This document shows positions 1 through 64,000 of a stretch of DNA of 64,000 bases, one piece after another. The position numbers and the translations under genes were made by a program. The DNA lies in assembly GCF_001441165.1 (NCBI RefSeq), contig NZ_CP013126.1, positions 2,261,551-2,325,550 on the forward strand. Reading direction: 5' to 3'. The notes under the pieces are model-generated. The model saw only the letters and a list, made by a program, of their open reading frames with translations, did no database searches and had not been told where the DNA came from. The DNA is from Acidipropionibacterium acidipropionici (GTDB taxonomy: Bacteria; Actinomycetota; Actinomycetes; Propionibacteriales; Propionibacteriaceae). Position 1 is the first letter of the stretch. Every line of letters starts with the position of its first letter.

Positions 1-20
1 TTGAACACGATCTCCGACCC

Positions 21-169
21 GATCCGCAGCGCGAGGCCGGCGACGCAGACCCTGGGTCAGCGTCAACCGCCGCTACGAGGAGGTTGAACGCGCCCACTGA
101 CCCGACCCGCAGCGCGAGGCCAGCGACGCAGACCCTGGGTCAGCGCCAGCCGCCGCTACGAGGGGGTTG
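21..169. repeat. Two-copy 83-bp direct repeat
   Basis: Positions 21-86 and 104-169 are near-identical copies at an 83-bp offset, sharing CGCAGCGCGAGGCC, GCGACGCAGACCCTGGGTCA and CCGCCGCTACGAG. No gene is recognised in the first 195 bp. The copies lie just beyond the 3' end of the HU gene and may continue to the left of the window. Their role is unknown. Confidence 0.6.
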
Positions 170-195
170 AGGGGGAGTCGTCTCCCCCCACCCGA

Positions 196-471
196 TCAAT
201 CAGAGACGGCCTTCTTCAGGGTGCTGGAGGCCGAGAGCTTCACCGCCTTGTGGGCGGGGATGGTCATGGACTCACCGGTGCGCGGGTTGCGGCCGTTGCG
301 GGCCGGGCGCTCGACGGTCTCGGCGGTGAGCAGGCCGGGAAGCTGAATCTTCTCGCCCTTGGCCAGAGCGTCGGTGATCACGTCGGTCAGGGCCTTGACG
401 GCCTCATTGGTCTGCGCCTCGGTGAGAGACGCCTGCTTGGCAATCGCCTTGATGAGCTCGGACTTGGTCAT
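196..471 (-). CDS. hup: DNA-binding protein HU
   Basis: Nucleoid-associated HU/IHF-family protein of 91 residues, the normal size of bacterial HU. It begins MTKSELIKAIAKQA and carries the DNA-contacting arm motif RNPRTGE at about residues 61-67, followed by the typical IPAHKAVKLSAS strand. HU acts as a dimer that bends DNA and compacts the nucleoid. The reading frame stays open further upstream to 561, but the start at 471 is preferred: it has an AGGAG ribosome site about 8 nt upstream and matches the family's first residue. It stands alone, and a Lys/Ala-rich tail of the mycobacterial HupB type is absent. Confidence 0.95.
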   Translation of the reverse strand: MTKSELIKAIAKQASLTEAQTNEAVKALTDVITDALAKGEKIQLPGLLTAETVERPARNGRNPRTGESMTIPAHKAVKLSASSTLKKAVSD

Positions 472-597
472 GGGGTCTCCTGGTATCTGACTACAGGGCA
501 GGCACGACCAGTTGGCCGTTCCATTACTAGTGGACATTAACCGTTCCAGGCTCGCAGTCAAGCTTCGGCGCGCCCTCTGACCCGCTCTGGCAGCGGC

Positions 598-1941
598 TCA
601 GAGGTCCAGACCGCCCCCGAGGACGGCGTCCGAACCGTCGGATCCGTGGTGCACCATGATCGTCGGAATGGCCTGGTCCCCCCTGGAGATGCGCCGTCCC
701 GAGAGGGGGAGCTCCTTCATCGCGGACTCGTGGCGGGATCGGGCCACGGCTAGGGGTTCTGCGCCCACCGTGGCGCCGTCGAGGACCAGCGGGACGATGA
801 GATCGCGGTCGTCGGCATCGGCCCGCGGCGCATGGCCGACGCCGACCACCTCGGCGGTCGCCGTGCCGTCGGGGTCCAGCCTGCGCAGCGCGTACTTGCG
901 CCCGCCGACGGTGGATTTGTGGGAGGACTTCTTGGCGACCGGGATCAGCGGGGCATCCGGATCGTCGGAGGCGGCCCTGGCCACCAGCTTGTAGACGAAG
1001 CTGCAGGTCGGGGCGCCGGATCCGGTCACCAGGGAGGTGCCGACCCCGAAGCCGTCGACGGGGGCGCCGCGCAGCGCGGCGATCTGCCACTCGTCGAGGT
1101 CGCTGGTGACGATGACCCGGGTCTGCGTGGCGCCCAGGTCGTCGAGCAGATCGCGGACCTGCCGGGCCACGATGGATAGGTCCCCCGAGTCGATCCGGAC
1201 GGCGCCGAGCCGGCCGTCGGTGAGCCTCACCCCGGTGCGCACGGCGGCCTCGATGTCGTAGGTGTCGACCAGCAGTGTGGTCTGGTCGCCGTAGGTCTCC
1301 AGCTGGGCGGCGAAGGCCTGCTCCTCGGTGTCGTGCAGAAGGGTGAAGGAGTGGGCGGCCGTGCCCGAGGTGGGGACGCCGTAACGCATCCCGGCCGCCA
1401 GATTCGAGGTGGGCCCGAAGCCGGTGATCCAGGCGGCCCTCGCGGCGGCCACCGCGGCCTCCTCGTGGGTGCGCCGCGATCCCATCTCGATGATCGGGCG
1501 GCCCTCGGCCAGCATCACCATCCGGGATGCGGCTGAGGCTATCGCCGAGTCGTGGTTGTAGATGCTCAGCAGCAGCGTCTCGAGAATGCACGCCTCGGCG
1601 AAGCTGCCCTCGACGGTGAGCAGCGGGGAGCCGGGGAAGTACAGGTCGCCCTCCGCGTAGCCGTGGATCGACCCTGAGAAGCGGTAGCCGGCCAGCCACT
1701 CGGCCATCTCGGGACTGACGATGCCCCGGTCGGTGAGGAAGGCGATCTCGGCGGGATCGAAGCGGAACTCCTCGAGGGCCTCCAGCATCCGCCCCACGCC
1801 GGCGACCACGCCGTAGCGGCGACCCTCGGGGAGGCGGCGGGGGAAGAGCTCGAAGACGCACCTGCGCCAGGTGGTCCCGGCTCTCATCGCGGCCTCGACC
1901 ATGGTGAGTTCGTAGTGGTCTGTGAGCAGTGCGGTCGACAT
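598..1941 (-). CDS. pncB: Nicotinate phosphoribosyltransferase
   Basis: Preiss-Handler NAD salvage enzyme: nicotinate plus PRPP plus ATP gives nicotinate mononucleotide. The protein has 447 residues, within the normal range. It shows the N-terminal LLTDHYELTMVEAA segment, the EMGSRRTHEEAA phosphate-binding region, the GTAAHSF segment carrying the histidine that is phosphorylated in this family, and the VDTYD and RIDSGDL motifs of the type II PRTase barrel. It is monocistronic on the minus strand. Its upstream region (1942-2120) holds a palindromic repeat and the divergent clpS start. Confidence 0.93.
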   Translation of the reverse strand: MSTALLTDHYELTMVEAAMRAGTTWRRCVFELFPRRLPEGRRYGVVAGVGRMLEALEEFRFDPAEIAFLTDRGIVSPEMAEWLAGYRFSGSIHGYAEGDLYFPGSPLLTVEGSFAEACILETLLLSIYNHDSAIASAASRMVMLAEGRPIIEMGSRRTHEEAAVAAARAAWITGFGPTSNLAAGMRYGVPTSGTAAHSFTLLHDTEEQAFAAQLETYGDQTTLLVDTYDIEAAVRTGVRLTDGRLGAVRIDSGDLSIVARQVRDLLDDLGATQTRVIVTSDLDEWQIAALRGAPVDGFGVGTSLVTGSGAPTCSFVYKLVARAASDDPDAPLIPVAKKSSHKSTVGGRKYALRRLDPDGTATAEVVGVGHAPRADADDRDLIVPLVLDGATVGAEPLAVARSRHESAMKELPLSGRRISRGDQAIPTIMVHHGSDGSDAVLGGGLDL

Positions 1942-2010
1942 GCCGGAAGTCTATTGGTGACTCTTCTCCTCGGCCGCGTCGGGCCCGGCTGCCGGATGTC
2001 CTCGCGGCAG

Positions 2011-2085
2011 GTCCCGAATGTGGCGTCGATCGACGCCGGGCGGTCGATCCGTGCTGGTGGCGCCGCTGAGCGCCACATTCGGGAC
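2011..2085. repeat. Palindromic interspersed repeat, copy A
   Basis: A 75-bp element with perfect 15-bp inverted ends, GTCCCGAATGTGGCG (2011-2025) and CGCCACATTCGGGAC (2071-2085). It lies between divergent pncB and clpS. Three other elements in the window (39362, 39810, 43799) share the GTGGCG...CGCCAC arms, similar length and intergenic placement. This suggests a REP- or MITE-like family. Confidence 0.8.
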
Positions 2086-2120
2086 GCCTGTCGGTTGGCT
2101 CGGCGGCGGCTCGGGGCAGA

Positions 2121-2444
2121 ATGGGGGGCATGGTGGATCCCGTCGTCGTCGCCCCGCAGGCCTCATTGCCGGCCGGGGAGCCCGTCACGGAGAGATTCAC
2201 GGCCCCCGAGCCCTCCTGGGCGACCGTGGTCTGGGACGACCCGGTCAACCTCATGAGCTACGTCGCCCGGGTCTTCGCCACCTATTTCGGGTACTCCCGC
2301 GCCAAGGCCAACGACCTCATGATCACCGTCCACAACGAGGGCAGCGCCATCGTGGCCACCGGGCCCAAGGAGAGTATGGAGACTGCGGTGTCGGCGATGC
2401 ACTCCTACGGTCTGTGGGCCACTCTGAGCAGGTTGGAACGGTGA
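2121..2444 (+). CDS. clpS: ATP-dependent Clp protease adaptor ClpS
   Basis: Small adaptor that delivers N-degron substrates to the ClpA/ClpC-ClpP protease. The 107-residue protein carries the signature WATVVWDDPVNLMSYV at residues 33-48, where the Asp-Asp-Pro-Val-Asn segment forms part of the N-degron pocket, and a C-terminal GLWATLSRLE. It has a slightly longer N-terminal extension than E. coli ClpS. The DUF2017 gene follows 25 bp later, the conserved actinobacterial pairing. An internal ATG at 2130 is an alternative start. Confidence 0.92.
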   Translation: MGGMVDPVVVAPQASLPAGEPVTERFTAPEPSWATVVWDDPVNLMSYVARVFATYFGYSRAKANDLMITVHNEGSAIVATGPKESMETAVSAMHSYGLWATLSRLER

Positions 2445-2469
2445 ACCCGGCAGACGGCGGGGCCCTCAG

Positions 2470-3081
2470 ATGAGGATCACTGCGGGCGAACCCCCCTGGG
2501 CGCTGGAGTTCGAGCCCGAGGAGACCTGGATGCTGGGGGTCCTCCTGGACGTCTACGAGTCTCTGGTCAGCGGTGAGCAGGGGCCTGTGGACCGGCCCCT
2601 GGACCCGTCGGATCCTGCCGGGCTGCTGGGGGCTGTCCAGCCGAACCATCCCAGTGACCCGTTCTCGTTCTGGGAGGCCGATCTCGACGAGCGTCCCGGC
2701 GAGGAGCCGCAGGATGATCCCGCGCTGCGCCGACTGTTTCCCGATGCCTACCCCGACGATCAGGACGCCAGCGACGAGTTCCGCAGGTTCACAGCCGCCG
2801 GCCAGCGCCGCGAGAGACTTGACCAGATCCTCGACGTGCGGGTGGATCTGGACGTCCTGTCGACGAAGCCGTTGATGATGCAGCCGGAGAGGGTCGAGTA
2901 CTGGCTCCGGACGATCAACGCGATCCGGCTCGTGCTGGCGACCCGCCTGGGGATCGTCGACGAGCTGAGCGCCGACCGGGCCGAGCAGTCCGCCGGCGAT
3001 GATCCCTCCGACGTCATCTACCCCGCCTATGAGTGGCTGGGAGTGCTCATCGAGATGCTGGTCGAGGTGAGCTGGGAATAA
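2470..3081 (+). CDS. DUF2017 family protein (clpS neighbour)
   Basis: A 203-residue acidic, Asp/Glu-rich soluble protein of the DUF2017 family, typically encoded next to clpS in actinobacteria. It has no signal peptide or membrane segment. The conserved parts visible are the N-terminal EETWMLGVLLDVYESLV and the C-terminal VEYWLRTINAIRLVLATRLG helix. Its biochemical role is not established. Constant linkage suggests a link with Clp proteolysis, but that is inference. The next gene, feoA, starts a new unit after a 52-bp gap holding an iron box. Confidence 0.85.
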   Translation: MRITAGEPPWALEFEPEETWMLGVLLDVYESLVSGEQGPVDRPLDPSDPAGLLGAVQPNHPSDPFSFWEADLDERPGEEPQDDPALRRLFPDAYPDDQDASDEFRRFTAAGQRRERLDQILDVRVDLDVLSTKPLMMQPERVEYWLRTINAIRLVLATRLGIVDELSADRAEQSAGDDPSDVIYPAYEWLGVLIEMLVEVSWE

Positions 3082-3098
3082 AACGGGGGGTCCCGATG

Positions 3099-3117
3099 TT
3101 AGGTTCGCCTTGCCTGT
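3099..3117 (+). promoter_or_regulatory. Predicted IdeR/DtxR iron box upstream of feoA
   Basis: TTAGGTTCGCCTTGCCTGT matches the DtxR/IdeR consensus TTAGGTTAGGCTAACCTAA at 12 of 19 positions, including the whole TTAGGTT half. It lies 17-35 bp before the feoA start and just upstream of a possible -10 hexamer TAGACT. Iron-dependent repression of feoABC is the natural inference. Confidence 0.65.
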
Positions 3118-3133
3118 CTTCTAGACTCATCCC

Positions 3134-3430
3134 ATGAGTTCTCGAGCGACCAGGCATGCCGTCGACGCAGTGCTCCCGACGGGTCGGGCGGACGACGAGC
3201 CGTTGGCCTCCTGTCCCGTCGACGAGCAGCGGGTGCTGCTGCGAGCCGAGGGCGACCTGCGGATGCGCAGGCGCCTGGCGGCGCTGGGCCTGCGACGGGG
3301 CGCCCCGGTGACGTTGATGATGAGGACCTCCGGCGGGGGCGCCGTCGTCTCCGTCGCCGGAGCCCGGATCGCTCTGGACCGTTCCATGCTCAGCAGTCTT
3401 CACACCGTCTCGGCCGAGGCCGTCGCATGA
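3134..3430 (+). CDS. feoA: Ferrous iron transport protein FeoA
   Basis: Small SH3-fold accessory of the FeoB ferrous iron transporter, 98 residues. The core is residues ~45-95: RMRRRLAALGLRRGAPVTLM, then VSVAGARIALDRSML, the usual FeoA pattern with the Gly-Leu-Arg-x-Gly turn. It has an N-terminal extension of about 35 residues over the E. coli form. It overlaps feoB by 4 nt (ATGA), so the two are translationally coupled, and it sits just downstream of the predicted IdeR box. Confidence 0.9.
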   Translation: MSSRATRHAVDAVLPTGRADDEPLASCPVDEQRVLLRAEGDLRMRRRLAALGLRRGAPVTLMMRTSGGGAVVSVAGARIALDRSMLSSLHTVSAEAVA

Positions 3431-5535
3431 GCCCCAAGGTGGCCGAGGACGCCGTCCGCGACCTGAGTGGCCACTCCCGCAAGCCCGTCCTCTCCGCCAA
3501 GGCCTGCTGCGCCGACGGTCCTGACGAGGCGGCCACCGGCGCCCCGGTGGTGGCCCTGGCCGGGGCCCCGAATGTCGGGAAGTCGACACTGTTCAACCTG
3601 CTCACCGGGGCCCGGGTGAGCATGGGCAACTGGCCGGGCACCACCGTGTCGGTGTCCCGGGGGGTCTGGCACACCCGGCACACCGCAGGCGCACCGGTCG
3701 AGGTGGACTGCGACTGCCCGGAGGGGGAGTGCGGCTGCGATCACATCGCCGATCACGACCGCGACCTCACCCTCATCGATCTTCCCGGGGCCTACAGCGT
3801 CGACCCGATGAGCCCCGACGAGGCGCTCACCAGGGCCCTGCTGGTCGACTGCCCCCCGTCGGAGGCCCCCGACCTGGTGGTGGTCGTCGCCGACGCGGCG
3901 CACCTGGCCCGCAGCCTCTACCTGGTCGCCCAGCTGCGCGAGCTTCCACTGCGCATCATCGTGGCCCTCACGATGGTGGACGTCGCCCGGCGGCACGGCA
4001 TCGACGTCGACACCTGGGCCCTGTCGGAGGGCCTCGGGGTGCCGGTGGTCGCCCTGGATCCGCGACGCCGTCACGGCGATCAGACCCTGGCGATGGCGGT
4101 GCGCCGCGAACTCGACGACCTTCCCCCCTGTCCCCGCGAGATCGCCCTGGACGAGGAGATGGCGGCCGTGGTCGCCTCCGAGGATCTCGATGACGACGCC
4201 GAGATGGCCCGCGAGGACGAGAGGTTCTCCTTCATTGAGTCGGTGGTCGCCTCGGGCACCACTTCCTCGGGTCAGGATCGGCGCACCCTCTCGGACCGGA
4301 TCGACCGATGGGTCACCCACAAGGTCTTCGGCCCGCTGATCTTCGCCGCCGTGATGTGGGTCGTCTTCCAGATCACCACGACGGTGGCCGCTCCCTTCCA
4401 GGACTGGCTCGACGGGCTGTTCTCCGGGCCGGTGTCCGAGTGGACCCACACGGGTCTGTCGGCGATCGGGCTTGGCGACACCTGGGTGGACGGGCTGCTG
4501 GTCAACGGCGTCATCGCCGGCGTCGGCACCGTGCTCACCTTCGCCCCCCTGATGGCCCTCATGTTCATCCTGCTGGCCATCCTCGAGGATTCCGGCTATA
4601 TGGCCCGGGCTGCCGTGGTCACCGACCGGATGATGCGCACGATCGGCCTGCCCGGTCGGGCCTTCATCCCCCTGATCGTCGGATTCGGGTGCAATGTGCC
4701 GGCGATCTCGGCCACCCGCGCCCTTCCCCAGGCGCGCCAGCGGATCCTCACCGCGCTGCTGGTGCCCTTCACCTCCTGCACCGCCCGGCTCACCGTCTAC
4801 GTGATGCTGGCGGCCACCTTCTTCCCGAGGATGGCCGGCACGGTGTGTTTCATCATGTACCTCGTCTCGATCCTGCTGGTGGTGGTCGTCGGGCTGCTGC
4901 TGCGCAAAACCCTGTGGCGCACCATGGGTTCCGAGCCCCTGGTGCTGGACCTTCCCCCTTACCAGGTGCCCACCGCCCGGCTCACCGCCGCGGTCACCTG
5001 GATGCGGCTCAAGGGATTCCTGCGGACCGCCTCGGGGATCATCGTCGTGGCCGTGGCGGCCGTCTGGCTGCTGCAGTCGATCCCGGTCGGCGGCCATGCC
5101 GGATTCGGCGAGGCCGCCCCCGAGGACTCGGCCTTCGGAGTGGGGGCGAGGGCGGTGGCCCCGGTCTTCGAGCCGGCGGGCTTCGGATCCTGGCAGACCT
5201 CCTCGGCGCTGGTCGTCGGTTTCGTCGCCAAGGAGGCCGTGGTGTCCTCCTGGGCCCAGACCTACGCGGTCGCCGACCCCGAGGAGACCGGCCAGCAGGA
5301 GCCCCTCCAGCAGAAGATCACCCAGTCCTTCGAGCAGAGTTCCGGCGGCCACACCTATCCGGCGGTGTGGGCCTTCCTGTTCTTCCTTCTGTCGTACACG
5401 CCGTGCGTGGCGACTCTGGCCACCCAGAAACGCGAGATCGGCCTGGGCTGGACCCTCTTCGGACTGTCCATGCAGCTGGCCATCGCCTGGATCGGCGCGG
5501 TGGCCATCTTCCAGATCGGGAGCCTGCTGTGGTGA
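3427..5535 (+). CDS. feoB: Ferrous iron transporter FeoB with Cys-rich G-domain insert
   Basis: Membrane Fe(II) transporter with an N-terminal GTPase domain, 702 residues. G1 is GAPNVGKST (~47-55), G2 lies in NWPGTT (~68-73) and G3 is DLPG (~118-121). The C-terminal part from about residue 300 has the Gate/Nucleoside-recognition membrane segments, including GYMARAAVVTD and the conserved Cys of GFGCNVPA and SCTARL. Unusually, about 30 residues are inserted between G2 and G3 with cysteines 95, 97, 102, 104 and His106 (CDCPEGECGCDH). This insert could bind metal. A further CC pair occurs at ~27-28. The gene overlaps feoA and feoC by 4 nt each. Confidence 0.95.
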   Translation: MSPKVAEDAVRDLSGHSRKPVLSAKACCADGPDEAATGAPVVALAGAPNVGKSTLFNLLTGARVSMGNWPGTTVSVSRGVWHTRHTAGAPVEVDCDCPEGECGCDHIADHDRDLTLIDLPGAYSVDPMSPDEALTRALLVDCPPSEAPDLVVVVADAAHLARSLYLVAQLRELPLRIIVALTMVDVARRHGIDVDTWALSEGLGVPVVALDPRRRHGDQTLAMAVRRELDDLPPCPREIALDEEMAAVVASEDLDDDAEMAREDERFSFIESVVASGTTSSGQDRRTLSDRIDRWVTHKVFGPLIFAAVMWVVFQITTTVAAPFQDWLDGLFSGPVSEWTHTGLSAIGLGDTWVDGLLVNGVIAGVGTVLTFAPLMALMFILLAILEDSGYMARAAVVTDRMMRTIGLPGRAFIPLIVGFGCNVPAISATRALPQARQRILTALLVPFTSCTARLTVYVMLAATFFPRMAGTVCFIMYLVSILLVVVVGLLLRKTLWRTMGSEPLVLDLPPYQVPTARLTAAVTWMRLKGFLRTASGIIVVAVAAVWLLQSIPVGGHAGFGEAAPEDSAFGVGARAVAPVFEPAGFGSWQTSSALVVGFVAKEAVVSSWAQTYAVADPEETGQQEPLQQKITQSFEQSSGGHTYPAVWAFLFFLLSYTPCVATLATQKREIGLGWTLFGLSMQLAIAWIGAVAIFQIGSLLW

Positions 5536-5864
5536 GCCCGGCCGCCGCGGCCGTCACCGCCCGGGAGGGCGCCCCGCGTCCCGCCCGACCGCTCAGCAGG
5601 GTGCTCGAGGCCTTCCGGGCCGGCGCGGTGTCCCTGGATCAGATCGCCGAGCGGACGGGCCTGCCCGCCACCATCGTGCGCACCAGCGTCGGCCACCTCA
5701 TCCGGATGGGGCGGATCCAGGCCAAGGAGCTGTCGATGGGCTGCCCCGGCGGAGGATGCTCCTCCTGCGCCTCGGCGACCGCCGAGGGCACCCCGGGGTG
5801 CGGCGCCTCCGGCCCTTCGCCGTTGCGGCGCGGCCCGGTGCTGGTGGAGCTGCGGTTGCGGTGA
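5532..5864 (+). CDS. feoC: FeoC-like winged-helix protein
   Basis: A 110-residue partner of FeoB, started at the GTG overlapping the feoB stop (GTGA). Residues ~25-60 form a winged-helix (LDQIAERTGLPATIVRTSVGHLIRMGRI). The next segment holds a cysteine cluster, CPGGGCSSC, and a later GCG, as in FeoC proteins whose wing carries an oxygen-sensitive Fe-S cluster. This pattern is more Cys-rich than needed for a plain DNA-binding domain. It probably stabilises or regulates FeoB rather than acting as a transcription factor. The last gene of the operon; murI follows after 20 bp. Confidence 0.8.
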   Translation: MSPAAAAVTAREGAPRPARPLSRVLEAFRAGAVSLDQIAERTGLPATIVRTSVGHLIRMGRIQAKELSMGCPGGGCSSCASATAEGTPGCGASGPSPLRRGPVLVELRLR

Positions 5865-5884
5865 TCTGGCTAAAGTGATGGCCC

Positions 5885-6745
5885 GTGACCACTGACAATC
5901 CTGACGGCATCGGATACCCGATCGGGATCTTCGACTCCGGTTTCGGGGGGCTGACGGTGGCGCGCGCCGCGGTGGACCTCATGCCCAACGAGGACATCGT
6001 CTATCTCGGCGACACCGCACGGGCCCCTTACGGCGAGAAGCGCATCGCCCAGGTGCGCGAATATGCGCTGCAGTGCCTCGACCGGCTGGACTTCCACGGC
6101 GTCAAGGCTCTCGTCATCGCCTGCAACACCGCCTCCTCGGCGGTGCTGCGCGACGCCCGGGAGCGCTACGACGTGCCCGTCATCGACGTCATCATGCCGG
6201 CCGCACGGCGCGCCTCGCTGGCCACCCGCAATGGGCGCATCGGGGTCATCTGCACCGAGGCGACCGCACGCTCCCGCTCCTACGAGGACGCCCTGGCGGC
6301 GGTGCCCGGGGTCACCGTCACCACCATTCCCTGCCCCCGCTTCGTGGAGTACGTCGAGCGGGGAGTCACGGGCGGACCCGAGCTGGAGGCGCTGGCCCGC
6401 AGCTATCTGGAGCCGATCCGTGAGGCCGGCTGCGACACCCTCATCCTGGGCTGCACGCACTATCCGCTGCTGGCCGGCCTGATCACCCTGGTTTTGGGCG
6501 ACGAGGTCACTCTGGTCTCCTCCTCCGAGGAGTGCGCGCGGGCCTCCTACACGGCGCTGACCAGGCTCGGGATCCTGCACACCGAGCCACGGGAGCCCAG
6601 CCGGTACTTCCTCACCACGGGCAACGCCGAGAAGTTCGAGAGGCTGGGGCGCCGCCTCATGCAGGGCTTCGTCCACGACGTCCACCGGGTCGGGATGGAT
6701 GATCAGCCGGCGCCGCTGGGCGATCTGGCATTCGTGAAGCCCTGA
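5885..6745 (+). CDS. murI: Glutamate racemase
   Basis: Converts L- to D-glutamate for peptidoglycan. The 286-residue protein begins with a GTG and has the family's [14 protein letters not shown] motif (~14-27), GDTARAPYG, the first catalytic cysteine in ACNTASS and the second in LGCTHYP. Both acid/base cysteines are present, so it should be active. It heads a run of closely packed housekeeping genes (rph, rdgB, thyA, folA, dinB), though a 104-bp gap with a repeat-like sequence separates it from rph. Confidence 0.95.
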
Positions 6746-6753
6746 GCAGACCC

Positions 6754-6812
6754 GACCTGTTCGGGGAGGCAGCGAGCGCCTGCGCGAGCGAGGAGGGGTC
6801 GTCCCTTCCTCC
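6754..6812. repeat. Dispersed repeat related to the 16.6-kb tandem array
   Basis: GACCTGTTCGGGGAGGCAGC... in the murI-rph gap closely resembles GACTTGTTCGAGGAGGCAGC... of the 63-bp units at 16621-16872. It also ends in a GGAGG...CCTCC segment, as does the end of that array (16878-16897). It is a single copy here. A dispersed non-coding element is the likeliest reading. Confidence 0.5.
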
Positions 6813-6849
6813 GACAGAACTGTCAGCGTCTGAAGCTAGGGTTGGCACC

Positions 6850-7593
6850 GTGAGTGAACTTTCATCCCAGACCCGTATCGACGGTCGCGCCCTGGACCAG
6901 CTGCGGGAGGTCACCATCAAGCGCTCCTGGCTGTCCCAGGCCGAGGGCTCGGTGCTGGTGAGCTTCGGCCGTACGACCGTGCTGTGCAACGCCTCGGTGA
7001 CCGAGGGGGTGCCCCGCTGGCGCAGGGGATCGGGGCTGGGCTGGGTGACGTCGGAGTACGAGATGCTGCCCCGGGCCACCAACGACCGCAGCCAGCGGGA
7101 GTCCCGCAAGGGCAAGATCGGCGGGCGGACCCACGAGATCTCCCGCCTGGTGGGACGGTCGCTGCGCGCCGTCGTCGACTACAGGGCGCTTGGCGAGAAC
7201 ACCATCGTGGTCGACTGCGACGTCCTGCAGGCCGACGGGGGCACCCGCACCGCCTCCATCACCGGCGGCTTCGTGGCCTTGTGGGACGCCATCGCCTGGC
7301 TGCGCGGGCGGGGATCGCTGGCCGGGGAACCGCTCACCGGATCGGTCCAGGCGATCAGCGCAGGTATCGTCGGCGGGGTCCCCATGCTCGACTTGGCCTA
7401 TGAGGAGGACTCCTCGGCCGACACCGACATGAACATCGTGATGTCGGGCTCCGGGGACTTCATCGAGATCCAGGGCACGGCCGAGGGGCAGCCCTTCAAC
7501 AGGGCGCTGCTCGGGCAGCTGCTGGATCTGGGCACCAAGGGGTGCGCCGAGCTCAAGGCGGCTCAGGAGGCGGCTCTGGGGGTGGAGCTGTGA
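6850..7593 (+). CDS. rph: Ribonuclease PH
   Basis: Phosphate-dependent 3'-5' exoribonuclease that trims tRNA 3' ends; hexameric PNPase-fold enzyme. The length of 247 residues is typical. Motifs seen are [11 protein letters not shown] near the N-terminus, the arginine-rich [17 protein letters not shown] (phosphate and RNA contacts), [19 protein letters not shown], and the catalytic [12 protein letters not shown] with its conserved aspartates. Starts with GTG. The stop overlaps the next start (GTGA), so rdgB is translationally coupled. Confidence 0.95.
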
Positions 7594-8222
7594 GCCGGGT
7601 CGTGCTGGCCTCCCACAACCGGGCGAAGCTGGCCGAGCTGCAGCGGGTCTTCGAGGCAGCCGGTTCTGACGTCGAGGTCGTGGGGTCGGCCGACGTGGCC
7701 GACTACCCGCCGCCCGACGAGACCGGCACCACCTTCGTCGACAACGCCCTCATCAAGGCCCGCGAGGCCGTGGCACGGACCGGCCTGCCGGCCCTGGCCG
7801 ACGATTCCGGCATCGAGGTGGACGCGCTCAACCGGATGCCGGGCATCCGGTCGGCCCGGTGGTCGGGCCCCGAGGCCACCGACGAGAAGAATCTGCGGCT
7901 GCTGCTCGACCAGACCTACGACCTTCTTTCCGAGCGCAGGACGGCCCGGTTCGTGTGCGCGATGGCCTTCGTCGGCGTTGACGGCGCCGTCATCACCCGC
8001 ACCGCCACCATGGAGGGCCGGGTGATCGGCGAGGCCCGCGGCGACAACGGCTTCGGCTACGACCCGATGTTCGTCCCCGATGAGCAGGAGGGGTCTCTCA
8101 CCAGCGCCGAGATGACCCCCGATCAGAAGGACGCCATCAGCCATCGTGGGAAGGCGGTCCGGGCGATCGTGCCCGAGGTCGTCGCCCAGGTGGCCGGAGC
8201 GGCGCCGGAACAGGAGCACTGA
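7590..8222 (+). CDS. rdgB: XTP/dITP diphosphatase (RdgB/HAM1)
   Basis: House-cleaning pyrophosphatase that removes dITP, dXTP and XTP from the nucleotide pool. With the GTG at 7590 the protein has 210 residues, the usual size. It shows [12 protein letters not shown] at the N-terminus, the catalytic [21 protein letters not shown] and the C-terminal SHRGKAVR. Start choice is set by the 4-nt overlap with rph; an upstream in-frame extension inside rph is not credible. rph-rdgB is a widespread operon pair. Confidence 0.94.
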
Positions 8223-8223
8223 G

Positions 8224-9036
8224 ATGCAGCAGTACCTCGACCTGCTGAACCGGATTCTCGACGAGGGCACCCGCCGCCCCGACCGCACCGGCACCGGGAC
8301 GCAGAGCGTCTTCGGCCACCAGATGCGCTTCGACCTGCGGGCGGGTTTCCCGCTGCTGACCACCAAGAGGATCTACACCCGGGGCGTCTTCGGGGAACTG
8401 CTGTGGTTCCTGCGCGGAGACACCAATATCGGCTGGCTCCACGACAACAACATCCACATCTGGGACGAGTGGGCCGACGAGAACGGCGACCTGGGCCCGG
8501 TCTACGGCGCCCAGTGGCGCTCCTGGCCCGATCCCGACGGCGGGGTCGTCGACCAGATCGCCAAGGTTATCGAGCAGATCCGCACCAACCCGTGGTCGCG
8601 GCGTCACATCGTCAGTGCCTGGAACCCGGCGCAGGTCGACCAGATGGCTCTGCCGCCCTGCCACACGCTGTTCCAGTTCTATGTGACCGCCGACGAGGCG
8701 GGGGAGCCCGCGTGGCTGTCCTGCCAGCTGTACCAGCGCAGCGGGGACACCTTCCTGGGAGTGCCCTTCAACATCGCCTCCTACGCCCTGCTGACCCATC
8801 TGGTGGCCCAGGTCACCGGGCTGCGGGCCCGCGAGTTCGTCCACACCATCGGCGACGCCCACCTCTACCTCAATCACCTCGACCAGGTGCACGAGCAGCT
8901 GTCGCGGACCCCCCGGCCGTTGCCGAGGCTGGTGCTGAACCCCGACGTCGACTCCATCGACGCCTTCGAGCTGTCCGACATCAGCGTCGAAGGGTACGAC
9001 CCGTACCCGGCCATCAAGGCCCCGATCGCGGTGTGA
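8224..9036 (+). CDS. thyA: Thymidylate synthase ThyA
   Basis: Makes dTMP from dUMP with methylene-tetrahydrofolate as methyl donor and reductant. 270 residues, close to E. coli ThyA in length. The N-terminal [12 protein letters not shown] and [11 protein letters not shown] match the family, and the active-site cysteine of [11 protein letters not shown] falls at residue 146, the same number as in E. coli. The start is the ATG one base after the rdgB stop; an in-frame opening upstream overlaps rdgB and is rejected. folA follows directly, which regenerates the oxidised folate this enzyme produces. Confidence 0.96.
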
Positions 9037-9043
9037 GGCCACT

Positions 9044-9547
9044 GTGCACGAGAACAGTGAGATGAAGGTGATCGCCATCGCGGCCGTCGCGGACAACGGC
9101 GTCATCGGTTCGGGCGATGACATGCTGTGGCACCTCCCCGAGGACTTCCGGCGCTTCAAGAGAGTGACGATGGGCCACACCCTGGTCTTCGGGCGGCGCA
9201 CCTTCGAGCAGATCGGGAAGCTGCCGGGGCGGCGCCACATCGTGTGCACCCGCGACCCCGACTGGACGGTCGAGGGGGTCGACGTCGCCGCCTCGGTGCC
9301 CGCCGCCGTCAAGATGGCGCGCGCGGCGGGGGAGGACGTCTGCTACATCGCCGGGGGAGCGCAGATCTACGCCGCGGCCATGGAGCTGTGCACCGGGCTG
9401 GACATCACCGTCGTCCACCAGAGCCCCCGGGGGTCGGCCCGATTCCCCGAGATCTCGCCCGACCGCTGGCGCGAGGTCTCGCGGGATCGCCGCGAGGGTT
9501 TCGACTTCGTGCAGTTCGTGCCGGTCGAGAGCGTCGACGAGGGCTGA
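9044..9547 (+). CDS. folA: Dihydrofolate reductase
   Basis: Reduces dihydrofolate to tetrahydrofolate, completing the thymidylate cycle with the adjacent thyA. 167 residues from the GTG at 9044, which has a GAGG 5 nt upstream; an ATG at 9062 (MKVIAIAAVADNGVIG) is an alternative and closer to the family's usual first residue. Recognisable are DDMLWHLPEDFRRFKRVTMGHTLVFGRRTFE, which contains the folate and NADPH contacts, and the AGGAQIYAAAM glycine motif. Distinct from the DHFR-like gene at 10992. Confidence 0.93.
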   Translation: MHENSEMKVIAIAAVADNGVIGSGDDMLWHLPEDFRRFKRVTMGHTLVFGRRTFEQIGKLPGRRHIVCTRDPDWTVEGVDVAASVPAAVKMARAAGEDVCYIAGGAQIYAAAMELCTGLDITVVHQSPRGSARFPEISPDRWREVSRDRREGFDFVQFVPVESVDEG

Positions 9548-9550
9548 GCG

Positions 9551-10978
9551 GTGCGAACCCGCGCATCCGTCCTGCACCTGGACATGGATGCCTTCTTCGC
9601 GTCGGTGGAGCAGCGCGACAAGCCCTCGTTGAAGGGTCGGGCCGTCATCGTGGGCGGCACCGGCGGGCGCGGGGTGGTCTCCACGGCGTCCTACGAGGCC
9701 AGGGTCTTCGGGGTCCACTCGGCCATGTCCAGCGCCCAGGCCCGCCACCTGGCGCCCAACGCGGCCTTCCTGTCCGGGCGTTTCGAGGCCTACCGCCAGT
9801 CCAGCCGGGTGGTGATGGCGACCCTGCGCGGGCTGTCCCCGCTGGTGGAGCCGCTGAGCCTCGACGAGGCCTTCGTCGATCTGGAGCAGGCCGATGTGGA
9901 TGTCGCCGACGAGCGGGCCGTTCACGATCTGGCGGTGCGGCTGCGCGCCGAGATCGCCCGGTGCACTGAGGGGCTGAGCTGCTCAGTGGGGGCCGGATCG
10001 AGCAAATTCATGGCGAAGGTGGCCTCCGAGCTCGCCAAACCCGCTCGCGGCCACCTCGACCAGGTGGCGGTGATCGCACCGGGCACCGAGGAGGCGGTCA
10101 TCGGGCCCCTCCCGGCCCGGGCCATCCCCGGTGTGGGGCCGGTGGCCGCCGCCAAACTCGACAAGCTCGGGATGCGCACCGTGGCCGATGTGCGGGCCGC
10201 GAGCCCCGACGAGCTCATCCGGGAACTGGGCCAGGCCTGGGGAAGCAGCCTGGTGGACCTGTCGAGGGCCCGCGACGACCGTCCGGTGCAGGCCTCCCGG
10301 CAGGCGAAGTCCATCTCGGTGGAGGACACCTTCGAGCACGACCTCACCGACCGGGACGAGTGCGCGCGGATCGTCGAGCGCGACGCCGCCCTGGTGTGCG
10401 CCAGACTCCAGCGCTCCGGCCAGTTCGCCCGCACCGTGACCCTCAAGGCGAAGATGGCCGACTTCACCACCTGGACCCGGTCGGCGACCCTGGAGGGGGC
10501 CACCGATGCGGTGGAGACCGTGCGGCGCACCGCCCGTCATCTGCTCGAGGGCCTCGATCTGCGCGAGGGGGTGCGGCTGCTCGGGGTGGGGGTGTCGAAT
10601 TTCACGGTGGCGGCCCAGGAGGAGCTCTTCGCCGTCGACGAGGCCGGGGAGCTGATCGAACTGCCCGGGGGCGGGGATGTGGAGGAGGTCGTCGGATCCG
10701 TGTCGGGGCCCTTCGGCCGAAGGGGCTCCTTCGACGAGGGGACGGCGCGGCGGTGGCGCCCGGGCGCCGACGTCGAGCACGACGAGTGGGGCCGCGGCTG
10801 GGTGTGGGGATCTGGTCACGGGGTGGTGACGGTGCGTTTCGAGTACCGGGGCTCGCAGATCGGACGGGTGCGGTCCTTCAAGACCGACGACCCGGCCCTG
10901 CATCCCGCAGCGCCGCTGCCGCTGGCCTGGACACTGGCCCATCCCACCGTGGAGGGCGAGGACGACGAGTCCCAGTAG
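9551..10978 (+). CDS. dinB: DNA polymerase IV (Y-family)
   Basis: Translesion DNA polymerase. 475 residues, longer than the ~350 of E. coli because of a C-terminal extension after the little-finger domain. Catalytic acidic residues are in [14 protein letters not shown] (Asp11, Asp13) and [11 protein letters not shown] (Asp105, Glu106); the palm continues with [21 protein letters not shown] and a helix-hairpin-helix around [15 protein letters not shown] start 3 nt after folA, so it is the last gene of the run. The window thus encodes two Y-family proteins, this one and ImuB. A beta-clamp peptide EELFAV is visible near residue 357. Confidence 0.93.
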
Positions 10979-10991
10979 GGCCGTCGCGAGC

Positions 10992-11570
10992 TCAGGGGCG
11001 TCGGTACTCGGCCAGGACCACCCCGGAGTCGAAGGCGGTGGTGTCGACACGTCGCCAGGCGGCGGGCGCGTATGCACGTGGCCCGAACAGGGGGATCCCG
11101 GCACCGAACTGGACGGGATTGATCTTGAGGACGAGACCGTCGATCTCCTCGGCGAGCACCGCGGCGAGGGTTCCTCCGCCGCACAGCCAGATGTCCTTCC
11201 CGTCCTCCTCCTTGAGGGCGCGCACGACGGCGACCGGGTCGGAGCCGGTGAAGGTCACGTCCTCGCTGCCCGGCGGCCCCTCATGGGTCCGGGTGAAGAC
11301 GATCTGCCGCAGGTGCTGGTAGGGGCTGGGCCGGTGCTGGTCGGGCATGCCGACGGCATAGGTGTTCCACCCCATGAGCACGGTGTCGAAGGGGCCGCCG
11401 TCGAGGGGCAGGCCGACCGCCTCGGCGAGCTGCGTCGGCGCCGTGCCGCGGTAGCGCTCCCAGATCCCTGCCATGTGGTCGCCCTCGGCGAGGAATGCGT
11501 CGAACTGCCCGTCAGGTCCGGCGATGTAGCCGTCGAGGCTCACCGCGATGTAGTACGTCAGGCTTCGCAT
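10992..11570 (-). CDS. Dihydrofolate reductase-like protein (RibD C-terminal family)
   Basis: A 192-residue member of the RibD C-terminal/DHFR-like oxidoreductase superfamily. It begins MRSLTYYIAVSLDGYIAGPDGQ, the standard opening of this group, and has LMGWNTYAV, IVFTRTH and the NADPH-loop segment KEEDGKDIWLCGGGTLAAVL. The actual substrate is unknown; genuine folate reduction is covered by folA. Start taken at the family's initial Met; the frame runs on to 11624 without a ribosome site. It converges with dinB, 13 bp away. Confidence 0.85.
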   Translation of the reverse strand: MRSLTYYIAVSLDGYIAGPDGQFDAFLAEGDHMAGIWERYRGTAPTQLAEAVGLPLDGGPFDTVLMGWNTYAVGMPDQHRPSPYQHLRQIVFTRTHEGPPGSEDVTFTGSDPVAVVRALKEEDGKDIWLCGGGTLAAVLAEEIDGLVLKINPVQFGAGIPLFGPRAYAPAAWRRVDTTAFDSGVVLAEYRRP

Positions 11571-11623
11571 CAGATCTCCAACCGTCGCCGATGTGGCGGT
11601 CAGCGTAACCCGGGACGGGCCCA

Positions 11624-11662
11624 CGCGGCCCCGGCACGGTGAATCACCGTGCCGGGGCCGCG
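11624..11662 (-). terminator. Strong hairpin terminator after tRNA-Leu
   Basis: A perfect 17-bp stem, CGCGGCCCCGGCACGGT (11624-11640) and its complement (11646-11662), with loop GAATC. It lies immediately 3' of the minus-strand tRNA-Leu. No U-run is evident, as is common in high-GC actinobacteria. Confidence 0.75.
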
Positions 11663-11671
11663 TTGATCAGG

Positions 11672-11753
11672 TGCCGGAGAAGGGATTTGAACCCTCACAC
11701 CCGAAGGCACAGGAACCTAAATCCTGCGTGTCTGCCAGTTCCACCACTCCGGC
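11672..11753 (-). tRNA. tRNA-Leu(TAG)
   Basis: An 82-nt class II tRNA on the minus strand. The acceptor GCCGGAG pairs with CTCCGGC, the T-arm is GGGTTCAAATCCC, and the anticodon loop TTTAGGT gives anticodon TAG (Leu, CUA/CUG codons). A long variable arm (TGCCTTCGGGTGT) is present. CCA is not encoded. Confidence 0.95.
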
Positions 11754-11773
11754 GGGGCCCGTGGGCAAGGATC

Positions 11774-12253
11774 TCAGATACCGAGCTCCCGGCACAGCTT
11801 GTCGACGTGGCCGGTGGCCCGCACGTTGTACTGCGCCAGGCTCAGGATCGGTCGGCCGTCGTCCTGGACGTCGACAACGAATGTCGAGCGGATGACCCCC
11901 TCGATCTCCTTGCCGTAGACGTTCTTGAGGCCGTAGGCCCCGTAGGCCTTCATGACCCTCCGGTCGATGTCGGACAGCAGGGTCAGCGTCAGCGACTCCT
12001 TCTCGACGAACCGGCGAAGCTTCTCCACGGGGTCGGGGGAGATCCCCAGAACGGTGTAGCCGGCATCGGTGAACCGCTGGTGGTGGGAGGTGAAGTCGAC
12101 CGCCTGGGTGGTGCATCCCGGTGTCATGGCGGCCGGGTAGAAGTACACGATCACCTGCTGCCCGACGAGTCCTGAAAGGGTGATCGTGCCGCCTCCCGCG
12201 CTGGGTAGCGTGAAGTCCGGTGCGATCGTTCCTGGGGTGAGGCGCGTGCTCAT
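11774..12253 (-). CDS. bcp: Peroxiredoxin, BCP/PrxQ type (1-Cys)
   Basis: Thiol peroxidase reducing hydroperoxides, 159 residues. The thioredoxin-fold opening is GTIAPDFTLPSAGGG, and the peroxidatic cysteine lies in PAAMTPGCTTQAVDF. Most BCP proteins have a second, resolving cysteine five residues later (TPGCTxExCxF); here that position is Val, so it must rely on an external thiol or another Cys. The start is MSTRLTPG; in-frame codons further upstream to 12328 lack support. It follows tRNA-Leu on the same strand. Confidence 0.9.
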   Translation of the reverse strand: MSTRLTPGTIAPDFTLPSAGGGTITLSGLVGQQVIVYFYPAAMTPGCTTQAVDFTSHHQRFTDAGYTVLGISPDPVEKLRRFVEKESLTLTLLSDIDRRVMKAYGAYGLKNVYGKEIEGVIRSTFVVDVQDDGRPILSLAQYNVRATGHVDKLCRELGI

Positions 12254-12391
12254 GACGCCCACGATATAGGCTGTCGGCACGGCGTGGCGCGCGGAGTCCG
12301 CGTAGTGAGGACGGTCCGGACGCCGCATGGCCGGGGCACGGCGTCAGACCCGTGCTCGAGGATTCGACGATCGCGTTTCAGGGAGACCACA

Positions 12392-12991
12392 ATGGCTGAA
12401 GGCCGACAGCAGAAGACGGCGAAGGACACCCGTTCCGCCGATCAGATCCGGCGTGATATCGCCGCAGCGCGGGCCAGGATGTCGTCGACTATCGAGGGGC
12501 TCACCGAGGAGTTCCACCCGGTGGCCGTCAAGAATCGTGCTGTCGGCCAGGCCAAGGACTTCGCCCAGCGGGAGTACACGACGGTCCGCGACCGTCTCAC
12601 CTCTCAGGTCAAGGACGAGAACGGCTGGCGCACCGACCGGCTGACGCTGATCGGCGGCGGCCTGGTCGCTGCCGTCGGTGCCCTGGTCGTGCTGCGCGCC
12701 GTCGTCGGGCGGGCCAGCGGGGCCACCACCCGGCGCAAGCTCGAGAAGGTGCAGCTCGCCGCCGCGAAGCAGGCTGCCAAGGACGCCAAGGTCACCCGCA
12801 GGTCGGACAAGAAGCTCGCCAGGTCCAACCGGAAGCACGCCGGGAGGAACGCCGAGCGGGCCATCAAGCTCGACGACGACACCACGGCCGGCGGGGTCGC
12901 ACAGGCCATGCTCAAGCAGGCCGCGTCGCTGCGCGCCGAGGCCGCCGATGAGCGCAACCACAGCGCCGAGGCCGCGAAGACGAAGAAGTGA
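12392..12991 (+). CDS. DUF3618 family membrane-anchored protein
   Basis: A 199-residue protein with the DUF3618 signature SADQIRRDIAAARARMSSTIEGL at ~15-37, a single transmembrane segment at about 92-112 (LIGGGLVAAVGALVVLRAVVG), and a highly basic, Lys/Arg/Ala-rich C-terminal half predicted to be helical. The start is the ATG preceded by GGGAG. It is coupled by a 4-nt overlap to the GroES-like gene. The function of the family is unknown; the layout suggests a cytoplasmic charged domain tethered to the membrane. Confidence 0.8.
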   Translation: MAEGRQQKTAKDTRSADQIRRDIAAARARMSSTIEGLTEEFHPVAVKNRAVGQAKDFAQREYTTVRDRLTSQVKDENGWRTDRLTLIGGGLVAAVGALVVLRAVVGRASGATTRRKLEKVQLAAAKQAAKDAKVTRRSDKKLARSNRKHAGRNAERAIKLDDDTTAGGVAQAMLKQAASLRAEAADERNHSAEAAKTKK

Positions 12992-13338
12992 GCGACATCC
13001 CCGCCGAGTCGCCGATCTCCGGGGACCTGCCGATCCGGATGCTCGGCGACCGGCTCTTGGTGACCCCGGAGAAGGAGGGGGCCGAACGGCACAGCGGCGC
13101 GGGCATCGTCATTCCCGCGACCGTCAAGCTCGGCCACCGGCTCGCCTGGGGAACGGTTGTAGCTCTGGGATCGGCGGTCCGCCAGGTGAGCCTGGGGGAC
13201 CGCGTGCTCTTCGATCCCGAGTCGCGCGCCGAGGTGGAGCTGGAGGGATCGGCCTACATCCTGCTGCGCGAGGAGGACCTGCACGCCGTGGCCACCGGGC
13301 GCGCGACCGATTCCGGCGCCGGCGGGCTGTACCTGTAA
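12988..13338 (+). CDS. GroES-like co-chaperonin
   Basis: A 116-residue GroES-fold protein: IRMLGDRLLVTPEKEGAERHSGAGIVIPAT at residues ~12-41, WGTVVALGSAV, and LGDRVLFDPESRAEVELEG, following the Cpn10 barrel order including a mobile-loop-like stretch. It differs from a canonical GroES by extra residues at both ends and by lacking an adjacent groEL. It is coupled to the DUF3618 gene instead. Such stand-alone GroES paralogs occur in actinobacteria; a chaperonin role is not proven. Confidence 0.8.
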   Translation: MSDIPAESPISGDLPIRMLGDRLLVTPEKEGAERHSGAGIVIPATVKLGHRLAWGTVVALGSAVRQVSLGDRVLFDPESRAEVELEGSAYILLREEDLHAVATGRATDSGAGGLYL

Positions 13339-13339
13339 G

Positions 13340-14086
13340 TCAGCGCGCGTAGCGGGTCACGAAGGCCCGCAGGAGGGTGTGGACGTCGCCGATCCGGGCG
13401 GCGCTGACGGTCTCGATGAGCTCATCCATCGTCGCGGGGTCGAAGTAGCCGTTCTCCCGGTAGATGTGGATGCGCTGGACGATGCCGGCGACGTCCAGCT
13501 CGGGATGGAACTGGGTGGCGTACATGTTCTCCCCGACCCGGAACATCTGTACCGGGGCCGCCTCGCCGGTGGCCAGGAGGACAGCGTCGTCGGAGAGGGT
13601 GCGCACGGCCTCCTTGTGCCCCACGAAGGCCTGGAAACTCTCGGGAACCCCGGAGGCCCGGATCAGCGGATCCCTCAGGCCCTCGTCGGTGAGTGTCACC
13701 GTGATGGCGCTGACCGGTTCCGGATAGGTGCGGTCGACCACCGCTCCCTGGTGGACGCCGAGCGTCCCGACGCCGTAGCAGGCCCCGAAGAAGGGGAAGT
13801 CGGCGGGGACGACGCGGTCGAGCAGCTCGTCGAGCTCGGCCTCGGCGCGCCTCTGATCGGCCGGTTTGCGGTCGTCGGGGTCCGAGGTGCTGTAGGGACT
13901 GCCGCCCACGATGATCCCCGACAGGTCGTCGAGATCGACCTGCGGCAGCGGCGCCCGGTCGAGCTGGGAGTAGAGCACCCGGTCGGCGGCCAGCCCTGTG
14001 AAGCGCAGCATGGCCTCGTACTCGCCGCGGGCGGCCTCGTCCTCGGGTCGGGTGGCGATCAGCAGGAAGGGTTTCACGAGGGCCAT
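13340..14086 (-). CDS. Class I glutamine amidotransferase-like protein
   Basis: A 248-residue protein with a class I GATase domain. The nucleophile elbow FFGACYGVGTLG holds the catalytic cysteine near residue 100, and ATQFHPELD near 175 supplies His and Glu of the triad. It resembles the GMP-synthase-like amidotransferases that stand alone in many actinobacteria. Start taken at MALVKPFLLIATRPED; upstream codons lack support. No synthetase partner is adjacent, so the nitrogen acceptor is unknown. Its stop lies next to the end of the convergent GroES-like gene. Confidence 0.85.
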   Translation of the reverse strand: MALVKPFLLIATRPEDEAARGEYEAMLRFTGLAADRVLYSQLDRAPLPQVDLDDLSGIIVGGSPYSTSDPDDRKPADQRRAEAELDELLDRVVPADFPFFGACYGVGTLGVHQGAVVDRTYPEPVSAITVTLTDEGLRDPLIRASGVPESFQAFVGHKEAVRTLSDDAVLLATGEAAPVQMFRVGENMYATQFHPELDVAGIVQRIHIYRENGYFDPATMDELIETVSAARIGDVHTLLRAFVTRYAR

Positions 14087-14185
14087 TGTGTCGCAGGCCG
14101 CATCGGGAGTGTGCGACCGGCGTCCCGGGTGGTCCTCGGGCGGCACCGGACAGCACTGCACCGACAGCACGGCACCGGACAGCAC

Positions 14186-14214
14186 GAGGGCCCCTTCGTG
14201 GTGAAGGGGCCCTC
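14186..14214 (-). terminator. Terminator hairpin of tRNA-Lys copy 1
   Basis: GAGGGGCCCTTC-type stem: GAGGGCCCCTTC (14186-14197) pairs perfectly with GAAGGGGCCCTC (14203-14214) around a GTGGT loop. It lies just 3' of the minus-strand tRNA-Lys. Confidence 0.75.
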
Positions 14215-14221
14215 GGATCTG

Positions 14222-14294
14222 TGCGCCGCCAGGGACTCGAACCCTGAACCCTCTGATTAAGAGTCAGATGCTCTGCCAGTTGAGCTAGCAGCGC
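14222..14294 (-). tRNA. tRNA-Lys(CTT), copy 1
   Basis: 73 nt. Acceptor GCGCTGC pairs with GCGGCGC (one G-U pair); D-arm GCTC...GAGC; anticodon stem TCTGA/TCAGA with loop CTCTTAA, anticodon CTT; T-arm CAGGGTTCGAGTCCCTG. Identical to copy 2 over the mature region. Confidence 0.95.
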
Positions 14295-14395
14295 CAGCAA
14301 CAGGAAATACTAGCCCCGCCGTCGCCCGGACGCAAAACGGGAGGATTCGGACCGACCGGCCGCAGGCGGCACCGGACAGCACCCCCTGACAGCAC

Positions 14396-14424
14396 GAGGG
14401 CCCCTTCGCGATGAAGGGGCCCTC
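14396..14424 (-). terminator. Terminator hairpin of tRNA-Lys copy 2
   Basis: Same 12-bp stem as at 14186-14214 (arms 14396-14407 and 14413-14424) with loop GCGAT instead of GTGGT. It separates the two tRNA-Lys genes. Confidence 0.75.
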
Positions 14425-14431
14425 GTATCGG

Positions 14432-14504
14432 TGCGCCGCCAGGGACTCGAACCCTGAACCCTCTGATTAAGAGTCAGATGCTCTGCCAGTTGAGCTAGCA
14501 GCGC
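14432..14504 (-). tRNA. tRNA-Lys(CTT), copy 2
   Basis: 73 nt, same mature sequence as copy 1, anticodon CTT. It is the upstream member of the tandem pair on the minus strand. Confidence 0.95.
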
Positions 14505-14546
14505 CGACGAGGGAACACACTAGCGCCTCCGGCCCACGGTTCAAAA

Positions 14547-15281
14547 TCAGGGCTCAGGGGCGTCCCTCCCGCACCGCGGAGACCGCCTGGTGCGCAGCGC
14601 CTCGATCTCGGGCAGATCGAGGGGGTCCAGGGACCGGCCGAGGGCCTGCTCCAGGAGATGGTCGGCCAGCTCGGGGTTGCGGGCCAGGATCGGGCCGTGC
14701 GGATAGGCCCCGATCACCCGTCCCTGCACGGCCCCCTCGGTCGTCGAATCGCCGTTCCCCCAGCCCTTCTCGACCGCCGCCAGCGGGGTGGCGTCGGAGC
14801 CCAGGGTGGTCCAGCCGCCGTGGTTCTCGAAGCCTGTGATGAGCGAGGTCGCCCCGTCGGGGCGGGTCCATCTCGACAGGGATTCCCCGACGGCCCGCTC
14901 GGGGCCCCTGCGGGTCTCGACGTCGAGCACCCCCAGCCCCTCGATCACCTCGTCGCGGGCCCCGATCGTGAAGCTGTGCCCGCAGATCTGGTAGCCGGCG
15001 CACACCGCGAAGAGGACCGCCCCGTCGTCCAGGGCGCTGAACAGTGCGCCGTCGGCCCTCAGCTGGTTGACGGCGGTGATCTGGGCGGTGTCCTCGCCCC
15101 CGCCGAGCAGGTAGACGGCCCCGTCGGCGGGCACCGGGTCTCCCGGGTCGACGCTGATCAGCTCGGCGTCGATGCCGCGCCACTTCAGCCGCTTGGTGAG
15201 CACCACGGCATTGCCGTGGTCCCCGTAGATCCCCAGCAGCGACTGGTACAGCAGGACGATCTTCACCGGTGCGGCGCTCAT
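14547..15281 (-). CDS. gatD: Lipid II isoglutaminyl synthase, glutamine amidotransferase subunit GatD
   Basis: Releases ammonia from glutamine for MurT, which amidates the D-Glu of lipid II to D-isoglutamine. 244 residues. It opens VKIVLLYQSLLGIYGDHGNAVVL, typical of the CobB/CobQ-like GATase group, and has the nucleophile Cys in FAVCAGYQICGHSF near residue 94 and the catalytic His in YPHGPILARNPELAD near 190. The start overlaps the murT stop by 4 nt, matching the obligatory MurT-GatD complex. The start was chosen by that overlap and the family N-terminus. Confidence 0.93.
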   Translation of the reverse strand: MSAAPVKIVLLYQSLLGIYGDHGNAVVLTKRLKWRGIDAELISVDPGDPVPADGAVYLLGGGEDTAQITAVNQLRADGALFSALDDGAVLFAVCAGYQICGHSFTIGARDEVIEGLGVLDVETRRGPERAVGESLSRWTRPDGATSLITGFENHGGWTTLGSDATPLAAVEKGWGNGDSTTEGAVQGRVIGAYPHGPILARNPELADHLLEQALGRSLDPLDLPEIEALRTRRSPRCGRDAPEP

Positions 15282-16582
15282 GCCAGGCCTCCAAGTCGGC
15301 GCAGTTTCTGGAACGGGGTGTAGGTGGACAGCACGTCGATGGGATGGTCCTCGTCCCAGTGTCCGGCCAGCAGGGGGGAGGAGAGGGCTTCGGACAGGTC
15401 CTCGAGGACGACGTGCTCCACCTCGGCGTACTGGAGGCGGACGGCCAGGTCGAGGGCTCTGGGGCCGGTGCAGATGACGGTGCGTCCGGCCAGCTGCTCG
15501 TAATCGACGTCCCACAGCCAGGAGACGTCCTTGCCGTCGGCGGCGACGGCGTCGATGGCCAGCACCAGGGGGTCGGAGACGGTCAGCGGCAGCGACTCCG
15601 TCCAGCCCGCCGGGTTCTTCGACAGCAGCAGCCGGACCTTCGTCCCGGAGATGGTGGTGGTGGCGTAGCGCCCGGCCGGGGAGGTGACGGTCGCCATCCC
15701 GGCCAGGGCGTCGTCGGGGTCGATGCCCATCTCGATGGCTGCGGCGAGCGCGCAGGTGGCGTTGGTGAGGTTGAAGTCGCCGGGCACCTGAAGGTCGAGA
15801 AGATGACGGTCCCCGCGCCGGGAGACCGCGTATCCGTCGTCGACCCACCAGTCGGCCTCCGGCTGGCGCAGCGGGCAGTCGGGGCAGTGCCAGTCGTCGT
15901 CATCGTGGACCAGCACCCCGCCGCAGCTGGGACACAGCGTCGAGTCGGCCGTCCAGCGCGGATTCGTGTCGACCCACACCACCGCACGGGCCTGCTGGCA
16001 GACCCACACGATGAGGGGGTCGGAGGCGTTGGCGATCACCATCGGGCCGTCCTGGCCGGCGGCCGCCAGGGCGGACCGCCAGTCCCGACCCAGGAAGGTG
16101 AGCTCGTGGTTGCGGTCGAGCTGGTCGCGGCTGAAGTTGAGCAGCACCAGCACCTCGGGGTGGCCCAGGCGCACGGCGTCGGCCACCACCCGCTCGTCGG
16201 TCTCCAGGATCGCCACGGAGGCGTCGGGGGCCTGCCCGAGGGCGGAGACGATGCCGTGGTGCAGGTTCGCCCCGTCGGCGTTGGTGACGACCCGGGAGCC
16301 GTCATCGCCCAGCCCGGCCCGCACCGCCGCGGTGAGCATGTGGGTGGTGGTGGTCTTGCCGTTGGTGCCGGTCACCGCGGCGATCCGGCGGGAGGCGATC
16401 AGCTCGGCGAAGGCACCCGGATCGAGCTTGGTGGTGATCTTTCCGCGGATCGACGCCCCGGAGCCCCGCCCCGTCACCCGTGAGGCCAGGGCCGCTGCGC
16501 GTCCGGCGAGCAGTGCGGCCTCGAGCCGGGCGGAGTTCCGCGGCCGTCGTGGCCGCCTGGGGTTGCGGGTCGATCTCGTCAT
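15278..16582 (-). CDS. murT: Lipid II isoglutaminyl synthase, Mur-ligase subunit MurT
   Basis: Mur-ligase-like ATPase that, with GatD, amidates lipid II. 434 residues. The ATP-binding loop TGTNGKTTTT is at ~71-80. A Cys4 zinc ribbon, CPSCGG...HCPDC, lies at about 215-235, a hallmark of MurT over other Mur ligases. The C-terminal DUF1727-type domain follows. In-frame ATGs at 16591 and 16594 are alternative starts; the ATG at 16582 is chosen because the family N-terminus follows. No strong ribosome site resolves this. Confidence 0.93.
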   Translation of the reverse strand: MTRSTRNPRRPRRPRNSARLEAALLAGRAAALASRVTGRGSGASIRGKITTKLDPGAFAELIASRRIAAVTGTNGKTTTTHMLTAAVRAGLGDDGSRVVTNADGANLHHGIVSALGQAPDASVAILETDERVVADAVRLGHPEVLVLLNFSRDQLDRNHELTFLGRDWRSALAAAGQDGPMVIANASDPLIVWVCQQARAVVWVDTNPRWTADSTLCPSCGGVLVHDDDDWHCPDCPLRQPEADWWVDDGYAVSRRGDRHLLDLQVPGDFNLTNATCALAAAIEMGIDPDDALAGMATVTSPAGRYATTTISGTKVRLLLSKNPAGWTESLPLTVSDPLVLAIDAVAADGKDVSWLWDVDYEQLAGRTVICTGPRALDLAVRLQYAEVEHVVLEDLSEALSSPLLAGHWDEDHPIDVLSTYTPFQKLRRLGGLA

Positions 16583-16620
16583 GGGTCCCATCATGGCAGC
16601 ACAGCGGTGGAGGCGCCCGC

Positions 16621-16872
16621 GAGCGCGGGGGTCGGGCCTGTTCGCGCGGACTGGACTTGTTCGAGGAGGCAGCGAGCCCTGGCGAGCGCGGGGGTCGGGC
16701 CTGTTCGCGCGGACTGGACTTGTTCGAGGAGGCAGCGAGCCCTGGCGAGCGCGGGGGTCGGGCCTGTTCGCGCGGACTGGACTTGTTCGAGGAGGCAGCG
16801 AGCCCTGGCGAGCGCGGGGGTCGGGCCTGTTCGCGCGGACTGGACTTGTTCGAGGAGGCAGCGAGCCCTGGC
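16621..16872. repeat. Four perfect 63-bp tandem repeats
   Basis: Four identical 63-bp units (16621, 16684, 16747, 16810), each containing GGGTCGGGCCTGTTCGCGCG and GACTTGTTCGAGGAGGCAGC, followed by a degenerate start of a fifth and an 8-bp hairpin CGGAGGAG-TCGG-CTCCTCCG (16878-16897). The array fills most of the 354-bp gap between divergent murT and imuA'. As 63 is divisible by three, the array stays open in several frames, but there is no codon or start evidence for translation. A related single unit occurs at 6754-6812. Confidence 0.9.
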
Positions 16873-16936
16873 AAGCGCGGAGGAGTCGGCTCCTCCGTTG
16901 AAAAATTTGTCGGTGGCCGATGGCAGTGTGCGTTCC

Positions 16937-17581
16937 ATGGACAGCAGGGCAGGTGGGCGCAGCAGCGATCCGCGGATCGCGGCCGCTCTGGCGCGACTCG
17001 CGGTGAGTCGCGGGACGGACGCCGGGGTGTCGGGGGCCGGGGGCCGGTCTGTTCATCCTGGGCTGAAGACTCTTTTCCCCGGAGGGCTGCAGCCCGAGGT
17101 GTACACCCTGTCCGGCGCGGCGTCGGTGGGGATGGGGCTGCTGGTCGACGGCTGGTGCGGGGTGGTGGGGATGCCCGAGGTGGGGGTGGAGGCCGCCCGG
17201 GACTGGGGGGTCGAGCTGTCCCGCATGGTGCTGGTCCCCGACCCCGGGTCGTGGCTGGAGACGGTGGCCGCGCTCATCGAGGGGCTCGACGTCGTGCTCG
17301 CGGCCGCTCCCGCGCCTGTCGCCCCGGCGGCGGCCCAGCGCCTGGTGGCGCGCCTGCGGGACCGCGGCACCACCTTGGTGGTGCAGGGCGACTGGCCCGG
17401 CGCCCACGCCAGGATCGACGCCCGGACGCTGGGCTGGCAGGGGCTGGGGCACGGCTACGGGGCTCTGGAGTCCCAGCGGCTGGAGGTCACGGTGACCCGT
17501 CACCACTCCAGCCGTTCGGTGGTTCTGGAGCGGGGCTCCGGGCGCGTCGTCGAGGTGGACGGGGGGCGACGCCGTGGCTGA
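16937..17581 (+). CDS. imuA': ImuA'-like RecA-fold protein (mutasome)
   Basis: First gene of the inducible mutagenesis cassette; actinobacterial ImuA' is a RecA-like accessory that interacts with ImuB. 214 residues. The segment LKTLFPGGLQPEVYTLSGAASVGMGLL aligns with the start of the RecA core, but no P-loop GxxxxGK[ST] is seen, as is usual for ImuA'. The C-terminus overlaps imuB by 8 nt. Start set at the ATG at 16937; a GTG at 16928 is possible, and the long extension through the tandem repeats is rejected. Confidence 0.8.
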   Translation: MDSRAGGRSSDPRIAAALARLAVSRGTDAGVSGAGGRSVHPGLKTLFPGGLQPEVYTLSGAASVGMGLLVDGWCGVVGMPEVGVEAARDWGVELSRMVLVPDPGSWLETVAALIEGLDVVLAAAPAPVAPAAAQRLVARLRDRGTTLVVQGDWPGAHARIDARTLGWQGLGHGYGALESQRLEVTVTRHHSSRSVVLERGSGRVVEVDGGRRRG

Positions 17582-19139
17582 GATTCCGAGGGTGCTGCTG
17601 GCCCGGGTCCCCGACTGGACGATCCGGGCGGTGAGGTTGAGCACCGGACAGACCGATCCTCTCCTCGTCGTCGACAAGGGGAAGGTGGTGGCCCGCTGCG
17701 AGCTGGCCGCCGCCGAGGGGGTGGAGGTCGGCCTGCGGGTGCGGGCCGCCCAGCTGCGCTGCCCCGACGCCGTCGTCGTGCCCCACGATCCCCGGGTCGA
17801 GGAGGAGTGCTTCGCCCCGGTGGTGGCGGCGATCGAGCAGCAGGTGGCCCCCGCGGTCCATGTGGTGCGTCCCGGCGTTGCAGCGGTCCGGGCCGGCGGG
17901 GTGTCCCGGTTCTACGGCGGGGAGCCGGCGGCGGCGCAGCGGCTGAGGCAGGTGCTGTGCGCTCGTGGCCTGGCCGAGGCGGGGGTGGGGATCGCCGACG
18001 GGCTGTTCGCCGCCGGGCAGGCCGCGCTGCGCGCCGAACCGGTGATGATCGTGCCCGCCGGAGGGTCGGGGGAGTTCCTGTCGGGTCTGGAGATCGGCGC
18101 CCTGGACGCCGGGACCGCCCCGAAGGACCGCGGATCCTCGGATCTGGTGCGGTCGCTGCGCGGTCTCGGGCTGCGCACCCTGGGCCGGTTCGCGGCCCTG
18201 GACCACCAGAAGGTCGTGACGCGGTTCGGGCCCGGCGGCGGACGCGCCCACCTGCTGGCCGCCGGGATCGACACGACCCCGTTGACCTCCCGGCATCCGG
18301 ACGCCGATGACGCCGTCGAGATCACCTTCCCCGACCCCCTGGGGCTGGCCGAGCAGGTCGCCGCCGGGGTGGAGCCCCTCGCCTCCGCGATGCTCCAGGA
18401 TCTCGGCCGGCGCGGAATGAGCTGCGACGAGGTGCGGATCGTCATCCGGTCCACCGACGGCCTGAGCGAGCAGGTCTGGCGTCACCCCTGGCAGTTCTCC
18501 TCGACCGATCTGGTCTCCCGGGTCGTCTGGCAGCTGTCGGGAACCCGACGGCGCGACGCGGATGAGGAGGCCTGTGCCATTCCCGCCGGCGTGGAGGCGG
18601 TCCGGCTCGTCCCGACCGCCCGGCCGGCCGCCGAGCACGCCGAGGGCCTGTTCGGGGCCCGTCCGGCCGAGCACCTCATGGCGATCCTCACCAGGCTCCA
18701 GGACCGGCTCGGTCCCCGGGCGGTGCTCACCCCGGCTGTGACCGGAGGACGTCTGCTCAAGGAGCGCCGGCAGCTCACACCCTTCGGATCGCTGCCCGAG
18801 GGGCGCTCCCGCCTCGAGGAGCCCTGGCCCGGCCGGCTGTCCGGACCGGCCCCCGGCGTCGTCTTCCAGCAGCTGCGCCCGGTGCGGGTCCAGACCGCCG
18901 ACGGATCCCCGGCCCGGCCCTGCGAGCCGGGGACGGGGGACTCCCCGGAATGGTTCACCGACCCTTCCGGACGCCGCCGGAGGGTGATCGCCTGGGCCGG
19001 TCCGTGGCCGGTCCTGCAGCGCTGGTGGGACGCCGGGGCCACCTCGGTGGAGCGCTTCCAGCTGGTGACCGAGGACCAGCAGGCCTGGGTGCTGGCGGCC
19101 AGTGGCGACTCGTGGTGGGCGGAGGCCCGCTATGACTGA
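17574..19139 (+). CDS. imuB: ImuB, non-catalytic Y-family polymerase homolog
   Basis: Adaptor that links DnaE2 to the beta clamp during damage-induced mutagenesis. 521 residues with Y-family palm, thumb and little-finger regions. At the place where active Y-polymerases have the first catalytic Asp it reads VLLARVPDWTIRAV, and the second motif reads VRPGVAAVRAGG instead of SLDEAF. The metal-binding acids are therefore lost, as expected for ImuB. The helix-hairpin-helix region LRGLGLRTLGRFAAL is recognisable. A GTG start overlaps imuA', and dnaE2 follows after 35 bp. Confidence 0.9.
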   Translation: MAEIPRVLLARVPDWTIRAVRLSTGQTDPLLVVDKGKVVARCELAAAEGVEVGLRVRAAQLRCPDAVVVPHDPRVEEECFAPVVAAIEQQVAPAVHVVRPGVAAVRAGGVSRFYGGEPAAAQRLRQVLCARGLAEAGVGIADGLFAAGQAALRAEPVMIVPAGGSGEFLSGLEIGALDAGTAPKDRGSSDLVRSLRGLGLRTLGRFAALDHQKVVTRFGPGGGRAHLLAAGIDTTPLTSRHPDADDAVEITFPDPLGLAEQVAAGVEPLASAMLQDLGRRGMSCDEVRIVIRSTDGLSEQVWRHPWQFSSTDLVSRVVWQLSGTRRRDADEEACAIPAGVEAVRLVPTARPAAEHAEGLFGARPAEHLMAILTRLQDRLGPRAVLTPAVTGGRLLKERRQLTPFGSLPEGRSRLEEPWPGRLSGPAPGVVFQQLRPVRVQTADGSPARPCEPGTGDSPEWFTDPSGRRRRVIAWAGPWPVLQRWWDAGATSVERFQLVTEDQQAWVLAASGDSWWAEARYD

Positions 19140-19174
19140 CGCCGGCCCCGACCGCGCTCGCCCCGGAGACCGTC

Positions 19175-22100
19175 ATGACCTATGACAATCCGCCCATCCC
19201 GTGGTCGGAGCTGGAGCGCCGGATCGAGGGCGGGGCCCCCACGGAGGGATCCGACGGACCGGCGTACTCGCGCAAGCGCCGGCCCCCCACCGGGCATCCG
19301 GTGCCTCCGGCGGGGCCGGTGGTGCCCTACGCCGAGCTGCACTGCCACTCCCACTACAGCTTCCTGGACGGCGCCTCCAGCCCCGAGGAACTGGTGCACC
19401 GGGCGGTGGAGCTGGGCCTGTCGGCGCTGGCGCTGACCGACCATGACGGCCTCTACGGGGTGGTGCGGATGGCCGAGGCCGCCGAGGCCTACGGCCTGCC
19501 GACCATCATCGGCTCCGAGCTGTCCATCGGCCTGCCCGCGCCCCAGAACGGTGTGGCCGATCCGGTCGGCAGTCACCTGCTGGTGCTCGCCCGCGGCGTC
19601 GAGGGCTACCACAGGCTGGCCGGCGCCATGACCGAGGCCTACCTCACCGACGGCGCCGAGAAGGGGCGCCCGATCTACGACCTGGAGGCCCTGGCCGAGG
19701 CGGCCGACGGGCACTGGATCATCCTCACCGGCTGCCGCAAGGGGCTGGTGCGCCGGGGACTGGCCCAGGGCGCCGACCAGGCGGACCGCGAGCTGCACCG
19801 GCTGGTCGAGCTCTTCGGCCACGACAACGTGGCCGTCGAGCTCACCGACCACCGGCGTCCCTCCGACACCCATGACAACGACCTGCTGGCCGGTCTGGCC
19901 GAGGCCCGGGGGCTCCCGGTGGTCGCCACCAGTGCCGCCCACTACGCCACCGCCGAGGCCTTCGAGCTGTCCTGCGCGATGGCCGCGGTGCGGGCCCGGC
20001 GCAGCCTCGACGAGATCGACGGCTGGCTGCCCGCCGGGCCGGTGGACCGGCTGCGCAGCGGGGCGGAGATGGCGGGGCTGTTCTCCCGCTACCCGGATGC
20101 GGTGGCCAACACCGTGAGGATCGCCGAGCAGACCCGGTTCTCGCTGCGCTCCAGCCGGCCCCGGATGCCCGACCAGGAGGTGCCCGAGGGCCACACCCCG
20201 ATGAGCTGGCTGCGGCAGCTGGCCGAGCGGGGCCGCCTGGAGCGCTACGGCGAGGACCCCGCGGCGCAGGCCAGGATCGCCTCGGAGCTCGACGTCATCG
20301 AGTCGAAGGGATTCGCCGGATATTTCCTCATCGTCCACGACATCGTCAGTTTTGCCCGCAGCCGCGGAATCCTCTTCCAGGGTCGCGGGTCGGCGGCGGC
20401 CTCGGCGGTCTGCTATGTGCTGGGAATCACGGTGGTCGATCCGGTGTTCTACGGCCTTCCCTTCGAGAGATTCCTGTCGGCGCTGCGCGAGGAGGAGCCG
20501 GATATCGACGTGGATTTCGACGCCCGGCGCCGCGAGGAGGTGATCCAGTACGTCTACCGTCGCTACGGGAGGCGCAACGCCGCCCAGGTGGCCGACGTCA
20601 TCACCTACCGGCCGCGCAACGCGATCCGCGACATGGCCAAGGCGCTGGGCTACTCCCAGGGACAGCAGGACGCCTGGTCGAGGCAGGCGGAGAGATGGGG
20701 CACGCGGATCACCGACGACTCGTCGGACTCCGGGGAGGCCGGGCAGCGGGTCGACGCCATCCCCGGGCCGGTGCGCGACCTGGCCGGCCGCCTGCTGGGG
20801 ACCCCGCGGCATCTGGGCATCCACTCCGCCGGCATGGTGCTCACCCACGACCCGGTGGGGCTGGTGTGCCCGATCGAGCCGGCCAGGATGGAGAACCGCA
20901 CCGTCCTGCAGTGGGACAAGGAGGACTGCGCCTGGATGGGGCTGGTGAAGTTCGACCTGCTGGGGCTCGGCATGCTCGCCGCCCTGCAGCACACCTTCGA
21001 CCTGACCGCCGAGCACTGCGGCCGGCGCTGGACGATGGAGACGATCCCGCGCAACGAGCCGGGGGTCTACGACATGCTGTGCCGGGCCGACACGATCGGC
21101 GTCTTCCAGGTGGAGAGCCGCGCCCAGATGGGCACCCTGCCCCGGCTGCGCCCGCGCTGCTTCTACGACCTGGCGGTGGAGATCGGTCTCATCCGTCCCG
21201 GGCCGGTCCAGGGCGGGGCTGTGCACCCCTACATCCGGCGGCGCACCGGCCGCGACCCGGTCACCTATCCTCACCCGCTCCTGGAGCCGGTGCTGCGGCG
21301 CACCCTGGGGATCCCGCTGTTCCAGGAGCAGCTGATGCAGATGGCCACCACGGTGGGTGGCTGCACACCGGCCGACGCCGATCTGCTGCGCCGCGCGATG
21401 GGGTCGAAGCGGGGGGTGGAGAAGATCGATTCGCTGCGGGTCAAGATGTTCTCCGGAATGGCCGCCAACGGCATTGATGATGAGACGGCACAGGATATCT
21501 ACAATCGCATCGAATCTTTCGCGAATTTCGGATTCGCGGAGTCCCACGCGCTGAGTTTCGCGGTGCTGGTCTATGCCAGTTCATGGCTGAAGCTGCATTA
21601 TCCGGCGGCCTATCTTGCCGGTCTGCTGCGCTCCCAGCCGATGGGCTTCTACGCCCCGGCGACGCTGGTGGCCGACGCCCGCCGGCACGGGGTGAGGGTG
21701 CTGCGTCCCGACCTCGTGCACTCGGGGTTGCACGCCGGGCTGGAGCCGGTCGGGGAGGCGGAGGGGGGGACGGACGCAGCCGGGATGGACGACTGCCTGG
21801 TCGATCACACCGCCGAGGAGATCGGGCTCTTCGATCCCGACGCCCCCGATCGCACCGGCGCCCATCGCCGCGACGGCGGGTTCGCGGTGCGCCTGGGGCT
21901 GGCCGACGTCTCGACGATCTCCGATGAGACCGCCGGGCGGATCCTCGCGGAGCGGGAGCACGCGCCCTTCGCCGGGATGGACGATCTGGTGCGCCGCACC
22001 GGTCTGGACACCGACCAGCTGGAGGCGCTGTCTCTGGCGGGGGTCTTCGACGACCTGGTCGGCTCGCGCCGCGGCGCCCTGTGGCAGGCCGGGCAGATGG

Positions 22101-22576
22101 CCGGGGTGGCGCCGGGCCAGCTCGACATCGAGGTGCCGAGCCAGCCGCCGTTGCTGCCCGAGCCGACGCCGGTGGAGCTGCTGGGTCACGATCTGCGGTC
22201 CACCGGGATCAGCACCGAGGACCATCCGATGCGTCACCTGCGCGGATCCTTGTCGCAGCGCGGGGTGCTGCTGGTGGGCGAGCTGCTGTCGGTGGAGCCG
22301 GGGCGTCGGATCGAGGTGGCCGGGGTGGTGACCCACCGGCAGCGCCCGGCCACCGCCGGCGGGATCACCTTCATCAATCTGGAGGACGAGACCGGCCTGC
22401 TCAACGTCATCGTCACCCCGGGAGCGTGGAAGCACTACCGGCAGGTGGCCCGCACCTCATCGGCGATGATCGTGCGGGGCGTCCTGGAACGCAACGACAC
22501 GGTGATGAACCTCTACGCCGACCGTCTGGAGAGGCTGGAGATGAGCGTGGTCGTCTCCTCGCGGGACTTCCGTTGA
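19175..22576 (+). CDS. dnaE2: Error-prone DNA polymerase DnaE2
   Basis: C-family polymerase used for damage-induced mutagenesis, not replicative DnaE1. 1133 residues. The N-terminal PHP domain starts at ELHCHSHYSFLDGAS (~52-66); the palm has GRGSAAASAVCYVLG and the catalytic PDIDVDFDARRREEV; the C-terminal OB domain includes ITFINLEDETGLLNVIV. The size is nearer 1100 than the ~1180 of DnaE1. Together with imuA' and imuB it forms a complete mutasome operon. I found no clear actinobacterial LexA box (TCGAAC-N4-GTTCGA) in front of imuA'. Confidence 0.94.
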   Translation: MTYDNPPIPWSELERRIEGGAPTEGSDGPAYSRKRRPPTGHPVPPAGPVVPYAELHCHSHYSFLDGASSPEELVHRAVELGLSALALTDHDGLYGVVRMAEAAEAYGLPTIIGSELSIGLPAPQNGVADPVGSHLLVLARGVEGYHRLAGAMTEAYLTDGAEKGRPIYDLEALAEAADGHWIILTGCRKGLVRRGLAQGADQADRELHRLVELFGHDNVAVELTDHRRPSDTHDNDLLAGLAEARGLPVVATSAAHYATAEAFELSCAMAAVRARRSLDEIDGWLPAGPVDRLRSGAEMAGLFSRYPDAVANTVRIAEQTRFSLRSSRPRMPDQEVPEGHTPMSWLRQLAERGRLERYGEDPAAQARIASELDVIESKGFAGYFLIVHDIVSFARSRGILFQGRGSAAASAVCYVLGITVVDPVFYGLPFERFLSALREEEPDIDVDFDARRREEVIQYVYRRYGRRNAAQVADVITYRPRNAIRDMAKALGYSQGQQDAWSRQAERWGTRITDDSSDSGEAGQRVDAIPGPVRDLAGRLLGTPRHLGIHSAGMVLTHDPVGLVCPIEPARMENRTVLQWDKEDCAWMGLVKFDLLGLGMLAALQHTFDLTAEHCGRRWTMETIPRNEPGVYDMLCRADTIGVFQVESRAQMGTLPRLRPRCFYDLAVEIGLIRPGPVQGGAVHPYIRRRTGRDPVTYPHPLLEPVLRRTLGIPLFQEQLMQMATTVGGCTPADADLLRRAMGSKRGVEKIDSLRVKMFSGMAANGIDDETAQDIYNRIESFANFGFAESHALSFAVLVYASSWLKLHYPAAYLAGLLRSQPMGFYAPATLVADARRHGVRVLRPDLVHSGLHAGLEPVGEAEGGTDAAGMDDCLVDHTAEEIGLFDPDAPDRTGAHRRDGGFAVRLGLADVSTISDETAGRILAEREHAPFAGMDDLVRRTGLDTDQLEALSLAGVFDDLVGSRRGALWQAGQMAGVAPGQLDIEVPSQPPLLPEPTPVELLGHDLRSTGISTEDHPMRHLRGSLSQRGVLLVGELLSVEPGRRIEVAGVVTHRQRPATAGGITFINLEDETGLLNVIVTPGAWKHYRQVARTSSAMIVRGVLERNDTVMNLYADRLERLEMSVVVSSRDFR

Positions 22577-22595
22577 GGAACTGGTGGCGCCGTCC

Positions 22596-23027
22596 TCAGC
22601 GCGTCCCCGGCACCACGATCGCCCACATCACACCGAACCGGTCGGTGACCTGCCCGTAGTGGTCGCCCCACGGAGCCAGGGCGAAGGGCATGGAGACCGT
22701 CGCGCCGGTTCCGGTGAGCTTGGCGATGAGGGCCTCGGCCTCGGGCACCGAGTCCAGCCCGATGAGGAAGGAGTACACATCCGAGTCCAGCGGCGGGAGG
22801 GTGCGGCCCGGCCCGGCGATGCCGTCGCCACCGGCCAGGTGGATGAGCCCGCCGTCGAGTTCGGCATGGGAGACCGCCTCGGCCGGAGGGTCGAAGGGGA
22901 ACTTGGAGGTGTCGACATCGGAGTAGTGACCGATCTGCAGCTCCCCGCCGAAGACCGCCTGGTAGTAGTGGAACACCTCGTCGGCGTTGCCGGGGAACAT
23001 GATGTAGGGGGTGAAGGTCTGTGACAC
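22596..23027 (-). CDS. VOC family protein (PhnB/3-demethylubiquinone-like)
   Basis: A 143-residue vicinal-oxygen-chelate protein opening SQTFTPYIMFPGNADEVFHYYQAVFGGE, typical of the PhnB-like branch, and closing with APWGDHYGQVTDRFGVMW. It probably has the paired beta-alpha-beta-beta-beta fold. The reaction is unknown; members of this branch often have no assigned substrate. It converges with dnaE2, 19 bp away, and starts with a normal ATG. Confidence 0.85.
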   Translation of the reverse strand: MSQTFTPYIMFPGNADEVFHYYQAVFGGELQIGHYSDVDTSKFPFDPPAEAVSHAELDGGLIHLAGGDGIAGPGRTLPPLDSDVYSFLIGLDSVPEAEALIAKLTGTGATVSMPFALAPWGDHYGQVTDRFGVMWAIVVPGTR

Positions 23028-23101
23028 GTCGCACTCCTGGCTGAACTGGGATTACCGCATGGACCAGCGCTGATACTAGGCCCGAGGTGGGTCCGGACGC
23101 G

Positions 23102-23132
23102 GGAACGCCGCCCCCGGCGGGGGCGGCGTTCC
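23102..23132 (-). terminator. Terminator of the amino-acid permease
   Basis: A perfect 14-bp stem GGAACGCCGCCCCC / GGGGGCGGCGTTCC around GGC. It is 25 bp beyond the stop of the minus-strand permease gene at 23157. Confidence 0.75.
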
Positions 23133-23156
23133 GGGTCGGATCAGGGCGGAGCGGCC

Positions 23157-25091
23157 TCAGAGCACCTCGACCATGTGCACGATGGCGACCACCACGGCGA
23201 TGGCGGTCATGCCGTAGCCCACCGAGAGCAGCCCGAGCGGCATCCGGATGGCCGCGCCGAACCTGGCCCAGACCGGCAGCTTGGTGCGCGGCACGGCGTC
23301 CCAGGACTGCTCGAGGGAGTCGGCCCTGGCCAGGGCGATGTGGGAGACCGCGATGCCGGGGACCGGCACCAGCATGAAGAGCCACACCAGGCCGGTGGAC
23401 ATGGATTTCACGCTCATGACGCCGGTCAGCGCGAGGGCCACCTCGGTGAGGACGACGATCCCCGTCAGGATAGTGAGGACGATCGCCAGCCAGTGGTGGC
23501 GCACCGGAGCCGCCTCGGCGGAGATCTCCTCGCGGGTCTCGACGGCCACGGCGGTCCCGGCCCCCGACGCCGGGGCGGCGTCGGAGGATCCGTCGCCGAA
23601 GTTGTCGGCGACGGCCAGCTCGTGGCCCTCGATGCGGACGCGGGAGTGGATGTAGGAGTAGCCGAAGTAGATGACGAATCCGACCAGCAGCCAGACCACG
23701 AAGCGCAGCCAGGTCTCGATGGCCAGGTTGCTCATCAGCCACAGGCACAGGATGCCGGAGATGATGGGCAGCACGGGGGAGAAGGGCACGGTGAATCCGC
23801 GCTTGAGATCGGGGTAGCGATTGCGCTGCACCGGGATCGAGAAGCTCACCAGCACGAAGGCGCTCAGGGTGCCGATGTTGATCATCTCGGAGAGCTGGTC
23901 GACGTCGGCCAGGGCGGCGACGATGGCCACGATGATCCCGCAGATGATCTGCAGCCGGGCGGGGGTGCCGCGCTTGGAGGTCTGGGAGACCTGGCGGGGC
24001 AGCAGCCCGTCGCGGCTCATCGAGAACACCACGCGGGTGAGGCCGAGCAGCAGCACCATGACGACGGTGGTGAGCCCGATGAGGATGCCGATGGTGATGA
24101 GGGTGCCCACCCAGTTGGCGCCGACCAGCTTGAAGGCGGTGGCCAGGGAGACGTCCTCCTGCTTGGCCATCTCCTTGTAGGAGACCATGCCGGTGACGAC
24201 GATGGTGACGGCCACGTAGAGGATCGAGACCAGGGCCAGGCCGCCGAAGATGCCGCGGGGAAGGGTCTTCTGCGGATCCTTGGCCTCCTCGGCGGTGGTG
24301 GCGACGATGTCGAAGCCGACGAAGGCGAAGAACACCAGGGCGGCGGCGCCCAGCAGGCCGTACATCCCGTAGCGGGTGGGATCGGCGCCCGACAGGAAGG
24401 AGAAGAGGCTCTGGCCCATGACCCCGGTCGCCGACCCGGAGGGGACGGGCTCCGAGGGCGGGAAGAAGGGGGTGAAGTTCGAGGCCTTCACGTAGAAGGC
24501 GCCGGCCACGATGATGAACAGGGTGACGGTGATCTTGATGGCGGTGAGGACGCCGTTGACCCGGGAGGTCAGCTTGGTGCCCAGCACCAGCAGGATCGTG
24601 AAGAAGGCGACGATGACCGCCGGCGGCCAGGAGACCGCGACTCCGGCGATGTGGAACTCGGTGGCGATGTCGATGTGCAGGAACTCGAAGACGTTCTGGA
24701 GGTAGATGCCCCAGTACTTCGAGATCACTGAGGCGGCCATGAGCATCTCAAGGATGAGATCCCAGCCGATGACCCAGGCGAGAAGCTCGCCCAGGGACAG
24801 GTAGGAGAAGGTGTAGGCCGACCCGGAGACCGGCACCGAGGAGGCGAACTCCGCGTAGTTCATCACCGCCAGGCCGCAGACGAGCGCGGCCAGGATGAAG
24901 GAGATGATGACCGAGGGGCCTGCGTAGTCGGCGGCGGCCTGGGCGCCCACCGAGAAGATGCCGGCTCCGACGGCGACGGCGACGCCCATGACGGCGATGT
25001 CCATCGCCCCGAGTTCTCGCTTGAGACTGCGCTCCGGGTCGTCGAGATCCTCCTCGACCTGGTGCAGCCCCTTCTTGACCAGCAACGACAT
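23157..25091 (-). CDS. APC-family amino-acid permease (cationic amino-acid transporter-like)
   Basis: Integral membrane transporter of 644 residues, of the APC superfamily CAT/YfnA type. It has a cytoplasmic N-terminus (HQVEEDLDDPERSLKRELGAMD), then the TM1 signature VAVAVGAGIFSVGAQAA and ten or more further hydrophobic segments. Two or more extra C-terminal membrane segments follow a hydrophilic Ala/Glu-rich loop at ~500-540. Length is above the ~480 of LysP-type and fits the 14-TM CAT group. Substrate is not determined by sequence; basic amino acids are the family guess. Monocistronic. Confidence 0.88.
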   Translation of the reverse strand: MSLLVKKGLHQVEEDLDDPERSLKRELGAMDIAVMGVAVAVGAGIFSVGAQAAADYAGPSVIISFILAALVCGLAVMNYAEFASSVPVSGSAYTFSYLSLGELLAWVIGWDLILEMLMAASVISKYWGIYLQNVFEFLHIDIATEFHIAGVAVSWPPAVIVAFFTILLVLGTKLTSRVNGVLTAIKITVTLFIIVAGAFYVKASNFTPFFPPSEPVPSGSATGVMGQSLFSFLSGADPTRYGMYGLLGAAALVFFAFVGFDIVATTAEEAKDPQKTLPRGIFGGLALVSILYVAVTIVVTGMVSYKEMAKQEDVSLATAFKLVGANWVGTLITIGILIGLTTVVMVLLLGLTRVVFSMSRDGLLPRQVSQTSKRGTPARLQIICGIIVAIVAALADVDQLSEMINIGTLSAFVLVSFSIPVQRNRYPDLKRGFTVPFSPVLPIISGILCLWLMSNLAIETWLRFVVWLLVGFVIYFGYSYIHSRVRIEGHELAVADNFGDGSSDAAPASGAGTAVAVETREEISAEAAPVRHHWLAIVLTILTGIVVLTEVALALTGVMSVKSMSTGLVWLFMLVPVPGIAVSHIALARADSLEQSWDAVPRTKLPVWARFGAAIRMPLGLLSVGYGMTAIAVVVAIVHMVEVL

Positions 25092-25111
25092 AGGCGGGTT
25101 CCTCCTGGCTA

Positions 25112-25143
25112 CTCTTCGGACCGACTGTGGTCGGACCGAAGAG
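25112..25143 (-). terminator. Terminator between uvrA-like gene and permease
   Basis: A perfect 14-bp stem CTCTTCGGACCGAC / GTCGGACCGAAGAG with loop TGTG. It lies downstream of the minus-strand uvrA-like gene and just upstream of the permease start, so it could be a terminator or an attenuator-like hairpin. Confidence 0.65.
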
Positions 25144-25213
25144 GCAGCCTACCGATTCTCCCCCGATGCCATGGACGAGATGTTCAGCATGTGGACAGGT
25201 GGCGGGCCCGGCC

Positions 25214-27577
25214 TCAGAGCCTGACCGCGGGGGCCAGACGCCGTGCCAGGTATCTGCCGGTGACGGTGTCACCGGCGGCGAGGTCGCGGGGAGTGCCCTC
25301 GAAGTCGACCGTTCCTCCGTGGTGGCCCGCCCCCGGGCCCATGTCGATGACGTGGTCGGCGTGGGCGATGACCGCCAGGTGGTGCTCCACCACGATCACC
25401 GAGCGGCCGGCGTCGACGAGCTGGTCCAGGAGCCTCAGCAGGGTGTCGATGTCGGCGGGGTGAAGGCCGCTTGTCGGTTCGTCGAGCACCAGCAGTCCGC
25501 CGTCCTCGGCCATCCGGATGGCCAGCTTGAGGCGCTGGAGCTCTCCGCCCGACAGGGTGTTGAGGGGCTGGCCGATGGTGAGGTACTGCAGGCCGACGTC
25601 CCTCATCCTGGTGAGGATCCGGTCGGCCTGGGGCACCCGCGCCTCGCCGGAGAAGAAGTCGCGGGCCTGCTCGACGGTCATCGCCAGGACCTCGCTGATG
25701 TCGCGCCCGGCCAGCCGGTACTCCAGGACGGCGGGCTGGAAGCGCTTGCCGCCGCAGTCCTCACAGACCGCCGAGGTGGTCTCCATGAACCCGAGTTCGG
25801 TGAAGACGACGCCGATTCCGTTGCAGGTGGGGCATGCCCCCTCCGAGTTGGAGCTGAACAGCGCGGGCTTGACGCCGTTGGCCTTCGCGAAGGCCTTGCG
25901 GATCGGATCGAGCAGGCCGGTGTAGGTGGCCGGGTTGGAGCGCCTCGACCCCCTGATCGGCGTCTGGTCGATGACGATCGCCCCGGCATCGGCGGGCATG
26001 CAGCCGTCGATGAGGGAGCTCTTGCCCGATCCGGCGACCCCGGTCACCGCGCACAGCACGCCGAGCGGAATGTCGACTGAGACGTCGCGCAGGTTGTGCA
26101 GGTTCGCGTGGCGGATCGGCAGGGATCCGGCGGGGCGGCGCACCTCCTCCTTGAGGACGACGGGGGTGGCGAGGCAGCGTCCGGTGAGGGTGTCGGAGGC
26201 CCGCAGGCCCTCGACGTCGCCCTGGTAGCAGATCCGCCCGCCCTCGGGCCCGGCTCCCGGCCCCAGGTCGACGACGTGGTCGGCGATGGCGATCGTCTCG
26301 GGCTTGTGCTCGACCACCAGCACCGTGTTCGACTTGTCGCGGAGTCTGGCCAGCAGTCCGTTGAGCCGGTCGATGTCGGCCGGGTGGAGGCCCGCGGTGG
26401 GCTCGTCGAAGACATAGGTGACGTCGGTCAGGGGAGAGCCGAGGTGGCGGATCATCTTGACCCGCTGGGCCTCGCCGCCCGACAGGCTGCCCGAGGCGCG
26501 GTTGAGGGACAGGTAGCCCAGTCCGATCTCGTCGAAGGAGCGGAGGGTCTCCCGGAGGGCCTCCAGCAGAGGGCCGGCCGACGGCAGGTCGAGATCCTCC
26601 ACCCAGCCGGCCAGGTCGGAGACCTGCATCGCGGAGGCGTCGGCGATCGACAGCCCGTTGATCGCGGCGCGGCGCGCACCCTCCGCGAGCCGGGTGCCCT
26701 CGCACTCGGGGCAGGTGGTGAAGGTCACCGCGTGCTCGACGAAGTCCCGGATGTGGGGCTGCATCGCCTCGGGATCCTTCGACAGCATCGACTTGCGGAT
26801 CCGCGGTACCAGGCCCTCGTAGGTGATGTTGATGCCCTGGCTGGGGTACTTGACCTTGGTGGGCTCCTTGTACAGGAAGTTGGCGAGCTCGCGCTTCGTG
26901 TAGTCGCGGATCGGCTTGTCGGGGTCGAGGAACCCGGACTCGGCGTAGAGCCGCACGTTCCATCCGCCGACCTTGTAGCCGGGAATGGTGAGGGCTCCCT
27001 CGTTGAGAGACTTCGAGTCGTCGTAGAGGCGGGCCAGGTCGATGTCGGAGACCGATCCGCGGCCCTCGCACCGCGGGCACATGCCGCCGGTGACGTGGAA
27101 CTCGGCGAGCTGCCTCATCCCTTTGCGGTCGCCCGTCTCGATCTTCACCGAGCCTGTGCCGGAGGAGGAGGCGACGTTGAAGGAGAAGGCCTTCGGGCCG
27201 CCGATGTGCGGTTCGGCGAAGCGGCTGAAGAGCACGCGCAGCATCGCGTCGACGTCGGTGACGGTGCCGACGGTCGAGCGAGGGTTGGCGCCCAGCCGGC
27301 TCTGGTCGACGGTGATCGCGGTGGTCAGCCCCTCCAGGCGGTCGACGTCGGGGCGGGACTGGCCGGGCATCATGCCCTGCAGGAAGGCGGTGTAGGTCTC
27401 GTTGATGAGGCGCTGGGACTCGGCGGCGACGGTGTCGAAGACCAGGGAGCTCTTGCCCGAGCCGGAGACCCCTGTGAAGACGGTGAGTCGGCGTTTGGGG
27501 ATCTCCAGGGTCAGGTCGCGCAGATTGTTCTCGCGGGCTCCCTGGATGCGGATGCAGTCGTGTGCGTCGGCGGGCAT
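25214..27577 (-). CDS. Short UvrA-like ABC ATPase (drug-resistance DrrC type)
   Basis: A UvrA paralog of 787 residues, about 160 shorter than repair UvrA (~950). Both ATPase heads are complete: Walker A GVSGSGKSS and GVAGSGKSS, signatures LSGGEAQR and LSGGELQR, Walker B VFDEPTAGLHP and LVLDEPTSGLHP. The zinc-finger cysteines CPRCEG, CPECEG, CPTCNG and CEDCGG are present. The missing residues correspond to the UvrB-binding region, as in the short UvrA2/DrrC group linked to tolerance of DNA-binding drugs. The start MPADAHDCIRIQGARENNL is chosen over one 14 codons upstream. No uvrB or uvrC is nearby. Confidence 0.88.
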   Translation of the reverse strand: MPADAHDCIRIQGARENNLRDLTLEIPKRRLTVFTGVSGSGKSSLVFDTVAAESQRLINETYTAFLQGMMPGQSRPDVDRLEGLTTAITVDQSRLGANPRSTVGTVTDVDAMLRVLFSRFAEPHIGGPKAFSFNVASSSGTGSVKIETGDRKGMRQLAEFHVTGGMCPRCEGRGSVSDIDLARLYDDSKSLNEGALTIPGYKVGGWNVRLYAESGFLDPDKPIRDYTKRELANFLYKEPTKVKYPSQGINITYEGLVPRIRKSMLSKDPEAMQPHIRDFVEHAVTFTTCPECEGTRLAEGARRAAINGLSIADASAMQVSDLAGWVEDLDLPSAGPLLEALRETLRSFDEIGLGYLSLNRASGSLSGGEAQRVKMIRHLGSPLTDVTYVFDEPTAGLHPADIDRLNGLLARLRDKSNTVLVVEHKPETIAIADHVVDLGPGAGPEGGRICYQGDVEGLRASDTLTGRCLATPVVLKEEVRRPAGSLPIRHANLHNLRDVSVDIPLGVLCAVTGVAGSGKSSLIDGCMPADAGAIVIDQTPIRGSRRSNPATYTGLLDPIRKAFAKANGVKPALFSSNSEGACPTCNGIGVVFTELGFMETTSAVCEDCGGKRFQPAVLEYRLAGRDISEVLAMTVEQARDFFSGEARVPQADRILTRMRDVGLQYLTIGQPLNTLSGGELQRLKLAIRMAEDGGLLVLDEPTSGLHPADIDTLLRLLDQLVDAGRSVIVVEHHLAVIAHADHVIDMGPGAGHHGGTVDFEGTPRDLAAGDTVTGRYLARRLAPAVRL

Positions 27578-27984
27578 GGGGCAGAGACTAGCCGGGCGCG
27601 GGGACGCCGCCGGGCCCATCGTGGCGGGCCGCCCGCGGCGGGTAGCGGCCGTCGATGATCGAACTGTGGAATCGTTGGGCAGGATGGTTCACATTCCGGG
27701 GCGTGGCTGCTAACCTTCGGTGCATGTTCCTTCGCCGCGCGTGTTGTTGAGACAACCATCATGCAGCCCTCGGCTGCGCGCTGCAGGCGTGAGCGTTCCT
27801 CTCGCGTGTTTCTCCCGCTGATTCTTTCCTGACAGGTCGACGCTTCGGCATGATTGTCCGGAGTTTGGCGCGGGATTTTGAAGCACTGCGCGCAGCTGCA
27901 TTCCCCCTCCCCTTCATCGCATGCCATCAAGTCATGGAATGTGCAGTACAGCTGCGCCGTTGCGCACCGGATCCAAGGAGAACC
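27578..27984. other. Intergenic region without recognised gene
   Basis: About 400 bp between the divergent uvrA-like gene and the yeiH region. It is less GC-rich than the neighbours. A GTTGTTGAGACAAC hairpin lies near 27741, and an AAGGAG ribosome site occurs at 27975-27980, 5 nt before the ATG at 27985. I see no riboswitch or transcription-factor motif I can name. The leader of yeiH is probably long. Confidence 0.5.
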
Positions 27985-28094
27985 ATGTCCTCAACCGTTG
28001 AATCGCCGGCCACCGAGACCGGATCCCCGGGCCGTGACAGGCCGCCGCTGCGCCGCGAGAGATCCCCCTGCTCACCAGTGAGGACTGGTGGGCG

Positions 28095-29381
28095 GTGTGG
28101 CTCGGCCTCGGGCTCGTGGCGCTGGCCGTCGTGCTGTGGCTGGCGGGCGGCTCAGTAAAGACCTTCGCCCCGAGTCTCCCGAAATGGTCGGGCTGGGCGG
28201 AGCTGGGTGCCGGCCTGGGGCAGCGTTGGCCGAGTGTCATCGCCCTGTTCATCCTGTACGCGGCGATCTTCGCCGTCGCCGCACATTTCCTCGGAGTCAG
28301 GGCTGGATCGTTCCTCGGCGGATTCAGCGTCCTGTTCGTGCTGAGCATCGCAATCGTGGTCTTCAGTCAGTGGAAGGTCGCGAATCAGTACAACCTCGAG
28401 GCGCCGATCGTCGCGCTCGTGCTGGGGCTGATCGTAGGCAACACCATTCACATTCCGTCGTGGTTCGGTGACGCTCTGAGAACCGAACTCTATGTCAAGG
28501 TGGGCGTCATTCTTCTGGGCGCGACCCTGCCGTTCACCCTGGTGGTCAAGGCTGGCCCGGTCGCCCTGCTGCAGGCCTCGGTCATCGCGATCGCGACCTT
28601 CCTGACCATCTACTTCGTCGGGGTGAAAGGGTTCCATCTCGACAAGCGCTTCGCGGCGACCCTGGCCGCCGGTGGTTCCATCTGCGGGGTGTCCGCGTCG
28701 ATCGCGGTGGGCAGCGCCGTCAAGAGCAGGAAGGAGCACGTGTCTGCAGCCATGTCGCTGGTGGTGGTGTGGGCGGTCATCGCGATCTTCGCGTTGACGA
28801 TCCTGTCGAAGGCATTCGGCCTGCCCAACGGAGTGGCGGGGGCGTGGATCGGAACCTCAGAGTTCGCCGACGCCGCCGGCATCACGGCGGCCAGCTCCTT
28901 CGGTGAGGCCGGGGTGCAGGCATTCACCCTGGTCAAGGTCGTGGGCCGCGACATCTTCATCGGCGTCTGGAGCCTCATCCTCGCCCTCATCGCCGTGAAC
29001 GTCTGGGACAGGAAGGACTGTCGGGACGGTCAGCCCGGGTCCGAGAAGGTGCGCACCGGCCAGGTGTGGGAGCGGTTCCCGAAGTTCGTCATCGGCTTCT
29101 TCGTCGCCTCCATCGGCCTCACTGTGCTCATCGCGGTCGCCGGCGCCTCCCGCGCCGCCGGTATCGATGCGCTGGTGACTCTGCCCGTCAAGGAGCTGCG
29201 CACCTGGGCGTTCACGCTCACCTTCCTCTCGATCGGGCTGACCACCCGCTTCCGCGAGCTCTCCTCGGTCGGATGGCGGCCGATGGCCACGTTCAGCATC
29301 GGCGCCGTCGTCAACATCGTCCTGGGACTTCTGCTCTCGGCGGTCGTGCTGGGCGGCTACTGGGGACGGCTGGGGAGCTGA
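28095..29381 (+). CDS. YeiH/UPF0324 family exporter, N-terminus broken by a frameshift
   Basis: Integral membrane protein of the YeiH/UPF0324 family, a putative sulfate/sulfite exporter group. The conserved body includes ALVLGLIVGNTIHIP, VKVGVILLGATLPFTLV, the FAATLAAGGSICGVSASIAVG signature, and about ten membrane segments. The natural start appears to be ATG 27985, which has an AAGGAG site and reads MSSTVESPATET. That frame is lost at a GAGAGA run (28057-28062). Removing two bases restores a join through IPLLTSEDWWAVWLGLGL. The GTG at 28095 is only a fallback start, so the protein is either inactive, truncated or a sequencing error. Confidence 0.75.
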   Translation: MWLGLGLVALAVVLWLAGGSVKTFAPSLPKWSGWAELGAGLGQRWPSVIALFILYAAIFAVAAHFLGVRAGSFLGGFSVLFVLSIAIVVFSQWKVANQYNLEAPIVALVLGLIVGNTIHIPSWFGDALRTELYVKVGVILLGATLPFTLVVKAGPVALLQASVIAIATFLTIYFVGVKGFHLDKRFAATLAAGGSICGVSASIAVGSAVKSRKEHVSAAMSLVVVWAVIAIFALTILSKAFGLPNGVAGAWIGTSEFADAAGITAASSFGEAGVQAFTLVKVVGRDIFIGVWSLILALIAVNVWDRKDCRDGQPGSEKVRTGQVWERFPKFVIGFFVASIGLTVLIAVAGASRAAGIDALVTLPVKELRTWAFTLTFLSIGLTTRFRELSSVGWRPMATFSIGAVVNIVLGLLLSAVVLGGYWGRLGS

Positions 29382-29383
29382 CG

Positions 29384-29653
29384 ATGGCAGGCGCAACACT
29401 GGCATGCACCTGGACCGTCTCGGTGCACATTCCCTGGAAGGTCGGCCCGTTGCGGACGACGGCCATCATCGACGTTCTGACCGCCCGATTCCACGGATGG
29501 TCCCAGCGGCCGGGCTGGCGCGAGACGGTGCTCAGCATCTGCAGCGATGCGGTCGACGTCTCGGCGGTCCAGGCCGCACTGGGGGAGCGGGGCGTCACCA
29601 CCGGTGAGGCGAATGTGACCGTGCAGTACGCCCGCAGCTGGGGGATGCTCTGA
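29384..29653 (+). CDS. Small hypothetical protein downstream of yeiH
   Basis: An 89-residue protein starting at ATG 29384, 2 bp after the yeiH stop, so probably in the same transcript. The sequence CTWTVSVHIPWKVGPLRTTAIIDVLTARFHGW has mixed character with no membrane segment, and the C-terminal VQYARSWGML may form a strand. I do not recognise the family. Coding bias looks consistent with a real gene (GC-rich third positions) and a terminator follows directly. Confidence 0.55.
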   Translation: MAGATLACTWTVSVHIPWKVGPLRTTAIIDVLTARFHGWSQRPGWRETVLSICSDAVDVSAVQAALGERGVTTGEANVTVQYARSWGML

Positions 29654-29658
29654 AGGGC

Positions 29659-29699
29659 GTGGCACTGGTCCGGGCGGGGGCGTCGGGACCAGTGCCACG
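29659..29699 (+). terminator. Terminator after the yeiH unit
   Basis: A 14-bp stem CGTGGCACTGGTCC (29659-29672) and GGACCAGTGCCACG (29686-29699) with a 13-nt GC-rich loop. It separates the yeiH unit from the VOC gene. Confidence 0.75.
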
Positions 29700-29712
29700 T
29701 AGTGTGCCCGTC

Positions 29713-30159
29713 ATGTCCATCAGACTGGAGAACGTCGGCATCGCCGTGCGCAACCTCGAGGAGACGATCGCCTTCTTCACCGATCTGGGGCTCACCGTCC
29801 TGGGCCGCGACGAGGTGAGCGGATCCTGGGCCGACACCGCCGTGGGTCTGGACGGAAACCACGCCCGGATCGCCCTGCTGGCGACCCCCGACAGGCTCGG
29901 GCGGATCGAACTGTTCGAGTACATCCATCCCGAGGCTCTGGAGACCGCACCGACTCTGCCCCACGAGATCGGCATGCACCGGGTGTGCTTCCAGGTCGAC
30001 GACATCGACGCCGCCCTGGAGATCGCCGCCCACCACGGCTGCCTCCCGTTGCGCGGGGTGGCGAACTACCAGGACGTCTACCGCCTCGCCTATGTGCACG
30101 GGCCCAGTGGGATCATCCTGATGCTCAGCGAGGACCTGCGGGCCGACCACTCCGGGTGA
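29713..30159 (+). CDS. VOC family protein (glyoxalase/dioxygenase fold)
   Basis: A 148-residue vicinal-oxygen-chelate protein: LENVGIAVRNLEETIAFFTDLGLTVLGRD at the N-terminus, then HRVCFQVDDIDAALEIAAHHG and a closing HGPSGIILMLSED. His11-equivalent is replaced by Gly-Ile in NVGIAV, so the usual metal ligand in VxHVxxxV is altered. The substrate is unknown. The start is MSIRLENVG at 29713, as earlier in-frame codons lie in the terminator. Alone between two hairpins. Confidence 0.82.
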   Translation: MSIRLENVGIAVRNLEETIAFFTDLGLTVLGRDEVSGSWADTAVGLDGNHARIALLATPDRLGRIELFEYIHPEALETAPTLPHEIGMHRVCFQVDDIDAALEIAAHHGCLPLRGVANYQDVYRLAYVHGPSGIILMLSEDLRADHSG

Positions 30160-30166
30160 TCCATCA

Positions 30167-30206
30167 GTGGCGGATCTTCGCGTGAGCACGCACGAGGATC
30201 CGCCAC
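30167..30206 (+). terminator. Terminator after the VOC gene
   Basis: Stem GTGGCGGATC (30167-30176) with GATCCGCCAC (30197-30206) and a 20-nt loop, 7 bp after the VOC stop. Confidence 0.65.
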
Positions 30207-30260
30207 CGATTCGCAGGGCCTCCACTTGCATCGGGGCGAGCCCGCCGCATAATTAGTTCT

Positions 30261-30758
30261 GTGACAGAAGTAACCGATGAGGGGCGGGTCGCCGAGGCCC
30301 TGTTCGAGTCCATCGGGCAGTTCCGGCGCCGGGTGCGCAGACGGGTCGGACCCGCCTGGGGGCCGTCCGGCCACACGCGTGCCGAAGGGGAGCTGCTGCG
30401 CCATGTCCGACGCAACCCCGGCACCACGGTCAGTGCGGCGGCCCATGACCTCGGGATGGCGGTCAACACCGTCTCGACCCTCGTGTCGAGGCTCGTGAGC
30501 GCGGGCTCCCTGGTGCGCACCACCGATCCCCGGGACCGTCGCGTCGCCCGTCTGGAACTCTCCGAGGAGGCGGCTGCACGGATCGGGGACTGGCGCGACG
30601 CCCGCGTGGCCCTCACCGCAGCAGCGCTGGAGGCTCTGAGCGCCGCCGACAGACGGACCCTCGAGGCCGCACTTCCGGTGCTCGACCGTCTCACCGGACT
30701 CATCGACGCCGATGCGCACGACGGCGTCGCCCCGACACCCGACCAGGAGGAGTCATGA
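30261..30758 (+). CDS. MarR-family transcriptional regulator
   Basis: A 165-residue winged-helix regulator. The recognition region is NPGTTVSAAAHDLGMAVNTVSTLVSRLVSAGSLVRTTDPRDRRVARLEL (~53-101), with the Asp-x-Arg-Asp-x-Arg wing typical of MarR. GTG start. It overlaps the ABC ATPase start by 4 nt (ATGA). The first gene of a three-gene unit MarR-ATPase-permease, so it likely autoregulates and controls the exporter. Confidence 0.9.
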   Translation: MTEVTDEGRVAEALFESIGQFRRRVRRRVGPAWGPSGHTRAEGELLRHVRRNPGTTVSAAAHDLGMAVNTVSTLVSRLVSAGSLVRTTDPRDRRVARLELSEEAAARIGDWRDARVALTAAALEALSAADRRTLEAALPVLDRLTGLIDADAHDGVAPTPDQEES

Positions 30759-31612
30759 ACACGGACATGGCCTCATCACCCGGCGCGGCGCCGGCGGTGG
30801 AGATCGACCACCTCAGCCACGCCTTCGGGAACCGCCGACACGGCAGACACACCGCCGTCGACGACCTCACACTGAGCGTCCGGCCGGGGGAGTGCCTGGG
30901 TCTGCTGGGCCCCAACGGGGCCGGCAAGACCACCACGATCAGGCTCGTCAACACCCTGCTGCCCATCCAGCAGGGCCGGATCCGCATCCACGGCCTGGAC
31001 GTCACCCACCACGCCATGAAGGTGCGCCGGCTCATCGGCTACGTGCCGCAGCAGCTGTCCATCGAAGGCGCCCTGACAGGCCGGGAGAACGTCGAGTGGT
31101 TCGCCCGGCTCTTCGACATCCCGCGCTCCCAGCGGGCCGCGAGGGTCGAGAGCGTCCTGGAGATGGTCGATCTCACCGACGCCGCCGAACGGTTGGCGTC
31201 CACCTTCTCCGGCGGCATGGTCCGCCGTCTCGAACTGGCCCAGGCGCTGGTGAACCGGCCCGCCGTGCTGGTGCTCGACGAGCCCACCGTCGGCCTGGAC
31301 CCGGTGGCCCGCGACTCGGTGTGGGAGCGGGTCCACCAGATGCAGATCGCGCACGGCATGACCGTCATCATCACCACCCACTACATGGACGAGGCCGAGG
31401 CGATGTGCGACAGGGTCGCCATGATGACCCACGGCCGGCTGGCCGCCCTGGGCACCCCCGAGGAACTCCGGGCCGCCATTCCCGGGCGCGACGGCGAACC
31501 GGCGACCCTCGAGGACGTCTTCCGGCACTACGCCCGGTCCGGTCTCAATGAGGATCAAGGAGGTATCCGCAATGTCAGAGCAGGTCGTCGCACCGCCAGC
31601 CGTGTTGGCTGA
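30755..31612 (+). CDS. Drug-type ABC transporter ATP-binding protein (DrrA-like)
   Basis: A 285-residue ATPase of an ABC-2 exporter, DrrA-like. Walker A LLGPNGAGKTTTIRL, Q-loop YVPQQLSIEGALTGRENVEWF, signature TFSGGMVRRLELAQAL, Walker B VLVLDEPTVGLDPVARDSVWE and switch His ITTHYMDEAEAMCD are all intact. The C-terminal tail, rich in Arg, overlaps the permease gene by about 40 nt. The Leu/Glu-rich DVFRHYARSG fits the end of the DrrA fold. Confidence 0.92.
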   Translation: MNTDMASSPGAAPAVEIDHLSHAFGNRRHGRHTAVDDLTLSVRPGECLGLLGPNGAGKTTTIRLVNTLLPIQQGRIRIHGLDVTHHAMKVRRLIGYVPQQLSIEGALTGRENVEWFARLFDIPRSQRAARVESVLEMVDLTDAAERLASTFSGGMVRRLELAQALVNRPAVLVLDEPTVGLDPVARDSVWERVHQMQIAHGMTVIITTHYMDEAEAMCDRVAMMTHGRLAALGTPEELRAAIPGRDGEPATLEDVFRHYARSGLNEDQGGIRNVRAGRRTASRVG

Positions 31613-32231
31613 GGGTCGCAACATCGTCGTGGTCACCGCCTCCAGGATCGGAGCATTCTGCCTGGTGGAGCTGCAGAAGCTCAAGCACGATCGCACCGAG
31701 CTGTTCACCCGGGCGATCCAGCCGGTGCTGTGGCTCACGATCTTCGGCACCACCTTCAGCCGGATCCGGGCGATCCCCACCGGCCGCATCTCCTACCTCG
31801 CCTACATGGCCCCCGGCGTCATCGCCCAGTCCGCCCTCTTCGTGGCCATCATCATGCGTGTCCCGATGACGTGGAATCCGCTGCGCTGGCTGGCGGTCTT
31901 CGGCGTGGTGATGCTCGGCTCGGCCTTCTTCTGCTGCCTGTCACTGACCATCGCCGGGATCGTGCTCCACCGCGACCGCCTGATGGGCATCGGGCAGGCG
32001 ATCACCATGCCGCTCTTCTTCGCCTCCAACGCCCTGTATCCCACGGCGATCATGCCGGGCTGGGTGAAGGTCCTGGCCAACGTCAATCCTCTGAGCTACG
32101 AGGTGCAGATGATGCGCGGCCTGCTGCTCGGCGAGCCGGCCGACTACCTGCAGGATCTCGGAGTGCTCGTCCTGGCGGCCATCGCCATGATCGTGGTGGC
32201 GAGTTCGCTGCTGGGTCGGCTGTCGAGATAG
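31572..32231 (+). CDS. ABC-2 permease (DrrB-like) with an internal deletion
   Basis: Membrane partner of the preceding ATPase. 219 residues, shorter than the usual 260-280. The N-terminal half reads AYMAPGVIAQSALFVAI, the family's second-third membrane region, but then passes straight to IMRVPMTWNPLRWLAV. The expected segment with YG(I/L)A.IWERD, a coupling region and two helices, about 50 residues, is absent. The frame is preserved. The last part (MGIGQAITMPLFFASNALYP, PGWVKVLANVNPLSYEV) is normal. Transport is probably lost. Start at the ATG with GGAGG upstream. Confidence 0.85.
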   Translation: MSEQVVAPPAVLAEGRNIVVVTASRIGAFCLVELQKLKHDRTELFTRAIQPVLWLTIFGTTFSRIRAIPTGRISYLAYMAPGVIAQSALFVAIIMRVPMTWNPLRWLAVFGVVMLGSAFFCCLSLTIAGIVLHRDRLMGIGQAITMPLFFASNALYPTAIMPGWVKVLANVNPLSYEVQMMRGLLLGEPADYLQDLGVLVLAAIAMIVVASSLLGRLSR

Positions 32232-32279
32232 GGGGAGGGGGGTGCAGGAGCCATCGGCGCCGGTCCCTATCCTGACGCC

Positions 32280-32780
32280 ATGAGCGACATCGCACCAGTG
32301 CTGCGCGGGCGTTGGAGCCCGCGATCCTACGACCCCACCCGGACCGTCTCCCCCGAGGACGTCCGACTGCTGCTGGAGGCGGCCCGCTGGGCTCCCTCGG
32401 CGATGAACCGCCAGCCCTGGCGGTTCATCGTGGGCATCCGCGGCGACCAGACCCGCTCCCGGCTGGAGCCCTTCGTGGTGGGGCGCTCCGACTGGGCCCT
32501 GGACGCCGCCGCCCTGGTGGTCAACATCTGCGAGTCCGACGAGCGGGGCATCGGCTTCTACGACCTGGGGGACGCCGTGGCCCACATGAGCATCCAGGCC
32601 GAGGAGATGGGCCTGCACGTCCGCCAGTTCGGTTCCTTCGATCAGCAGGGGCTGGCCGCCGAGTTCGGCATCGAGGCCCCCTTCGTGCCGGTCACCATGG
32701 CCGCGATCGGGGTGCCGCCGGCCGGAATCGGCCCCGGCGTGCGCGACAGGGTCGACGTCGACGAGCTGCTCTGGATCTGA
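32280..32780 (+). CDS. Nitroreductase family protein
   Basis: An FMN-dependent nitroreductase-fold protein, 166 residues, somewhat short for the group (180-210). FMN contacts are seen in RGRWSPRSYDP and AARWAPSAMNRQPWRFIV near the N-terminus. GDAVAHMSIQAEEMGLHVRQF and MAAIGVPP complete the fold. The redox substrate is unknown. It is followed within 15 bp by the convergent permease gene. Confidence 0.87.
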   Translation: MSDIAPVLRGRWSPRSYDPTRTVSPEDVRLLLEAARWAPSAMNRQPWRFIVGIRGDQTRSRLEPFVVGRSDWALDAAALVVNICESDERGIGFYDLGDAVAHMSIQAEEMGLHVRQFGSFDQQGLAAEFGIEAPFVPVTMAAIGVPPAGIGPGVRDRVDVDELLWI

Positions 32781-32794
32781 TCCTCGGCCGGGGG

Positions 32795-34258
32795 CTACTT
32801 GCCGGGCTGGACGGCCTCGGTGGACGAGTCGTCGGTGCGGGCGCGGCGCCGCACCACGGCCCAGACGGCCCCGAGGATGATGAACCAGACCGGCGTCAGC
32901 TCCATGGCCGCCAGGGTGTCGGGCTCCTGGGTGAGCAGCGCCAGCACGAAGACGAAGAAGGCCAGCACCACCCAGCACATCACCCGGCCGCCGGGCATCG
33001 GGTAGACCGACGTCGCGTGGGCCTCGGGGTGGAGGTGGCGGTAGCGCAGGTAGCTGATGACGATCATCGACCAGACGAAGATGAACAGCACCGAGGCCAC
33101 CGTCGTCACCAGGGTGAAGGCGGCCATGATCGAGCTCGAGAGGGTGAGGATCACCGAGCAGCCCACCAGGATGACGGTGAAGACCAGGCCCCAGGTGGGC
33201 ACTCCGGTGCGGCTGAGCTTCCCGAAGGTCTTGGGCGCCATGCCCTTGTGTGCCAGCCCGAAGAGCATCCGGGAGTTCGAGTAGATGCCCGAGTTGGCCC
33301 CGGATGCGGCCGAGGTGAGGACGACGAAGTTCATCACCGTGGCGGCGGCGCCGAATCCGATGAGGCCGAACATCTGGACGAAGGGGGAGGAGTCGGCGTG
33401 CACCTTGTCCCACGGGGTGACCGACATGATGCCCAGCAGGGCCAGCACGTAGAACAGCAGGACACGGACCGGAACGGCGTTGATGGCCTTGGGAAGAGTC
33501 TTGACCGGGTCCTTCGTCTCGGCGGCCGTGGTGCCGACCAGCTCGATGCCCACGAAGGCGAAGACCGCGATCTGGAAACCGGCGAACAGACCGGACCATC
33601 CCGAGGGCATGAATCCGCCGTGGGCCCACAGGTTGGTGATCGAGGCCTTCGTCCCGTCGGGGGCGTGGAAGCCGATGACCACCAGCAGGATCGAGGCGAT
33701 GATGAGCACCGAGATGGCGATGAGTTTGATGAGCGCGAACCAGAACTCCAGCTCGCCGAAGAGCTTGACGGTCAGCAGATTCAGACCCAGCAGGAGCAAC
33801 AGGGTGCCCACCGCCAGGACGACCGCCAGACCCTTGGATCCGACCCAGTACTCCCAGTAGCTGGTGACGCCGATGAGATCGGCCATGCCGGTGGCGATCC
33901 AGCACAGCCAGTATGTCCATCCCAGGAAGAATCCCGCCCAGGGGCCCAGCAGGTCGGCGGCGAAGTCCTGGAAGCTCTTGTACTCAAGGTTGTACAGCAG
34001 CACCTCGCCCATCGCCCGCATCACGAAGAAGAGCATGATGCCGATGACCAGGTAGGCCACCACGATGCTCGGGCCTGCGGTGTGGATCGTCTTGCCCGAT
34101 CCCATGAACAGGCCGGTACCGATCGCACCGCCGATGGCGATGAGCTGGATGTGGCGGTTCGACAGGTCGCGACGCAGGTGGCTCTGGCCGCCCTGCGGGT
34201 CCGCGGATGCGGCGCCCGTGCTCTTCGATGAGCTCGTGTCGAGGGTCTCGGTGCTCAC
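32795..34258 (-). CDS. Amino-acid permease, AAT/APC family (GabP/AnsP-like)
   Basis: A 487-residue secondary transporter. After a hydrophilic N-terminus the AAT signature LRRDLSNRHIQLIAIGGAIGTGLFMGSGKTI appears (~34-65), with TM1 Gly-rich unwound segment, followed by twelve membrane segments, including the YWLCWIATGMADLIG and EFWFALIKLIAIS stretches conserved in the family. D-Ser/Ala/Gly, GABA or aromatic amino acids are possible substrates; the sequence does not fix which. The GTG start is preceded by a GAGGTGA. Not linked in an operon. Confidence 0.88.
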   Translation of the reverse strand: MSTETLDTSSSKSTGAASADPQGGQSHLRRDLSNRHIQLIAIGGAIGTGLFMGSGKTIHTAGPSIVVAYLVIGIMLFFVMRAMGEVLLYNLEYKSFQDFAADLLGPWAGFFLGWTYWLCWIATGMADLIGVTSYWEYWVGSKGLAVVLAVGTLLLLLGLNLLTVKLFGELEFWFALIKLIAISVLIIASILLVVIGFHAPDGTKASITNLWAHGGFMPSGWSGLFAGFQIAVFAFVGIELVGTTAAETKDPVKTLPKAINAVPVRVLLFYVLALLGIMSVTPWDKVHADSSPFVQMFGLIGFGAAATVMNFVVLTSAASGANSGIYSNSRMLFGLAHKGMAPKTFGKLSRTGVPTWGLVFTVILVGCSVILTLSSSIMAAFTLVTTVASVLFIFVWSMIVISYLRYRHLHPEAHATSVYPMPGGRVMCWVVLAFFVFVLALLTQEPDTLAAMELTPVWFIILGAVWAVVRRRARTDDSSTEAVQPGK

Positions 34259-34478
34259 CGGTGGGTCACCTCTGAGACTGTCGCGGTGGGCGCGGCCATG
34301 CGGCCATGGGGCGGGTACTGACACATGCTCGTCAGTGTCCGCCCGGGCTCCGGCGGCGCCCCTGTCAGTCCGCATGCTGGAAGCGGTATCCAGAATATAT
34401 GGCGAATGTCACATCTGTGTGACAGCGACGATGCCCCGACTCCTACCGGCCTCATCCCACGTGCGGCAGAGTGATCCC

Positions 34479-35069
34479 ATGAGCGGCATCAACATCTATC
34501 TGGACATCGACGGGGTGCTCAACCGCTACGGGCCCGTCCGGAAGGGCCGCTCCGGCGTCGACCCGGCCGATCCCGAGGCCGACGAGTGGCCGGCCTACAC
34601 GTCGTCGGGAGGGGTGCTCGTGTGGCCCCCCGAGATGATCGTGAGGATCAACCGGCTCATCGCCGCCGACGACGTCACCCCCTACTGGCTGACCACCTGG
34701 GAGTCGGACGCCGCGGTCTTCGGCGAGCAGGTCGGCCTGGAGGGTTCGGCGGACTGGACCTGGCTGCCGTCGGTCGGCATCGCGGGGGACGGGCGGTGGC
34801 AGAAGTACGCGAGCATCCGCGAGCATGTAGAGCAGACCGACCCGGTCTTCGCCGTGTGGCTGGACGACGACCTGGCCCATGAGCCGGACGCCCGGCGCTG
34901 GGCCCGCAGGACGGGGCGCGTGTTCGCCCTGGCGCCCGAGCCGATGGAGGGCCTGCGTCCCTCCCAGCTGACCAGGATCGAGGAGCTGATCGCCGAGGCT
35001 CACAGGACCGGGGCCTCCCCGATGGGGCGCGTCAGGCCGGGGTCGAGGCCTTCCCGTCGACCACGGTGA
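34479..35069 (+). CDS. HAD-fold hydrolase-like protein
   Basis: A 196-residue protein with the HAD nucleophile loop YLDIDGVLN (Asp9 and Asp11), a Thr in LTTWESDAA and a C-terminal acidic pair VWLDDDLAHEPDARRW. It matches the HAD group found in RNA-repair-type or hypothetical proteins of actinobacteria. Substrate unknown. Start ATG 34479 was selected because the fold begins there. Its last 38 nt overlap the 3' end of the convergent ABC ATPase gene. The 220 bp upstream (34259-34478) hold no gene. Confidence 0.75.
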   Translation: MSGINIYLDIDGVLNRYGPVRKGRSGVDPADPEADEWPAYTSSGGVLVWPPEMIVRINRLIAADDVTPYWLTTWESDAAVFGEQVGLEGSADWTWLPSVGIAGDGRWQKYASIREHVEQTDPVFAVWLDDDLAHEPDARRWARRTGRVFALAPEPMEGLRPSQLTRIEELIAEAHRTGASPMGRVRPGSRPSRRPR

Positions 35070-35727
35070 CCAGCTTGTCCAGGGCCTGGCGGTGGCTCAG
35101 GTCATGGGTGACCAGCAGGGTGGCGGTGCGGCGCTCGTGGGTGAGCCGGGCGATGAGATCCATGATCTCGGCGCCGCGCTCCTGATCCAGGGCACTGGTC
35201 GGCTCGTCGACCAGCAGCACCTCGGGCTCGCGGACCAGGCCGCGGGCGATGGCGACCCGCTGGCGCTGGCCGCCCGACAGCTGGTGGGGGCGCTTGTCGG
35301 CATGACCGGCAAGACCGACGGCGTCCAGCAGGCCCTCGACCCGGTCGTCGATCCCGGCGCGGAACGCGCGCCCGCCGCCCCCGCCGAGCCTGGCCATCAC
35401 CTGGAGCTGTTCCCGTGCGGAGAGGGCCGGCAGCAGATTCGACTGCTGGAAGACCATGCCGATGCGTTCGCGGCGCAGCGCGGTGGCCTCGTCGCGGGAC
35501 AGCTGGGCGGCGTCGACCTGATCGGCGCCGTCGCCGATGAGGACGCCGCCGGAGTCGGGATGGATGAGCGCGGCGGCGACCGCCAGGATGCTCGACTTGC
35601 CCGAACCGGAGGGGCCGGTGATCCCGGTCACGGCGCCGTTGCCGCCGTGAAGGGTGACGTCGTCGACGGCGGTGATCCGGTTCTCGCCGTCGGGGTAGGT
35701 GAGGGTGACGTTCTGAAGGTCGATCAT
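35032..35727 (-). CDS. MacB/LolD-type ABC transporter ATP-binding protein
   Basis: A 231-residue ATPase: Walker A GPSGSGKSS, Q-loop GMVFQQSNLLP, signature QLSGGQRQRVAIARGLV, Walker B VLLVDEPTSALD and LLVTHDLS. It belongs to the exporter group that pairs with FtsX-type permeases (MacB, LolD, BceA). The 5' end overlaps the ftsX-like stop by 4 nt. A two-component system lies divergently upstream. Together they look like an envelope-stress or antimicrobial-peptide export module; that role is inference. Confidence 0.92.
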   Translation of the reverse strand: MIDLQNVTLTYPDGENRITAVDDVTLHGGNGAVTGITGPSGSGKSSILAVAAALIHPDSGGVLIGDGADQVDAAQLSRDEATALRRERIGMVFQQSNLLPALSAREQLQVMARLGGGGGRAFRAGIDDRVEGLLDAVGLAGHADKRPHQLSGGQRQRVAIARGLVREPEVLLVDEPTSALDQERGAEIMDLIARLTHERRTATLLVTHDLSHRQALDKLVTVVDGKASTPA

Positions 35728-36818
35728 CGGTTGCTCCCGAGTGCGGTGAGGGGATCGGCGGTGGTGACTGTGCGCAGCGCGAAGGCCGCGCCGGCCAGCC
35801 CGAGGACGGCCATCACGGCCGCCGGGGCGATGGTGGTCAATGGACTGATGATGAACGGAAGCGCCTGTCCCGCAAGGGTTCCCAGGCCGAGCACGGCGGC
35901 CAGGCCGACGGCGATCCCTGCCGCGAGGACGATGAGCGCCTGGCCCAGCGAGTCGCGGATGAGTGAGCCGGTGGTGGCGCCGAGAGCCTTGAGGACGGCG
36001 ATGTCGCCGGAGCGCTGCATCGTCCAGACCGTGAAGAAGGCGCCGACGACCAGCGCGGAGATGCCGAAGAGCATGGCGATCATGAGTCCCAGGGAGCCGA
36101 TCTCGGACTTGAAGGCGTCCAGGGCGGTGAGGCTGGCCAGCGGGGTCTTGGCGACGGTGCCGGTCCGGGCAGAGACCGCGTCCCAGTCGGGGGTGCCGGT
36201 GACCGCCAGGAGGGTGGGTTCGCCGCTTCCGCCGCTGCGCGTGCTGGCCCGGGCCCACGCGTCGGGGGTCATGGTGATCACCGGTGTGTGGCTGTACCAG
36301 AGGTCCTTGCCGACCGAGGCGACCTCGTACTTCGAGCCGAGAATCGTGACGGTGTCGCCGGTGCGGGCGTCCAGATCCTCGGCCGCGCCCTTCGACAGCG
36401 TGACCTGGTTGTCATGGGAGGGTGCTCCGCGGGTGGTCCCGAAGAGGGCGACCCCGGTCGGGTCGGCAGTGCCGGCCGAGGAGGCGCGCGAGGGGGCGAT
36501 TCCGACCGGCACGGCCGAGGTGACGCCGTCGGCTTCCCGCCAGGCGCCGATCGTCTTGTCGTCGAGGGCCGACGTCGCGAAGCTCGGATCGCCGTCGTCG
36601 GGCTGAGCCAGGACCAGGCGGTCCCCGGGCAGGTCGAGGACGGCCGAGACGTTCTGGGACGCCAGGCCTCCGGTGAGGCCCGACAGGAAGCCGACCAGCA
36701 GGGTGATGAGGGCCACCACCGCTCCGATCAGCAGGAACCGGCCGCGGGCGAACCGCAGCTCTCTGGATCCGACGAACACGTCACATGCCTTTCCGCCCCC
36801 ACACCCTGTGCGAGCCAT
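35724..36818 (-). CDS. FtsX-like ABC transporter permease
   Basis: A 364-residue permease with MacB-type topology: TM1 near residues 28-50 (FLLIGAVVALITLLVGFLSGL), a large extracytoplasmic domain (~60-235), and three C-terminal helices including the FtsX signature FTVWTMQRSGDIAVLKALGATTGSLIRDSLGQA. The start at 36818 has a strong AAGGAG; a GTG at 36779 with the usual VFVGSRELR opening is an alternative. It is the first gene of the exporter pair, divergent from the sensor kinase at 36930. Confidence 0.9.
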   Translation of the reverse strand: MARTGCGGGKACDVFVGSRELRFARGRFLLIGAVVALITLLVGFLSGLTGGLASQNVSAVLDLPGDRLVLAQPDDGDPSFATSALDDKTIGAWREADGVTSAVPVGIAPSRASSAGTADPTGVALFGTTRGAPSHDNQVTLSKGAAEDLDARTGDTVTILGSKYEVASVGKDLWYSHTPVITMTPDAWARASTRSGGSGEPTLLAVTGTPDWDAVSARTGTVAKTPLASLTALDAFKSEIGSLGLMIAMLFGISALVVGAFFTVWTMQRSGDIAVLKALGATTGSLIRDSLGQALIVLAAGIAVGLAAVLGLGTLAGQALPFIISPLTTIAPAAVMAVLGLAGAAFALRTVTTADPLTALGSNR

Positions 36819-36929
36819 GTCTCAACTCTCCTTGTCAGGGCGGGTCCGGACATCACCAGAAGAACGGGAACGTGGGTCAACCTTTCGGTTGATGGACGGG
36901 TCGAGCGGCTCGCATAGGCTGCAGTCGTC

Positions 36930-38126
36930 ATGTCCCACTCGACACTCGCCCCCGTGTTCACCGGCCTGCGGTTCGGCCTCCACGCCCTGCTCGTCGGTCT
37001 GGCGGTCTTCGCCGTGGCCCGCGCCTTCCTCGTCTCGTCGCCCACCAGGATCGCGACGTCGGCGGTGGGGGTGGCATTCGTCGTGGTCTATTTGCTGGGC
37101 GCGTGGGCCGCCCGCTCGGGGGGCTCGACCGGTGGGCGGCCCGACCGCGCCTTCGCCCGGGTGTGGATCGTCGTGCTCACGCTGCTCTGGGCGGTCCTGG
37201 TGTGGCTTGGCCCCGACGCCGCCTATCTGGTCTTCCCGCTGTTCTTCCTGTATCTCCACGTCCTTCCGGGCGCCGGCGGGGTGACAGCGATCGTGGTCTC
37301 GACAGGTTTCGCGATCGGTGCGCTGGGGCTCCATCAGGGATTCAGCGTCGGAGGGGTCATCGGCCCGCTCATCGGCGCCGGCGTCGCCCTGCTCATCGGG
37401 GCGGCCTATAGGGCGCTGCGACGCGAGGCCCGGGAGCGGGAGCGGCTGCTCGAGGAACTGATCCGGACCCGCCACCAGCTGGCCGATGCCGAGCGCGAGC
37501 AGGGGGCCCTGGCCGAGCGGGCCCGGCTCGCCCGGGAGATCCACGACACGGTGGCCCAGAGCCTGTCGTCGATCCAGATGCTGCTGCGCGCGGCGCAGGC
37601 CACCACTCCCGAACCGGGAGCCGGCTACCTGGAGCTCGCCCGCGAGACCGCCGCCGAATCGCTGGCCGACACCAGGCAGATCATCCGGGAGCTGACCCCC
37701 TCGAGGCTGGGAGACGGCCTGGCCGCGGCGCTGCGCAGACTCGGGCAGGACCAGACGGGGCGGTCCGGGGCGGCGGTCAGCGTCGACGCCCAGGAACTGG
37801 ACCTGCCGATGGCCGTCCAGACGGCGCTGCTGCGTATCGCCCAGGGCGCCCTGTCGAATGTGATCCTCCATGCCGGGGCCGCCCGCATCGGCGTCGAGCT
37901 CACCGGGGCGGAGGATCGCGTGGATCTTGTTGTTCGCGACGACGGGCACGGCTTCGATGTCTCGGCCGTGGTCGCCGCCTCCCATGAGGCCGGCTCATTC
38001 GGGCTGCAGGCGATGCGCGAACGGGTCGAACAGTTCGGCGGCACCTTCGTGGTCGATTCGGGGCCCGGCAGGGGCACGACGGTGACCGCCCGCCTGCCGC
38101 TCGGTCAGGAGAAGGGGTCGTCATGA
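36930..38126 (+). CDS. Sensor histidine kinase, NarL/DesK type
   Basis: A 398-residue membrane kinase. Six hydrophobic segments occupy residues 1-~165, with only short loops, so it may sense the membrane. A coiled-coil follows (EARERERLLEELIRTRHQLADAEREQ). The H-box is ARLAREIHDTVAQSLSS, with the phospho-accepting His205, and the ATPase has DDGHGFD and GSFGLQAMRERVEQFGG. The stop overlaps the response-regulator gene by 4 nt. It is divergent from the FtsX/ABC unit, which is its likely target. Confidence 0.92.
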   Translation: MSHSTLAPVFTGLRFGLHALLVGLAVFAVARAFLVSSPTRIATSAVGVAFVVVYLLGAWAARSGGSTGGRPDRAFARVWIVVLTLLWAVLVWLGPDAAYLVFPLFFLYLHVLPGAGGVTAIVVSTGFAIGALGLHQGFSVGGVIGPLIGAGVALLIGAAYRALRREARERERLLEELIRTRHQLADAEREQGALAERARLAREIHDTVAQSLSSIQMLLRAAQATTPEPGAGYLELARETAAESLADTRQIIRELTPSRLGDGLAAALRRLGQDQTGRSGAAVSVDAQELDLPMAVQTALLRIAQGALSNVILHAGAARIGVELTGAEDRVDLVVRDDGHGFDVSAVVAASHEAGSFGLQAMRERVEQFGGTFVVDSGPGRGTTVTARLPLGQEKGSS

Positions 38127-38743
38127 TCCGCATCGTGCTGGCCGACGATCACCCGGTGGTCCGCATCGGCATCCGGGCGATGCTGTCGGGCGATCCGGAT
38201 CTCGACGTCGTAGGGGAGGCGGCAACCCCCGACGAGGCCGTCGCGAGATCGGTCGAGCTGTCTCCCGACGTCATGCTCATGGACCTGCAGTTCGCCGCCG
38301 AGCAGACCGGGGCCGATGCCACCCGTCGCATCCGGGCCCTTCCGGATCCGCCGGCGGTGCTGGTGCTCACCAACTACGACACCGACGGGGACATCCTCTC
38401 GGCGGTCGAGGCGGGGGCCAGCGGCTACCTGCTCAAGGACGCCCCGCCGGCGGAGCTCATCGCCGCGATCCACGCGGCGGCGGCCGGGGAGACGGCCCTG
38501 GCCCCCGCGGTGGCGGGCCGTCTGCTCACCCGGATGCGCTCCCCGCAGGTGAGCCTGTCCGCGCGGGAGGTGGAGGTGCTGCAGCTGGTCGGCGAGGGGG
38601 CCTCCAACGGCGTCATCGCTCACAAGCTGTACATCAGCGACGCCACCGTGAAGACCCATCTGGTGCACATCTACAGCAAGCTGGGCGTCTCCTCGCGCAC
38701 CGCAGCCGTCGCCGCCGCGCGCGAGGCCGGCATCCTCCGATAG
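38123..38743 (+). CDS. NarL/FixJ-family response regulator
   Basis: A 206-residue regulator. The receiver has the acid pair in IRIVLADDHPVVRIG, phospho-acceptor Asp54 in SPDVMLMDLQF, and Lys in YLLKDAPP. The LuxR-type HTH runs from SLSAREVEVLQLVGEGASNGVIAHKLYISDATVKTHLVHIYSKLGV. Cognate partner of the kinase immediately upstream. Likely targets are the divergent exporter promoter and possibly its own operon. Confidence 0.94.
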   Translation: MIRIVLADDHPVVRIGIRAMLSGDPDLDVVGEAATPDEAVARSVELSPDVMLMDLQFAAEQTGADATRRIRALPDPPAVLVLTNYDTDGDILSAVEAGASGYLLKDAPPAELIAAIHAAAAGETALAPAVAGRLLTRMRSPQVSLSAREVEVLQLVGEGASNGVIAHKLYISDATVKTHLVHIYSKLGVSSRTAAVAAAREAGILR

Positions 38744-38751
38744 GCGGGCCT

Positions 38752-39324
38752 TCAGGGCTCCTGGAGGGGCACGAAGACGTACTGCCCGTGATGCGTGGTT
38801 CTCAGGTGATCCCCGGAACGAGTGACCCGGGTCATGACGCCGCCCACCGGGCCCACCAGGACACCGCCGTCGGCGAGCTGTTCCAGCAGCGGCTCGGGGG
38901 CCCGACCGCGGGCGTCGGCCGAGATCAGGATCCGGTCGTAGGGGCCGTCCGGGGGCAGGCCGAGGACTCCTGGTTCGGGGACCTCGATGCGCCAGGGGCT
39001 CAGGTCGGGGATCCGGGCCAGCGCCCTGCGCGATGACTTCACCAGACGCGATTCGAGTTCGACCCCGATCACCTCGCCGGGGGCCGCCAGCCGTGAGAGC
39101 AGCCCCGTCGTCCAGCCCGAACCGGAGCCGACGTCCAGGACCCGGTCGCCGGGGCGCACGTCGAGCAGGATGAGCATGTCGCGCACCGTGGAGGGCTGGG
39201 AGCAGGTGGGGCCGCCGCCCAGCGGCAGGGCGTCGTCGACTCCCGCCAGGCGTCGCAGCGTCATCGGCAGAAACGCCGATCGCGGCACCGCCCGGAAGGC
39301 CTCATCGATCCGGTCGTCTCCCAT
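38752..39324 (-). CDS. Protein-L-isoaspartate O-methyltransferase-like protein
   Basis: A 190-residue class I SAM methyltransferase of PCMT type. It shows RIDEAFRAVPRSAFLP at the N-terminus, TCSQPSTVRDMLILLDVRPGDRVLDVGSGSGWTTGLLS (SAM motif I) and YDRILISADARG. The Ser-Gln-Pro segment is the PCMT substrate loop. It is shorter than standard PCMT (~210) and may be a relative rather than a true repair enzyme. Starts at ATG 39324; converges with the response-regulator gene 8 bp away. Confidence 0.82.
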   Translation of the reverse strand: MGDDRIDEAFRAVPRSAFLPMTLRRLAGVDDALPLGGGPTCSQPSTVRDMLILLDVRPGDRVLDVGSGSGWTTGLLSRLAAPGEVIGVELESRLVKSSRRALARIPDLSPWRIEVPEPGVLGLPPDGPYDRILISADARGRAPEPLLEQLADGGVLVGPVGGVMTRVTRSGDHLRTTHHGQYVFVPLQEP

Positions 39325-39361
39325 GTCCCCATTGTTCCCGTAGCCCACCGGTCCACGCGAT

Positions 39362-39432
39362 CCCCAATGTGGCGCGGAGCGGCGTTCCGGTGCCGGAACC
39401 GGGCATCCGCGCCGTCTGGCGCCACATTGGGG
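39362..39432. repeat. Palindromic interspersed repeat, copy B
   Basis: 71 bp with perfect 13-bp ends CCCCAATGTGGCG (39362-39374) and CGCCACATTGGGG (39420-39432). An inner stem TTCCGG-TG-CCGGAA occupies the middle. Nearly identical to copy C, 448 bp to the right in the same orientation. Confidence 0.85.
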
Positions 39433-39509
39433 CACGTCGAACCGGCATGGATCCGCCCCGGCGGTCGGGACAGCGGGTGGTAGGGGTGGAAACAGGAGGT
39501 GGTGTGCTC

Positions 39510-39788
39510 ATGGCCACCAGGAAATGGTCGCAGGATGTCACCGAGCACTCCGACGCTCTCGACCTTGAAGGCGGGGTGTTCACATGGAAGGACCCGAGGA
39601 GGATCGCCGAGTCTCTCATGGATTCGGCGAGACAGTCCTTCCGGCGCAAGGCCTCGTCGCCCTACCGCTCCGCGATGTCGATGCTCACCTTCTACATGAA
39701 CAGGGCCGGCAGCGGCCTGGACGAGGAGCAGCGCGAGATCCTGGACCGGGCCAAGGACGAGTTGCGTCGCCTGCGCGACGAGGGCTGA
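39510..39788 (+). CDS. DUF3175 family protein
   Basis: A 92-residue protein with the DUF3175 pattern: [23 protein letters not shown] at the start, then [36 protein letters not shown] and a charged C-terminal helix. Function unknown. The start at 39510 is fixed by an AGGAGGT ribosome site. The gene is bracketed by palindromic repeats B and C. It is small, basic and soluble. Confidence 0.8.
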
Positions 39789-39809
39789 GCCGACCCGATC
39801 GGCCTCCTC

Positions 39810-39878
39810 CCCAATGTGGCGCGGAGCGGCGGCCCGGTGCCGGAACCGGGGGTTCGCGCCGTCTGGCGCCACATTGGG
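39810..39878. repeat. Palindromic interspersed repeat, copy C
   Basis: 69 bp with 12-bp ends CCCAATGTGGCG and CGCCACATTGGG. It shares GCGGAGCGGCG, GGTGCCGGAACCGGG and CGCCGTCTGGCGCCACATTGG with copy B, while the inner loop bases differ slightly. It lies between the DUF3175 gene and the acetyltransferase gene. Confidence 0.85.
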
Positions 39879-39951
39879 ACCCGCCGGGCCGGGCACGGGC
39901 GTGGATAGGCTGGCGGGCGACGGCATCCGGACCACACGTGACGGAGACCCG

Positions 39952-40629
39952 ATGACAGGCATTCCCGATCCCACCCGGCTCACCCCGACCACCCGGCCCG
40001 ATCTCACCAATGTCGTGTTCCTCAACAACGAGGTGACCTCGGAGTTCATCGAGGTCGGCGACTACACCTATGCCGACGCCGAGGGCGACCCGACTCCCTT
40101 CGAGCAGCGCTGCGTGAAGTATCTGTACGGCCCGCAGAAGCTGCGGATCGGCCGGTTCACCACCATCGGGCCCGGCGTGGAGATCCTCATGCCCGGCGGC
40201 AACCATCCGATGGCCGGGCCGTCGACCTACCCGTTCACGATGTTCGGCGGCGACTGGTCCGACGCCACACTCGGCACCTTCCTGGCCATCGAGCAGCCCG
40301 GCGACACCGTCATCGGCAATGACGTGTGGATCGGGCGGGGTGCGACGATCCTGCCGGGCGTCACGATCGGCGACGGGGCCGTCATCGGTGCCCGCAGCGT
40401 CGTGACCGGAGACGTCGGCCCCTACCGGGTCGTCGCGGGCAACCCCGCAAGGCTCGTCCGCTCCCGGTTCACCGATGAGGAGATCGCGCTGCTGGAGGAT
40501 CTGCGATGGTGGGACTGGCCCGTCGAGATCATCACCCGTCACGCCGCCGTCATCATGGGCGGGACGCCGCAGGATCTGGCAGAGGTCGCCCCCGATCAGG
40601 CGCCCGGGCCGGCCAGATCTGCGCAGTAG
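39952..40629 (+). CDS. Xenobiotic acetyltransferase-like protein (Vat family)
   Basis: A 225-residue left-handed beta-helix protein of the LbH-XAT group that includes streptogramin and chloramphenicol acetyltransferases. Hexapeptide repeats run from [20 protein letters not shown] to [30 protein letters not shown], and the catalytic His lies in NHPMAG. A WDWP segment near the end is typical. The sequence does not prove antibiotic resistance; many actinobacterial members have other acceptors. The start is ATG 39952, with GGAGA upstream. Confidence 0.88.
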
Positions 40630-40639
40630 CCTCAAGGGC

Positions 40640-41146
40640 GTGGCTGATACCGGCATTGACGACGCGACATCGGATGCGGCGCTGCGCGATGAGGTCCGCA
40701 CTCACTACGCCCGGGCCGCCACCGCGGTGAAACCCGGCTCCCGGACGAACCTCCTGGCCGACGAGTCCTGCTGTGCGACCTCGTGCTGCGGGGACTCCAC
40801 GGCGCCCGGTTTCGGGTCCGGGCTCTACGACCTGTCCGACACAGTCGCACTCCCAGTCGGGGCTGTTGAGGCGAGCATGGGCTGCGGCAACCCCGTCGAA
40901 GTGGCCGAGCTTCACGAGGGCGAGAGGGTGCTCGATCTCGGATCCGGCGGAGGCATCGACGTGCTGCTGTCGGCGCGGCGGGTCGGGCCGAGCGGGTTCG
41001 CCTACGGCGTCGACATGACCGACGAGATGCTCGCCCGTGCCGGATTCGTCGAGACGACCGTGGAGTTCACCCATGAGGTCGCCGACGGCATGCACGGCGC
41101 GATCGTGCGCGCGTCGAAGCCGGCCGTCGGATCGGTGGATCGGTGA
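40640..41146 (+). pseudogene. arsM: Arsenite S-adenosylmethyltransferase with a large internal deletion
   Basis: 168 residues against 260-280 for ArsM. The N-terminal part is conserved: VRTHYARAATAV, the Cys pairs of SCCATSCCGD, MGCGNPVEVAELHEGERVLDLGSGGGIDVLL (SAM motif). After TDEMLARA the sequence jumps to GFVETTVEFTHEV, which matches the usual C-terminus. About 95 residues, including the SAM-acceptor half and an arsenic-binding Cys, are missing in frame. The product is unlikely to methylate arsenite. GTG start; overlaps phzF by 4 nt. Confidence 0.8.
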
Positions 41147-41985
41147 CTCGTTCCCGCACGTTCGCGCAGGTCGATGTCTTCTCCTCGGCCCCTTACCGCG
41201 GCAATCCGGTCGCCGTCATCCTGGACGCCGAGGGGCTCAGTGACGAGGAGATGCTGCGGATCGCCCGCTGGACCAACCTGTCCGAGACGACATTCGTGCT
41301 GCCGCCGGCAGCTCCCACGGCCGACTACCGCCTGAGGATCTTCACCCCCGGGGGAGAGCTGCCCTTCGCCGGACACCCCACCCTCGGATCGGCTCGCGCA
41401 TGGCTCGACCACGGCGGTGTCCCCCGTAGCGGCGACGTGATCGTCCAGGAATGCCGTGCGGGTCTGATCGACGTGCGACGTGGCGAGGGCATCCTGTCCT
41501 TCGCCGCCCCGCCGACGCTGCGCGGCGGGCCCCTCGGCGCGGCCGATCTGGATCGCTTCGTCGGCGCACTTGGGATTGCGCCGGATCAGGTCGTCTCCCA
41601 CCAATGGGTCGACAACGGGCCGGGCTGGGCGGTGCTGAGGCTCGCCACCGCCCAGGAGGTCCTGGATCTTGAACCCGACCTGACCCGGATCCCCGACGCC
41701 ATGGTCGGGGTGATCGGCGCTCACCCCGACGGCGCTGAGGAGGATTTCGAGATGCGTACGTTCGCGCCCGGGGTGGGCGTCGCCGAGGACCCGGTGTGCG
41801 GGTCCATGAACGCATCGGTGGGGCAGTGGCTGATCCGCACCGGCGCAGTTCCCGGTGGGTACCGGGTCTCGCAGGGCACCAGACTCGGGCGGGCCGGGCG
41901 GATCACGATCACTCCCGGACAGGACGGCTCCGTGTGGGTGGGCGGGGCGGCCACCACACTGTTCCGAGGTGAGGCGTTCGCCTGA
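41143..41985 (+). CDS. PhzF family isomerase
   Basis: A 280-residue protein with the PhzF/DapF-like fold. It opens FAQVDVFSSAPYRGNPVAVI and has WTNLSETTFVLPP, containing the conserved Glu, FTPGGELPFAGHPTLGSA, with the GHPT loop, and EDPVCGSMNASVGQWL near the end. Such proteins are isomerases or epimerases of mostly unknown substrate. The GTG start overlaps the arsM remnant. It is followed after 42 bp by ybaK. Confidence 0.9.
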   Translation: MTRSRTFAQVDVFSSAPYRGNPVAVILDAEGLSDEEMLRIARWTNLSETTFVLPPAAPTADYRLRIFTPGGELPFAGHPTLGSARAWLDHGGVPRSGDVIVQECRAGLIDVRRGEGILSFAAPPTLRGGPLGAADLDRFVGALGIAPDQVVSHQWVDNGPGWAVLRLATAQEVLDLEPDLTRIPDAMVGVIGAHPDGAEEDFEMRTFAPGVGVAEDPVCGSMNASVGQWLIRTGAVPGGYRVSQGTRLGRAGRITITPGQDGSVWVGGAATTLFRGEAFA

Positions 41986-42027
41986 CGGTCGGGGAAGCCC
42001 AGACATCCGAGAGGACAAGGAGAGACA

Positions 42028-42498
42028 GTGAGTGTTGAAGGGGTTCAGGAGTTTCTCGATTCCCACCACACCGGTCTGAGAGTCATCGAGCCCGAGGCCG
42101 ACACGTCGACTGTGGAGGCGGCTGCCGCGGCCCTGGGCGTGACGCCCGCCCAGATCGCCAAGACTCTGGCGGTGAGGGCCGGGGACCGCGTGGTCCTGGT
42201 GGTCACCGCCGGCACCGCGCGGCTCGCCAACGCCAAGTTCCGCGCCCGGTTCGGGGCCAAGCCCCGGATGCTGCCCGGACCCGAGGCACAGGCTCTTACC
42301 GGGCAGCCGGTCGGCGGCATCAGCCCGTTCGGGCACGACGGCGGCATCGAAGTGTTCTGCGACGAGTCCCTGCACGCCTTCGGCATCGTGTTCCCCGCCG
42401 GCGGAAGCCCTAACAGTGCGGTGCGCGTCACCCCCGACCAGATCGCCGAACTGACCGGAGCCCAGTGGGTCGACGTCACCAAGGAGCCGACGTCGTGA
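42028..42498 (+). CDS. YbaK/EbsC-family aminoacyl-tRNA deacylase
   Basis: A 156-residue YbaK-fold protein that hydrolyses mischarged aminoacyl-tRNA in related families. It has AAALGVTPAQIAKTLAVR (conserved Lys), LVVTAGTARLANAKFR, GGISPFGHDGG and NSAVRVTPDQIAEL. GTG start with AAGGAG 6 nt upstream. Its end overlaps the next racemase gene by 4 nt, making a coupled pair. The exact tRNA substrate is not known. Confidence 0.9.
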   Translation: MSVEGVQEFLDSHHTGLRVIEPEADTSTVEAAAAALGVTPAQIAKTLAVRAGDRVVLVVTAGTARLANAKFRARFGAKPRMLPGPEAQALTGQPVGGISPFGHDGGIEVFCDESLHAFGIVFPAGGSPNSAVRVTPDQIAELTGAQWVDVTKEPTS

Positions 42499-43199
42499 GA
42501 ACTCTCGGACTGATCCACGGGATGAGCCCCGTGTCCACCGTCGACTTCTACGAGGGGGTCAACGCCCGCGTCAACGAGGTGCTCGGCGGCAACGGGTCCG
42601 CCGACATGCTGCTGGCCAGCGTCGACTTCGCCAATGTGGACCACTGGGTCCAGGCCGGTGCGTGGGACGAGTTGCGCGCCTACCTCGTCGACAAGGCCGT
42701 CTCGCTGGCGGCCGCCGGGGCCGACTTCCTGGCCATCGGGAGCAACACGGGTCACATCGCGGCCGACGCCATCGGCGGGGCCGTCGACCTGCCGCTGCTG
42801 CACGTCGGCGACGTGGTCGCCGAGGAGGCGGCTGCCCGGGGCGCCCGCACACTCGGACTGCTGGGCACCAGCGTCGTCACCGAACTGCCGTTCTACCGGA
42901 ACAGGCTCGAGTCCCACGGCCTGGCGGTTCTCACACCGTCTGCCGACGATCGTGCCTTCGCCCACCGCATCGTCTTCGGCGAGCTGTCCCACGGCGTCTT
43001 CACCGACGAGTCGCGCAGCGAACTGATCCGCATCATGCGCGGCCTCATCGACGCCGGGGCCGAACTCATCGTGCTCGGCTGCACCGAGTACGGCCTGCTG
43101 GTCGCCGACACCGACGCTCCCGACATCCCCCGGCTGGACACCAACGAGGTGTTCATGGACGCCGTGTCCCGGGCGATCCTGGAGGAGCCGGCCCGCTAG
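42495..43199 (+). CDS. Asp/Glu racemase family protein lacking the first catalytic Cys
   Basis: A 234-residue member of the aspartate/glutamate racemase family. It begins RTLGLIHGMSPVSTVDFYEGVNARVNE. The first catalytic cysteine, normally in CNTxH, is Ser in AIGSNTGHIAAD, whereas the second is kept in LIVLGCTEYGLL. Some racemases of this family use Thr there, so activity or altered specificity remains possible. It is coupled to ybaK and related to, but distinct from, the racemase at 56001. Convergent with the hemerythrin gene. Confidence 0.88.
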   Translation: MRTLGLIHGMSPVSTVDFYEGVNARVNEVLGGNGSADMLLASVDFANVDHWVQAGAWDELRAYLVDKAVSLAAAGADFLAIGSNTGHIAADAIGGAVDLPLLHVGDVVAEEAAARGARTLGLLGTSVVTELPFYRNRLESHGLAVLTPSADDRAFAHRIVFGELSHGVFTDESRSELIRIMRGLIDAGAELIVLGCTEYGLLVADTDAPDIPRLDTNEVFMDAVSRAILEEPAR

Positions 43200-43666
43200 A
43201 GCGGTCCGAGGACGTCGGCCACATTCGCATCCAGGGCCAGAGTGCCCAGAACCGTGAGGAGTTCTCGCTCCTCGTAGCGGAAATGCGACTCCATGATCGC
43301 CGCGATGCCCTCCAGATGGCTCTCCAGCTGGTCGGGAGGCAGGTCTCTCCCCAGAGACGTCTCGAACCCTGCAACGAGAGTCCCGATCATCGCGTGATCC
43401 TGCTCGAGTTTCCGCAGCGTCGGCGCCAGCTCCGGATGCTCGGCGGCGATGGCCGGGAACAGGGTGCGATCCTCGCCCTGGTGGTGGCCGGTCAGAGCGG
43501 TGCAGAAGCCGTGGCAGAACAGCAGCAGTTCACGGGTCGGGAGAGCGGTCGTCTCCCCGGCCCGTGCGGCGTCCAGGGTGACGTGCAGGGCTTCGCGCAG
43601 TCTGGTGTGGACGGCGCGCAACTCGAGCCCCCAGGCGATGAGCCTGGCCTTGTCGCCCTCAACCAT
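43196..43666 (-). CDS. Hemerythrin-like HHE-domain protein
   Basis: A 156-residue four-helix protein with hemerythrin ligands: LIAWGLELRAVHTRL, GHHQGEDRTLFPAI, LEQDHAMIGTLVAGFE and MESHFRYEERELL. The His and Glu residues fit a diiron site. In actinobacteria such proteins are linked to nitric oxide, oxygen or redox stress. The start is MVEGDKARLIAWG (43666); earlier in-frame codons have no support. It overlaps the racemase stop by 4 nt. Confidence 0.87.
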   Translation of the reverse strand: MVEGDKARLIAWGLELRAVHTRLREALHVTLDAARAGETTALPTRELLLFCHGFCTALTGHHQGEDRTLFPAIAAEHPELAPTLRKLEQDHAMIGTLVAGFETSLGRDLPPDQLESHLEGIAAIMESHFRYEERELLTVLGTLALDANVADVLGPL

Positions 43667-43798
43667 GACAGGGTGGGGGAGTGGACGGGATCGCCATCGT
43701 CCTCCTCCTCGATCCGACGCCTCCATGCCTGGCACGGTCTGCCACCGGCACGCGACGCAGGCGTCACGCTACCGGCGCCCGGTTCAGCCCCTCCGGTT

Positions 43799-43866
43799 CC
43801 CAATGTGGCGTCCAGCGGCAAGAGACGCCGAAGACGGGTCCGCGCGCCGCTGAACGCCACATTCGG
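43799..43866. repeat. Palindromic interspersed repeat, copy D
   Basis: 68 bp with 20-nt arms CCCAATGTGGCGTCCAGCGG and CCGCTGAACGCCACATTCGG, matching at 18 of 20. The right arm resembles copy A (CGCTGAGCGCCACATTCGGG). It sits between the hemerythrin and DUF6157 genes. Confidence 0.85.
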
Positions 43867-43905
43867 TACAGGCCGTGGAGCGCCTCCGGCGGGGATACTG
43901 GGGGC

Positions 43906-44310
43906 ATGGGAACCACGAACTACAGGATGACCTTCATCCAGGTGGCCGAGGACTGCCCGGTCGACGCCGCCCAGCAACCGCCCGTGGGCGCGAAGGGCCC
44001 GAGTGTGGCCGCCTACTCCCTCATCAATGAGCATCCCTACGAGCTGACCAGTGACGATGTGCTGTTCGAGGTGAACGCGATCCGCAAGGAGATTGCCGAG
44101 CGGGACCGGGCCGCGGCGCGTGAGGCGTTCTTCGCCAAGTCCCAGGCCTGCCTGCGGTCCTCACCCCTGACGAAACGGTACGGGTGGGGCATCCATCACG
44201 ACGCCGAGGGACGGGTCGCACTCGTCGCGCTGGGGTCCGAGGAGTACGAGCGCCTCGCCTCTGATCCCGACGTCAAGCAGCTCAGGGCCATGAGGTCCAG
44301 GCGGGCGTGA
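43906..44310 (+). CDS. DUF6157 family protein
   Basis: A 134-residue protein opening MGTTNYRMTFIQVAEDCPVDAAQQPP, then VAAYSLINEHPYELTSDDVLFEVNAIRKEIAERDRAAAREAFFAKSQACLRSSPLTKRYGWGIHHDAEGRVALVALGSEEY. I recognise it as DUF6157; a cold-shock-like or other known fold is not visible. Function unknown. It starts at ATG 43906, shortly after palindrome D. Confidence 0.75.
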   Translation: MGTTNYRMTFIQVAEDCPVDAAQQPPVGAKGPSVAAYSLINEHPYELTSDDVLFEVNAIRKEIAERDRAAAREAFFAKSQACLRSSPLTKRYGWGIHHDAEGRVALVALGSEEYERLASDPDVKQLRAMRSRRA

Positions 44311-44350
44311 GCCGAGGGTCGCAAGGCCCGGCTTCGTGCGTAGCGAAAAC

Positions 44351-44382
44351 TCCACTGAATAAGTGGAATATTTCGTCCACTT
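44351..44382 (+). promoter_or_regulatory. Putative TetR operator upstream of NmrA gene
   Basis: TCCACT-GAATA-AGTGGA (44351-44367) and AAGTGGA-N8-TCCACTT (44361-44382) form two overlapping inverted repeats of TCCACT. They lie 40-70 bp before the nmrA start. The adjacent TetR gene is the obvious candidate ligand-controlled repressor. Confidence 0.5.
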
Positions 44383-44422
44383 CTCCTACGGTCGACCAGA
44401 TCAACCGGAAGGAGAGAACGAC

Positions 44423-45292
44423 ATGAGCACCAACAACCAGAACAGCTCATCGGATGTGGTCGGCGTCGTCGGAGCCACCGGGCATCAGGGTGGGGCGACC
44501 GTGACCGCGCTCCTGGAGGCAGGCGCTCACGTGCGTGCCCTGGTCCGCGATGTCACGTCGCAGTCCGCCCAGAATCTGGCGGCCCGAGGCACGGAGCTGG
44601 TCATCGCCGACCTGGACCGGCCGGACGGGCTGGTGCCGGCTCTTGCCGGAGTAGATGTGCTGTTCGTCATGGCCACCTTCACCGGGCCGAACGGCACCGC
44701 GGGTGAGACCTCGCAGGGCCGGGCCATCGGGGACGCCGCTCAGGCGGCGGGGGTGAGCCGGATCGTCTACAGCTCGGTGGGCGGGGCGGAGCGGCACACC
44801 GGCATCCCCCATTTCGAGAGCAAACGGCGGATCGAGGAGTACCTCGAGACGCTCGCACCGTCGACCACCTTCATCCGGCCGACGTTCTTCATGGACAACT
44901 TCCTCCACAACTCCGAGCCGACGGTGGAGGACGGGACGGTGGTCGTCCGGCTGCCTCTGCCCGCGGGAATCCCGCTTCAGATGGTGTCGGTGCGCGACGT
45001 CGGACGGGCGGCCGCCCATGCCCTGCTGACCCCCTCGGACGTGCCGGGGGACACTGTGGAACTCGTGGGCGACGAGCTGACCGGGGAGCAGATCGCGGCC
45101 GCCTTCGGAGACGTTGAGGGCCTGCCGGCCCGGTACGAGCCGATCCCTGTCGAGGCGTTGGCGGACAAACCGGACCAGCAGGCGATGTTCTCCTGGTTCG
45201 CGCAACTTCCCGCCTACCGGGGCGACGCCCAGACCTCGCGCGCACTGGTGCCCGATCTGCTCGACCTGTGCGGATGGCTGGCACTGCAGTGA
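44423..45292 (+). CDS. NmrA-like NAD(P)-binding protein
   Basis: A 289-residue atypical short-chain dehydrogenase of the NmrA/HSCARG type. The Rossmann motif is VVGVVGATGHQGGATVTALLEAG (~12-34), then VRALVRD. Further features are SSVGGAERHTGIPHFESKRRIEEYL, where the Lys would be catalytic, and FIRPTFFMDNFL. Such proteins sense redox cofactors or reduce quinones. GAAGGAG ribosome site 8 nt upstream. Coupled to TetR by GTGA overlap. Confidence 0.88.
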   Translation: MSTNNQNSSSDVVGVVGATGHQGGATVTALLEAGAHVRALVRDVTSQSAQNLAARGTELVIADLDRPDGLVPALAGVDVLFVMATFTGPNGTAGETSQGRAIGDAAQAAGVSRIVYSSVGGAERHTGIPHFESKRRIEEYLETLAPSTTFIRPTFFMDNFLHNSEPTVEDGTVVVRLPLPAGIPLQMVSVRDVGRAAAHALLTPSDVPGDTVELVGDELTGEQIAAAFGDVEGLPARYEPIPVEALADKPDQQAMFSWFAQLPAYRGDAQTSRALVPDLLDLCGWLALQ

Positions 45293-45870
45293 GCGTCCCG
45301 GCGAGGAGGCCCCGCAGGGACGCACTGGCCAATCAGGAGCGGGTCCTGGCCGCGGCGGTGACGGCGAGGCTGCACGAGGGCCGGCAGATCCCCATGGCCG
45401 AGATCGCCAGGCTGGCCGGGGTCGGTGTCGGTACTCTCTACCGCCGCTTCCCCAACCGGGAGGCGCTCCTGAGCGCGCTCACTGAGCGCTCCTTCGCCCT
45501 GGTGCGCGACCTGGCAGCGGCGTCTGCGTCTCTCGAGGGGCCAGCCGTGGTCTGCCTGGAGCACTTCCTCGACGGCACGATCAGCCATCGCGACCAGCTG
45601 GTGCTGCCGATGCACGGCGGCCCGGTCGAGCTGTCGCAGACCGCAGTGCGGCTGCGCGATGAAGTGCGCGACGCCGTCGCACGGCTGGTCGAACGGGGCG
45701 TGGACGATCGCACCCTGCGCGAGGGGCTGACGCCGGACGACGTCATCACATTCGGGGCCATGCTCGCCCAACCCCTGCCCGGTGTCGCGGACTGGGACAC
45801 GGTGGCGAGGCGCCAGAAGGACATCTTCATCGCCGGAGTGGTCCCGGCGCCGGCCGGCTCCAGTGTGTAG
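45289..45870 (+). CDS. TetR-family regulator
   Basis: A 193-residue repressor with the N-terminal HTH: ERVLAAAVTARLHEGRQIPMAEIARLAGVGVGTLYRRFPNREALLSALTERSF (~18-70). The effector domain follows and is of the SbtR-like type. GTG start overlapping the nmrA stop. It probably represses the nmrA-tetR operon through the AGTGGA repeats upstream; the ligand is unknown. Confidence 0.9.
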   Translation: MSVPARRPRRDALANQERVLAAAVTARLHEGRQIPMAEIARLAGVGVGTLYRRFPNREALLSALTERSFALVRDLAAASASLEGPAVVCLEHFLDGTISHRDQLVLPMHGGPVELSQTAVRLRDEVRDAVARLVERGVDDRTLREGLTPDDVITFGAMLAQPLPGVADWDTVARRQKDIFIAGVVPAPAGSSV

Positions 45871-45923
45871 AGACACCCGGGCCAAGGCACACATTCCGAG
45901 ACAAGCAGGCAAGGAGTACAGAC

Positions 45924-46511
45924 ATGCGAACCCTGGTCATCGGCGCGGCCGTGGAGGCCGGCATCCGAAGGGTGGTCTTCTCCTCGGTCATCCATCCCGG
46001 ACTGTCACTGATCAACCACCGGGCGAAGGGCCCGGTGGAGGAGGCGATCTACGACTCCGGGATGGAGTATGCCGTTCTGCAGCCTGCCCTGTTCTTCCAG
46101 AACTTCGCCGGGGCCTGGGGCCCGACTGTGGCCAGCGGCGTACTGGCCGAGCCGTGGTCGGCCGAGACTCGGTTCTCCCGGGTGGACTACCGCGACGTCG
46201 CAGAGGCGGCCGCAATCGCGCTCACCGAGGACCGTCTTCTGGGCGGCACCTACGAGCTGGCGGCGCCGGGTCTCCATAATCGCCACGACGTCGCCGCGAT
46301 GATCGGCCGCATCACGGGTCGAGACATCCGGGCCGTCCGCAGTGACCCGGCCCGGATGAACGTCCCGGAGGGCCTGCGGGCCATGTTCGCCCACTACGAC
46401 CATGCCGGCCTGGTGAGCAACCCGTTGACGCTCACCGCGGTGCTCGGGCGCGAGCCGCGGATGCTGGAGGAGTACCTCAACGAGCTGAACCGGGCCGATA
46501 CGCGGGAGTAG
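45924..46511 (+). pseudogene. NmrA/NAD(P)H-binding protein with N-terminal internal deletion
   Basis: 195 residues; family members have ~285. It opens MRTLVIGA, the natural start of these proteins, but then jumps directly to AVEAGIRRVVFSSVIHPGLSLINHRAKGPVEEAI, which belongs about 90 residues further on. The rest of the protein, including YAVLQPALFFQNF and RVDYRDVAEAAAIALTE, is normal. The deletion removes most of the NAD-binding Rossmann motif but keeps the frame. A good AAGGAG site is retained. Confidence 0.8.
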
Positions 46512-46569
46512 CTCCCGACATTCGGTTCAGCCCGCGTCCGGGAGGTCTGCCGACGCTACGATCAGGGCC

Positions 46570-47892
46570 ATGGCGACCGTACTGGCCTGGCTCGACGGGG
46601 ATACGAGGCATCGCCAGCGGATGGTCGACATGCTCAATGCGATGGGGGAGAAGACGGCGCTGGACGAGCTTGGCTTCGGGACCATCCGCGACACCTTCGC
46701 CGATGCCCTGTTCCCCGCCACCTCGACCCAGCACACTCACATCCGCTACCTGCTGTTCATCCCATGGATGTTCCGGCACATCGCGGCGGATCCCAGCCTC
46801 AACAGACGAGCGAAGAAAAACGACCGGGCAGCCAGAGACGTGCTCGCCGACGTGAACATGAAGCTCGTCGAGGCTCTCAAACAGGGGCAGAACTACGAGT
46901 CCCGGTCGTCCGCTGATAGGACCGGCGGCATCATCGGTGCCCAGGCCGGTCGGGCGCTGCGCCTGCTCCCCTCCAGCATCTACTGGTCGGCGATGAACAC
47001 CCTTCAGATCCACGAAGGGCCGGAGACATCCCCGATCCGCCTGCTCCATCGCGTCATGGACACCCGTGCTGCATCGACTCGGCGGAGATTCTCAGAGGAG
47101 ACCGACGAGACGGACCGCCTCTCCGACGGGCTCGCCTGGACGCTGCCTCCGGCTCCCGGCGACTTCCTCCGGGCCGATGCTCCTCTGACCTTCGAGCTGA
47201 CCCGCGACGAGGCGGAGTTCCTCGCAGGCCGCTTCCAGCGTGCCGAGCCGCTCCAGGACCGGCCGGTGCTCGAGCAGTCGATGACGGCCTGGTGCATCCG
47301 CGACCACGGCTGCAACACCACCGGCGCGCAGTACCCCTGGGAGCCCGAACTCCTCGAGGCGGCCCCCGACGATATCCGCCGCGTCCTGGTCCACGCCCGG
47401 GACTTCAACCTGCTGACCCGCGGAGCCGCCGCCCAGTACAACGTCCAACTCACCGAGGCCCTCGCCGATCAGACCGGCTCCGGGCCACACGTCGAGCGCG
47501 CCCACGAGGACCTGGATCGCTGGCTGGTCAAGGCCTCGGCGCACGGGGTGCTCTGGGATCGTGACGCGGGCCACCAGGACTTCACCGACTTCCGCGATCT
47601 TGTGCTCAGTCTCAACCCTCGGGTTGCCAGAACCACCCTCGATTTCGTGGAGAGGTGGCTGGACACCGCCCGGCTGGCCACAGCCCGGCACAGCACCACC
47701 GACAACCCGCCGGCACGGGATCTCCTCGCCGCCCGTGAGGCCGCGCTCAAGGGCCGCCGCGCCCGCCTCACGCATGCTGCGGCCCGCGAGGCGCGCACCG
47801 GGATGATGGGCACCGACTACGACTTCCGCTGGTCGGTCGCCCGCCAGTACCTGGATGACATCCACTCAGGTCTGGACGCGGCCGATGCCTGA
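46570..47892 (+). CDS. DUF6361 family protein (putative defence operon, gene 1)
   Basis: A 440-residue protein with the DUF6361 N-terminal motif LDELGFGTIRDTFADALFPATSTQHTHIRYLLFIPWMFRHIA (~36-77), which is characteristic. No enzymatic motif is visible. The middle has YWSAMNTLQIH and a helical C-terminal half rich in Arg, Ala and Asp. The fold and activity of DUF6361 are not known to me. It is the first of three genes with overlapping ATG/stop junctions (ATGCCTGA). Small intergenic gap (58 bp) from the truncated NmrA gene; a promoter probably lies there. Confidence 0.85.
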   Translation: MATVLAWLDGDTRHRQRMVDMLNAMGEKTALDELGFGTIRDTFADALFPATSTQHTHIRYLLFIPWMFRHIAADPSLNRRAKKNDRAARDVLADVNMKLVEALKQGQNYESRSSADRTGGIIGAQAGRALRLLPSSIYWSAMNTLQIHEGPETSPIRLLHRVMDTRAASTRRRFSEETDETDRLSDGLAWTLPPAPGDFLRADAPLTFELTRDEAEFLAGRFQRAEPLQDRPVLEQSMTAWCIRDHGCNTTGAQYPWEPELLEAAPDDIRRVLVHARDFNLLTRGAAAQYNVQLTEALADQTGSGPHVERAHEDLDRWLVKASAHGVLWDRDAGHQDFTDFRDLVLSLNPRVARTTLDFVERWLDTARLATARHSTTDNPPARDLLAAREAALKGRRARLTHAAAREARTGMMGTDYDFRWSVARQYLDDIHSGLDAADA

Positions 47893-49783
47893 ACGCGAGG
47901 ACGTCCTCAACCCAACGAGCCGACTCCTGCTATCCGACGCGCTGCGCCCGCCGCGCGGCTACGAATTGGATCTCGGCGTCGGGACGACATACTCCCTCAA
48001 CCTCGACGCCCTCCTGCTCATCCCGTTCATCCTGTCCTCGGGCCCGGCCGACGGCGATGCCGAGGCGCACCCGACGCGCATGCTGGCCTCGCTGCGCCGG
48101 TTCGCCGACCGTCTCACGGTCTTCGCCCAGGCGGGCAACATCCAGGCGCCGAGGACCTACCGGCCCTTCCACACATTCCTGGAGGACGCCGTCGTCCAGG
48201 TCACCGCCACCCATGAGGGCCGCATCTTCCACCCCAAGATCTGGGCGCTGCGATTCACCGCTCCCGGTCGCCAGGCCCGGCACCGGCTCGTGTGCTCATC
48301 GCGCAACATCACCACCGAGACCATGTGGGACACCATCCTCAGCTGTGACGAGGCCGCATCCGGATCTGACGTTGTCATCGATGCCGCTCCGCTGGTGGAC
48401 TTCCTGCGCACCCTCCTCACCCTGCCCGGCGCCGATGCGCTCACCCCCGGACACCGGAACCAAGTGAACAGCCTCATCGGCTCGCTGTCGGCGATCGGTG
48501 GCTTCGAAGTCCCGGAACCCTTCGAAGGTGGCCGCCTCGTCCCTCTCGGGCTTCCCGGTGCGGACCTGGAGGCCCAGTGGCCCATCCCTCACGGGGAACG
48601 TTCCTGGGGCGTCATCTCACCCTTCCTGGACCCCGGCACTCTCCAACGTCTTCCACGATCAGGCAGTCCTCACATCCTGATCTCCCGGCCCGACACCCTC
48701 GACCGGTTGGCCGGGACGATCGATGGGCTCCGCCGCAGGCCCGACCTCAAAGTGATGAGCAGCTGGACCCAGGCGGCCGACGATGACGAGACATCGGCAG
48801 TCGAGTCCCGCGAGGGGCTGCACGCCAAAGTGTTGGCGTGGTGGGAGCACTACCGCGGCCACATCCTCCTCGGTTCGGCCAACTGCACCTCGGCCGCTTT
48901 CGGCGGCAATATCGAGTTCGGCGTCGAACTGTGGGCCGGCCTGCGCCAGAAGCACGGATGGATTCCCGGCGTTCTGGGCGAGGCCTCCGGCCTGGCCGAC
49001 GTCCTGGAGGACTACCGTCCCGATGCCAGCGACGTCGACGAGGAGGAGGCCGAGCAACAGGCTTTGCACCGCCAGGTCGAACTGGCCCTGGCACAGGTCG
49101 CCCTGGCCTGCCCGAGGCTGCGCGTCAGCGCGGTCGCCGGGGCGGCGGAACCCGCGTTCCAGCTGGCTCTGGAGGCGGCCGCCGCGGCCTTGTCCGCGCT
49201 GGACCGGCCGGGCTGGACGTCGACGGTGCGCCCGCTCAGCATCCCCCAGGAGGGTGCGGTGCAGATCTCGGGCGATGTTGAACCGGGCTGGACCCTCACC
49301 GAGTACGCGCGTGTCACACCCTGGCTCGTTCTGGAGGTCGACGCCGAAGCCGGCGACGCGACCTCCCATCTCGCCCGGGTTGTCAAGGCCGATCTGGTGC
49401 TGGATCCCGGTCTTCCCGCCGATCGGGAGGAACTTGTGATGCGTTCGGTTCTGTCCGATCCGGGCCGGATCCTGGCCTACCTGGGCATGTTGATCGGAGG
49501 TGACGAGACGGTTCTGCCCGAGGCAGGTGGCGCCCTCACAACCACGCACATCGGTGAGGGACCGGCAGAAGCCACGGCTGCGCCGATCGCGGAGATGCTG
49601 GAGCCCCTGCTCCATCTGGCCCATTCCGATCGGGCGCAACTGACCCGCGTGGGACGCGATATCGACGTCCTGTTGGCGCAGAGCCCGCAGGCGCCCGAGC
49701 TTCAGGAGTTGCGCACTTTGTGGGACGCGTTCGCCCCGCTCACGGAGTCGGCAGGTCACGAGGGGGAGGACCGGCATGGATGA
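47885..49783 (+). CDS. Phospholipase D-like protein with two HKD motifs (putative defence operon, gene 2)
   Basis: 632 residues. The PLD catalytic pattern H-x-K...N is present twice: His116-Pro-Lys118 (FHPKIWALRF) with Asn141 in SSRNIT, and His313-Ala-Lys315 (GLHAKVLAW) with Asn333 in GSANCTSAAF and Glu344. One chain with two motifs can make the full PLD active site, as in nucleases of the Nuc/BfiI and phospholipase group. No signal peptide or membrane segment is seen, so it is cytoplasmic. The last 200 residues are of unknown type. It is coupled to both neighbours by 8-nt overlaps, suggesting a complex of fixed ratio. Confidence 0.85.
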   Translation: MPEREDVLNPTSRLLLSDALRPPRGYELDLGVGTTYSLNLDALLLIPFILSSGPADGDAEAHPTRMLASLRRFADRLTVFAQAGNIQAPRTYRPFHTFLEDAVVQVTATHEGRIFHPKIWALRFTAPGRQARHRLVCSSRNITTETMWDTILSCDEAASGSDVVIDAAPLVDFLRTLLTLPGADALTPGHRNQVNSLIGSLSAIGGFEVPEPFEGGRLVPLGLPGADLEAQWPIPHGERSWGVISPFLDPGTLQRLPRSGSPHILISRPDTLDRLAGTIDGLRRRPDLKVMSSWTQAADDDETSAVESREGLHAKVLAWWEHYRGHILLGSANCTSAAFGGNIEFGVELWAGLRQKHGWIPGVLGEASGLADVLEDYRPDASDVDEEEAEQQALHRQVELALAQVALACPRLRVSAVAGAAEPAFQLALEAAAAALSALDRPGWTSTVRPLSIPQEGAVQISGDVEPGWTLTEYARVTPWLVLEVDAEAGDATSHLARVVKADLVLDPGLPADREELVMRSVLSDPGRILAYLGMLIGGDETVLPEAGGALTTTHIGEGPAEATAAPIAEMLEPLLHLAHSDRAQLTRVGRDIDVLLAQSPQAPELQELRTLWDAFAPLTESAGHEGEDRHG

Positions 49784-52700
49784 CGCTGACTGGCAGATCG
49801 ACGTCGAGGCCGAACTCGAACCGCTCAAGGATTTCCAGCGCCGGACCGTCGAGAACGCATTCAATCGGCTGTACGGCGACGCCGACCCGGTCGACTCCTT
49901 CCTCGTCGCCGATGAGGTCGGGCTGGGCAAGACCCTGGTCGCCCGCGGCGTCATCGCCCGCGCCGTCGACCACGTTCTGCGGATTGAGGGCCGCTCCCAG
50001 GCCCGCATCCTTTACATCTGTTCGAATGCCCAGATCGCCCGACAGAACCTGCCCAAACTCACGTTGGGCCCGAGAACCGCCCGCGCGGAACAGTCGGCGA
50101 CGCGCCTCACGCTGATGCCCGCCGCCCCGTCCTCGCAGCGTCTCACCTTCACCGCCTTCACCCCGGGCACCTCCATCAGCTTCGGCGATCCGCTGGGACA
50201 CGCCGACGAACGAGTCCGCCTCTACCTGCTGCTGAAACATGCCGGGATCGTCGACGACAGCACTGCAGAGTCGCGGGAGGCCTGGAGACAGTTCCTACGA
50301 GGGTGGTCGGGCCTCGAAAGCTTCTCGCACCAGATCAGCAGTGCGCAGGACAGGAGGATGTGGGACAGTCCGGACGAGCACCGCCTGGCCGAGGCTCTGC
50401 GCCGCGACCTCGATGAGGGAGTTGGGTTCGGGGCGGTGATCGGAACCGGTGATCCCGGACGGCGGCTGACGACGTCGCGCCTCATCGGGATCGTCGATGA
50501 GTTCCGTGGCGTGGACATTGAGCCGGACGGGGACCTGTCGAACAGGCGTACTGAGGCAGTCGCCGTCCTCCGGCGCCGTCTGGCCTGGCTCGTCGCCGCG
50601 TCATTCCGCCCGGATCTGGTGGTCCTCGATGAGTTCCAGCGGTTCAAGGACCTGTTGCCCGACCCCGCTGCCGATGACGCGCGCCGGGATGACGTGGAGT
50701 TCAGCCGCAAGTTGATGGCGATCATGCTCGGGCGGCTGGAGGGAGACGGGCGCCCGTCCAGGATGCTGCTCCTGTCGGCCACGCCCTACCGGATGTACAC
50801 CCAGGGCCGTGACGCCGAGGGCGACGAGCACTACGACGACTTCATCGCAACGGTCCGTGCCCTGGCAGATGGGAGGACGACGACGCCGTCCGGCCATTCT
50901 CATGCCGACTCGGTGGAGAAGGGCCTGGCAACTGTCCGTCGGGCCATGCGGTCTCATGATCTCGAACGTGCCCGGCAGGGGCGAGACCTGGTTCAGGACG
51001 AGCTGCGACGGATCATGTCACGGACCGAGCGGCTGGCCGCCACCCCGGATCGCGACGGCATGCTCACAACGGTGAACACTCCGGCCGGGCCACTGACGGC
51101 AGCAGATGTGGCCGACTACGTCTCCCTTCGGGCGGTGGCCCGCTGCGTGGGCTCCTACGACCCGTTGGAACTGTGGCGGTCCGCGCCCCACACGTTGGCG
51201 ATGATGGACGAGCGCACCCGCTACGACATGGAGAAGCGGATCCACCGCATCCTTCGACCTGACACGCAAGGCGAGGTGGATGATCGAGCCATCGCCGACG
51301 TCGCCGCAGCGCTGGCGCTACCCGGGCAGCATCGGGTGGCAGCACCGGTGTACGACGACGCCTCCGATTCCTCGAACGATGACGCCGGTGACGGGGCGCA
51401 GGGCGATGCGGACTCCCTCACAGGGTTGGCCCGGATGAGAATTGATGCCGGGAATCCGAAGATGCGCACGCTGATGAGGGACCTGTGGGGAGACTCTGGC
51501 GCGGAAGACGACGGCACCCCCGAGTCGTGGCGGATGATCTGGGTACCTCCCGCGATGCCTCGTCGCCGTCTGTCCGGCCCCTACCGGGGGGCCGGGCGCT
51601 TCTCGAAACGCCTCGTGTTCTCCCAGTGGGCGGTGGCGCCGAAGTCGATCTCGATCCTGGTGAGCAACCGCTCCCAGTCGCTGGCCCGTGATGCGGCGCG
51701 AAGCGTGCGAGGGGACAGCTGGCAACCGCTGAGGTATCCGCTGCGCCCGGGCGTCCGGAAGGAATCCGGGTCGCTGTCCAAGGTGTGGACGTGGGGGATG
51801 GCCTATCCCTCCTGGGTCCTGGCGGAGCTCGGCGACGTCACCGGGTACACGCGGCGGACCGGACAGAGCCTTCCCGTCGATCCGGACGAGCAGCGTCGGG
51901 ACGTGGCCGAGCGCCTGCGCCCCCGACTCGCGGAACTCGCCGAGCGGTTCGGCGAGGGCCGCGGCGCGGTGGACGCTCGATGGTACGGCGTCGCCGGGGT
52001 CCTGCTGGATCGCCTGGCGGCCACGGTGTCGGGTGCGCCATGGGTGGGCCCCGCGCGCCTTGGCCTGGTGGGCAGCCTGCCCGGGAATTCCGAGGGGATC
52101 CATGCTCATCTGGAAGCGCTCGACGACCCCGGGACCCTTGGTGCCCAGCCCGACGATCTCGCCGACCGGTTGGCCCAGCTGGCGCTGGCGGCGCCGGGAG
52201 TGTGCGCTCTGAGGGCACTGGCGGGCGTGGAGTCGGGGGACTCGAGTGAGCAATGGTCGGATGCGCTGCGGTGGAAGCCGGTGCGAAGCGGGGCGTTGCG
52301 GATCGGTTGGGCGATGCTCAGACTGTTCGACCGGGCCGAGATCCAGGCCGCCATCTGGGCCGGGTTCCAGGTGGACCACGGCCGCCGACTGGCCGAGGAG
52401 GATCCTGAATCCAGGTCCCAGGCATACCTGAGAGCGGCGCTGGACCAATGCCTGGCCGGGGACCTGGATGCTGTCTTTTCGGAGTACCTTCACCAGATCG
52501 GCGAGGCCGTCGGCATGTTCGAGTCCGGACGCGGGACTGACGCGATGACCAGGGTCGTCGACGAGGTCGTCTCAGCGCTGACCATCAAGACTGCCAACCA
52601 GCAGCTGCGGCCACTGACCGTTCAGGACGGTCGGGTCATGGAGGCCGAGCCCGAGAAGATGCCGTGCCGTTTCGCGCTGAGATACGGAGATGCGGCTGCC

Positions 52701-53366
52701 ACCGATCAGGCGGAGAACCGGTCGGAGATGGTGCGCACTGCTTTCAATTCGCCGTTCTGGCCGTTCGCCCTGGCGACCACCTCCGCCGGCCAGGAGGGGA
52801 TCGACTTCCATCGGTACTGCCGCTGTGTCGTCCACTGGAATCTGCCCAGTAATCCCGTCGATCTGGAGCAGCGCGAGGGGCGGGTCCATCGCTACAAGTG
52901 CCTGGCAGTGCGGCAGAACGTCGCGTCCACGTGGGGCCCCGACGTCAGGGTCTGGCAATCGCACGACCCCTGGAAGACCGTGTTCAGGATCGCCGAGGAG
53001 GCGGTCGCATCATCCGGTGCGGGCGATGAGATGCGACCGCTGTGGGTGTGGTCGCCGGATTCCGGCGACGGCGTCCGTATTGAGCGACGTGTCCTGCCGC
53101 TACCCCTCAGCCGGGAGCAGGGCCAGTACCGCCGTCTGGTGAGGATGCTCGGGAGCTATCGGATGGCCTTCGGCCAACCACGGCAGGAGGAGCTGCTCGC
53201 AGTGCTGGGTCCTGATGCCGATGACGCCGACCTGGCGCGGGCGGCGATGATCGACCTGACACCCAACGACCCGGCAGCGTCTACAGGCCCGTGGCCTCCA
53301 GAGCGGCCCGGACGTGAAGGGCGGTCGTCGGGAAGACCGCGACCGGTGAGTCCGCCCGGCCGATGA
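49776..53366 (+). CDS. SF2/SNF2-type helicase-like ATPase (putative defence operon, gene 3)
   Basis: 1196 residues. Walker A is VADEVGLGKTLVARG (~45-59), Walker B LVVLDEFQRF (Asp285-Glu-Phe-Gln), motif III LLLSATPYRM (~334), and the second lobe carries TTSAGQEGIDFHRYCRCVVHWNLPSNPVDLEQREGRVHRYK (~1000-1040), including the arginine finger of motif VI. Some 650 residues are inserted between the lobes. Such architecture fits DNA/RNA translocases in defence systems. The last 28 codons run antisense through a racemase remnant (53281-53366), so the C-terminus is probably not native. ATG overlaps the PLD stop (ATGGATGA). Confidence 0.85.
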   Translation: MDDADWQIDVEAELEPLKDFQRRTVENAFNRLYGDADPVDSFLVADEVGLGKTLVARGVIARAVDHVLRIEGRSQARILYICSNAQIARQNLPKLTLGPRTARAEQSATRLTLMPAAPSSQRLTFTAFTPGTSISFGDPLGHADERVRLYLLLKHAGIVDDSTAESREAWRQFLRGWSGLESFSHQISSAQDRRMWDSPDEHRLAEALRRDLDEGVGFGAVIGTGDPGRRLTTSRLIGIVDEFRGVDIEPDGDLSNRRTEAVAVLRRRLAWLVAASFRPDLVVLDEFQRFKDLLPDPAADDARRDDVEFSRKLMAIMLGRLEGDGRPSRMLLLSATPYRMYTQGRDAEGDEHYDDFIATVRALADGRTTTPSGHSHADSVEKGLATVRRAMRSHDLERARQGRDLVQDELRRIMSRTERLAATPDRDGMLTTVNTPAGPLTAADVADYVSLRAVARCVGSYDPLELWRSAPHTLAMMDERTRYDMEKRIHRILRPDTQGEVDDRAIADVAAALALPGQHRVAAPVYDDASDSSNDDAGDGAQGDADSLTGLARMRIDAGNPKMRTLMRDLWGDSGAEDDGTPESWRMIWVPPAMPRRRLSGPYRGAGRFSKRLVFSQWAVAPKSISILVSNRSQSLARDAARSVRGDSWQPLRYPLRPGVRKESGSLSKVWTWGMAYPSWVLAELGDVTGYTRRTGQSLPVDPDEQRRDVAERLRPRLAELAERFGEGRGAVDARWYGVAGVLLDRLAATVSGAPWVGPARLGLVGSLPGNSEGIHAHLEALDDPGTLGAQPDDLADRLAQLALAAPGVCALRALAGVESGDSSEQWSDALRWKPVRSGALRIGWAMLRLFDRAEIQAAIWAGFQVDHGRRLAEEDPESRSQAYLRAALDQCLAGDLDAVFSEYLHQIGEAVGMFESGRGTDAMTRVVDEVVSALTIKTANQQLRPLTVQDGRVMEAEPEKMPCRFALRYGDAAATDQAENRSEMVRTAFNSPFWPFALATTSAGQEGIDFHRYCRCVVHWNLPSNPVDLEQREGRVHRYKCLAVRQNVASTWGPDVRVWQSHDPWKTVFRIAEEAVASSGAGDEMRPLWVWSPDSGDGVRIERRVLPLPLSREQGQYRRLVRMLGSYRMAFGQPRQEELLAVLGPDADDADLARAAMIDLTPNDPAASTGPWPPERPGREGRSSGRPRPVSPPGR

Positions 53367-53459
53367 GCAGCTCGACCTCGGTGCAGCCCAGCACTATGCC
53401 GTGAACCAGTCCGCCGAGAACGCCCGACTCATTCCGCCCAGTACGCCGATCGTCTTCAT
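53281..53459 (-). pseudogene. Remnant of an Asp/Glu racemase gene
   Basis: This 179-bp stretch on the minus strand matches three pieces of the intact racemase at 56001-56690: its 3' end (from the TAG at 53281 through ATGAGCAGCTCGACCTCGGTG-like sequence), a short middle piece, and its 5' end, with the ATG at 53459. About 510 bp are lost. The helicase stop at 53366 lies inside it. The rest of the gap to 53736 holds no gene I can support. Confidence 0.8.
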
Positions 53460-53736
53460 GGGCCAGGAGCTGGAGGACGCCGCCCGGACCAGGACCCTGC
53501 GCGTGCAGCGTCTGCGCCCTACCGGAGGCGTCGCTTCAACGCGTTCATCGAAAGTGCGCACGGAAGCTGCCTTTGCGGCCTGATACCAATATCGCCGGCC
53601 TCGAACTGAGGCTCCGCGAAGGCTGGTGGTTTCAGCGAGGTCGATGCCCTCAGAGCCTCATCCCGACGGGTACGAAGATCGTGTCGGTGACACCGGCGGG
53701 CCGTACCCCACCTTCAACACTGAGTAGGGTTCATGA

Positions 53737-54555
53737 ATGGGAGCTGGCAGGCTGGGAGACTACTTGCGCGCGCGACGAGCGCTGCTCCAGCCCGAGGACG
53801 TCGGTCTGGTCGCCGGGTCGCGGCGTCGGGTCGAAGGTCTGCGCCGGGAAGAGGTGGCGATCCTGGCGGGGATCAGCCCTGAGTACTACCTTCGCCTTGA
53901 GCAGGGCCGTGACACCAACCCCAGTCGTCAGGTTGTTGCGGCGCTTGCCAAGGCATTGAAGCTCGACGCCGATGCAGCCGCCTATCTCGACCTGATCGCG
54001 CGGGCGACGAATCTGACGAAGCGCCACCGCGTCGAGAAGCCCAACCCGGACATCCAGGCGATGATCGACATGTGGCCGCGGACTGCCGCTTATCTCCAGG
54101 GCGGTAGCTTCACCGTGCTCGCGTCGAACCCCCTTGCCGCCGCGCTGAGCAGGCACTTCTGGATCGGCGCGAACCCGATGCGGGCCGCTTTCCTCGAATC
54201 CGACATGAGGCGGCTCTATCGGGACTGGGAGGCCATGACGGCGAAAGCCGTGCCGTTCCTCCGTTCTGTCGTCGTGGAGCGGGATGACGACCCGGCCGTA
54301 CAGGAACTCATCGGCGAGCTGAGTCTGCGGAGCGACCGCTTTCGCACCCTGTGGGCTCGCCACGATGTGAAGGTCGATGATCGGGGCGACACGCTGTTCC
54401 TTCATCCACAGGTCGGCCCCCTCGATCTGCGATTTCAGAAATTCCTCCTCCCCGACTCGCGCCAGATTCTCGTGACCTATCACGCCCAGCCGGGAAGCGC
54501 GTCGGAGCGCGCCTTCACAATGCTGGCTGAGTCCGCTCGGGCCGACAAGGGGTAG
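53737..54555 (+). CDS. XRE-family regulator with MmyB-like ligand-binding domain
   Basis: A 272-residue regulator. The helix-turn-helix is GSRRRVEGLRREEVAILAGISPEYYLRLEQGRDTNPSRQVVAALAKAL (~28-75), and the C-terminal domain of the MmyB type contains WPRTAAYLQGGSFTVLASNPLAAALS and FLHPQVGPLDLRFQKFLLPD. Such proteins often control a divergent or adjacent oxidoreductase. Here the adjacent gene is a broken NAD-dependent epimerase. It lies between the two racemase copies. Confidence 0.9.
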   Translation: MGAGRLGDYLRARRALLQPEDVGLVAGSRRRVEGLRREEVAILAGISPEYYLRLEQGRDTNPSRQVVAALAKALKLDADAAAYLDLIARATNLTKRHRVEKPNPDIQAMIDMWPRTAAYLQGGSFTVLASNPLAAALSRHFWIGANPMRAAFLESDMRRLYRDWEAMTAKAVPFLRSVVVERDDDPAVQELIGELSLRSDRFRTLWARHDVKVDDRGDTLFLHPQVGPLDLRFQKFLLPDSRQILVTYHAQPGSASERAFTMLAESARADKG

Positions 54556-54697
54556 GGGCCACTCTGCACCGGGACCCCCTGCCTCTGTTCGGGAAGCATG
54601 CTGATCCTGTCCCTGACAGCACCAGGAAGACCTCGGTCTGGGTGCACCGGGCTCAGACGGTGACGATTGAGGTGTCCACATGAAGGAGACATCTCAC

Positions 54698-55724
54698 ATG
54701 AGCGCCAACGTCCTGGTCACCGGGGGCTCCGGGTTCCTCGGAGCACACACCATCGTTCAACTGCTGAATTCCGGACACCGCGTCAGAACCACGGTTCGCT
54801 CCCTGCGACGCGAGGCAGAGGTGCGCGGCATGGTCGCGGTCGGCGGGGGCGAGCGCGGGCGAGCATCTTGACGTCGTGGCAGCAGACCTGACCGCAGACG
54901 CCGGGTGGGCCGTTGCGACGCGGGGTATCGACTACGTGCTCCATGTCGCATCTCCATTCCCCTCGACCCAGCCCGAAGACGACGATGAGCTGATCGTCCC
55001 TGCACGAGACGGAGCACTGCGAGTCCTCAGTGCCGCACGCGACGCCGGGGTGAAGCGCGTCGTGATGACGTCCTCCTTCGCAGCAATCGGATATGGGCAC
55101 ACCACGGAGGGCCCCTTCGATGAGACGGTCTGGACTGATACCAACGCACCGATTCGCGCCTACATCAAGTCGAAAACGATCGCTGAACGCGCGGCCAGGG
55201 AATTCATGGATCGGGAAGGCGGCCTCCTCGAACTGACGGTCATCAACCCGACGGGCATCTTCGGCCCGGCTCTCGGTCCGGACTACTCGGGCTCGCTCGG
55301 TCTCATCAATGCACTCCTGACACGCCAGATGCCGTTTCTGCCCGACGTGAGCTTCGGCGTCGTGGACGTGCGCGACGCCGCCGACCTGCATTTGCGGGCG
55401 ATGACCAGCCCTGACGCGGCAGGTGAACGCTTCATTGCATCGGGCGGGGTCGCGTCCCTGGCAGACATGGCGGGCAGCCTTCGCGCCGACCTCGGCGCGG
55501 CTGCCTCCAAGGTTCCGACGCGGCGAATCCCGACCTGGATGTTGAGACCACTCGCAACCTTTGTCCCATCCCTTCGGGAACTCTCATCCGACGCGGGCAT
55601 ACGGCGCATGCCCGCTCTCGGCAAGGCCGCGCGAGTGCTCGGCTGGGAAGCCCGGCCGATACGCCAAACTGTCATCGACACAGCTCGCAGCCTCCTGGCA
55701 CTGCAGGAGGCGAATGCGGACTGA
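54698..55724 (+). pseudogene. NAD-dependent epimerase/dehydratase with a frameshift
   Basis: Extended SDR family protein of about 340 residues in two frames. The first starts MSANVLVTGGSGFLGAHTIVQLL (Rossmann GGSGFLG) at 54698 and has AAGGAG upstream. It shifts near 54854 and ends at 54871. The second frame reads GEHLDVVAADLTADAGWAVATRGIDYVLHVASPFP and continues to the stop at 55724, with the YIKSKTIAER catalytic segment. Deleting one C at 54854 would restore EAGEHLDVV. Either a recent pseudogene or a sequencing error. Related enzymes reduce dihydroflavonol-like or cinnamoyl-type substrates. Confidence 0.8.
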
Positions 55725-55799
55725 CTCAGGGAGCATGGTCACAACGATCGAGGTGTACACGCCGACGGCATCCACCGTTGACGGCCGCGCCAGTCGTTC

Positions 55800-55984
55800 T
55801 CAGGTGGGAGTCGGCGCGGTTCGCGCTGAGATACGGCGACGCGGTTGTCACCGATCAGGAGGAGCACCGTTCGGAGGTGGTGCGCACCGCTTTCAATTCG
55901 CCGTTCTGGCCGTTCGTCCTGGCGACCACCTCCGCCAGCCAAAAGGGGATCGACTTCCACCGCTACTGCCGTTGCGTCGTCCAC
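55800..55984 (+). pseudogene. Relic of the helicase C-terminal domain
   Basis: Encodes FALRYGDAVVTDQEEHRSEVVRTAFNSPFW and on to FHRYCRCVVH in frame, matching helicase residues ~968-1022 with roughly 85 percent identity. Trp of VVHWNLP is a TGA stop here, and the conserved AGQEG of motif V is changed to ASQKG. Then the sequence continues directly into the racemase 3' end at 56001. Helicase sequence downstream of this point is absent. Confidence 0.85.
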
Positions 55985-56000
55985 TGAAGCTGCTCCGGGT

Positions 56001-56690
56001 CTAAAGCCCCGCCGCCTCCAGCGCTGCCCTCACATGAAGGGCGGTCGTCGGGAAGACCGGGACCGTCGAGTCCGCCCGGCCGATGAGCAGTTCGATCTCG
56101 GTGCAGCCGAGAATGATCCCTTCGGCCCCGCGGTCGACGAGGCGCCTGATGACCTCCCGGTAGGCGCGGCGTGACTGGTCGGTCACGATGCCGTGAACCA
56201 GTTCGTCGAAGATGATCCGGTGGACGGTGGCCCGATCGGCATCTTCGGGGACCAGCGACGTGATGCCATGCGCAGCGAGCCGGTCGCGGTAGAACGGCTG
56301 CTCCATGGTGAACGAGGTGCCGAGCACCCCGACCGTCGACAGACCGGCGGCGGTGATGGCCTCGGCGGTGGTGTCGCCGATGTGGAGGAAGGGGACGCCG
56401 ATGGCTGCGGTGATGCGGTCGGCGACGATGTGCATGGTGTTGGTGCACAGCACGATGAGCCCGGCCCCTGCCGCCTCGAGACGTTTCGCATGCTCGGCGA
56501 GGATGGCACCGGCGTCCTCCCAGTCGCCACTCTCCTGCAGGGCCTCGATCTCGGCGAAGTCCAGCGAGTCCAGGAGAATCGGCGCCGAGTGGTATCCGCC
56601 GAGCGTCTCGTGGACCTGCTCGTTGGCCATCCGGTACCAGTCCGCCGAGGACTTCCAGCTCATCCCGCCCAGCACGCCGATCGTCTTCAT
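56001..56690 (-). CDS. Aspartate/glutamate racemase family protein
   Basis: A 229-residue racemase with both catalytic cysteines: LIVLCNTMHIVAD (~84) and GIILGCTEIELL (~195). It begins MKTIGVLGGMSWKSSADWYRMANEQVHE, typical of aspartate racemases. It should be able to make D-Asp or D-Glu or a related amino acid; the window already has murI for D-Glu. The paralog at 42495 lacks the first Cys, and a 179-bp remnant of a close copy lies at 53281. The partner at the 3' side is the helicase relic. Confidence 0.9.
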   Translation of the reverse strand: MKTIGVLGGMSWKSSADWYRMANEQVHETLGGYHSAPILLDSLDFAEIEALQESGDWEDAGAILAEHAKRLEAAGAGLIVLCTNTMHIVADRITAAIGVPFLHIGDTTAEAITAAGLSTVGVLGTSFTMEQPFYRDRLAAHGITSLVPEDADRATVHRIIFDELVHGIVTDQSRRAYREVIRRLVDRGAEGIILGCTEIELLIGRADSTVPVFPTTALHVRAALEAAGL

Positions 56691-56895
56691 GAGGCGAGCG
56701 TATGAGGACCAGGCGATGGCTCAAGCCGAATCGTTCGGCGCCCGGTTTTCCCCCGCATAACTGCTGAACCGAGACAGGGCGTCCGCGCACGAGCTGTCGG
56801 TGTCGAGCCTCACCGCGTCAGGTCCCGCCGTCCGGTCGATGGCCTCCGCCCATGATGCGACCGTTCCAGGGAGATCTGCGGGGCGGTCGGCGAAC

Positions 56896-56927
56896 TGCAC
56901 TGTGGTGTTCTTGCACTGTGGTGTTCT
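56896..56927. repeat. 16-bp perfect tandem repeat upstream of tag
   Basis: TGCACTGTGGTGTTCT occurs twice head to tail (56896-56911 and 56912-56927), followed by a partial copy CTGTGCTGTTC. It lies 40-70 bp before the tag start in a gap that otherwise has no gene I can support. It could be an operator or replication slippage. Confidence 0.55.
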
Positions 56928-56967
56928 GACCTGTGCTGTTCCGTCTGGTCGCTGGTACCTTGACGCC

Positions 56968-57546
56968 GTGGACGTGATCACCGGACCAGATGGCCGTTCG
57001 CGCTGTGCGTGGGTGGGGGAGGATCCGGAGTACCGCCGCTACCACGACCAGGAGTGGGGTGTGGCGCTGCACGGCGATCGCGCACTGTTCGAGAAGATGT
57101 CGCTGGAGGGCTTCCAGGCCGGCCTGTCGTGGATCACGATCCTGCGCAAGCGCCCGCGGTTCCGCGAGGCCTTCGCGGGCTTCGACCCGCTGCGGGTCGC
57201 AGCCTTCGGCCAGACGGACGTCGAGCGGCTCATGGCCGACGCCGGTATCGTCCGCAACCGCTCCAAGATCGAGGCCACCATCGCCAACGCGGCTCTGGTG
57301 GCAGACATGGCCGACGGGGAGCTTGACCGCCTCATCTGGTCCTTCGCGCCCTCCGACTCGGCGGGACTCGGCGTGCATCCCGCCTCGATGGAGGACGTGC
57401 CGGCCGTGACTCCCGAGTCGACGGCACTGAGCAAGGAACTGCGCAGGCGCGGGTTCCGCTTCGTCGGCCCGACCACGGTGTACGCGCTGATGCAGTCGGC
57501 CGGGATGGTCGACGACCACCTGGCCGGATGCTGGCGGGCAGAATGA
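56968..57546 (+). CDS. tag: DNA-3-methyladenine glycosylase I
   Basis: Base-excision enzyme that removes 3-methyladenine. 192 residues. It has the zinc-snap ligands: Cys in GRSRCAWVG, His in YHDQEWG, and the C-terminal His and Cys of MVDDHLAGCW. The aromatic/glutamate pocket is in FEKMSLEGFQAGLSWITILRKR. GTG start (VDVITGPDG) selected because earlier in-frame codons lie in the repeat-bearing leader. It is monocistronic, preceded by the 16-bp tandem repeat. Confidence 0.93.
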   Translation: MDVITGPDGRSRCAWVGEDPEYRRYHDQEWGVALHGDRALFEKMSLEGFQAGLSWITILRKRPRFREAFAGFDPLRVAAFGQTDVERLMADAGIVRNRSKIEATIANAALVADMADGELDRLIWSFAPSDSAGLGVHPASMEDVPAVTPESTALSKELRRRGFRFVGPTTVYALMQSAGMVDDHLAGCWRAE

Positions 57547-57654
57547 CAGTCCGCTCCGCGCACGGCCGTAAGGTTGAGTGCGGCAAGGTCGTCGTGGTCA
57601 ACAGGCGATCCAGACGCATGGCGCAAGCCGCCCGAGAATCCTGAGGAGACATCC

Positions 57655-58119
57655 ATGCCCCACGCCGTCGATATCAAGAATGTCTCGCCCGTCGGCCTGG
57701 AGACCTCGCCCGTCGCCGACGCGCTCGCTGGGCTCCGGGCGAACGAGGCACGGTATCTGAAGAACAAGTACGACCATGACTTCGTCGTCTCCACGCCGGA
57801 GGAGGACCCCGCGACGCTCGCGTGGATCGAGGAGATTCTGCGCAGCGAGCGCGACATCGTCATAGCGAGTCCCGCTCTGGAGGTGAGCGGATTCGAGGCG
57901 GGCGGAATCCGCTTCGCCTACGTCTTCTACCAGTCGGGCCTGTCGATCAATGTGATGTACACCATCGCCGATGCGAAGATGCGGGCCGTGGGATTCAAGC
58001 TCTCCATGGGAATGGACATTCCTGACGAGCTGGCCGGGACCTTCAAGTTCGCGCGGCAGCGCTCGAAGCTGGCGGGTGAGATCCGAGGCTCGTACTTCAC
58101 GATCAAGAGCGAGCACTGA
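57655..58119 (+). CDS. Unrecognised conserved-looking protein
   Basis: A 154-residue protein. MPHAVDIKNVSPVGLETSPVADALAGL starts it, then charged regions and a hydrophobic strand-rich middle (IRFAYVFYQSGLSINVMYTIAD) suggest a soluble alpha/beta fold. The end is GSYFTIKSEH. I do not recognise the family, nor any motif. Coding looks real: strong GAGGAG ribosome site 7 nt upstream and normal GC-rich third positions. It stands alone between tag and the convergent methyltransferase. Confidence 0.6.
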   Translation: MPHAVDIKNVSPVGLETSPVADALAGLRANEARYLKNKYDHDFVVSTPEEDPATLAWIEEILRSERDIVIASPALEVSGFEAGGIRFAYVFYQSGLSINVMYTIADAKMRAVGFKLSMGMDIPDELAGTFKFARQRSKLAGEIRGSYFTIKSEH

Positions 58120-58236
58120 GGACAGCCCGAGGTATCCGGGTCAGCCGGCGTTCATGCGGGCCTTCCTGACCCTGTTCGCCCGCACCCGCAGCTGGACGAA
58201 TGGCGTGCTCGCGGTTGGTGACCGTCGCCCCCGGGT

Positions 58237-59052
58237 TCAGGGTTTGTGGGCCACCACGAAGATCCGCCGGAACGGCAGGGCGGTCAGGTGATCCCAGCCG
58301 TCGGCCGTCTCGATGAGCCTCGCCGGATAGGCGTCACGAAGTCGTGCGGCGTAGGCCCGGACGAACGGTTGCACCAGGTCGGGGGCATTGCGTTCCAATG
58401 TCGCCGTGGCCGGGCGCAGACCGGTGCCCTTGACCCATTCGAGCACCGGGTCGCGGCCCGTGAGCCACTGGATGTAGGTGGTCTCCCAGGCGTCCACCGT
58501 GTGGCCCTGCTCCATCAGCAGGGCTGCGTAGCCCTGTGCATCGTCCACGCTCTCGGGGCCCCGGAGGACGCCGCGCAGGACAGCGGCCCAGGGGCCGTCG
58601 GCCGCTGTCTCCCGCATCAGCCGGTGGCTCGGTGCATCGAAGTTGCCCGGGACCTGGAAGGCCAGCCAGGCGCCGCACCTCATGGTGGCGGCCCAGTGCC
58701 GAAGCAGGTCGCGATGATCCGGAATCCACTGCAGCATGGCGTTGCTGATCACCACGTCCGCGTGGGACACGTCCACGCCGTGAGCATCTTCCACTGAGAA
58801 CTCCAGACTTCCCCCGACGTCGGTTCTGCGCCGCAGTGCCGCGGCGGCTGCGATCATCTCCACCGAGGCGTCGACGCCGACCACGGTGGACGCAGGCCAT
58901 CGGTCCAGCAGGGTGGCGGTCGCGCTGCCAGGTCCGCAGCCGACGTCGAGCACTATCCCCGGCTCCGTGGCGCCGACGCGCGCGACCAAATCGTGGAAGA
59001 AGCGCTCCCTCTCCGCGACGAACTTGACGTACTGCTCCGGATCCCAGGCCAT
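58237..59052 (-). CDS. tam: Trans-aconitate 2-methyltransferase-like SAM enzyme
   Basis: A 271-residue class I methyltransferase. MAWDPEQYVKFVAERERFFHDLVARV matches the opening of Tam, followed by the SAM motif VLDVGCGPGSATATLL and DVVISNAMLQWIPDHRDLLRHWA. The C-terminal part contains WLTGRDPVLEWVKGTGLRP, again typical of Tam. It would methylate trans-aconitate, a spontaneous isomer that inhibits aconitase. An ATG six codons upstream is an alternative start. It lies downstream of tRNA-His on the same strand. Confidence 0.88.
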   Translation of the reverse strand: MAWDPEQYVKFVAERERFFHDLVARVGATEPGIVLDVGCGPGSATATLLDRWPASTVVGVDASVEMIAAAAALRRRTDVGGSLEFSVEDAHGVDVSHADVVISNAMLQWIPDHRDLLRHWAATMRCGAWLAFQVPGNFDAPSHRLMRETAADGPWAAVLRGVLRGPESVDDAQGYAALLMEQGHTVDAWETTYIQWLTGRDPVLEWVKGTGLRPATATLERNAPDLVQPFVRAYAARLRDAYPARLIETADGWDHLTALPFRRIFVVAHKP

Positions 59053-59167
59053 CACCACATGCTGGCCCATGCGCTCGGGCGGAAGCAGCAGCCACGGTTT
59101 CCATGGCTGATAGGGAAGCAGAAATACAAAGGCGGCCCCTACGTCGAAACGTCAGGGCCGCAGCTGG

Positions 59168-59240
59168 GGTGGATAACGGGACTTGAACCCGCGACCCCCT
59201 GGACCACAACCAGGTGCTCTACCGACTGAGCTATATCCAC
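59168..59240 (-). tRNA. tRNA-His(GTG)
   Basis: 73 nt. Acceptor GTGGATA pairs with TATCCAC with C at 73 and an encoded G at -1 (59241), the histidine identity pair. Anticodon stem CCTGG/CCAGG with loop TTGTGGT gives GTG. T-arm GCGGGTTCAAGTCCCGT. An IS element is inserted about 100 bp upstream (right side). Confidence 0.95.
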
Positions 59241-59346
59241 CATGCCGCCCGACTCACTCGGGCAACTCGGAGAGAGTATCGGGTTTCGCGCAGGCTTGGC
59301 AAACCGGCGACGAGACTCACGTAAAAGGTCCGGATGCGGCAGCACG

Positions 59347-60678
59347 TGCCTCAGATGAGGATGTCCGCGTACTGACGGTGTAGGCCCGGGCCATGGATCG
59401 GGAGCTGTCGATGGCCGCACGCCGTGAGATCACCAAGAAGTACGCCCACCAGTACCGGGCCGCATCGAAGAAGGACAAGTCGGTGCTGCTGGACTCCCTG
59501 ACCGCCACCACAGGCTGGACCCGTGACCACGCCCGCCGCGCGATCCGGGCAGCCCTGACGCGGAAAGGTGCCGCGTCCCAGCAGAAGCGCCGGCCCCGGC
59601 CCCGCAAGTACTCCTACGACGCCGTGAAGGTCCTCCAGCACGTGTGGAGCGTGACGGGTCAGCCCTCCGGGAAGTACCTGGCCCCCGTGATGGACGACAC
59701 CCTGAACAGGCTGGAACGCTTCAAGGAGTTCGGGAAAGTCACCCGCCGGGCCACCCCCGCGGTGCTGACCGAACTGCGCTCCATGTCGGCGGCCACCATC
59801 GACAGGTACCTGAAACCCTTCAAGGACGCCGCCTACCCGGCCGCCGGCCTGTCAGCCACCCGACCCGCCCCTCACATCCTGCGTGCCGCGGTGCCGCTGC
59901 GCACCAGCCTGGACGGGCCGATCACCGATCCCGGGCTGGTAGAGGTCGACACCGTGGCCCACTGCGGCCACACCCTGGTCGGGGAATTCCTGTGGACCTT
60001 GTCGGCCACCCTGCCCGTCTCCGGCTACACGGTCCTGACCACGGTCAAGAACAAGGCATTCGTCCACATCGGGGCCGGCATGGACCGGATCGTCGACCAG
60101 ATGCCCGTGCCCGTGGCGGAGGTCCACGTCGACAACGGGTCGGAGTTCATCAACTGGGGCCTCATCGACTGGGCGAAGGGCCACGACATCGCGATGTCCC
60201 GCTCGCGGCCCTACAAGAAGAACGACAACGCCCACGTCGAGCAGCGCAACGGCGACTGGGTCCGCCGCCACGCCTTCAGATACCGCTACGAGACCGCAAC
60301 CGAGCTTCAGCTGCTCAACCAGTTGTGGCCCCTGGTGATGGCCCGCAAGAACCACCTACTGCCCTGCGTCAAGGCCATCGGCTGGACCACCACCTCCGCG
60401 GGGCGCAAGAAGCGGGTCTACGACAAGCCCAAGACCCCTTACCAGCGGCTGGTCGACTCCGGTGTCCTGGACCCCGCCACACGGGCCCGCCTGGCAGCCG
60501 AGCACGACAGGCTCAACCCCGCCGATCTGGCCCGGCGGATCACCGACATCCAGAACCAGCTCATCCGCCTAGCCGAACGTCGCACCCAGACCGACCAACC
60601 CGCCGCCTGACTCATCTCCATCCGGACATTTCAGCTGAGGCAAGCGCTGCGCTCATCCGGACATCTTGACATGAGGCA
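59347..60678 (+). mobile_element. Complete insertion sequence, 1.3 kb
   Basis: A 1332-bp element with related ends: TGCCTCAGATGAGGATGTCCG at 59347-59367 and the inverse CGGACATCTTGACATGAGGCA at 60658-60678. A second inner right-end copy, CGGACATTTCAGCTGAGGCA, sits at 60623-60642. It carries one transposase gene. No clear target-site duplication is seen next to these ends. It lies between tRNA-His and orn, 50 bp from the orn stop. Confidence 0.8.
59393..60610 (+). CDS. Transposase with integrase (DDE) core
   Basis: 405 residues. After a helical N-terminal domain (RDHARRAIRAAL) the integrase core shows the catalytic triad Asp186 in VEVDTVAHCG, Asp247 in EVHVDNGSEF and Glu283 in NAHVEQRNGDW, with 35 residues between Asp247 and Glu283. 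The triad is intact, so the element may be active. The family is integrase-core type, most like ISNCY/IS481-related transposases; I cannot settle it without a search. Contained in the IS at 59347-60678. Confidence 0.85.
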   Translation: MDRELSMAARREITKKYAHQYRAASKKDKSVLLDSLTATTGWTRDHARRAIRAALTRKGAASQQKRRPRPRKYSYDAVKVLQHVWSVTGQPSGKYLAPVMDDTLNRLERFKEFGKVTRRATPAVLTELRSMSAATIDRYLKPFKDAAYPAAGLSATRPAPHILRAAVPLRTSLDGPITDPGLVEVDTVAHCGHTLVGEFLWTLSATLPVSGYTVLTTVKNKAFVHIGAGMDRIVDQMPVPVAEVHVDNGSEFINWGLIDWAKGHDIAMSRSRPYKKNDNAHVEQRNGDWVRRHAFRYRYETATELQLLNQLWPLVMARKNHLLPCVKAIGWTTTSAGRKKRVYDKPKTPYQRLVDSGVLDPATRARLAAEHDRLNPADLARRITDIQNQLIRLAERRTQTDQPAA

Positions 60679-60727
60679 AGACGACCGGGCCCTGCGCGCC
60701 TGATCTCAGGTCTGGGGGCCGGGAGCT

Positions 60728-61351
60728 TCAGGCCTGGTCGTGCCCGGCGCCGGTGAGGAAGCCCTGGTACTTCGTGGCGATCTCGGTGGCCTTCTTGGAG
60801 TCCGGCCCGGGTGCGGGGACCATGAGGGCCTCGCGCCAGTACATGAGCTCCTCGATGGACTCCTGGATGTCGGCCAGAGCCCGGTGGTTGCCCTGCTTGG
60901 CCGGGGTGTGGTGGAAGGCGTCCGGGTACCAGCGCCTCGCCAGCTCCTTGATGGAGGAGACATCGACATTGCGGTAGTGGGTGTAGCCCTCCAGCTCGGG
61001 CATGTCCTTGGCCAGGAAGGACCGGTCGGTGCCGATGGTGTTGCCGGCCAGCGGAGCCTTGCCGGCCTCGGGCACGTAGGTCCTGATGTAATCCAGGACC
61101 TGCTTCTGGGCCTCCTCCATGGACAGCCCGGAGTCGAGCTCGTCGAGCAGACCGGAGTGGGTGTGCATGCCGCGGACGAAGTCGTTCATGTGCTCGAGCC
61201 ATTCCGGCTCGGGCTTGATGATGACGTCGACCCCCTCGCCCTGGACGTTGAGGTCGCCGTCGGTCACCAGGGCCGCCACCTCGATCAGTCCGTCATGGGC
61301 CAGGTCGAGCCCGGTCATCTCGCAGTCGATCCACACAAGCATGTTGTTCAC
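60728..61351 (-). CDS. orn: Oligoribonuclease
   Basis: Degrades 2-5-nt RNA and pGpG to mononucleotides, essential in many bacteria. 207 residues of the DEDDh exonuclease family: VWIDCEMTGLD (first acids) at ~6-16, then NTIGTDRSFL, HYRNVDVSSIKELARRWYP, and the final KQGNHRALADIQESIEEL with the catalytic His and Asp. The GTG at 61351 starts MNNMLVWID; an ATG three codons in is equally possible. The IS end lies 50 bp downstream of its stop. Confidence 0.95.
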   Translation of the reverse strand: MNNMLVWIDCEMTGLDLAHDGLIEVAALVTDGDLNVQGEGVDVIIKPEPEWLEHMNDFVRGMHTHSGLLDELDSGLSMEEAQKQVLDYIRTYVPEAGKAPLAGNTIGTDRSFLAKDMPELEGYTHYRNVDVSSIKELARRWYPDAFHHTPAKQGNHRALADIQESIEELMYWREALMVPAPGPDSKKATEIATKYQGFLTGAGHDQA

Positions 61352-61446
61352 ACCACCAACCCTAGACGTCGCCCGGCCCCGCCAGACAGGTCGGTGGCGT
61401 CACCGATGGGCCGCGGCGCCCCAGATCCACTAAACTCTCCTGCGCT

Positions 61447-61519
61447 GGCCCGGTAGCTCAGCGGATAGAGCAGCAGCCTTCTAATCTGTCGCGCGTGGGT
61501 TCGATTCCCACCCGGGCCG
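61447..61519 (+). tRNA. tRNA-Arg(TCT)
   Basis: 73 nt. GGCCCGG acceptor pairs with CCGGGCC, discriminator G; D-arm GCTC...GAGC; anticodon loop CTTCTAA gives TCT (Arg, AGA/AGG). T-arm GTGGGTTCGATTCCCAC. The anticodon stem (GCAGC/TCTGT) has one mismatch next to the loop. Confidence 0.9.
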
Positions 61520-61562
61520 CCACACTTCCAGACCCTGCCCACCCGGTCGGTAGGGTGGCCGC

Positions 61563-62900
61563 ATGGCCGGTTCGATCACGACACAGCGCCCCTGGTGGCG
61601 GCGCCTGCTCCGCAACCCGTGGACCTGGATCGTGCTGGCGACCGTCGTCGCCTCGGCCGGACTGCTGTACAGCCAGTACCGGATGTTCCACGCCGACACC
61701 CCCGTCACCATCGACGGCAAGAAGGGCGTCATCCCCGGCATCACGATGAGGTCCTTCACCATCGCCTTCAAGTACGCCTGGCCCACCGCCGCCGCGTGGT
61801 CGCTGCTGTTCATCTGGCTGGACCGCTTCCGCACCCGCCATCTGGCGGTCTGGTTCACGGTGTTCGCGTGGGGCGGAGCCATGGCCACCACCGTCTCGCT
61901 GCACGTCAACACCTGGATGTCGAGCCTGCTCAAGGTGGAGGGCGGCGTCGACCCCACCCAGGGGGCCGGTCCCGCGATCTACTCGGCCCCCTTCGTCGAG
62001 GAGCTCTGCAAGGCCACGATCCTGTTCCTGCTGGCCGCCTTCATGCGGGAGAAGCTCACCTCGATCGTCCAGACGGTGAGCCTGGCCGGGCTCTCGGCGA
62101 TCGGCTTCGCCTTCATCGAGAACGTCATCTACTACGCGCGGGCCGACAACTACGCCCGCATCACCATCGCCGCCGGAGACCCCACCGAGGCGGTCCGCCG
62201 GCAGGCCTTCATGCGCGGCGTCGTCACCTCCTTCGGTCACCCCCTGTTCACCACCATGACCGGCATCGGCCTGGCGCTGGGGTTGCGCTCCCGCAGTCGG
62301 CTCGTGCGGATCCTCGCCCCGGTCACCGGCTTCCTGGGCGCGGTGATCGGCCACATGGCCTTCAACGGCACCCTGTCGGTCGTCCCGGAGGACCGGCTGA
62401 AGATGTACTGGTTCATCGCCCTGGGGGTGGTGGCCTCCATCGTCGTCTTCCTGGTGATCCGGCTGTTCCGTGAGGGCCGGATGGTCCGCAACCGGCTGGG
62501 CGACTACGTCGTCATGGGGTGGCTGACGTCGCGCGACCCGATCGTGCTGTCCGCGATGCGGCGCCGCTGGTGGATCGGCTTCGTGGCGCTGTCCTACGGT
62601 CTTCGCACCTGGTGGGCGACGCTGGGCTTCATGCGTGCCGCCACCGAGCTGGCCTATCTGCGCGACGCCGAGACCCGCGGCATCGTCGAGGGCGCCGGGG
62701 CGCGGCAGAAGGCCCTCCTGGATCGGATCGAGGCACTGCGTCCGCGCGCGGTCACCGAATCGGCGGGCGCCCGTCCGGTCCCTCCCCACCTGCCCTCATG
62801 GTGGCCGCGACGCCGCCAGATCGGCGCGGCGGTGCGCGGTTTCGCGCCGCCGCCCTCGGGCTCGCGTCCAGCCGCCTCCTGGGCTCCGCCGCGTCCCTGA
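61563..62900 (+). CDS. PrsW-family intramembrane metalloprotease
   Basis: A 445-residue membrane protein with at least eight hydrophobic segments. PrsW signatures are present: APFVEELCKA (Glu-Glu and Lys motif), GFAFIENVIYY, SFGHPLFTTM and AVIGHMAFNG, which supply the metal-binding or catalytic residues. The C-terminal ~60 residues are Pro/Ala/Arg-rich and probably disordered. In Bacillus, PrsW cleaves an anti-sigma factor; the substrate here is unknown. ATG start at 61563, 43 bp after tRNA-Arg. Confidence 0.87.
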   Translation: MAGSITTQRPWWRRLLRNPWTWIVLATVVASAGLLYSQYRMFHADTPVTIDGKKGVIPGITMRSFTIAFKYAWPTAAAWSLLFIWLDRFRTRHLAVWFTVFAWGGAMATTVSLHVNTWMSSLLKVEGGVDPTQGAGPAIYSAPFVEELCKATILFLLAAFMREKLTSIVQTVSLAGLSAIGFAFIENVIYYARADNYARITIAAGDPTEAVRRQAFMRGVVTSFGHPLFTTMTGIGLALGLRSRSRLVRILAPVTGFLGAVIGHMAFNGTLSVVPEDRLKMYWFIALGVVASIVVFLVIRLFREGRMVRNRLGDYVVMGWLTSRDPIVLSAMRRRWWIGFVALSYGLRTWWATLGFMRAATELAYLRDAETRGIVEGAGARQKALLDRIEALRPRAVTESAGARPVPPHLPSWWPRRRQIGAAVRGFAPPPSGSRPAASWAPPRP

Positions 62901-63030
62901 CCGGTCCCGCGGGGTTTTCCACAGCTGTGGCCCGAACTCGGGTTCTCGAGAAGTTGTCCACAGATTTCCTTGCAGTCGACAGATCGGCCCCTCCCGCAGC
63001 GATAACTGAGGTGAGAGGGAAGGAGTTGCG

Positions 63031-63545
63031 ATGGACGCGAACATCTCATTCACGGGCAATCTCGGCACCGATGTCGATTTCGTCCGGAAGGACAACTGGT
63101 GCGGGGCACGATTCCGCGTCGCTCAGACCCCGCGGTACATGCGGGACGGGGCGTGGATCGACGGGGAGACCACCTGGCTGTCGGTGCGGGTCAACGGCCG
63201 CCTCGCCGAGAACTGCAAGAACTCGCTCACCAAGGGCGATCCGGTCGTCGTGGTGGGCCGGTTGCGGACCCAGGTGTGGACCACCCCGAAGGGGTGCAGC
63301 GCGAGCAGCAGGTGGTTCAGGCCGTCTCAGTCGGTCACGATCTGCAGCGGGGCAGGAGCCAGATGATCCGGCCGGCCCCGCGTCCCGAGGAGGCGCCGAT
63401 CACCGACCCGACAGGGCGGCTTCCCGACGCCGACCAGGCCGAGGACGCACCGGTACCCGAGGAGACCGGACCGCTCGCCGGGGGTCCCGCGGAGGTCGGC
63501 CAGATGGTCGTCGACCATGAGACGGGGGAGGTGCTGGAAGGCTGA
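63031..63545 (+). pseudogene. ssb: Single-stranded DNA-binding protein with frameshift
   Basis: OB-fold SSB: MDANISFTGNLGTDVDFV, then FRVAQTPRYMRDGAWIDGETTWLSVRVNGRLAENCKNSLTKGDPVVVVGRLRTQVWTTP (~1-86). At a C-run (63284-63287) the frame is lost. The open frame ends at 63366 after 111 residues. Adding one C restores EGVQREQQVVQAVSVGHDLQ and the remaining ~75 residues, to a stop at 63545. The acidic end VVDHETGEVLEG differs from the usual DDDLPF tip, so this may be a second SSB rather than the main one. Sequencing error is possible. Confidence 0.75.
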
Positions 63546-63713
63546 GATCCTCCGACCTGCCCGGGCCGCCGCCGGTGGCCCGGGCGGGGCGCGGCTGGCA
63601 TACTGGCCGGGGTCGCCCGGACGGGGGAACGCGGCGACGGTCCAGGTCTTTCCATGTCACAGGTCCGAGTCCACCGGGCCGCGAGTTCAGCACGCCAGCA
63701 ACGAGGAGCGCCG

Positions 63714-64000
63714 ATGGCAGAGTTCATCTACACCATGCACAACGTCCGGAAGGCGGTGGGTGACAACGTCATCCTCGACGACGTCACCCTCTCCTTCTAC
63801 CCCGGGGCCAAGATCGGCGTCGTGGGGCCCAACGGCGCCGGCAAGTCGACCATGCTCAAGCTCATGGCCGGCCTGGACAAGCCCAACAACGGCGACGCCA
63901 ACCTGGCCAAGGGCGCCACGGTCGGCATCCTGCTGCAGGAACCGCCGCTGACCGAGGACAAGACCGTCCTGGAGAACGTCGAGGAGGGAGTCGGCGAGAT
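63714..64000 (+). CDS. ettA: Energy-dependent translational throttle protein EttA (partial)
   Basis: The first 95 codons of an ABC-F ATPase, cut by the window end. MAEFIYTMHNVRKAVGDNVILDDVTLSFYPGAKIGVVGPNGAGKSTMLKLMAGLDKP is the typical EttA N-terminus with the Walker A GPNGAGKST, and GILLQEPPLTEDKTVLENVEEGV follows. EttA binds the ribosome E site and gates initiation by the ATP/ADP ratio. ATG at 63714 with AACGAGGAG upstream. The 168 bp before it hold no gene I can support. Confidence 0.93.
   Translation, partial: MAEFIYTMHNVRKAVGDNVILDDVTLSFYPGAKIGVVGPNGAGKSTMLKLMAGLDKPNNGDANLAKGATVGILLQEPPLTEDKTVLENVEEGVGE

What the first reader, a model, noticed from the sequence alone, without database searches (positions are those of the whole stretch)
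46570..53366. Candidate undescribed defence module: DUF6361 + two-HKD PLD + SF2 helicase
Three genes totalling 6.8 kb share two junctions of identical format, ATGNNTGA, each an 8-nt overlap, so they are tightly coupled. The pieces are typical of anti-phage systems: a PLD-family nuclease-like protein with complete HKD-like residues, a large SF2 ATPase with a very long insert between its lobes, and an N-terminal partner of unknown function. I cannot match the set to DISARM, Mokosh, Druantia or another named system from memory. The neighbourhood has lots of gene decay and duplication, as expected of a defence hotspot. The functional claim is inference.
Basis: partly seen in the sequence, partly recalled or inferred. 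Interest (0 to 1): 0.85.

Follow-up and report, generated by a model that had tools for sequence, protein, structure and literature searches.

The report
An Azaca anti-phage defence operon
The three overlapping genes are a complete copy of Azaca, a phage-defence system already named in the databases, so the find is mostly ordinary, although how Azaca works appears still to be unknown.

Summary
In detail: three ORFs (46570-47892, 47885-49783, 49776-53366) joined by two 8-nt ATGNNTGA overlaps. The claim that the set is undescribed does not hold. PADLOC-DB matches all three almost end to end: ZacA 2.7e-101, ZacB 1.7e-144, ZacC 7e-287. ZacC is the Azaca helicase (passage), and Azaca is already reported as enriched in Actinobacteria (passage). 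Of 80 relatives fetched by ZacC, 68 show zacA-zacB-zacC in order, 11 are cut by a contig end and 1 is truly incomplete. The trio evolves under purifying selection. ORFs beside 13 relatives include many defence genes (control); those beside the window copy do not.

Most likely mechanism (inferred): ZacC, an SF2/Snf2-like motor, works with ZacB, a PLD-fold phosphodiesterase with both half-sites in one chain, to attack invading DNA; ZacA is a helical partner without a convincing structural match. Refinement: ZacB half-sites are HxK...N...D/E; the classical HKD aspartate is R in half-site 1 of 72 of 81 sequences. New member of a known kind; modest interest.

The parts
46570..47892 (+). zacA: DUF6361 protein, 440 aa, predicted almost wholly helical
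   Evidence: PADLOC ZacA 2.7e-101 over 1-435; Pfam PF19888 1.3e-38; model m923d0fcb48da, mean pLDDT 87.3, pTM 0.87
47885..47892 (+). zacA/zacB overlap ATGCCTGA (start of zacB over stop of zacA)
   Evidence: in-frame start giving an 8-nt overlap in 7 of 11 loci
47885..49783 (+). zacB: PLD-fold protein, 632 aa; PLD part about residues 3-391, then a further ~240 residues of unassigned function
   Evidence: PADLOC ZacB 1.7e-144 over 7-621; model m720359848c2d, pLDDT 87.9, pTM 0.91; structural matches
48230..48331 (+). ZacB half-site 1: H116, K118, N141, W148, D149
   Evidence: each in 81 of 81 rows
48821..48916 (+). ZacB half-site 2: H313, K315, G330, S331, N333, E344
   Evidence: H, K, G, S and N in 80 of 81 rows (one gap), E in 80 of 81 with one D
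49776..49783 (+). zacB/zacC overlap ATGGATGA
   Evidence: a start overlapping the zacB stop in 11 of 11 loci
49776..53366 (+). zacC: SF2/Snf2-like helicase-type ATPase, 1196 aa, with a 663-residue stretch between lobes
   Evidence: PADLOC ZacC 7e-287 over 9-1164; Helicase_C 4.7e-7
49920..49931 (+). ZacC motif I (GLGK, residues 49-52)
   Evidence: G51 and K52 in 84 of 84
50628..50639 (+). ZacC motif II (DEFQ, residues 285-288)
   Evidence: D285, E286 and F287 in 84 of 84, Q288 in 83 of 84
52779..52892 (+). ZacC motifs V and VI (residues 1002-1039, TSAGQEG ... QREGRVHR)
   Evidence: T1002, G1005, Q1006, G1008, Q1032, R1033, R1036 and R1039 in 84 of 84
55817..55993 (+). zacC fragment, internal piece of a second copy (59 model positions)
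   Evidence: 88.8% identical to 52668-52845; ZacC model 7.6e-24, positions 821-879

Best explanation
The locus is a complete, selectively maintained Azaca (zacABC) anti-phage operon in an actinobacterial chromosome. Shown: identity and completeness of the three genes, their fixed order, conserved ATPase and PLD residues, purifying selection, and defence genes beside a sample of relatives. Inferred: ZacC is a DNA-dependent Snf2-like motor that loads on or moves along DNA. ZacB is a phosphodiesterase/nuclease whose two HxK...N half-sites, in one chain, form one composite active site that works with the motor. ZacA is a helical adaptor, sensor or inhibitor joining motor and nuclease. No single neighbour gene family recurs in more than 7 of 91 loci, so no fixed fourth partner such as a cognate methylase is seen, and self/non-self is more likely told by DNA state (ends, replication or repair intermediates, or a foreign modification) than by a cognate methyl mark. 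The outcome would be cutting or degradation of phage DNA. Identity as Azaca: about 0.97. Motor-driven DNA attack by ZacB-ZacC: about 0.6. Role of ZacA: about 0.35.
For: PADLOC full-length hits to all three Zac models; ZacC named as the Azaca helicase (PMC12278908, passage); PLD-like domain listed for Azaca (PMC10952713, passage). Trio order: 10 of 10 Actinomycetota loci taken with flanks (zacA split in two ORFs in one, L018) and 68 of 80 wider loci, with 11 contig-cut and 1 true exception, L043. DUF6361 hardly occurs outside it: 8 of 396 phylum genomes have it; 5 of these have ZacC, 1 has zacA then zacB running to the end of the held stretch of a 4,781-base contig, and 2 hold N-terminal fragments. 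In the family sample 9 of 97 have DUF6361, 8 with ZacC and 1 a fragment. Catalytic residues conserved. ZacB profile in the PDB: 7clg (SauUSI) 4.1e-7, the only clear hit; 2c1l (BfiI) 0.023, 4rct (NgoAVII) 0.18 and 6ehi (NucT) 0.47 are weak (first three named). Foldseek best is Tdp1, 2.2e-7 (TM 0.31 by query length, rmsd 9.3); VIA best rows F13 15.8, PLD 15.3, Tdp1 14.7, PLD4 14.1, PLD3 13.8 over residues about 3-391. ZacC profile weakly finds RapA (2.8e-4). dN/dS 0.29, 0.28 and 0.21 against the sister species (3' end of zacC left out). No neighbour family in more than 7 of 91 loci.
Against: No activity was measured here. PLD folds include lipid and nucleotide enzymes (one search lists phosphatidylserine synthase, PLD and polyphosphate kinase), so the fold alone does not prove a nuclease. 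Snf2-like ATPases such as RapA can remodel protein-DNA complexes rather than feed nucleases (recalled). The ZacA role rests on no structural match. The window copy is not in a defence island. groups neighbours by sequence family, so different methylases in different loci would not be pooled; methylase models were matched by flanking ORFs (type III by 2 of 65).
Confidence: 0.65

Rival explanations
1. ATP-dependent restriction like SauUSI or CglI/NgoAVII: the complex recognises a DNA sequence or modified base, ZacC moves along DNA, and ZacB cuts when motors meet or a recognition site is engaged.
For: ZacB's only clear solved sequence relative is SauUSI, with BfiI and NgoAVII weakly behind. SauUSI combines a PLD nuclease and an SF2 ATPase that translocates, and CglI/NgoAVII split PLD and ATPase over two subunits (passages of PMC7913695, and PMC4267653).
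Against: No B3, SRA or Z1 domain reached Pfam at E up to 1, though the C-terminal part of ZacB was hardly tested by fold search; no single methylase family is regularly linked. BfiI, SauUSI and NgoAVII form one site from two chains, whereas ZacB carries both half-sites in one.
Confidence: 0.3
2. DNA-state sensor like Hachiman: ZacC senses damaged or replicating DNA and releases ZacB, which then degrades DNA broadly.
For: Helicase-plus-nuclease logic; the Hachiman abstract describes a sensor helicase and an effector nuclease (PMC12278908, search listing). No fixed self-marking partner.
Against: No HamA or HamB row in the PADLOC tables. The resemblance is one of logic only.
Confidence: 0.3
3. 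ZacB is a Tdp1/PLD3-like end-processing phosphodiesterase rather than an endonuclease, attacking DNA ends, adducts or single strands exposed by ZacC.
For: Foldseek ranks Tdp1 first; VIA best rows 14.7 for Tdp1, 14.1 for PLD4, 13.8 for PLD3. The half-sites lack a fixed HKD aspartate.
Against: F13 and bacterial PLD rank as high or higher (15.8, 15.3), so the fold does not choose among activities; the sequence profile favours restriction nucleases.
Confidence: 0.2
4. The genes are a decayed, non-functional relic.
For: Nearby fragments of zacC and of a racemase gene show decay and duplication.
Against: All three frames are open, motifs intact, dN/dS 0.21-0.29 against the sister species.
Confidence: 0.04

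Closest known systems
Azaca (zacABC)
   Same: All three components, full length, in order, with overlapping genes. Azaca is already reported as enriched in Actinobacteria (PMC10482375, passage), in one Halococcus strain (PMC13321033, passages) and in a Pseudomonas island hotspot (PMC12629846, passages).
   Different: Divergent copy: apart from the sister species (76-79%), 22-43% identical to the relatives aligned. ZacC is 1196 aa against a median of 1080.5, with the longest inter-lobe stretch of 84.
DISARM (DrmC PLD, DrmD Snf2 helicase)
   Same: A PLD protein and an Snf2-like helicase; short local matches to DrmC and DrmD models
   Different: Far below cut-off (DrmC 24.3 vs 133 bits; DrmD 56.4 vs 610 bits); no DISARM family among 23 other window ORFs scanned
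SauUSI; CglI/NgoAVII ATP-dependent PLD restriction enzymes
   Same: PLD nuclease plus SF2 ATPase; SauUSI is the clearest solved relative of ZacB
   Different: They carry SRA or B3 recognition domains and dimerise to build the active site (passages); ZacB holds two half-sites and the trio adds ZacA
Tdp1 / PLD3 / PLD4
   Same: Two PLD half-sites in one chain (recalled), similar overall fold
   Different: Eukaryotic enzymes, no partner motor known to me; 10-16% identity
Hachiman
   Same: Helicase plus nuclease defence (listing)
   Different: No HamA/HamB match; three genes, PLD-fold component

Membership tests
Azaca | ZacA (DUF6361) component | tested here: met
   PADLOC ZacA 2.7e-101 over 1-435 of 440; PF19888 1.3e-38
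Azaca | ZacB (PLD-like) component | tested here: met
   PADLOC ZacB 1.7e-144 over 7-621; PLD fold
Azaca | ZacC (SF2 helicase) component | tested here: met
   PADLOC ZacC 7e-287 over 9-1164; motifs conserved
Azaca | Three genes adjacent, same strand, order A-B-C | tested here: met
Azaca | Protection against phages | not testable with these tools
   needs an infection assay; the founding paper (Millman et al. 2022, recalled) is not held
DISARM | DrmC and DrmD over curated cut-off | tested here: not met
   24.3 vs 133 and 56.4 vs 610 bits
DISARM | Further DISARM genes (methylase, DUF1998 protein; recalled) in the locus | tested here: not met
   no DUF1998 hit among the 28 window ORFs given to Pfam (8, 10 and 10) and no Drm family among 23; ORFs at 38755-39435, 40475-41143 and 58240-59070 have methyltransferase folds of PCMT or generic type
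SauUSI/CglI/NgoAVII-type restriction | Target recognition domain (SRA or B3); for CglI/NgoAVII also a cognate methyltransferase | tested here: inconclusive
   no B3/SRA/Z1 hit at E up to 1, but the ZacB C-terminal region was hardly covered by the fold search; no single methylase family is regularly linked
Hachiman | HamA and HamB | tested here: not met
   no HamA/HamB row in the PADLOC tables of the three proteins at E up to 1
Mokosh | Mko proteins | tested here: not met
   no Mko row for the three proteins at E up to 1
Tdp1/PLD3 fold group | Two PLD half-sites in one chain within a two-lobed PLD fold | tested here: met
   this is a fold resemblance and shows no activity

The most novel reading that the evidence does not exclude
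Azaca is a three-part ATP-driven DNA-attack machine of its own kind: a Tdp1/PLD3-like single-chain composite active site with unequal half-sites (half-site 1 mostly HxKx4R, half-site 2 mostly HxKx4D/E), run by an Snf2-like motor with a ~600-residue insert and controlled by ZacA, a helical protein whose fold found no convincing match in the PDB or viral libraries, telling self from non-self without any methylase.
Probability: 0.35. Interest if true: 0.5.

Novelty: new member of a known kind. Interest (0 to 1): 0.2.

Why it matters
It settles that this is not a new system and should be filed as Azaca. Papers of 2023 and 2026 list the Azaca mechanism as unknown (PMC10482375, passage; PMC12926258, passage, whose same row also lists Hachiman, so it is not fully up to date). 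The family now has a concrete, testable model: paired unequal PLD half-sites in ZacB, a Snf2-like motor, and a helical ZacA with 11 invariant columns in 74 sequences.

Tried and rejected
Undescribed system: rejected, PADLOC matches all three. DISARM, Mokosh, Hachiman: rejected as memberships; CglI/SauUSI-type restriction: membership inconclusive. A fixed fourth gene: not found; the commonest neighbour family is in 7 of 91 loci (ORFs of 90 aa or more within 5 kb; several loci are cut by contig ends and have little flank). Defence island around the window copy: not seen. Phages: one weak partial DUF6361 match (24.8% identity, 49% of the query) in an unannotated phage record, of 50,697 records. 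Plasmids: 34 of 72,556 records match ZacC at 1e-40, 19 of them Cronobacter. Structural neighbours of ZacA: none convincing in the PDB (best Foldseek E 0.19; best VIA Z 4.1) or in viral models (best E 0.32); this does not prove a new fold. L088 and L023 are the same gene set (contigs of equal length, 226,837 bases), so A5 and the 91 loci hold one genome twice (the rows differ in start; no two rows are identical).

Literature: 'DUF6361' 0 papers, 'ZacABC' 0, ZacA/ZacB/ZacC/Zac 17 papers, none on defence by title. 'Azaca' as a whole word is in 28 papers, many of them about brain arteries or blood disease by title (earlier searches). I read passages on Azaca in six of them, none giving a mechanism; the other defence papers in that list I saw as listings only. 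The founding paper is not held, so its experiments are recalled, not seen.

Limits of the defence-neighbour test: the test set was 65 of 86 chosen ORFs (L028-L030 dropped for the residue limit), from 13 loci; L024 and L031-L103 were not scanned. One ORF (L025:18858-21698) was added by hand after my boundary rule had excluded it, which leans towards defence. The control was 86 of 146 ORFs, from 11 of 18 stretches at round-number places I chose, in 5 genomes, 4 of which are among the 13 test genomes. The tool counts models, not ORFs, shows the first 25 of 95, and many models are redundant. Mirror-tree correlations (0.84-0.90 in 68 loci) are not corrected for species relatedness.
Full report
What is there. 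The window holds three forward ORFs, 46570-47892, 47885-49783 and 49776-53366. The two junctions are ATGCCTGA and ATGGATGA, each an 8-nt overlap of a start with the preceding stop. Overlap is a family habit: in 11 Actinomycetota loci an in-frame start giving an 8-nt zacA/zacB overlap exists in 7, and at zacB/zacC the overlapping start nearest the stop gives 4 nt in 8, 8 nt in 2 and 14 nt in 1. A Cronobacter plasmid copy has annotated overlaps of 7 and 8 nt.

What it is. PADLOC-DB gives end-to-end matches: ZacA 2.7e-101, ZacB 1.7e-144, ZacC 7e-287. The Hachiman paper lists ZacC as the helicase of Azaca (PMC12278908, passage) and a domain survey lists a PLD-like domain for Azaca, citing Millman et al. 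2022 (PMC10952713, passage). A 2023 survey already counts Azaca among the systems enriched in Actinobacteria, mechanism unknown (PMC10482375, passage). The founding paper is not held; that it showed protection against phages is my recollection. Matches to DISARM models are short and far below the cut-offs.

How firm the trio is. ZacC (E at most 1e-40) is in 2 of 5 genomes of the genus, 8 of 97 of the family and 5 of 396 drawn from the phylum, the window's own genome counted each time; 0 of 14 control genomes ring at that cut-off. DUF6361 is in 9 of 97 and 8 of 396. Of the 4 DUF6361 genomes without a ZacC match, one has zacA followed by zacB running to the end of the held stretch of a 4,781-base contig, and three hold only N-terminal fragments. 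All 10 loci taken with flanks have the order A-B-C; in one, L018, zacA is split into two ORFs. A scan of GTDB species genomes with the ZacC alignment gave 528 confirmed stretches, of which the best 80 were kept. In these 80, 68 show zacA-zacB-zacC in order on one strand, 11 are cut by a contig end, and one (L043) has 9 kb upstream but only a partial zacB and no zacA. Three of the 68 (L035, L041, L046) have zacA cut at the contig start, and L074 has it in two ORFs. Titles name Actinomycetota, Cyanobacteria, Planctomycetota, Acidobacteria, Anaerolineae, Proteobacteria and methanogenic archaea. The distances of the three proteins correlate (r 0.84-0.90 over 68 loci), which fits joint inheritance but is not corrected for relatedness. 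Against the sister species dN/dS is 0.29, 0.28 and 0.21: the three are maintained.

Neighbourhood. Beside 13 relatives, 65 flanking ORFs matched 95 PADLOC families at 1e-20; the 25 shown include type III, type I and type IIG restriction, Druantia, Dpd, Hhe and MkoA models. 86 control ORFs from arbitrary stretches matched 5 families (WYL, Dsr1, subtilase). The limits are told under Tried and rejected. No neighbour family recurs in more than 7 of 91 loci. The window copy has ordinary neighbours and only partial PADLOC matches to shared folds. In the sister species the trio lies between the same hexapeptide and glycosylase genes, but the 6 kb between 40584 and 46552 is replaced there by about 100 bases. 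Downstream, pieces of zacC and of a racemase gene are duplicated: 52668-52845 with 55817-55993 (88.8%), 53279-53391 with 55999-56111 (86.7%) and 53405-53460 with 56636-56691 (87.5%); the ORF at 56004-56690 is an Asp/Glu racemase (2e-47).

Anatomy. ZacC carries motif I GLGK, motif II DEFQ, SATP and a QREGRVHR motif VI, the checked residues invariant or nearly so in 84 sequences, and a 663-residue stretch between the lobes (family median 602). Its profile weakly finds RapA. ZacB has two half-sites. Half-site 1: H116, K118, N141, D149, each in 81 of 81 rows. Half-site 2: H313, K315, N333 in 80 of 81 and E344 in 80 of 81. The K+5 place of the classical HKD motif is R in 72 of 81 in half-site 1 and D or E in 69 of 81 in half-site 2; in this copy it is W with E one place later. 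The model (pLDDT 87.9, pTM 0.91) matches Tdp1 best by Foldseek (2.2e-7); by VIA the best rows are F13 15.8, PLD 15.3, Tdp1 14.7, PLD4 14.1 and PLD3 13.8. By sequence profile the one clear solved relative is SauUSI, with BfiI, NgoAVII and NucT weakly behind. ZacA is modelled as almost wholly helical (pLDDT 87.3) with no convincing structural match.

How it most likely works. Shown: gene set, order, conserved catalytic residues, selection, and company in a sample. Inferred: ZacC drives, ZacB hydrolyses phosphodiester bonds at a composite site, ZacA couples or restrains them, and invading DNA is the target. SauUSI and CglI/NgoAVII show that a PLD nuclease can be run by an SF2 ATPase (passages), but they have recognition domains that I did not find here. 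With no fixed methylase partner, DNA state or foreign modification is the likelier cue. My searches found no mechanistic paper on Azaca in the held library (passages).

Verdict. A real, intact Azaca operon: known system, new member.

Noticed in passing
window 52668-53460 and 55817-56691: The junction of zacC with a racemase gene is duplicated: a 59-position zacC fragment next to a minus-strand Asp/Glu racemase ORF at 56004-56690, and racemase pieces directly after the intact zacC (86.7-88.8% identical). It looks like recombination involving a second, decayed Azaca copy.
   Followed up: partly
window 42753-43099 and 56086-56432: A plus-strand Asp/Glu racemase gene (42465-43196) is 67% identical over this stretch to the minus-strand racemase at 56004-56690: two diverged copies flank the operon region.
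   Followed up: partly
L072 (Gemmatimonadetes MAG): Two complete zacABC operons lie convergent within 16 kb (6812-13228 forward and 16324-22672 reverse).
   Followed up: no
L018 13489-14687 and L074 6255-7324: zacA is split into two ORFs in both; whether by mutation or sequencing error is not known.
   Followed up: no
L154 (Cronobacter sakazakii plasmid NZ_CP011048.1) 3902-11159: A tyrosine recombinase gene directly precedes a complete DUF6361-PLD-helicase trio, suggesting a mobile unit; 19 Cronobacter plasmid records match ZacC.
   Followed up: partly
L025, L030, L033, L036, L071, L100, L103: One large protein family occurs near the operon in 7 of 91 loci. In most of these loci a second helicase with a weak ZacC match lies near by, and my boundaries had taken in some of those helicases, so the short distances printed are partly to that helicase and not to the operon. 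Possibly a second, co-located defence system.
   Followed up: no
window 59393-60607: Integrase-core (rve) transposase-like ORF about 6 kb downstream of the operon.
   Followed up: no
window 39521-46552 versus L014 3907-5094: About 6 kb of genes upstream of the operon (methyltransferase-fold, PhzF-like, editing domain, racemase, DUF6157, SDR-type, TetR) is missing from the sister species at the same place.
   Followed up: partly
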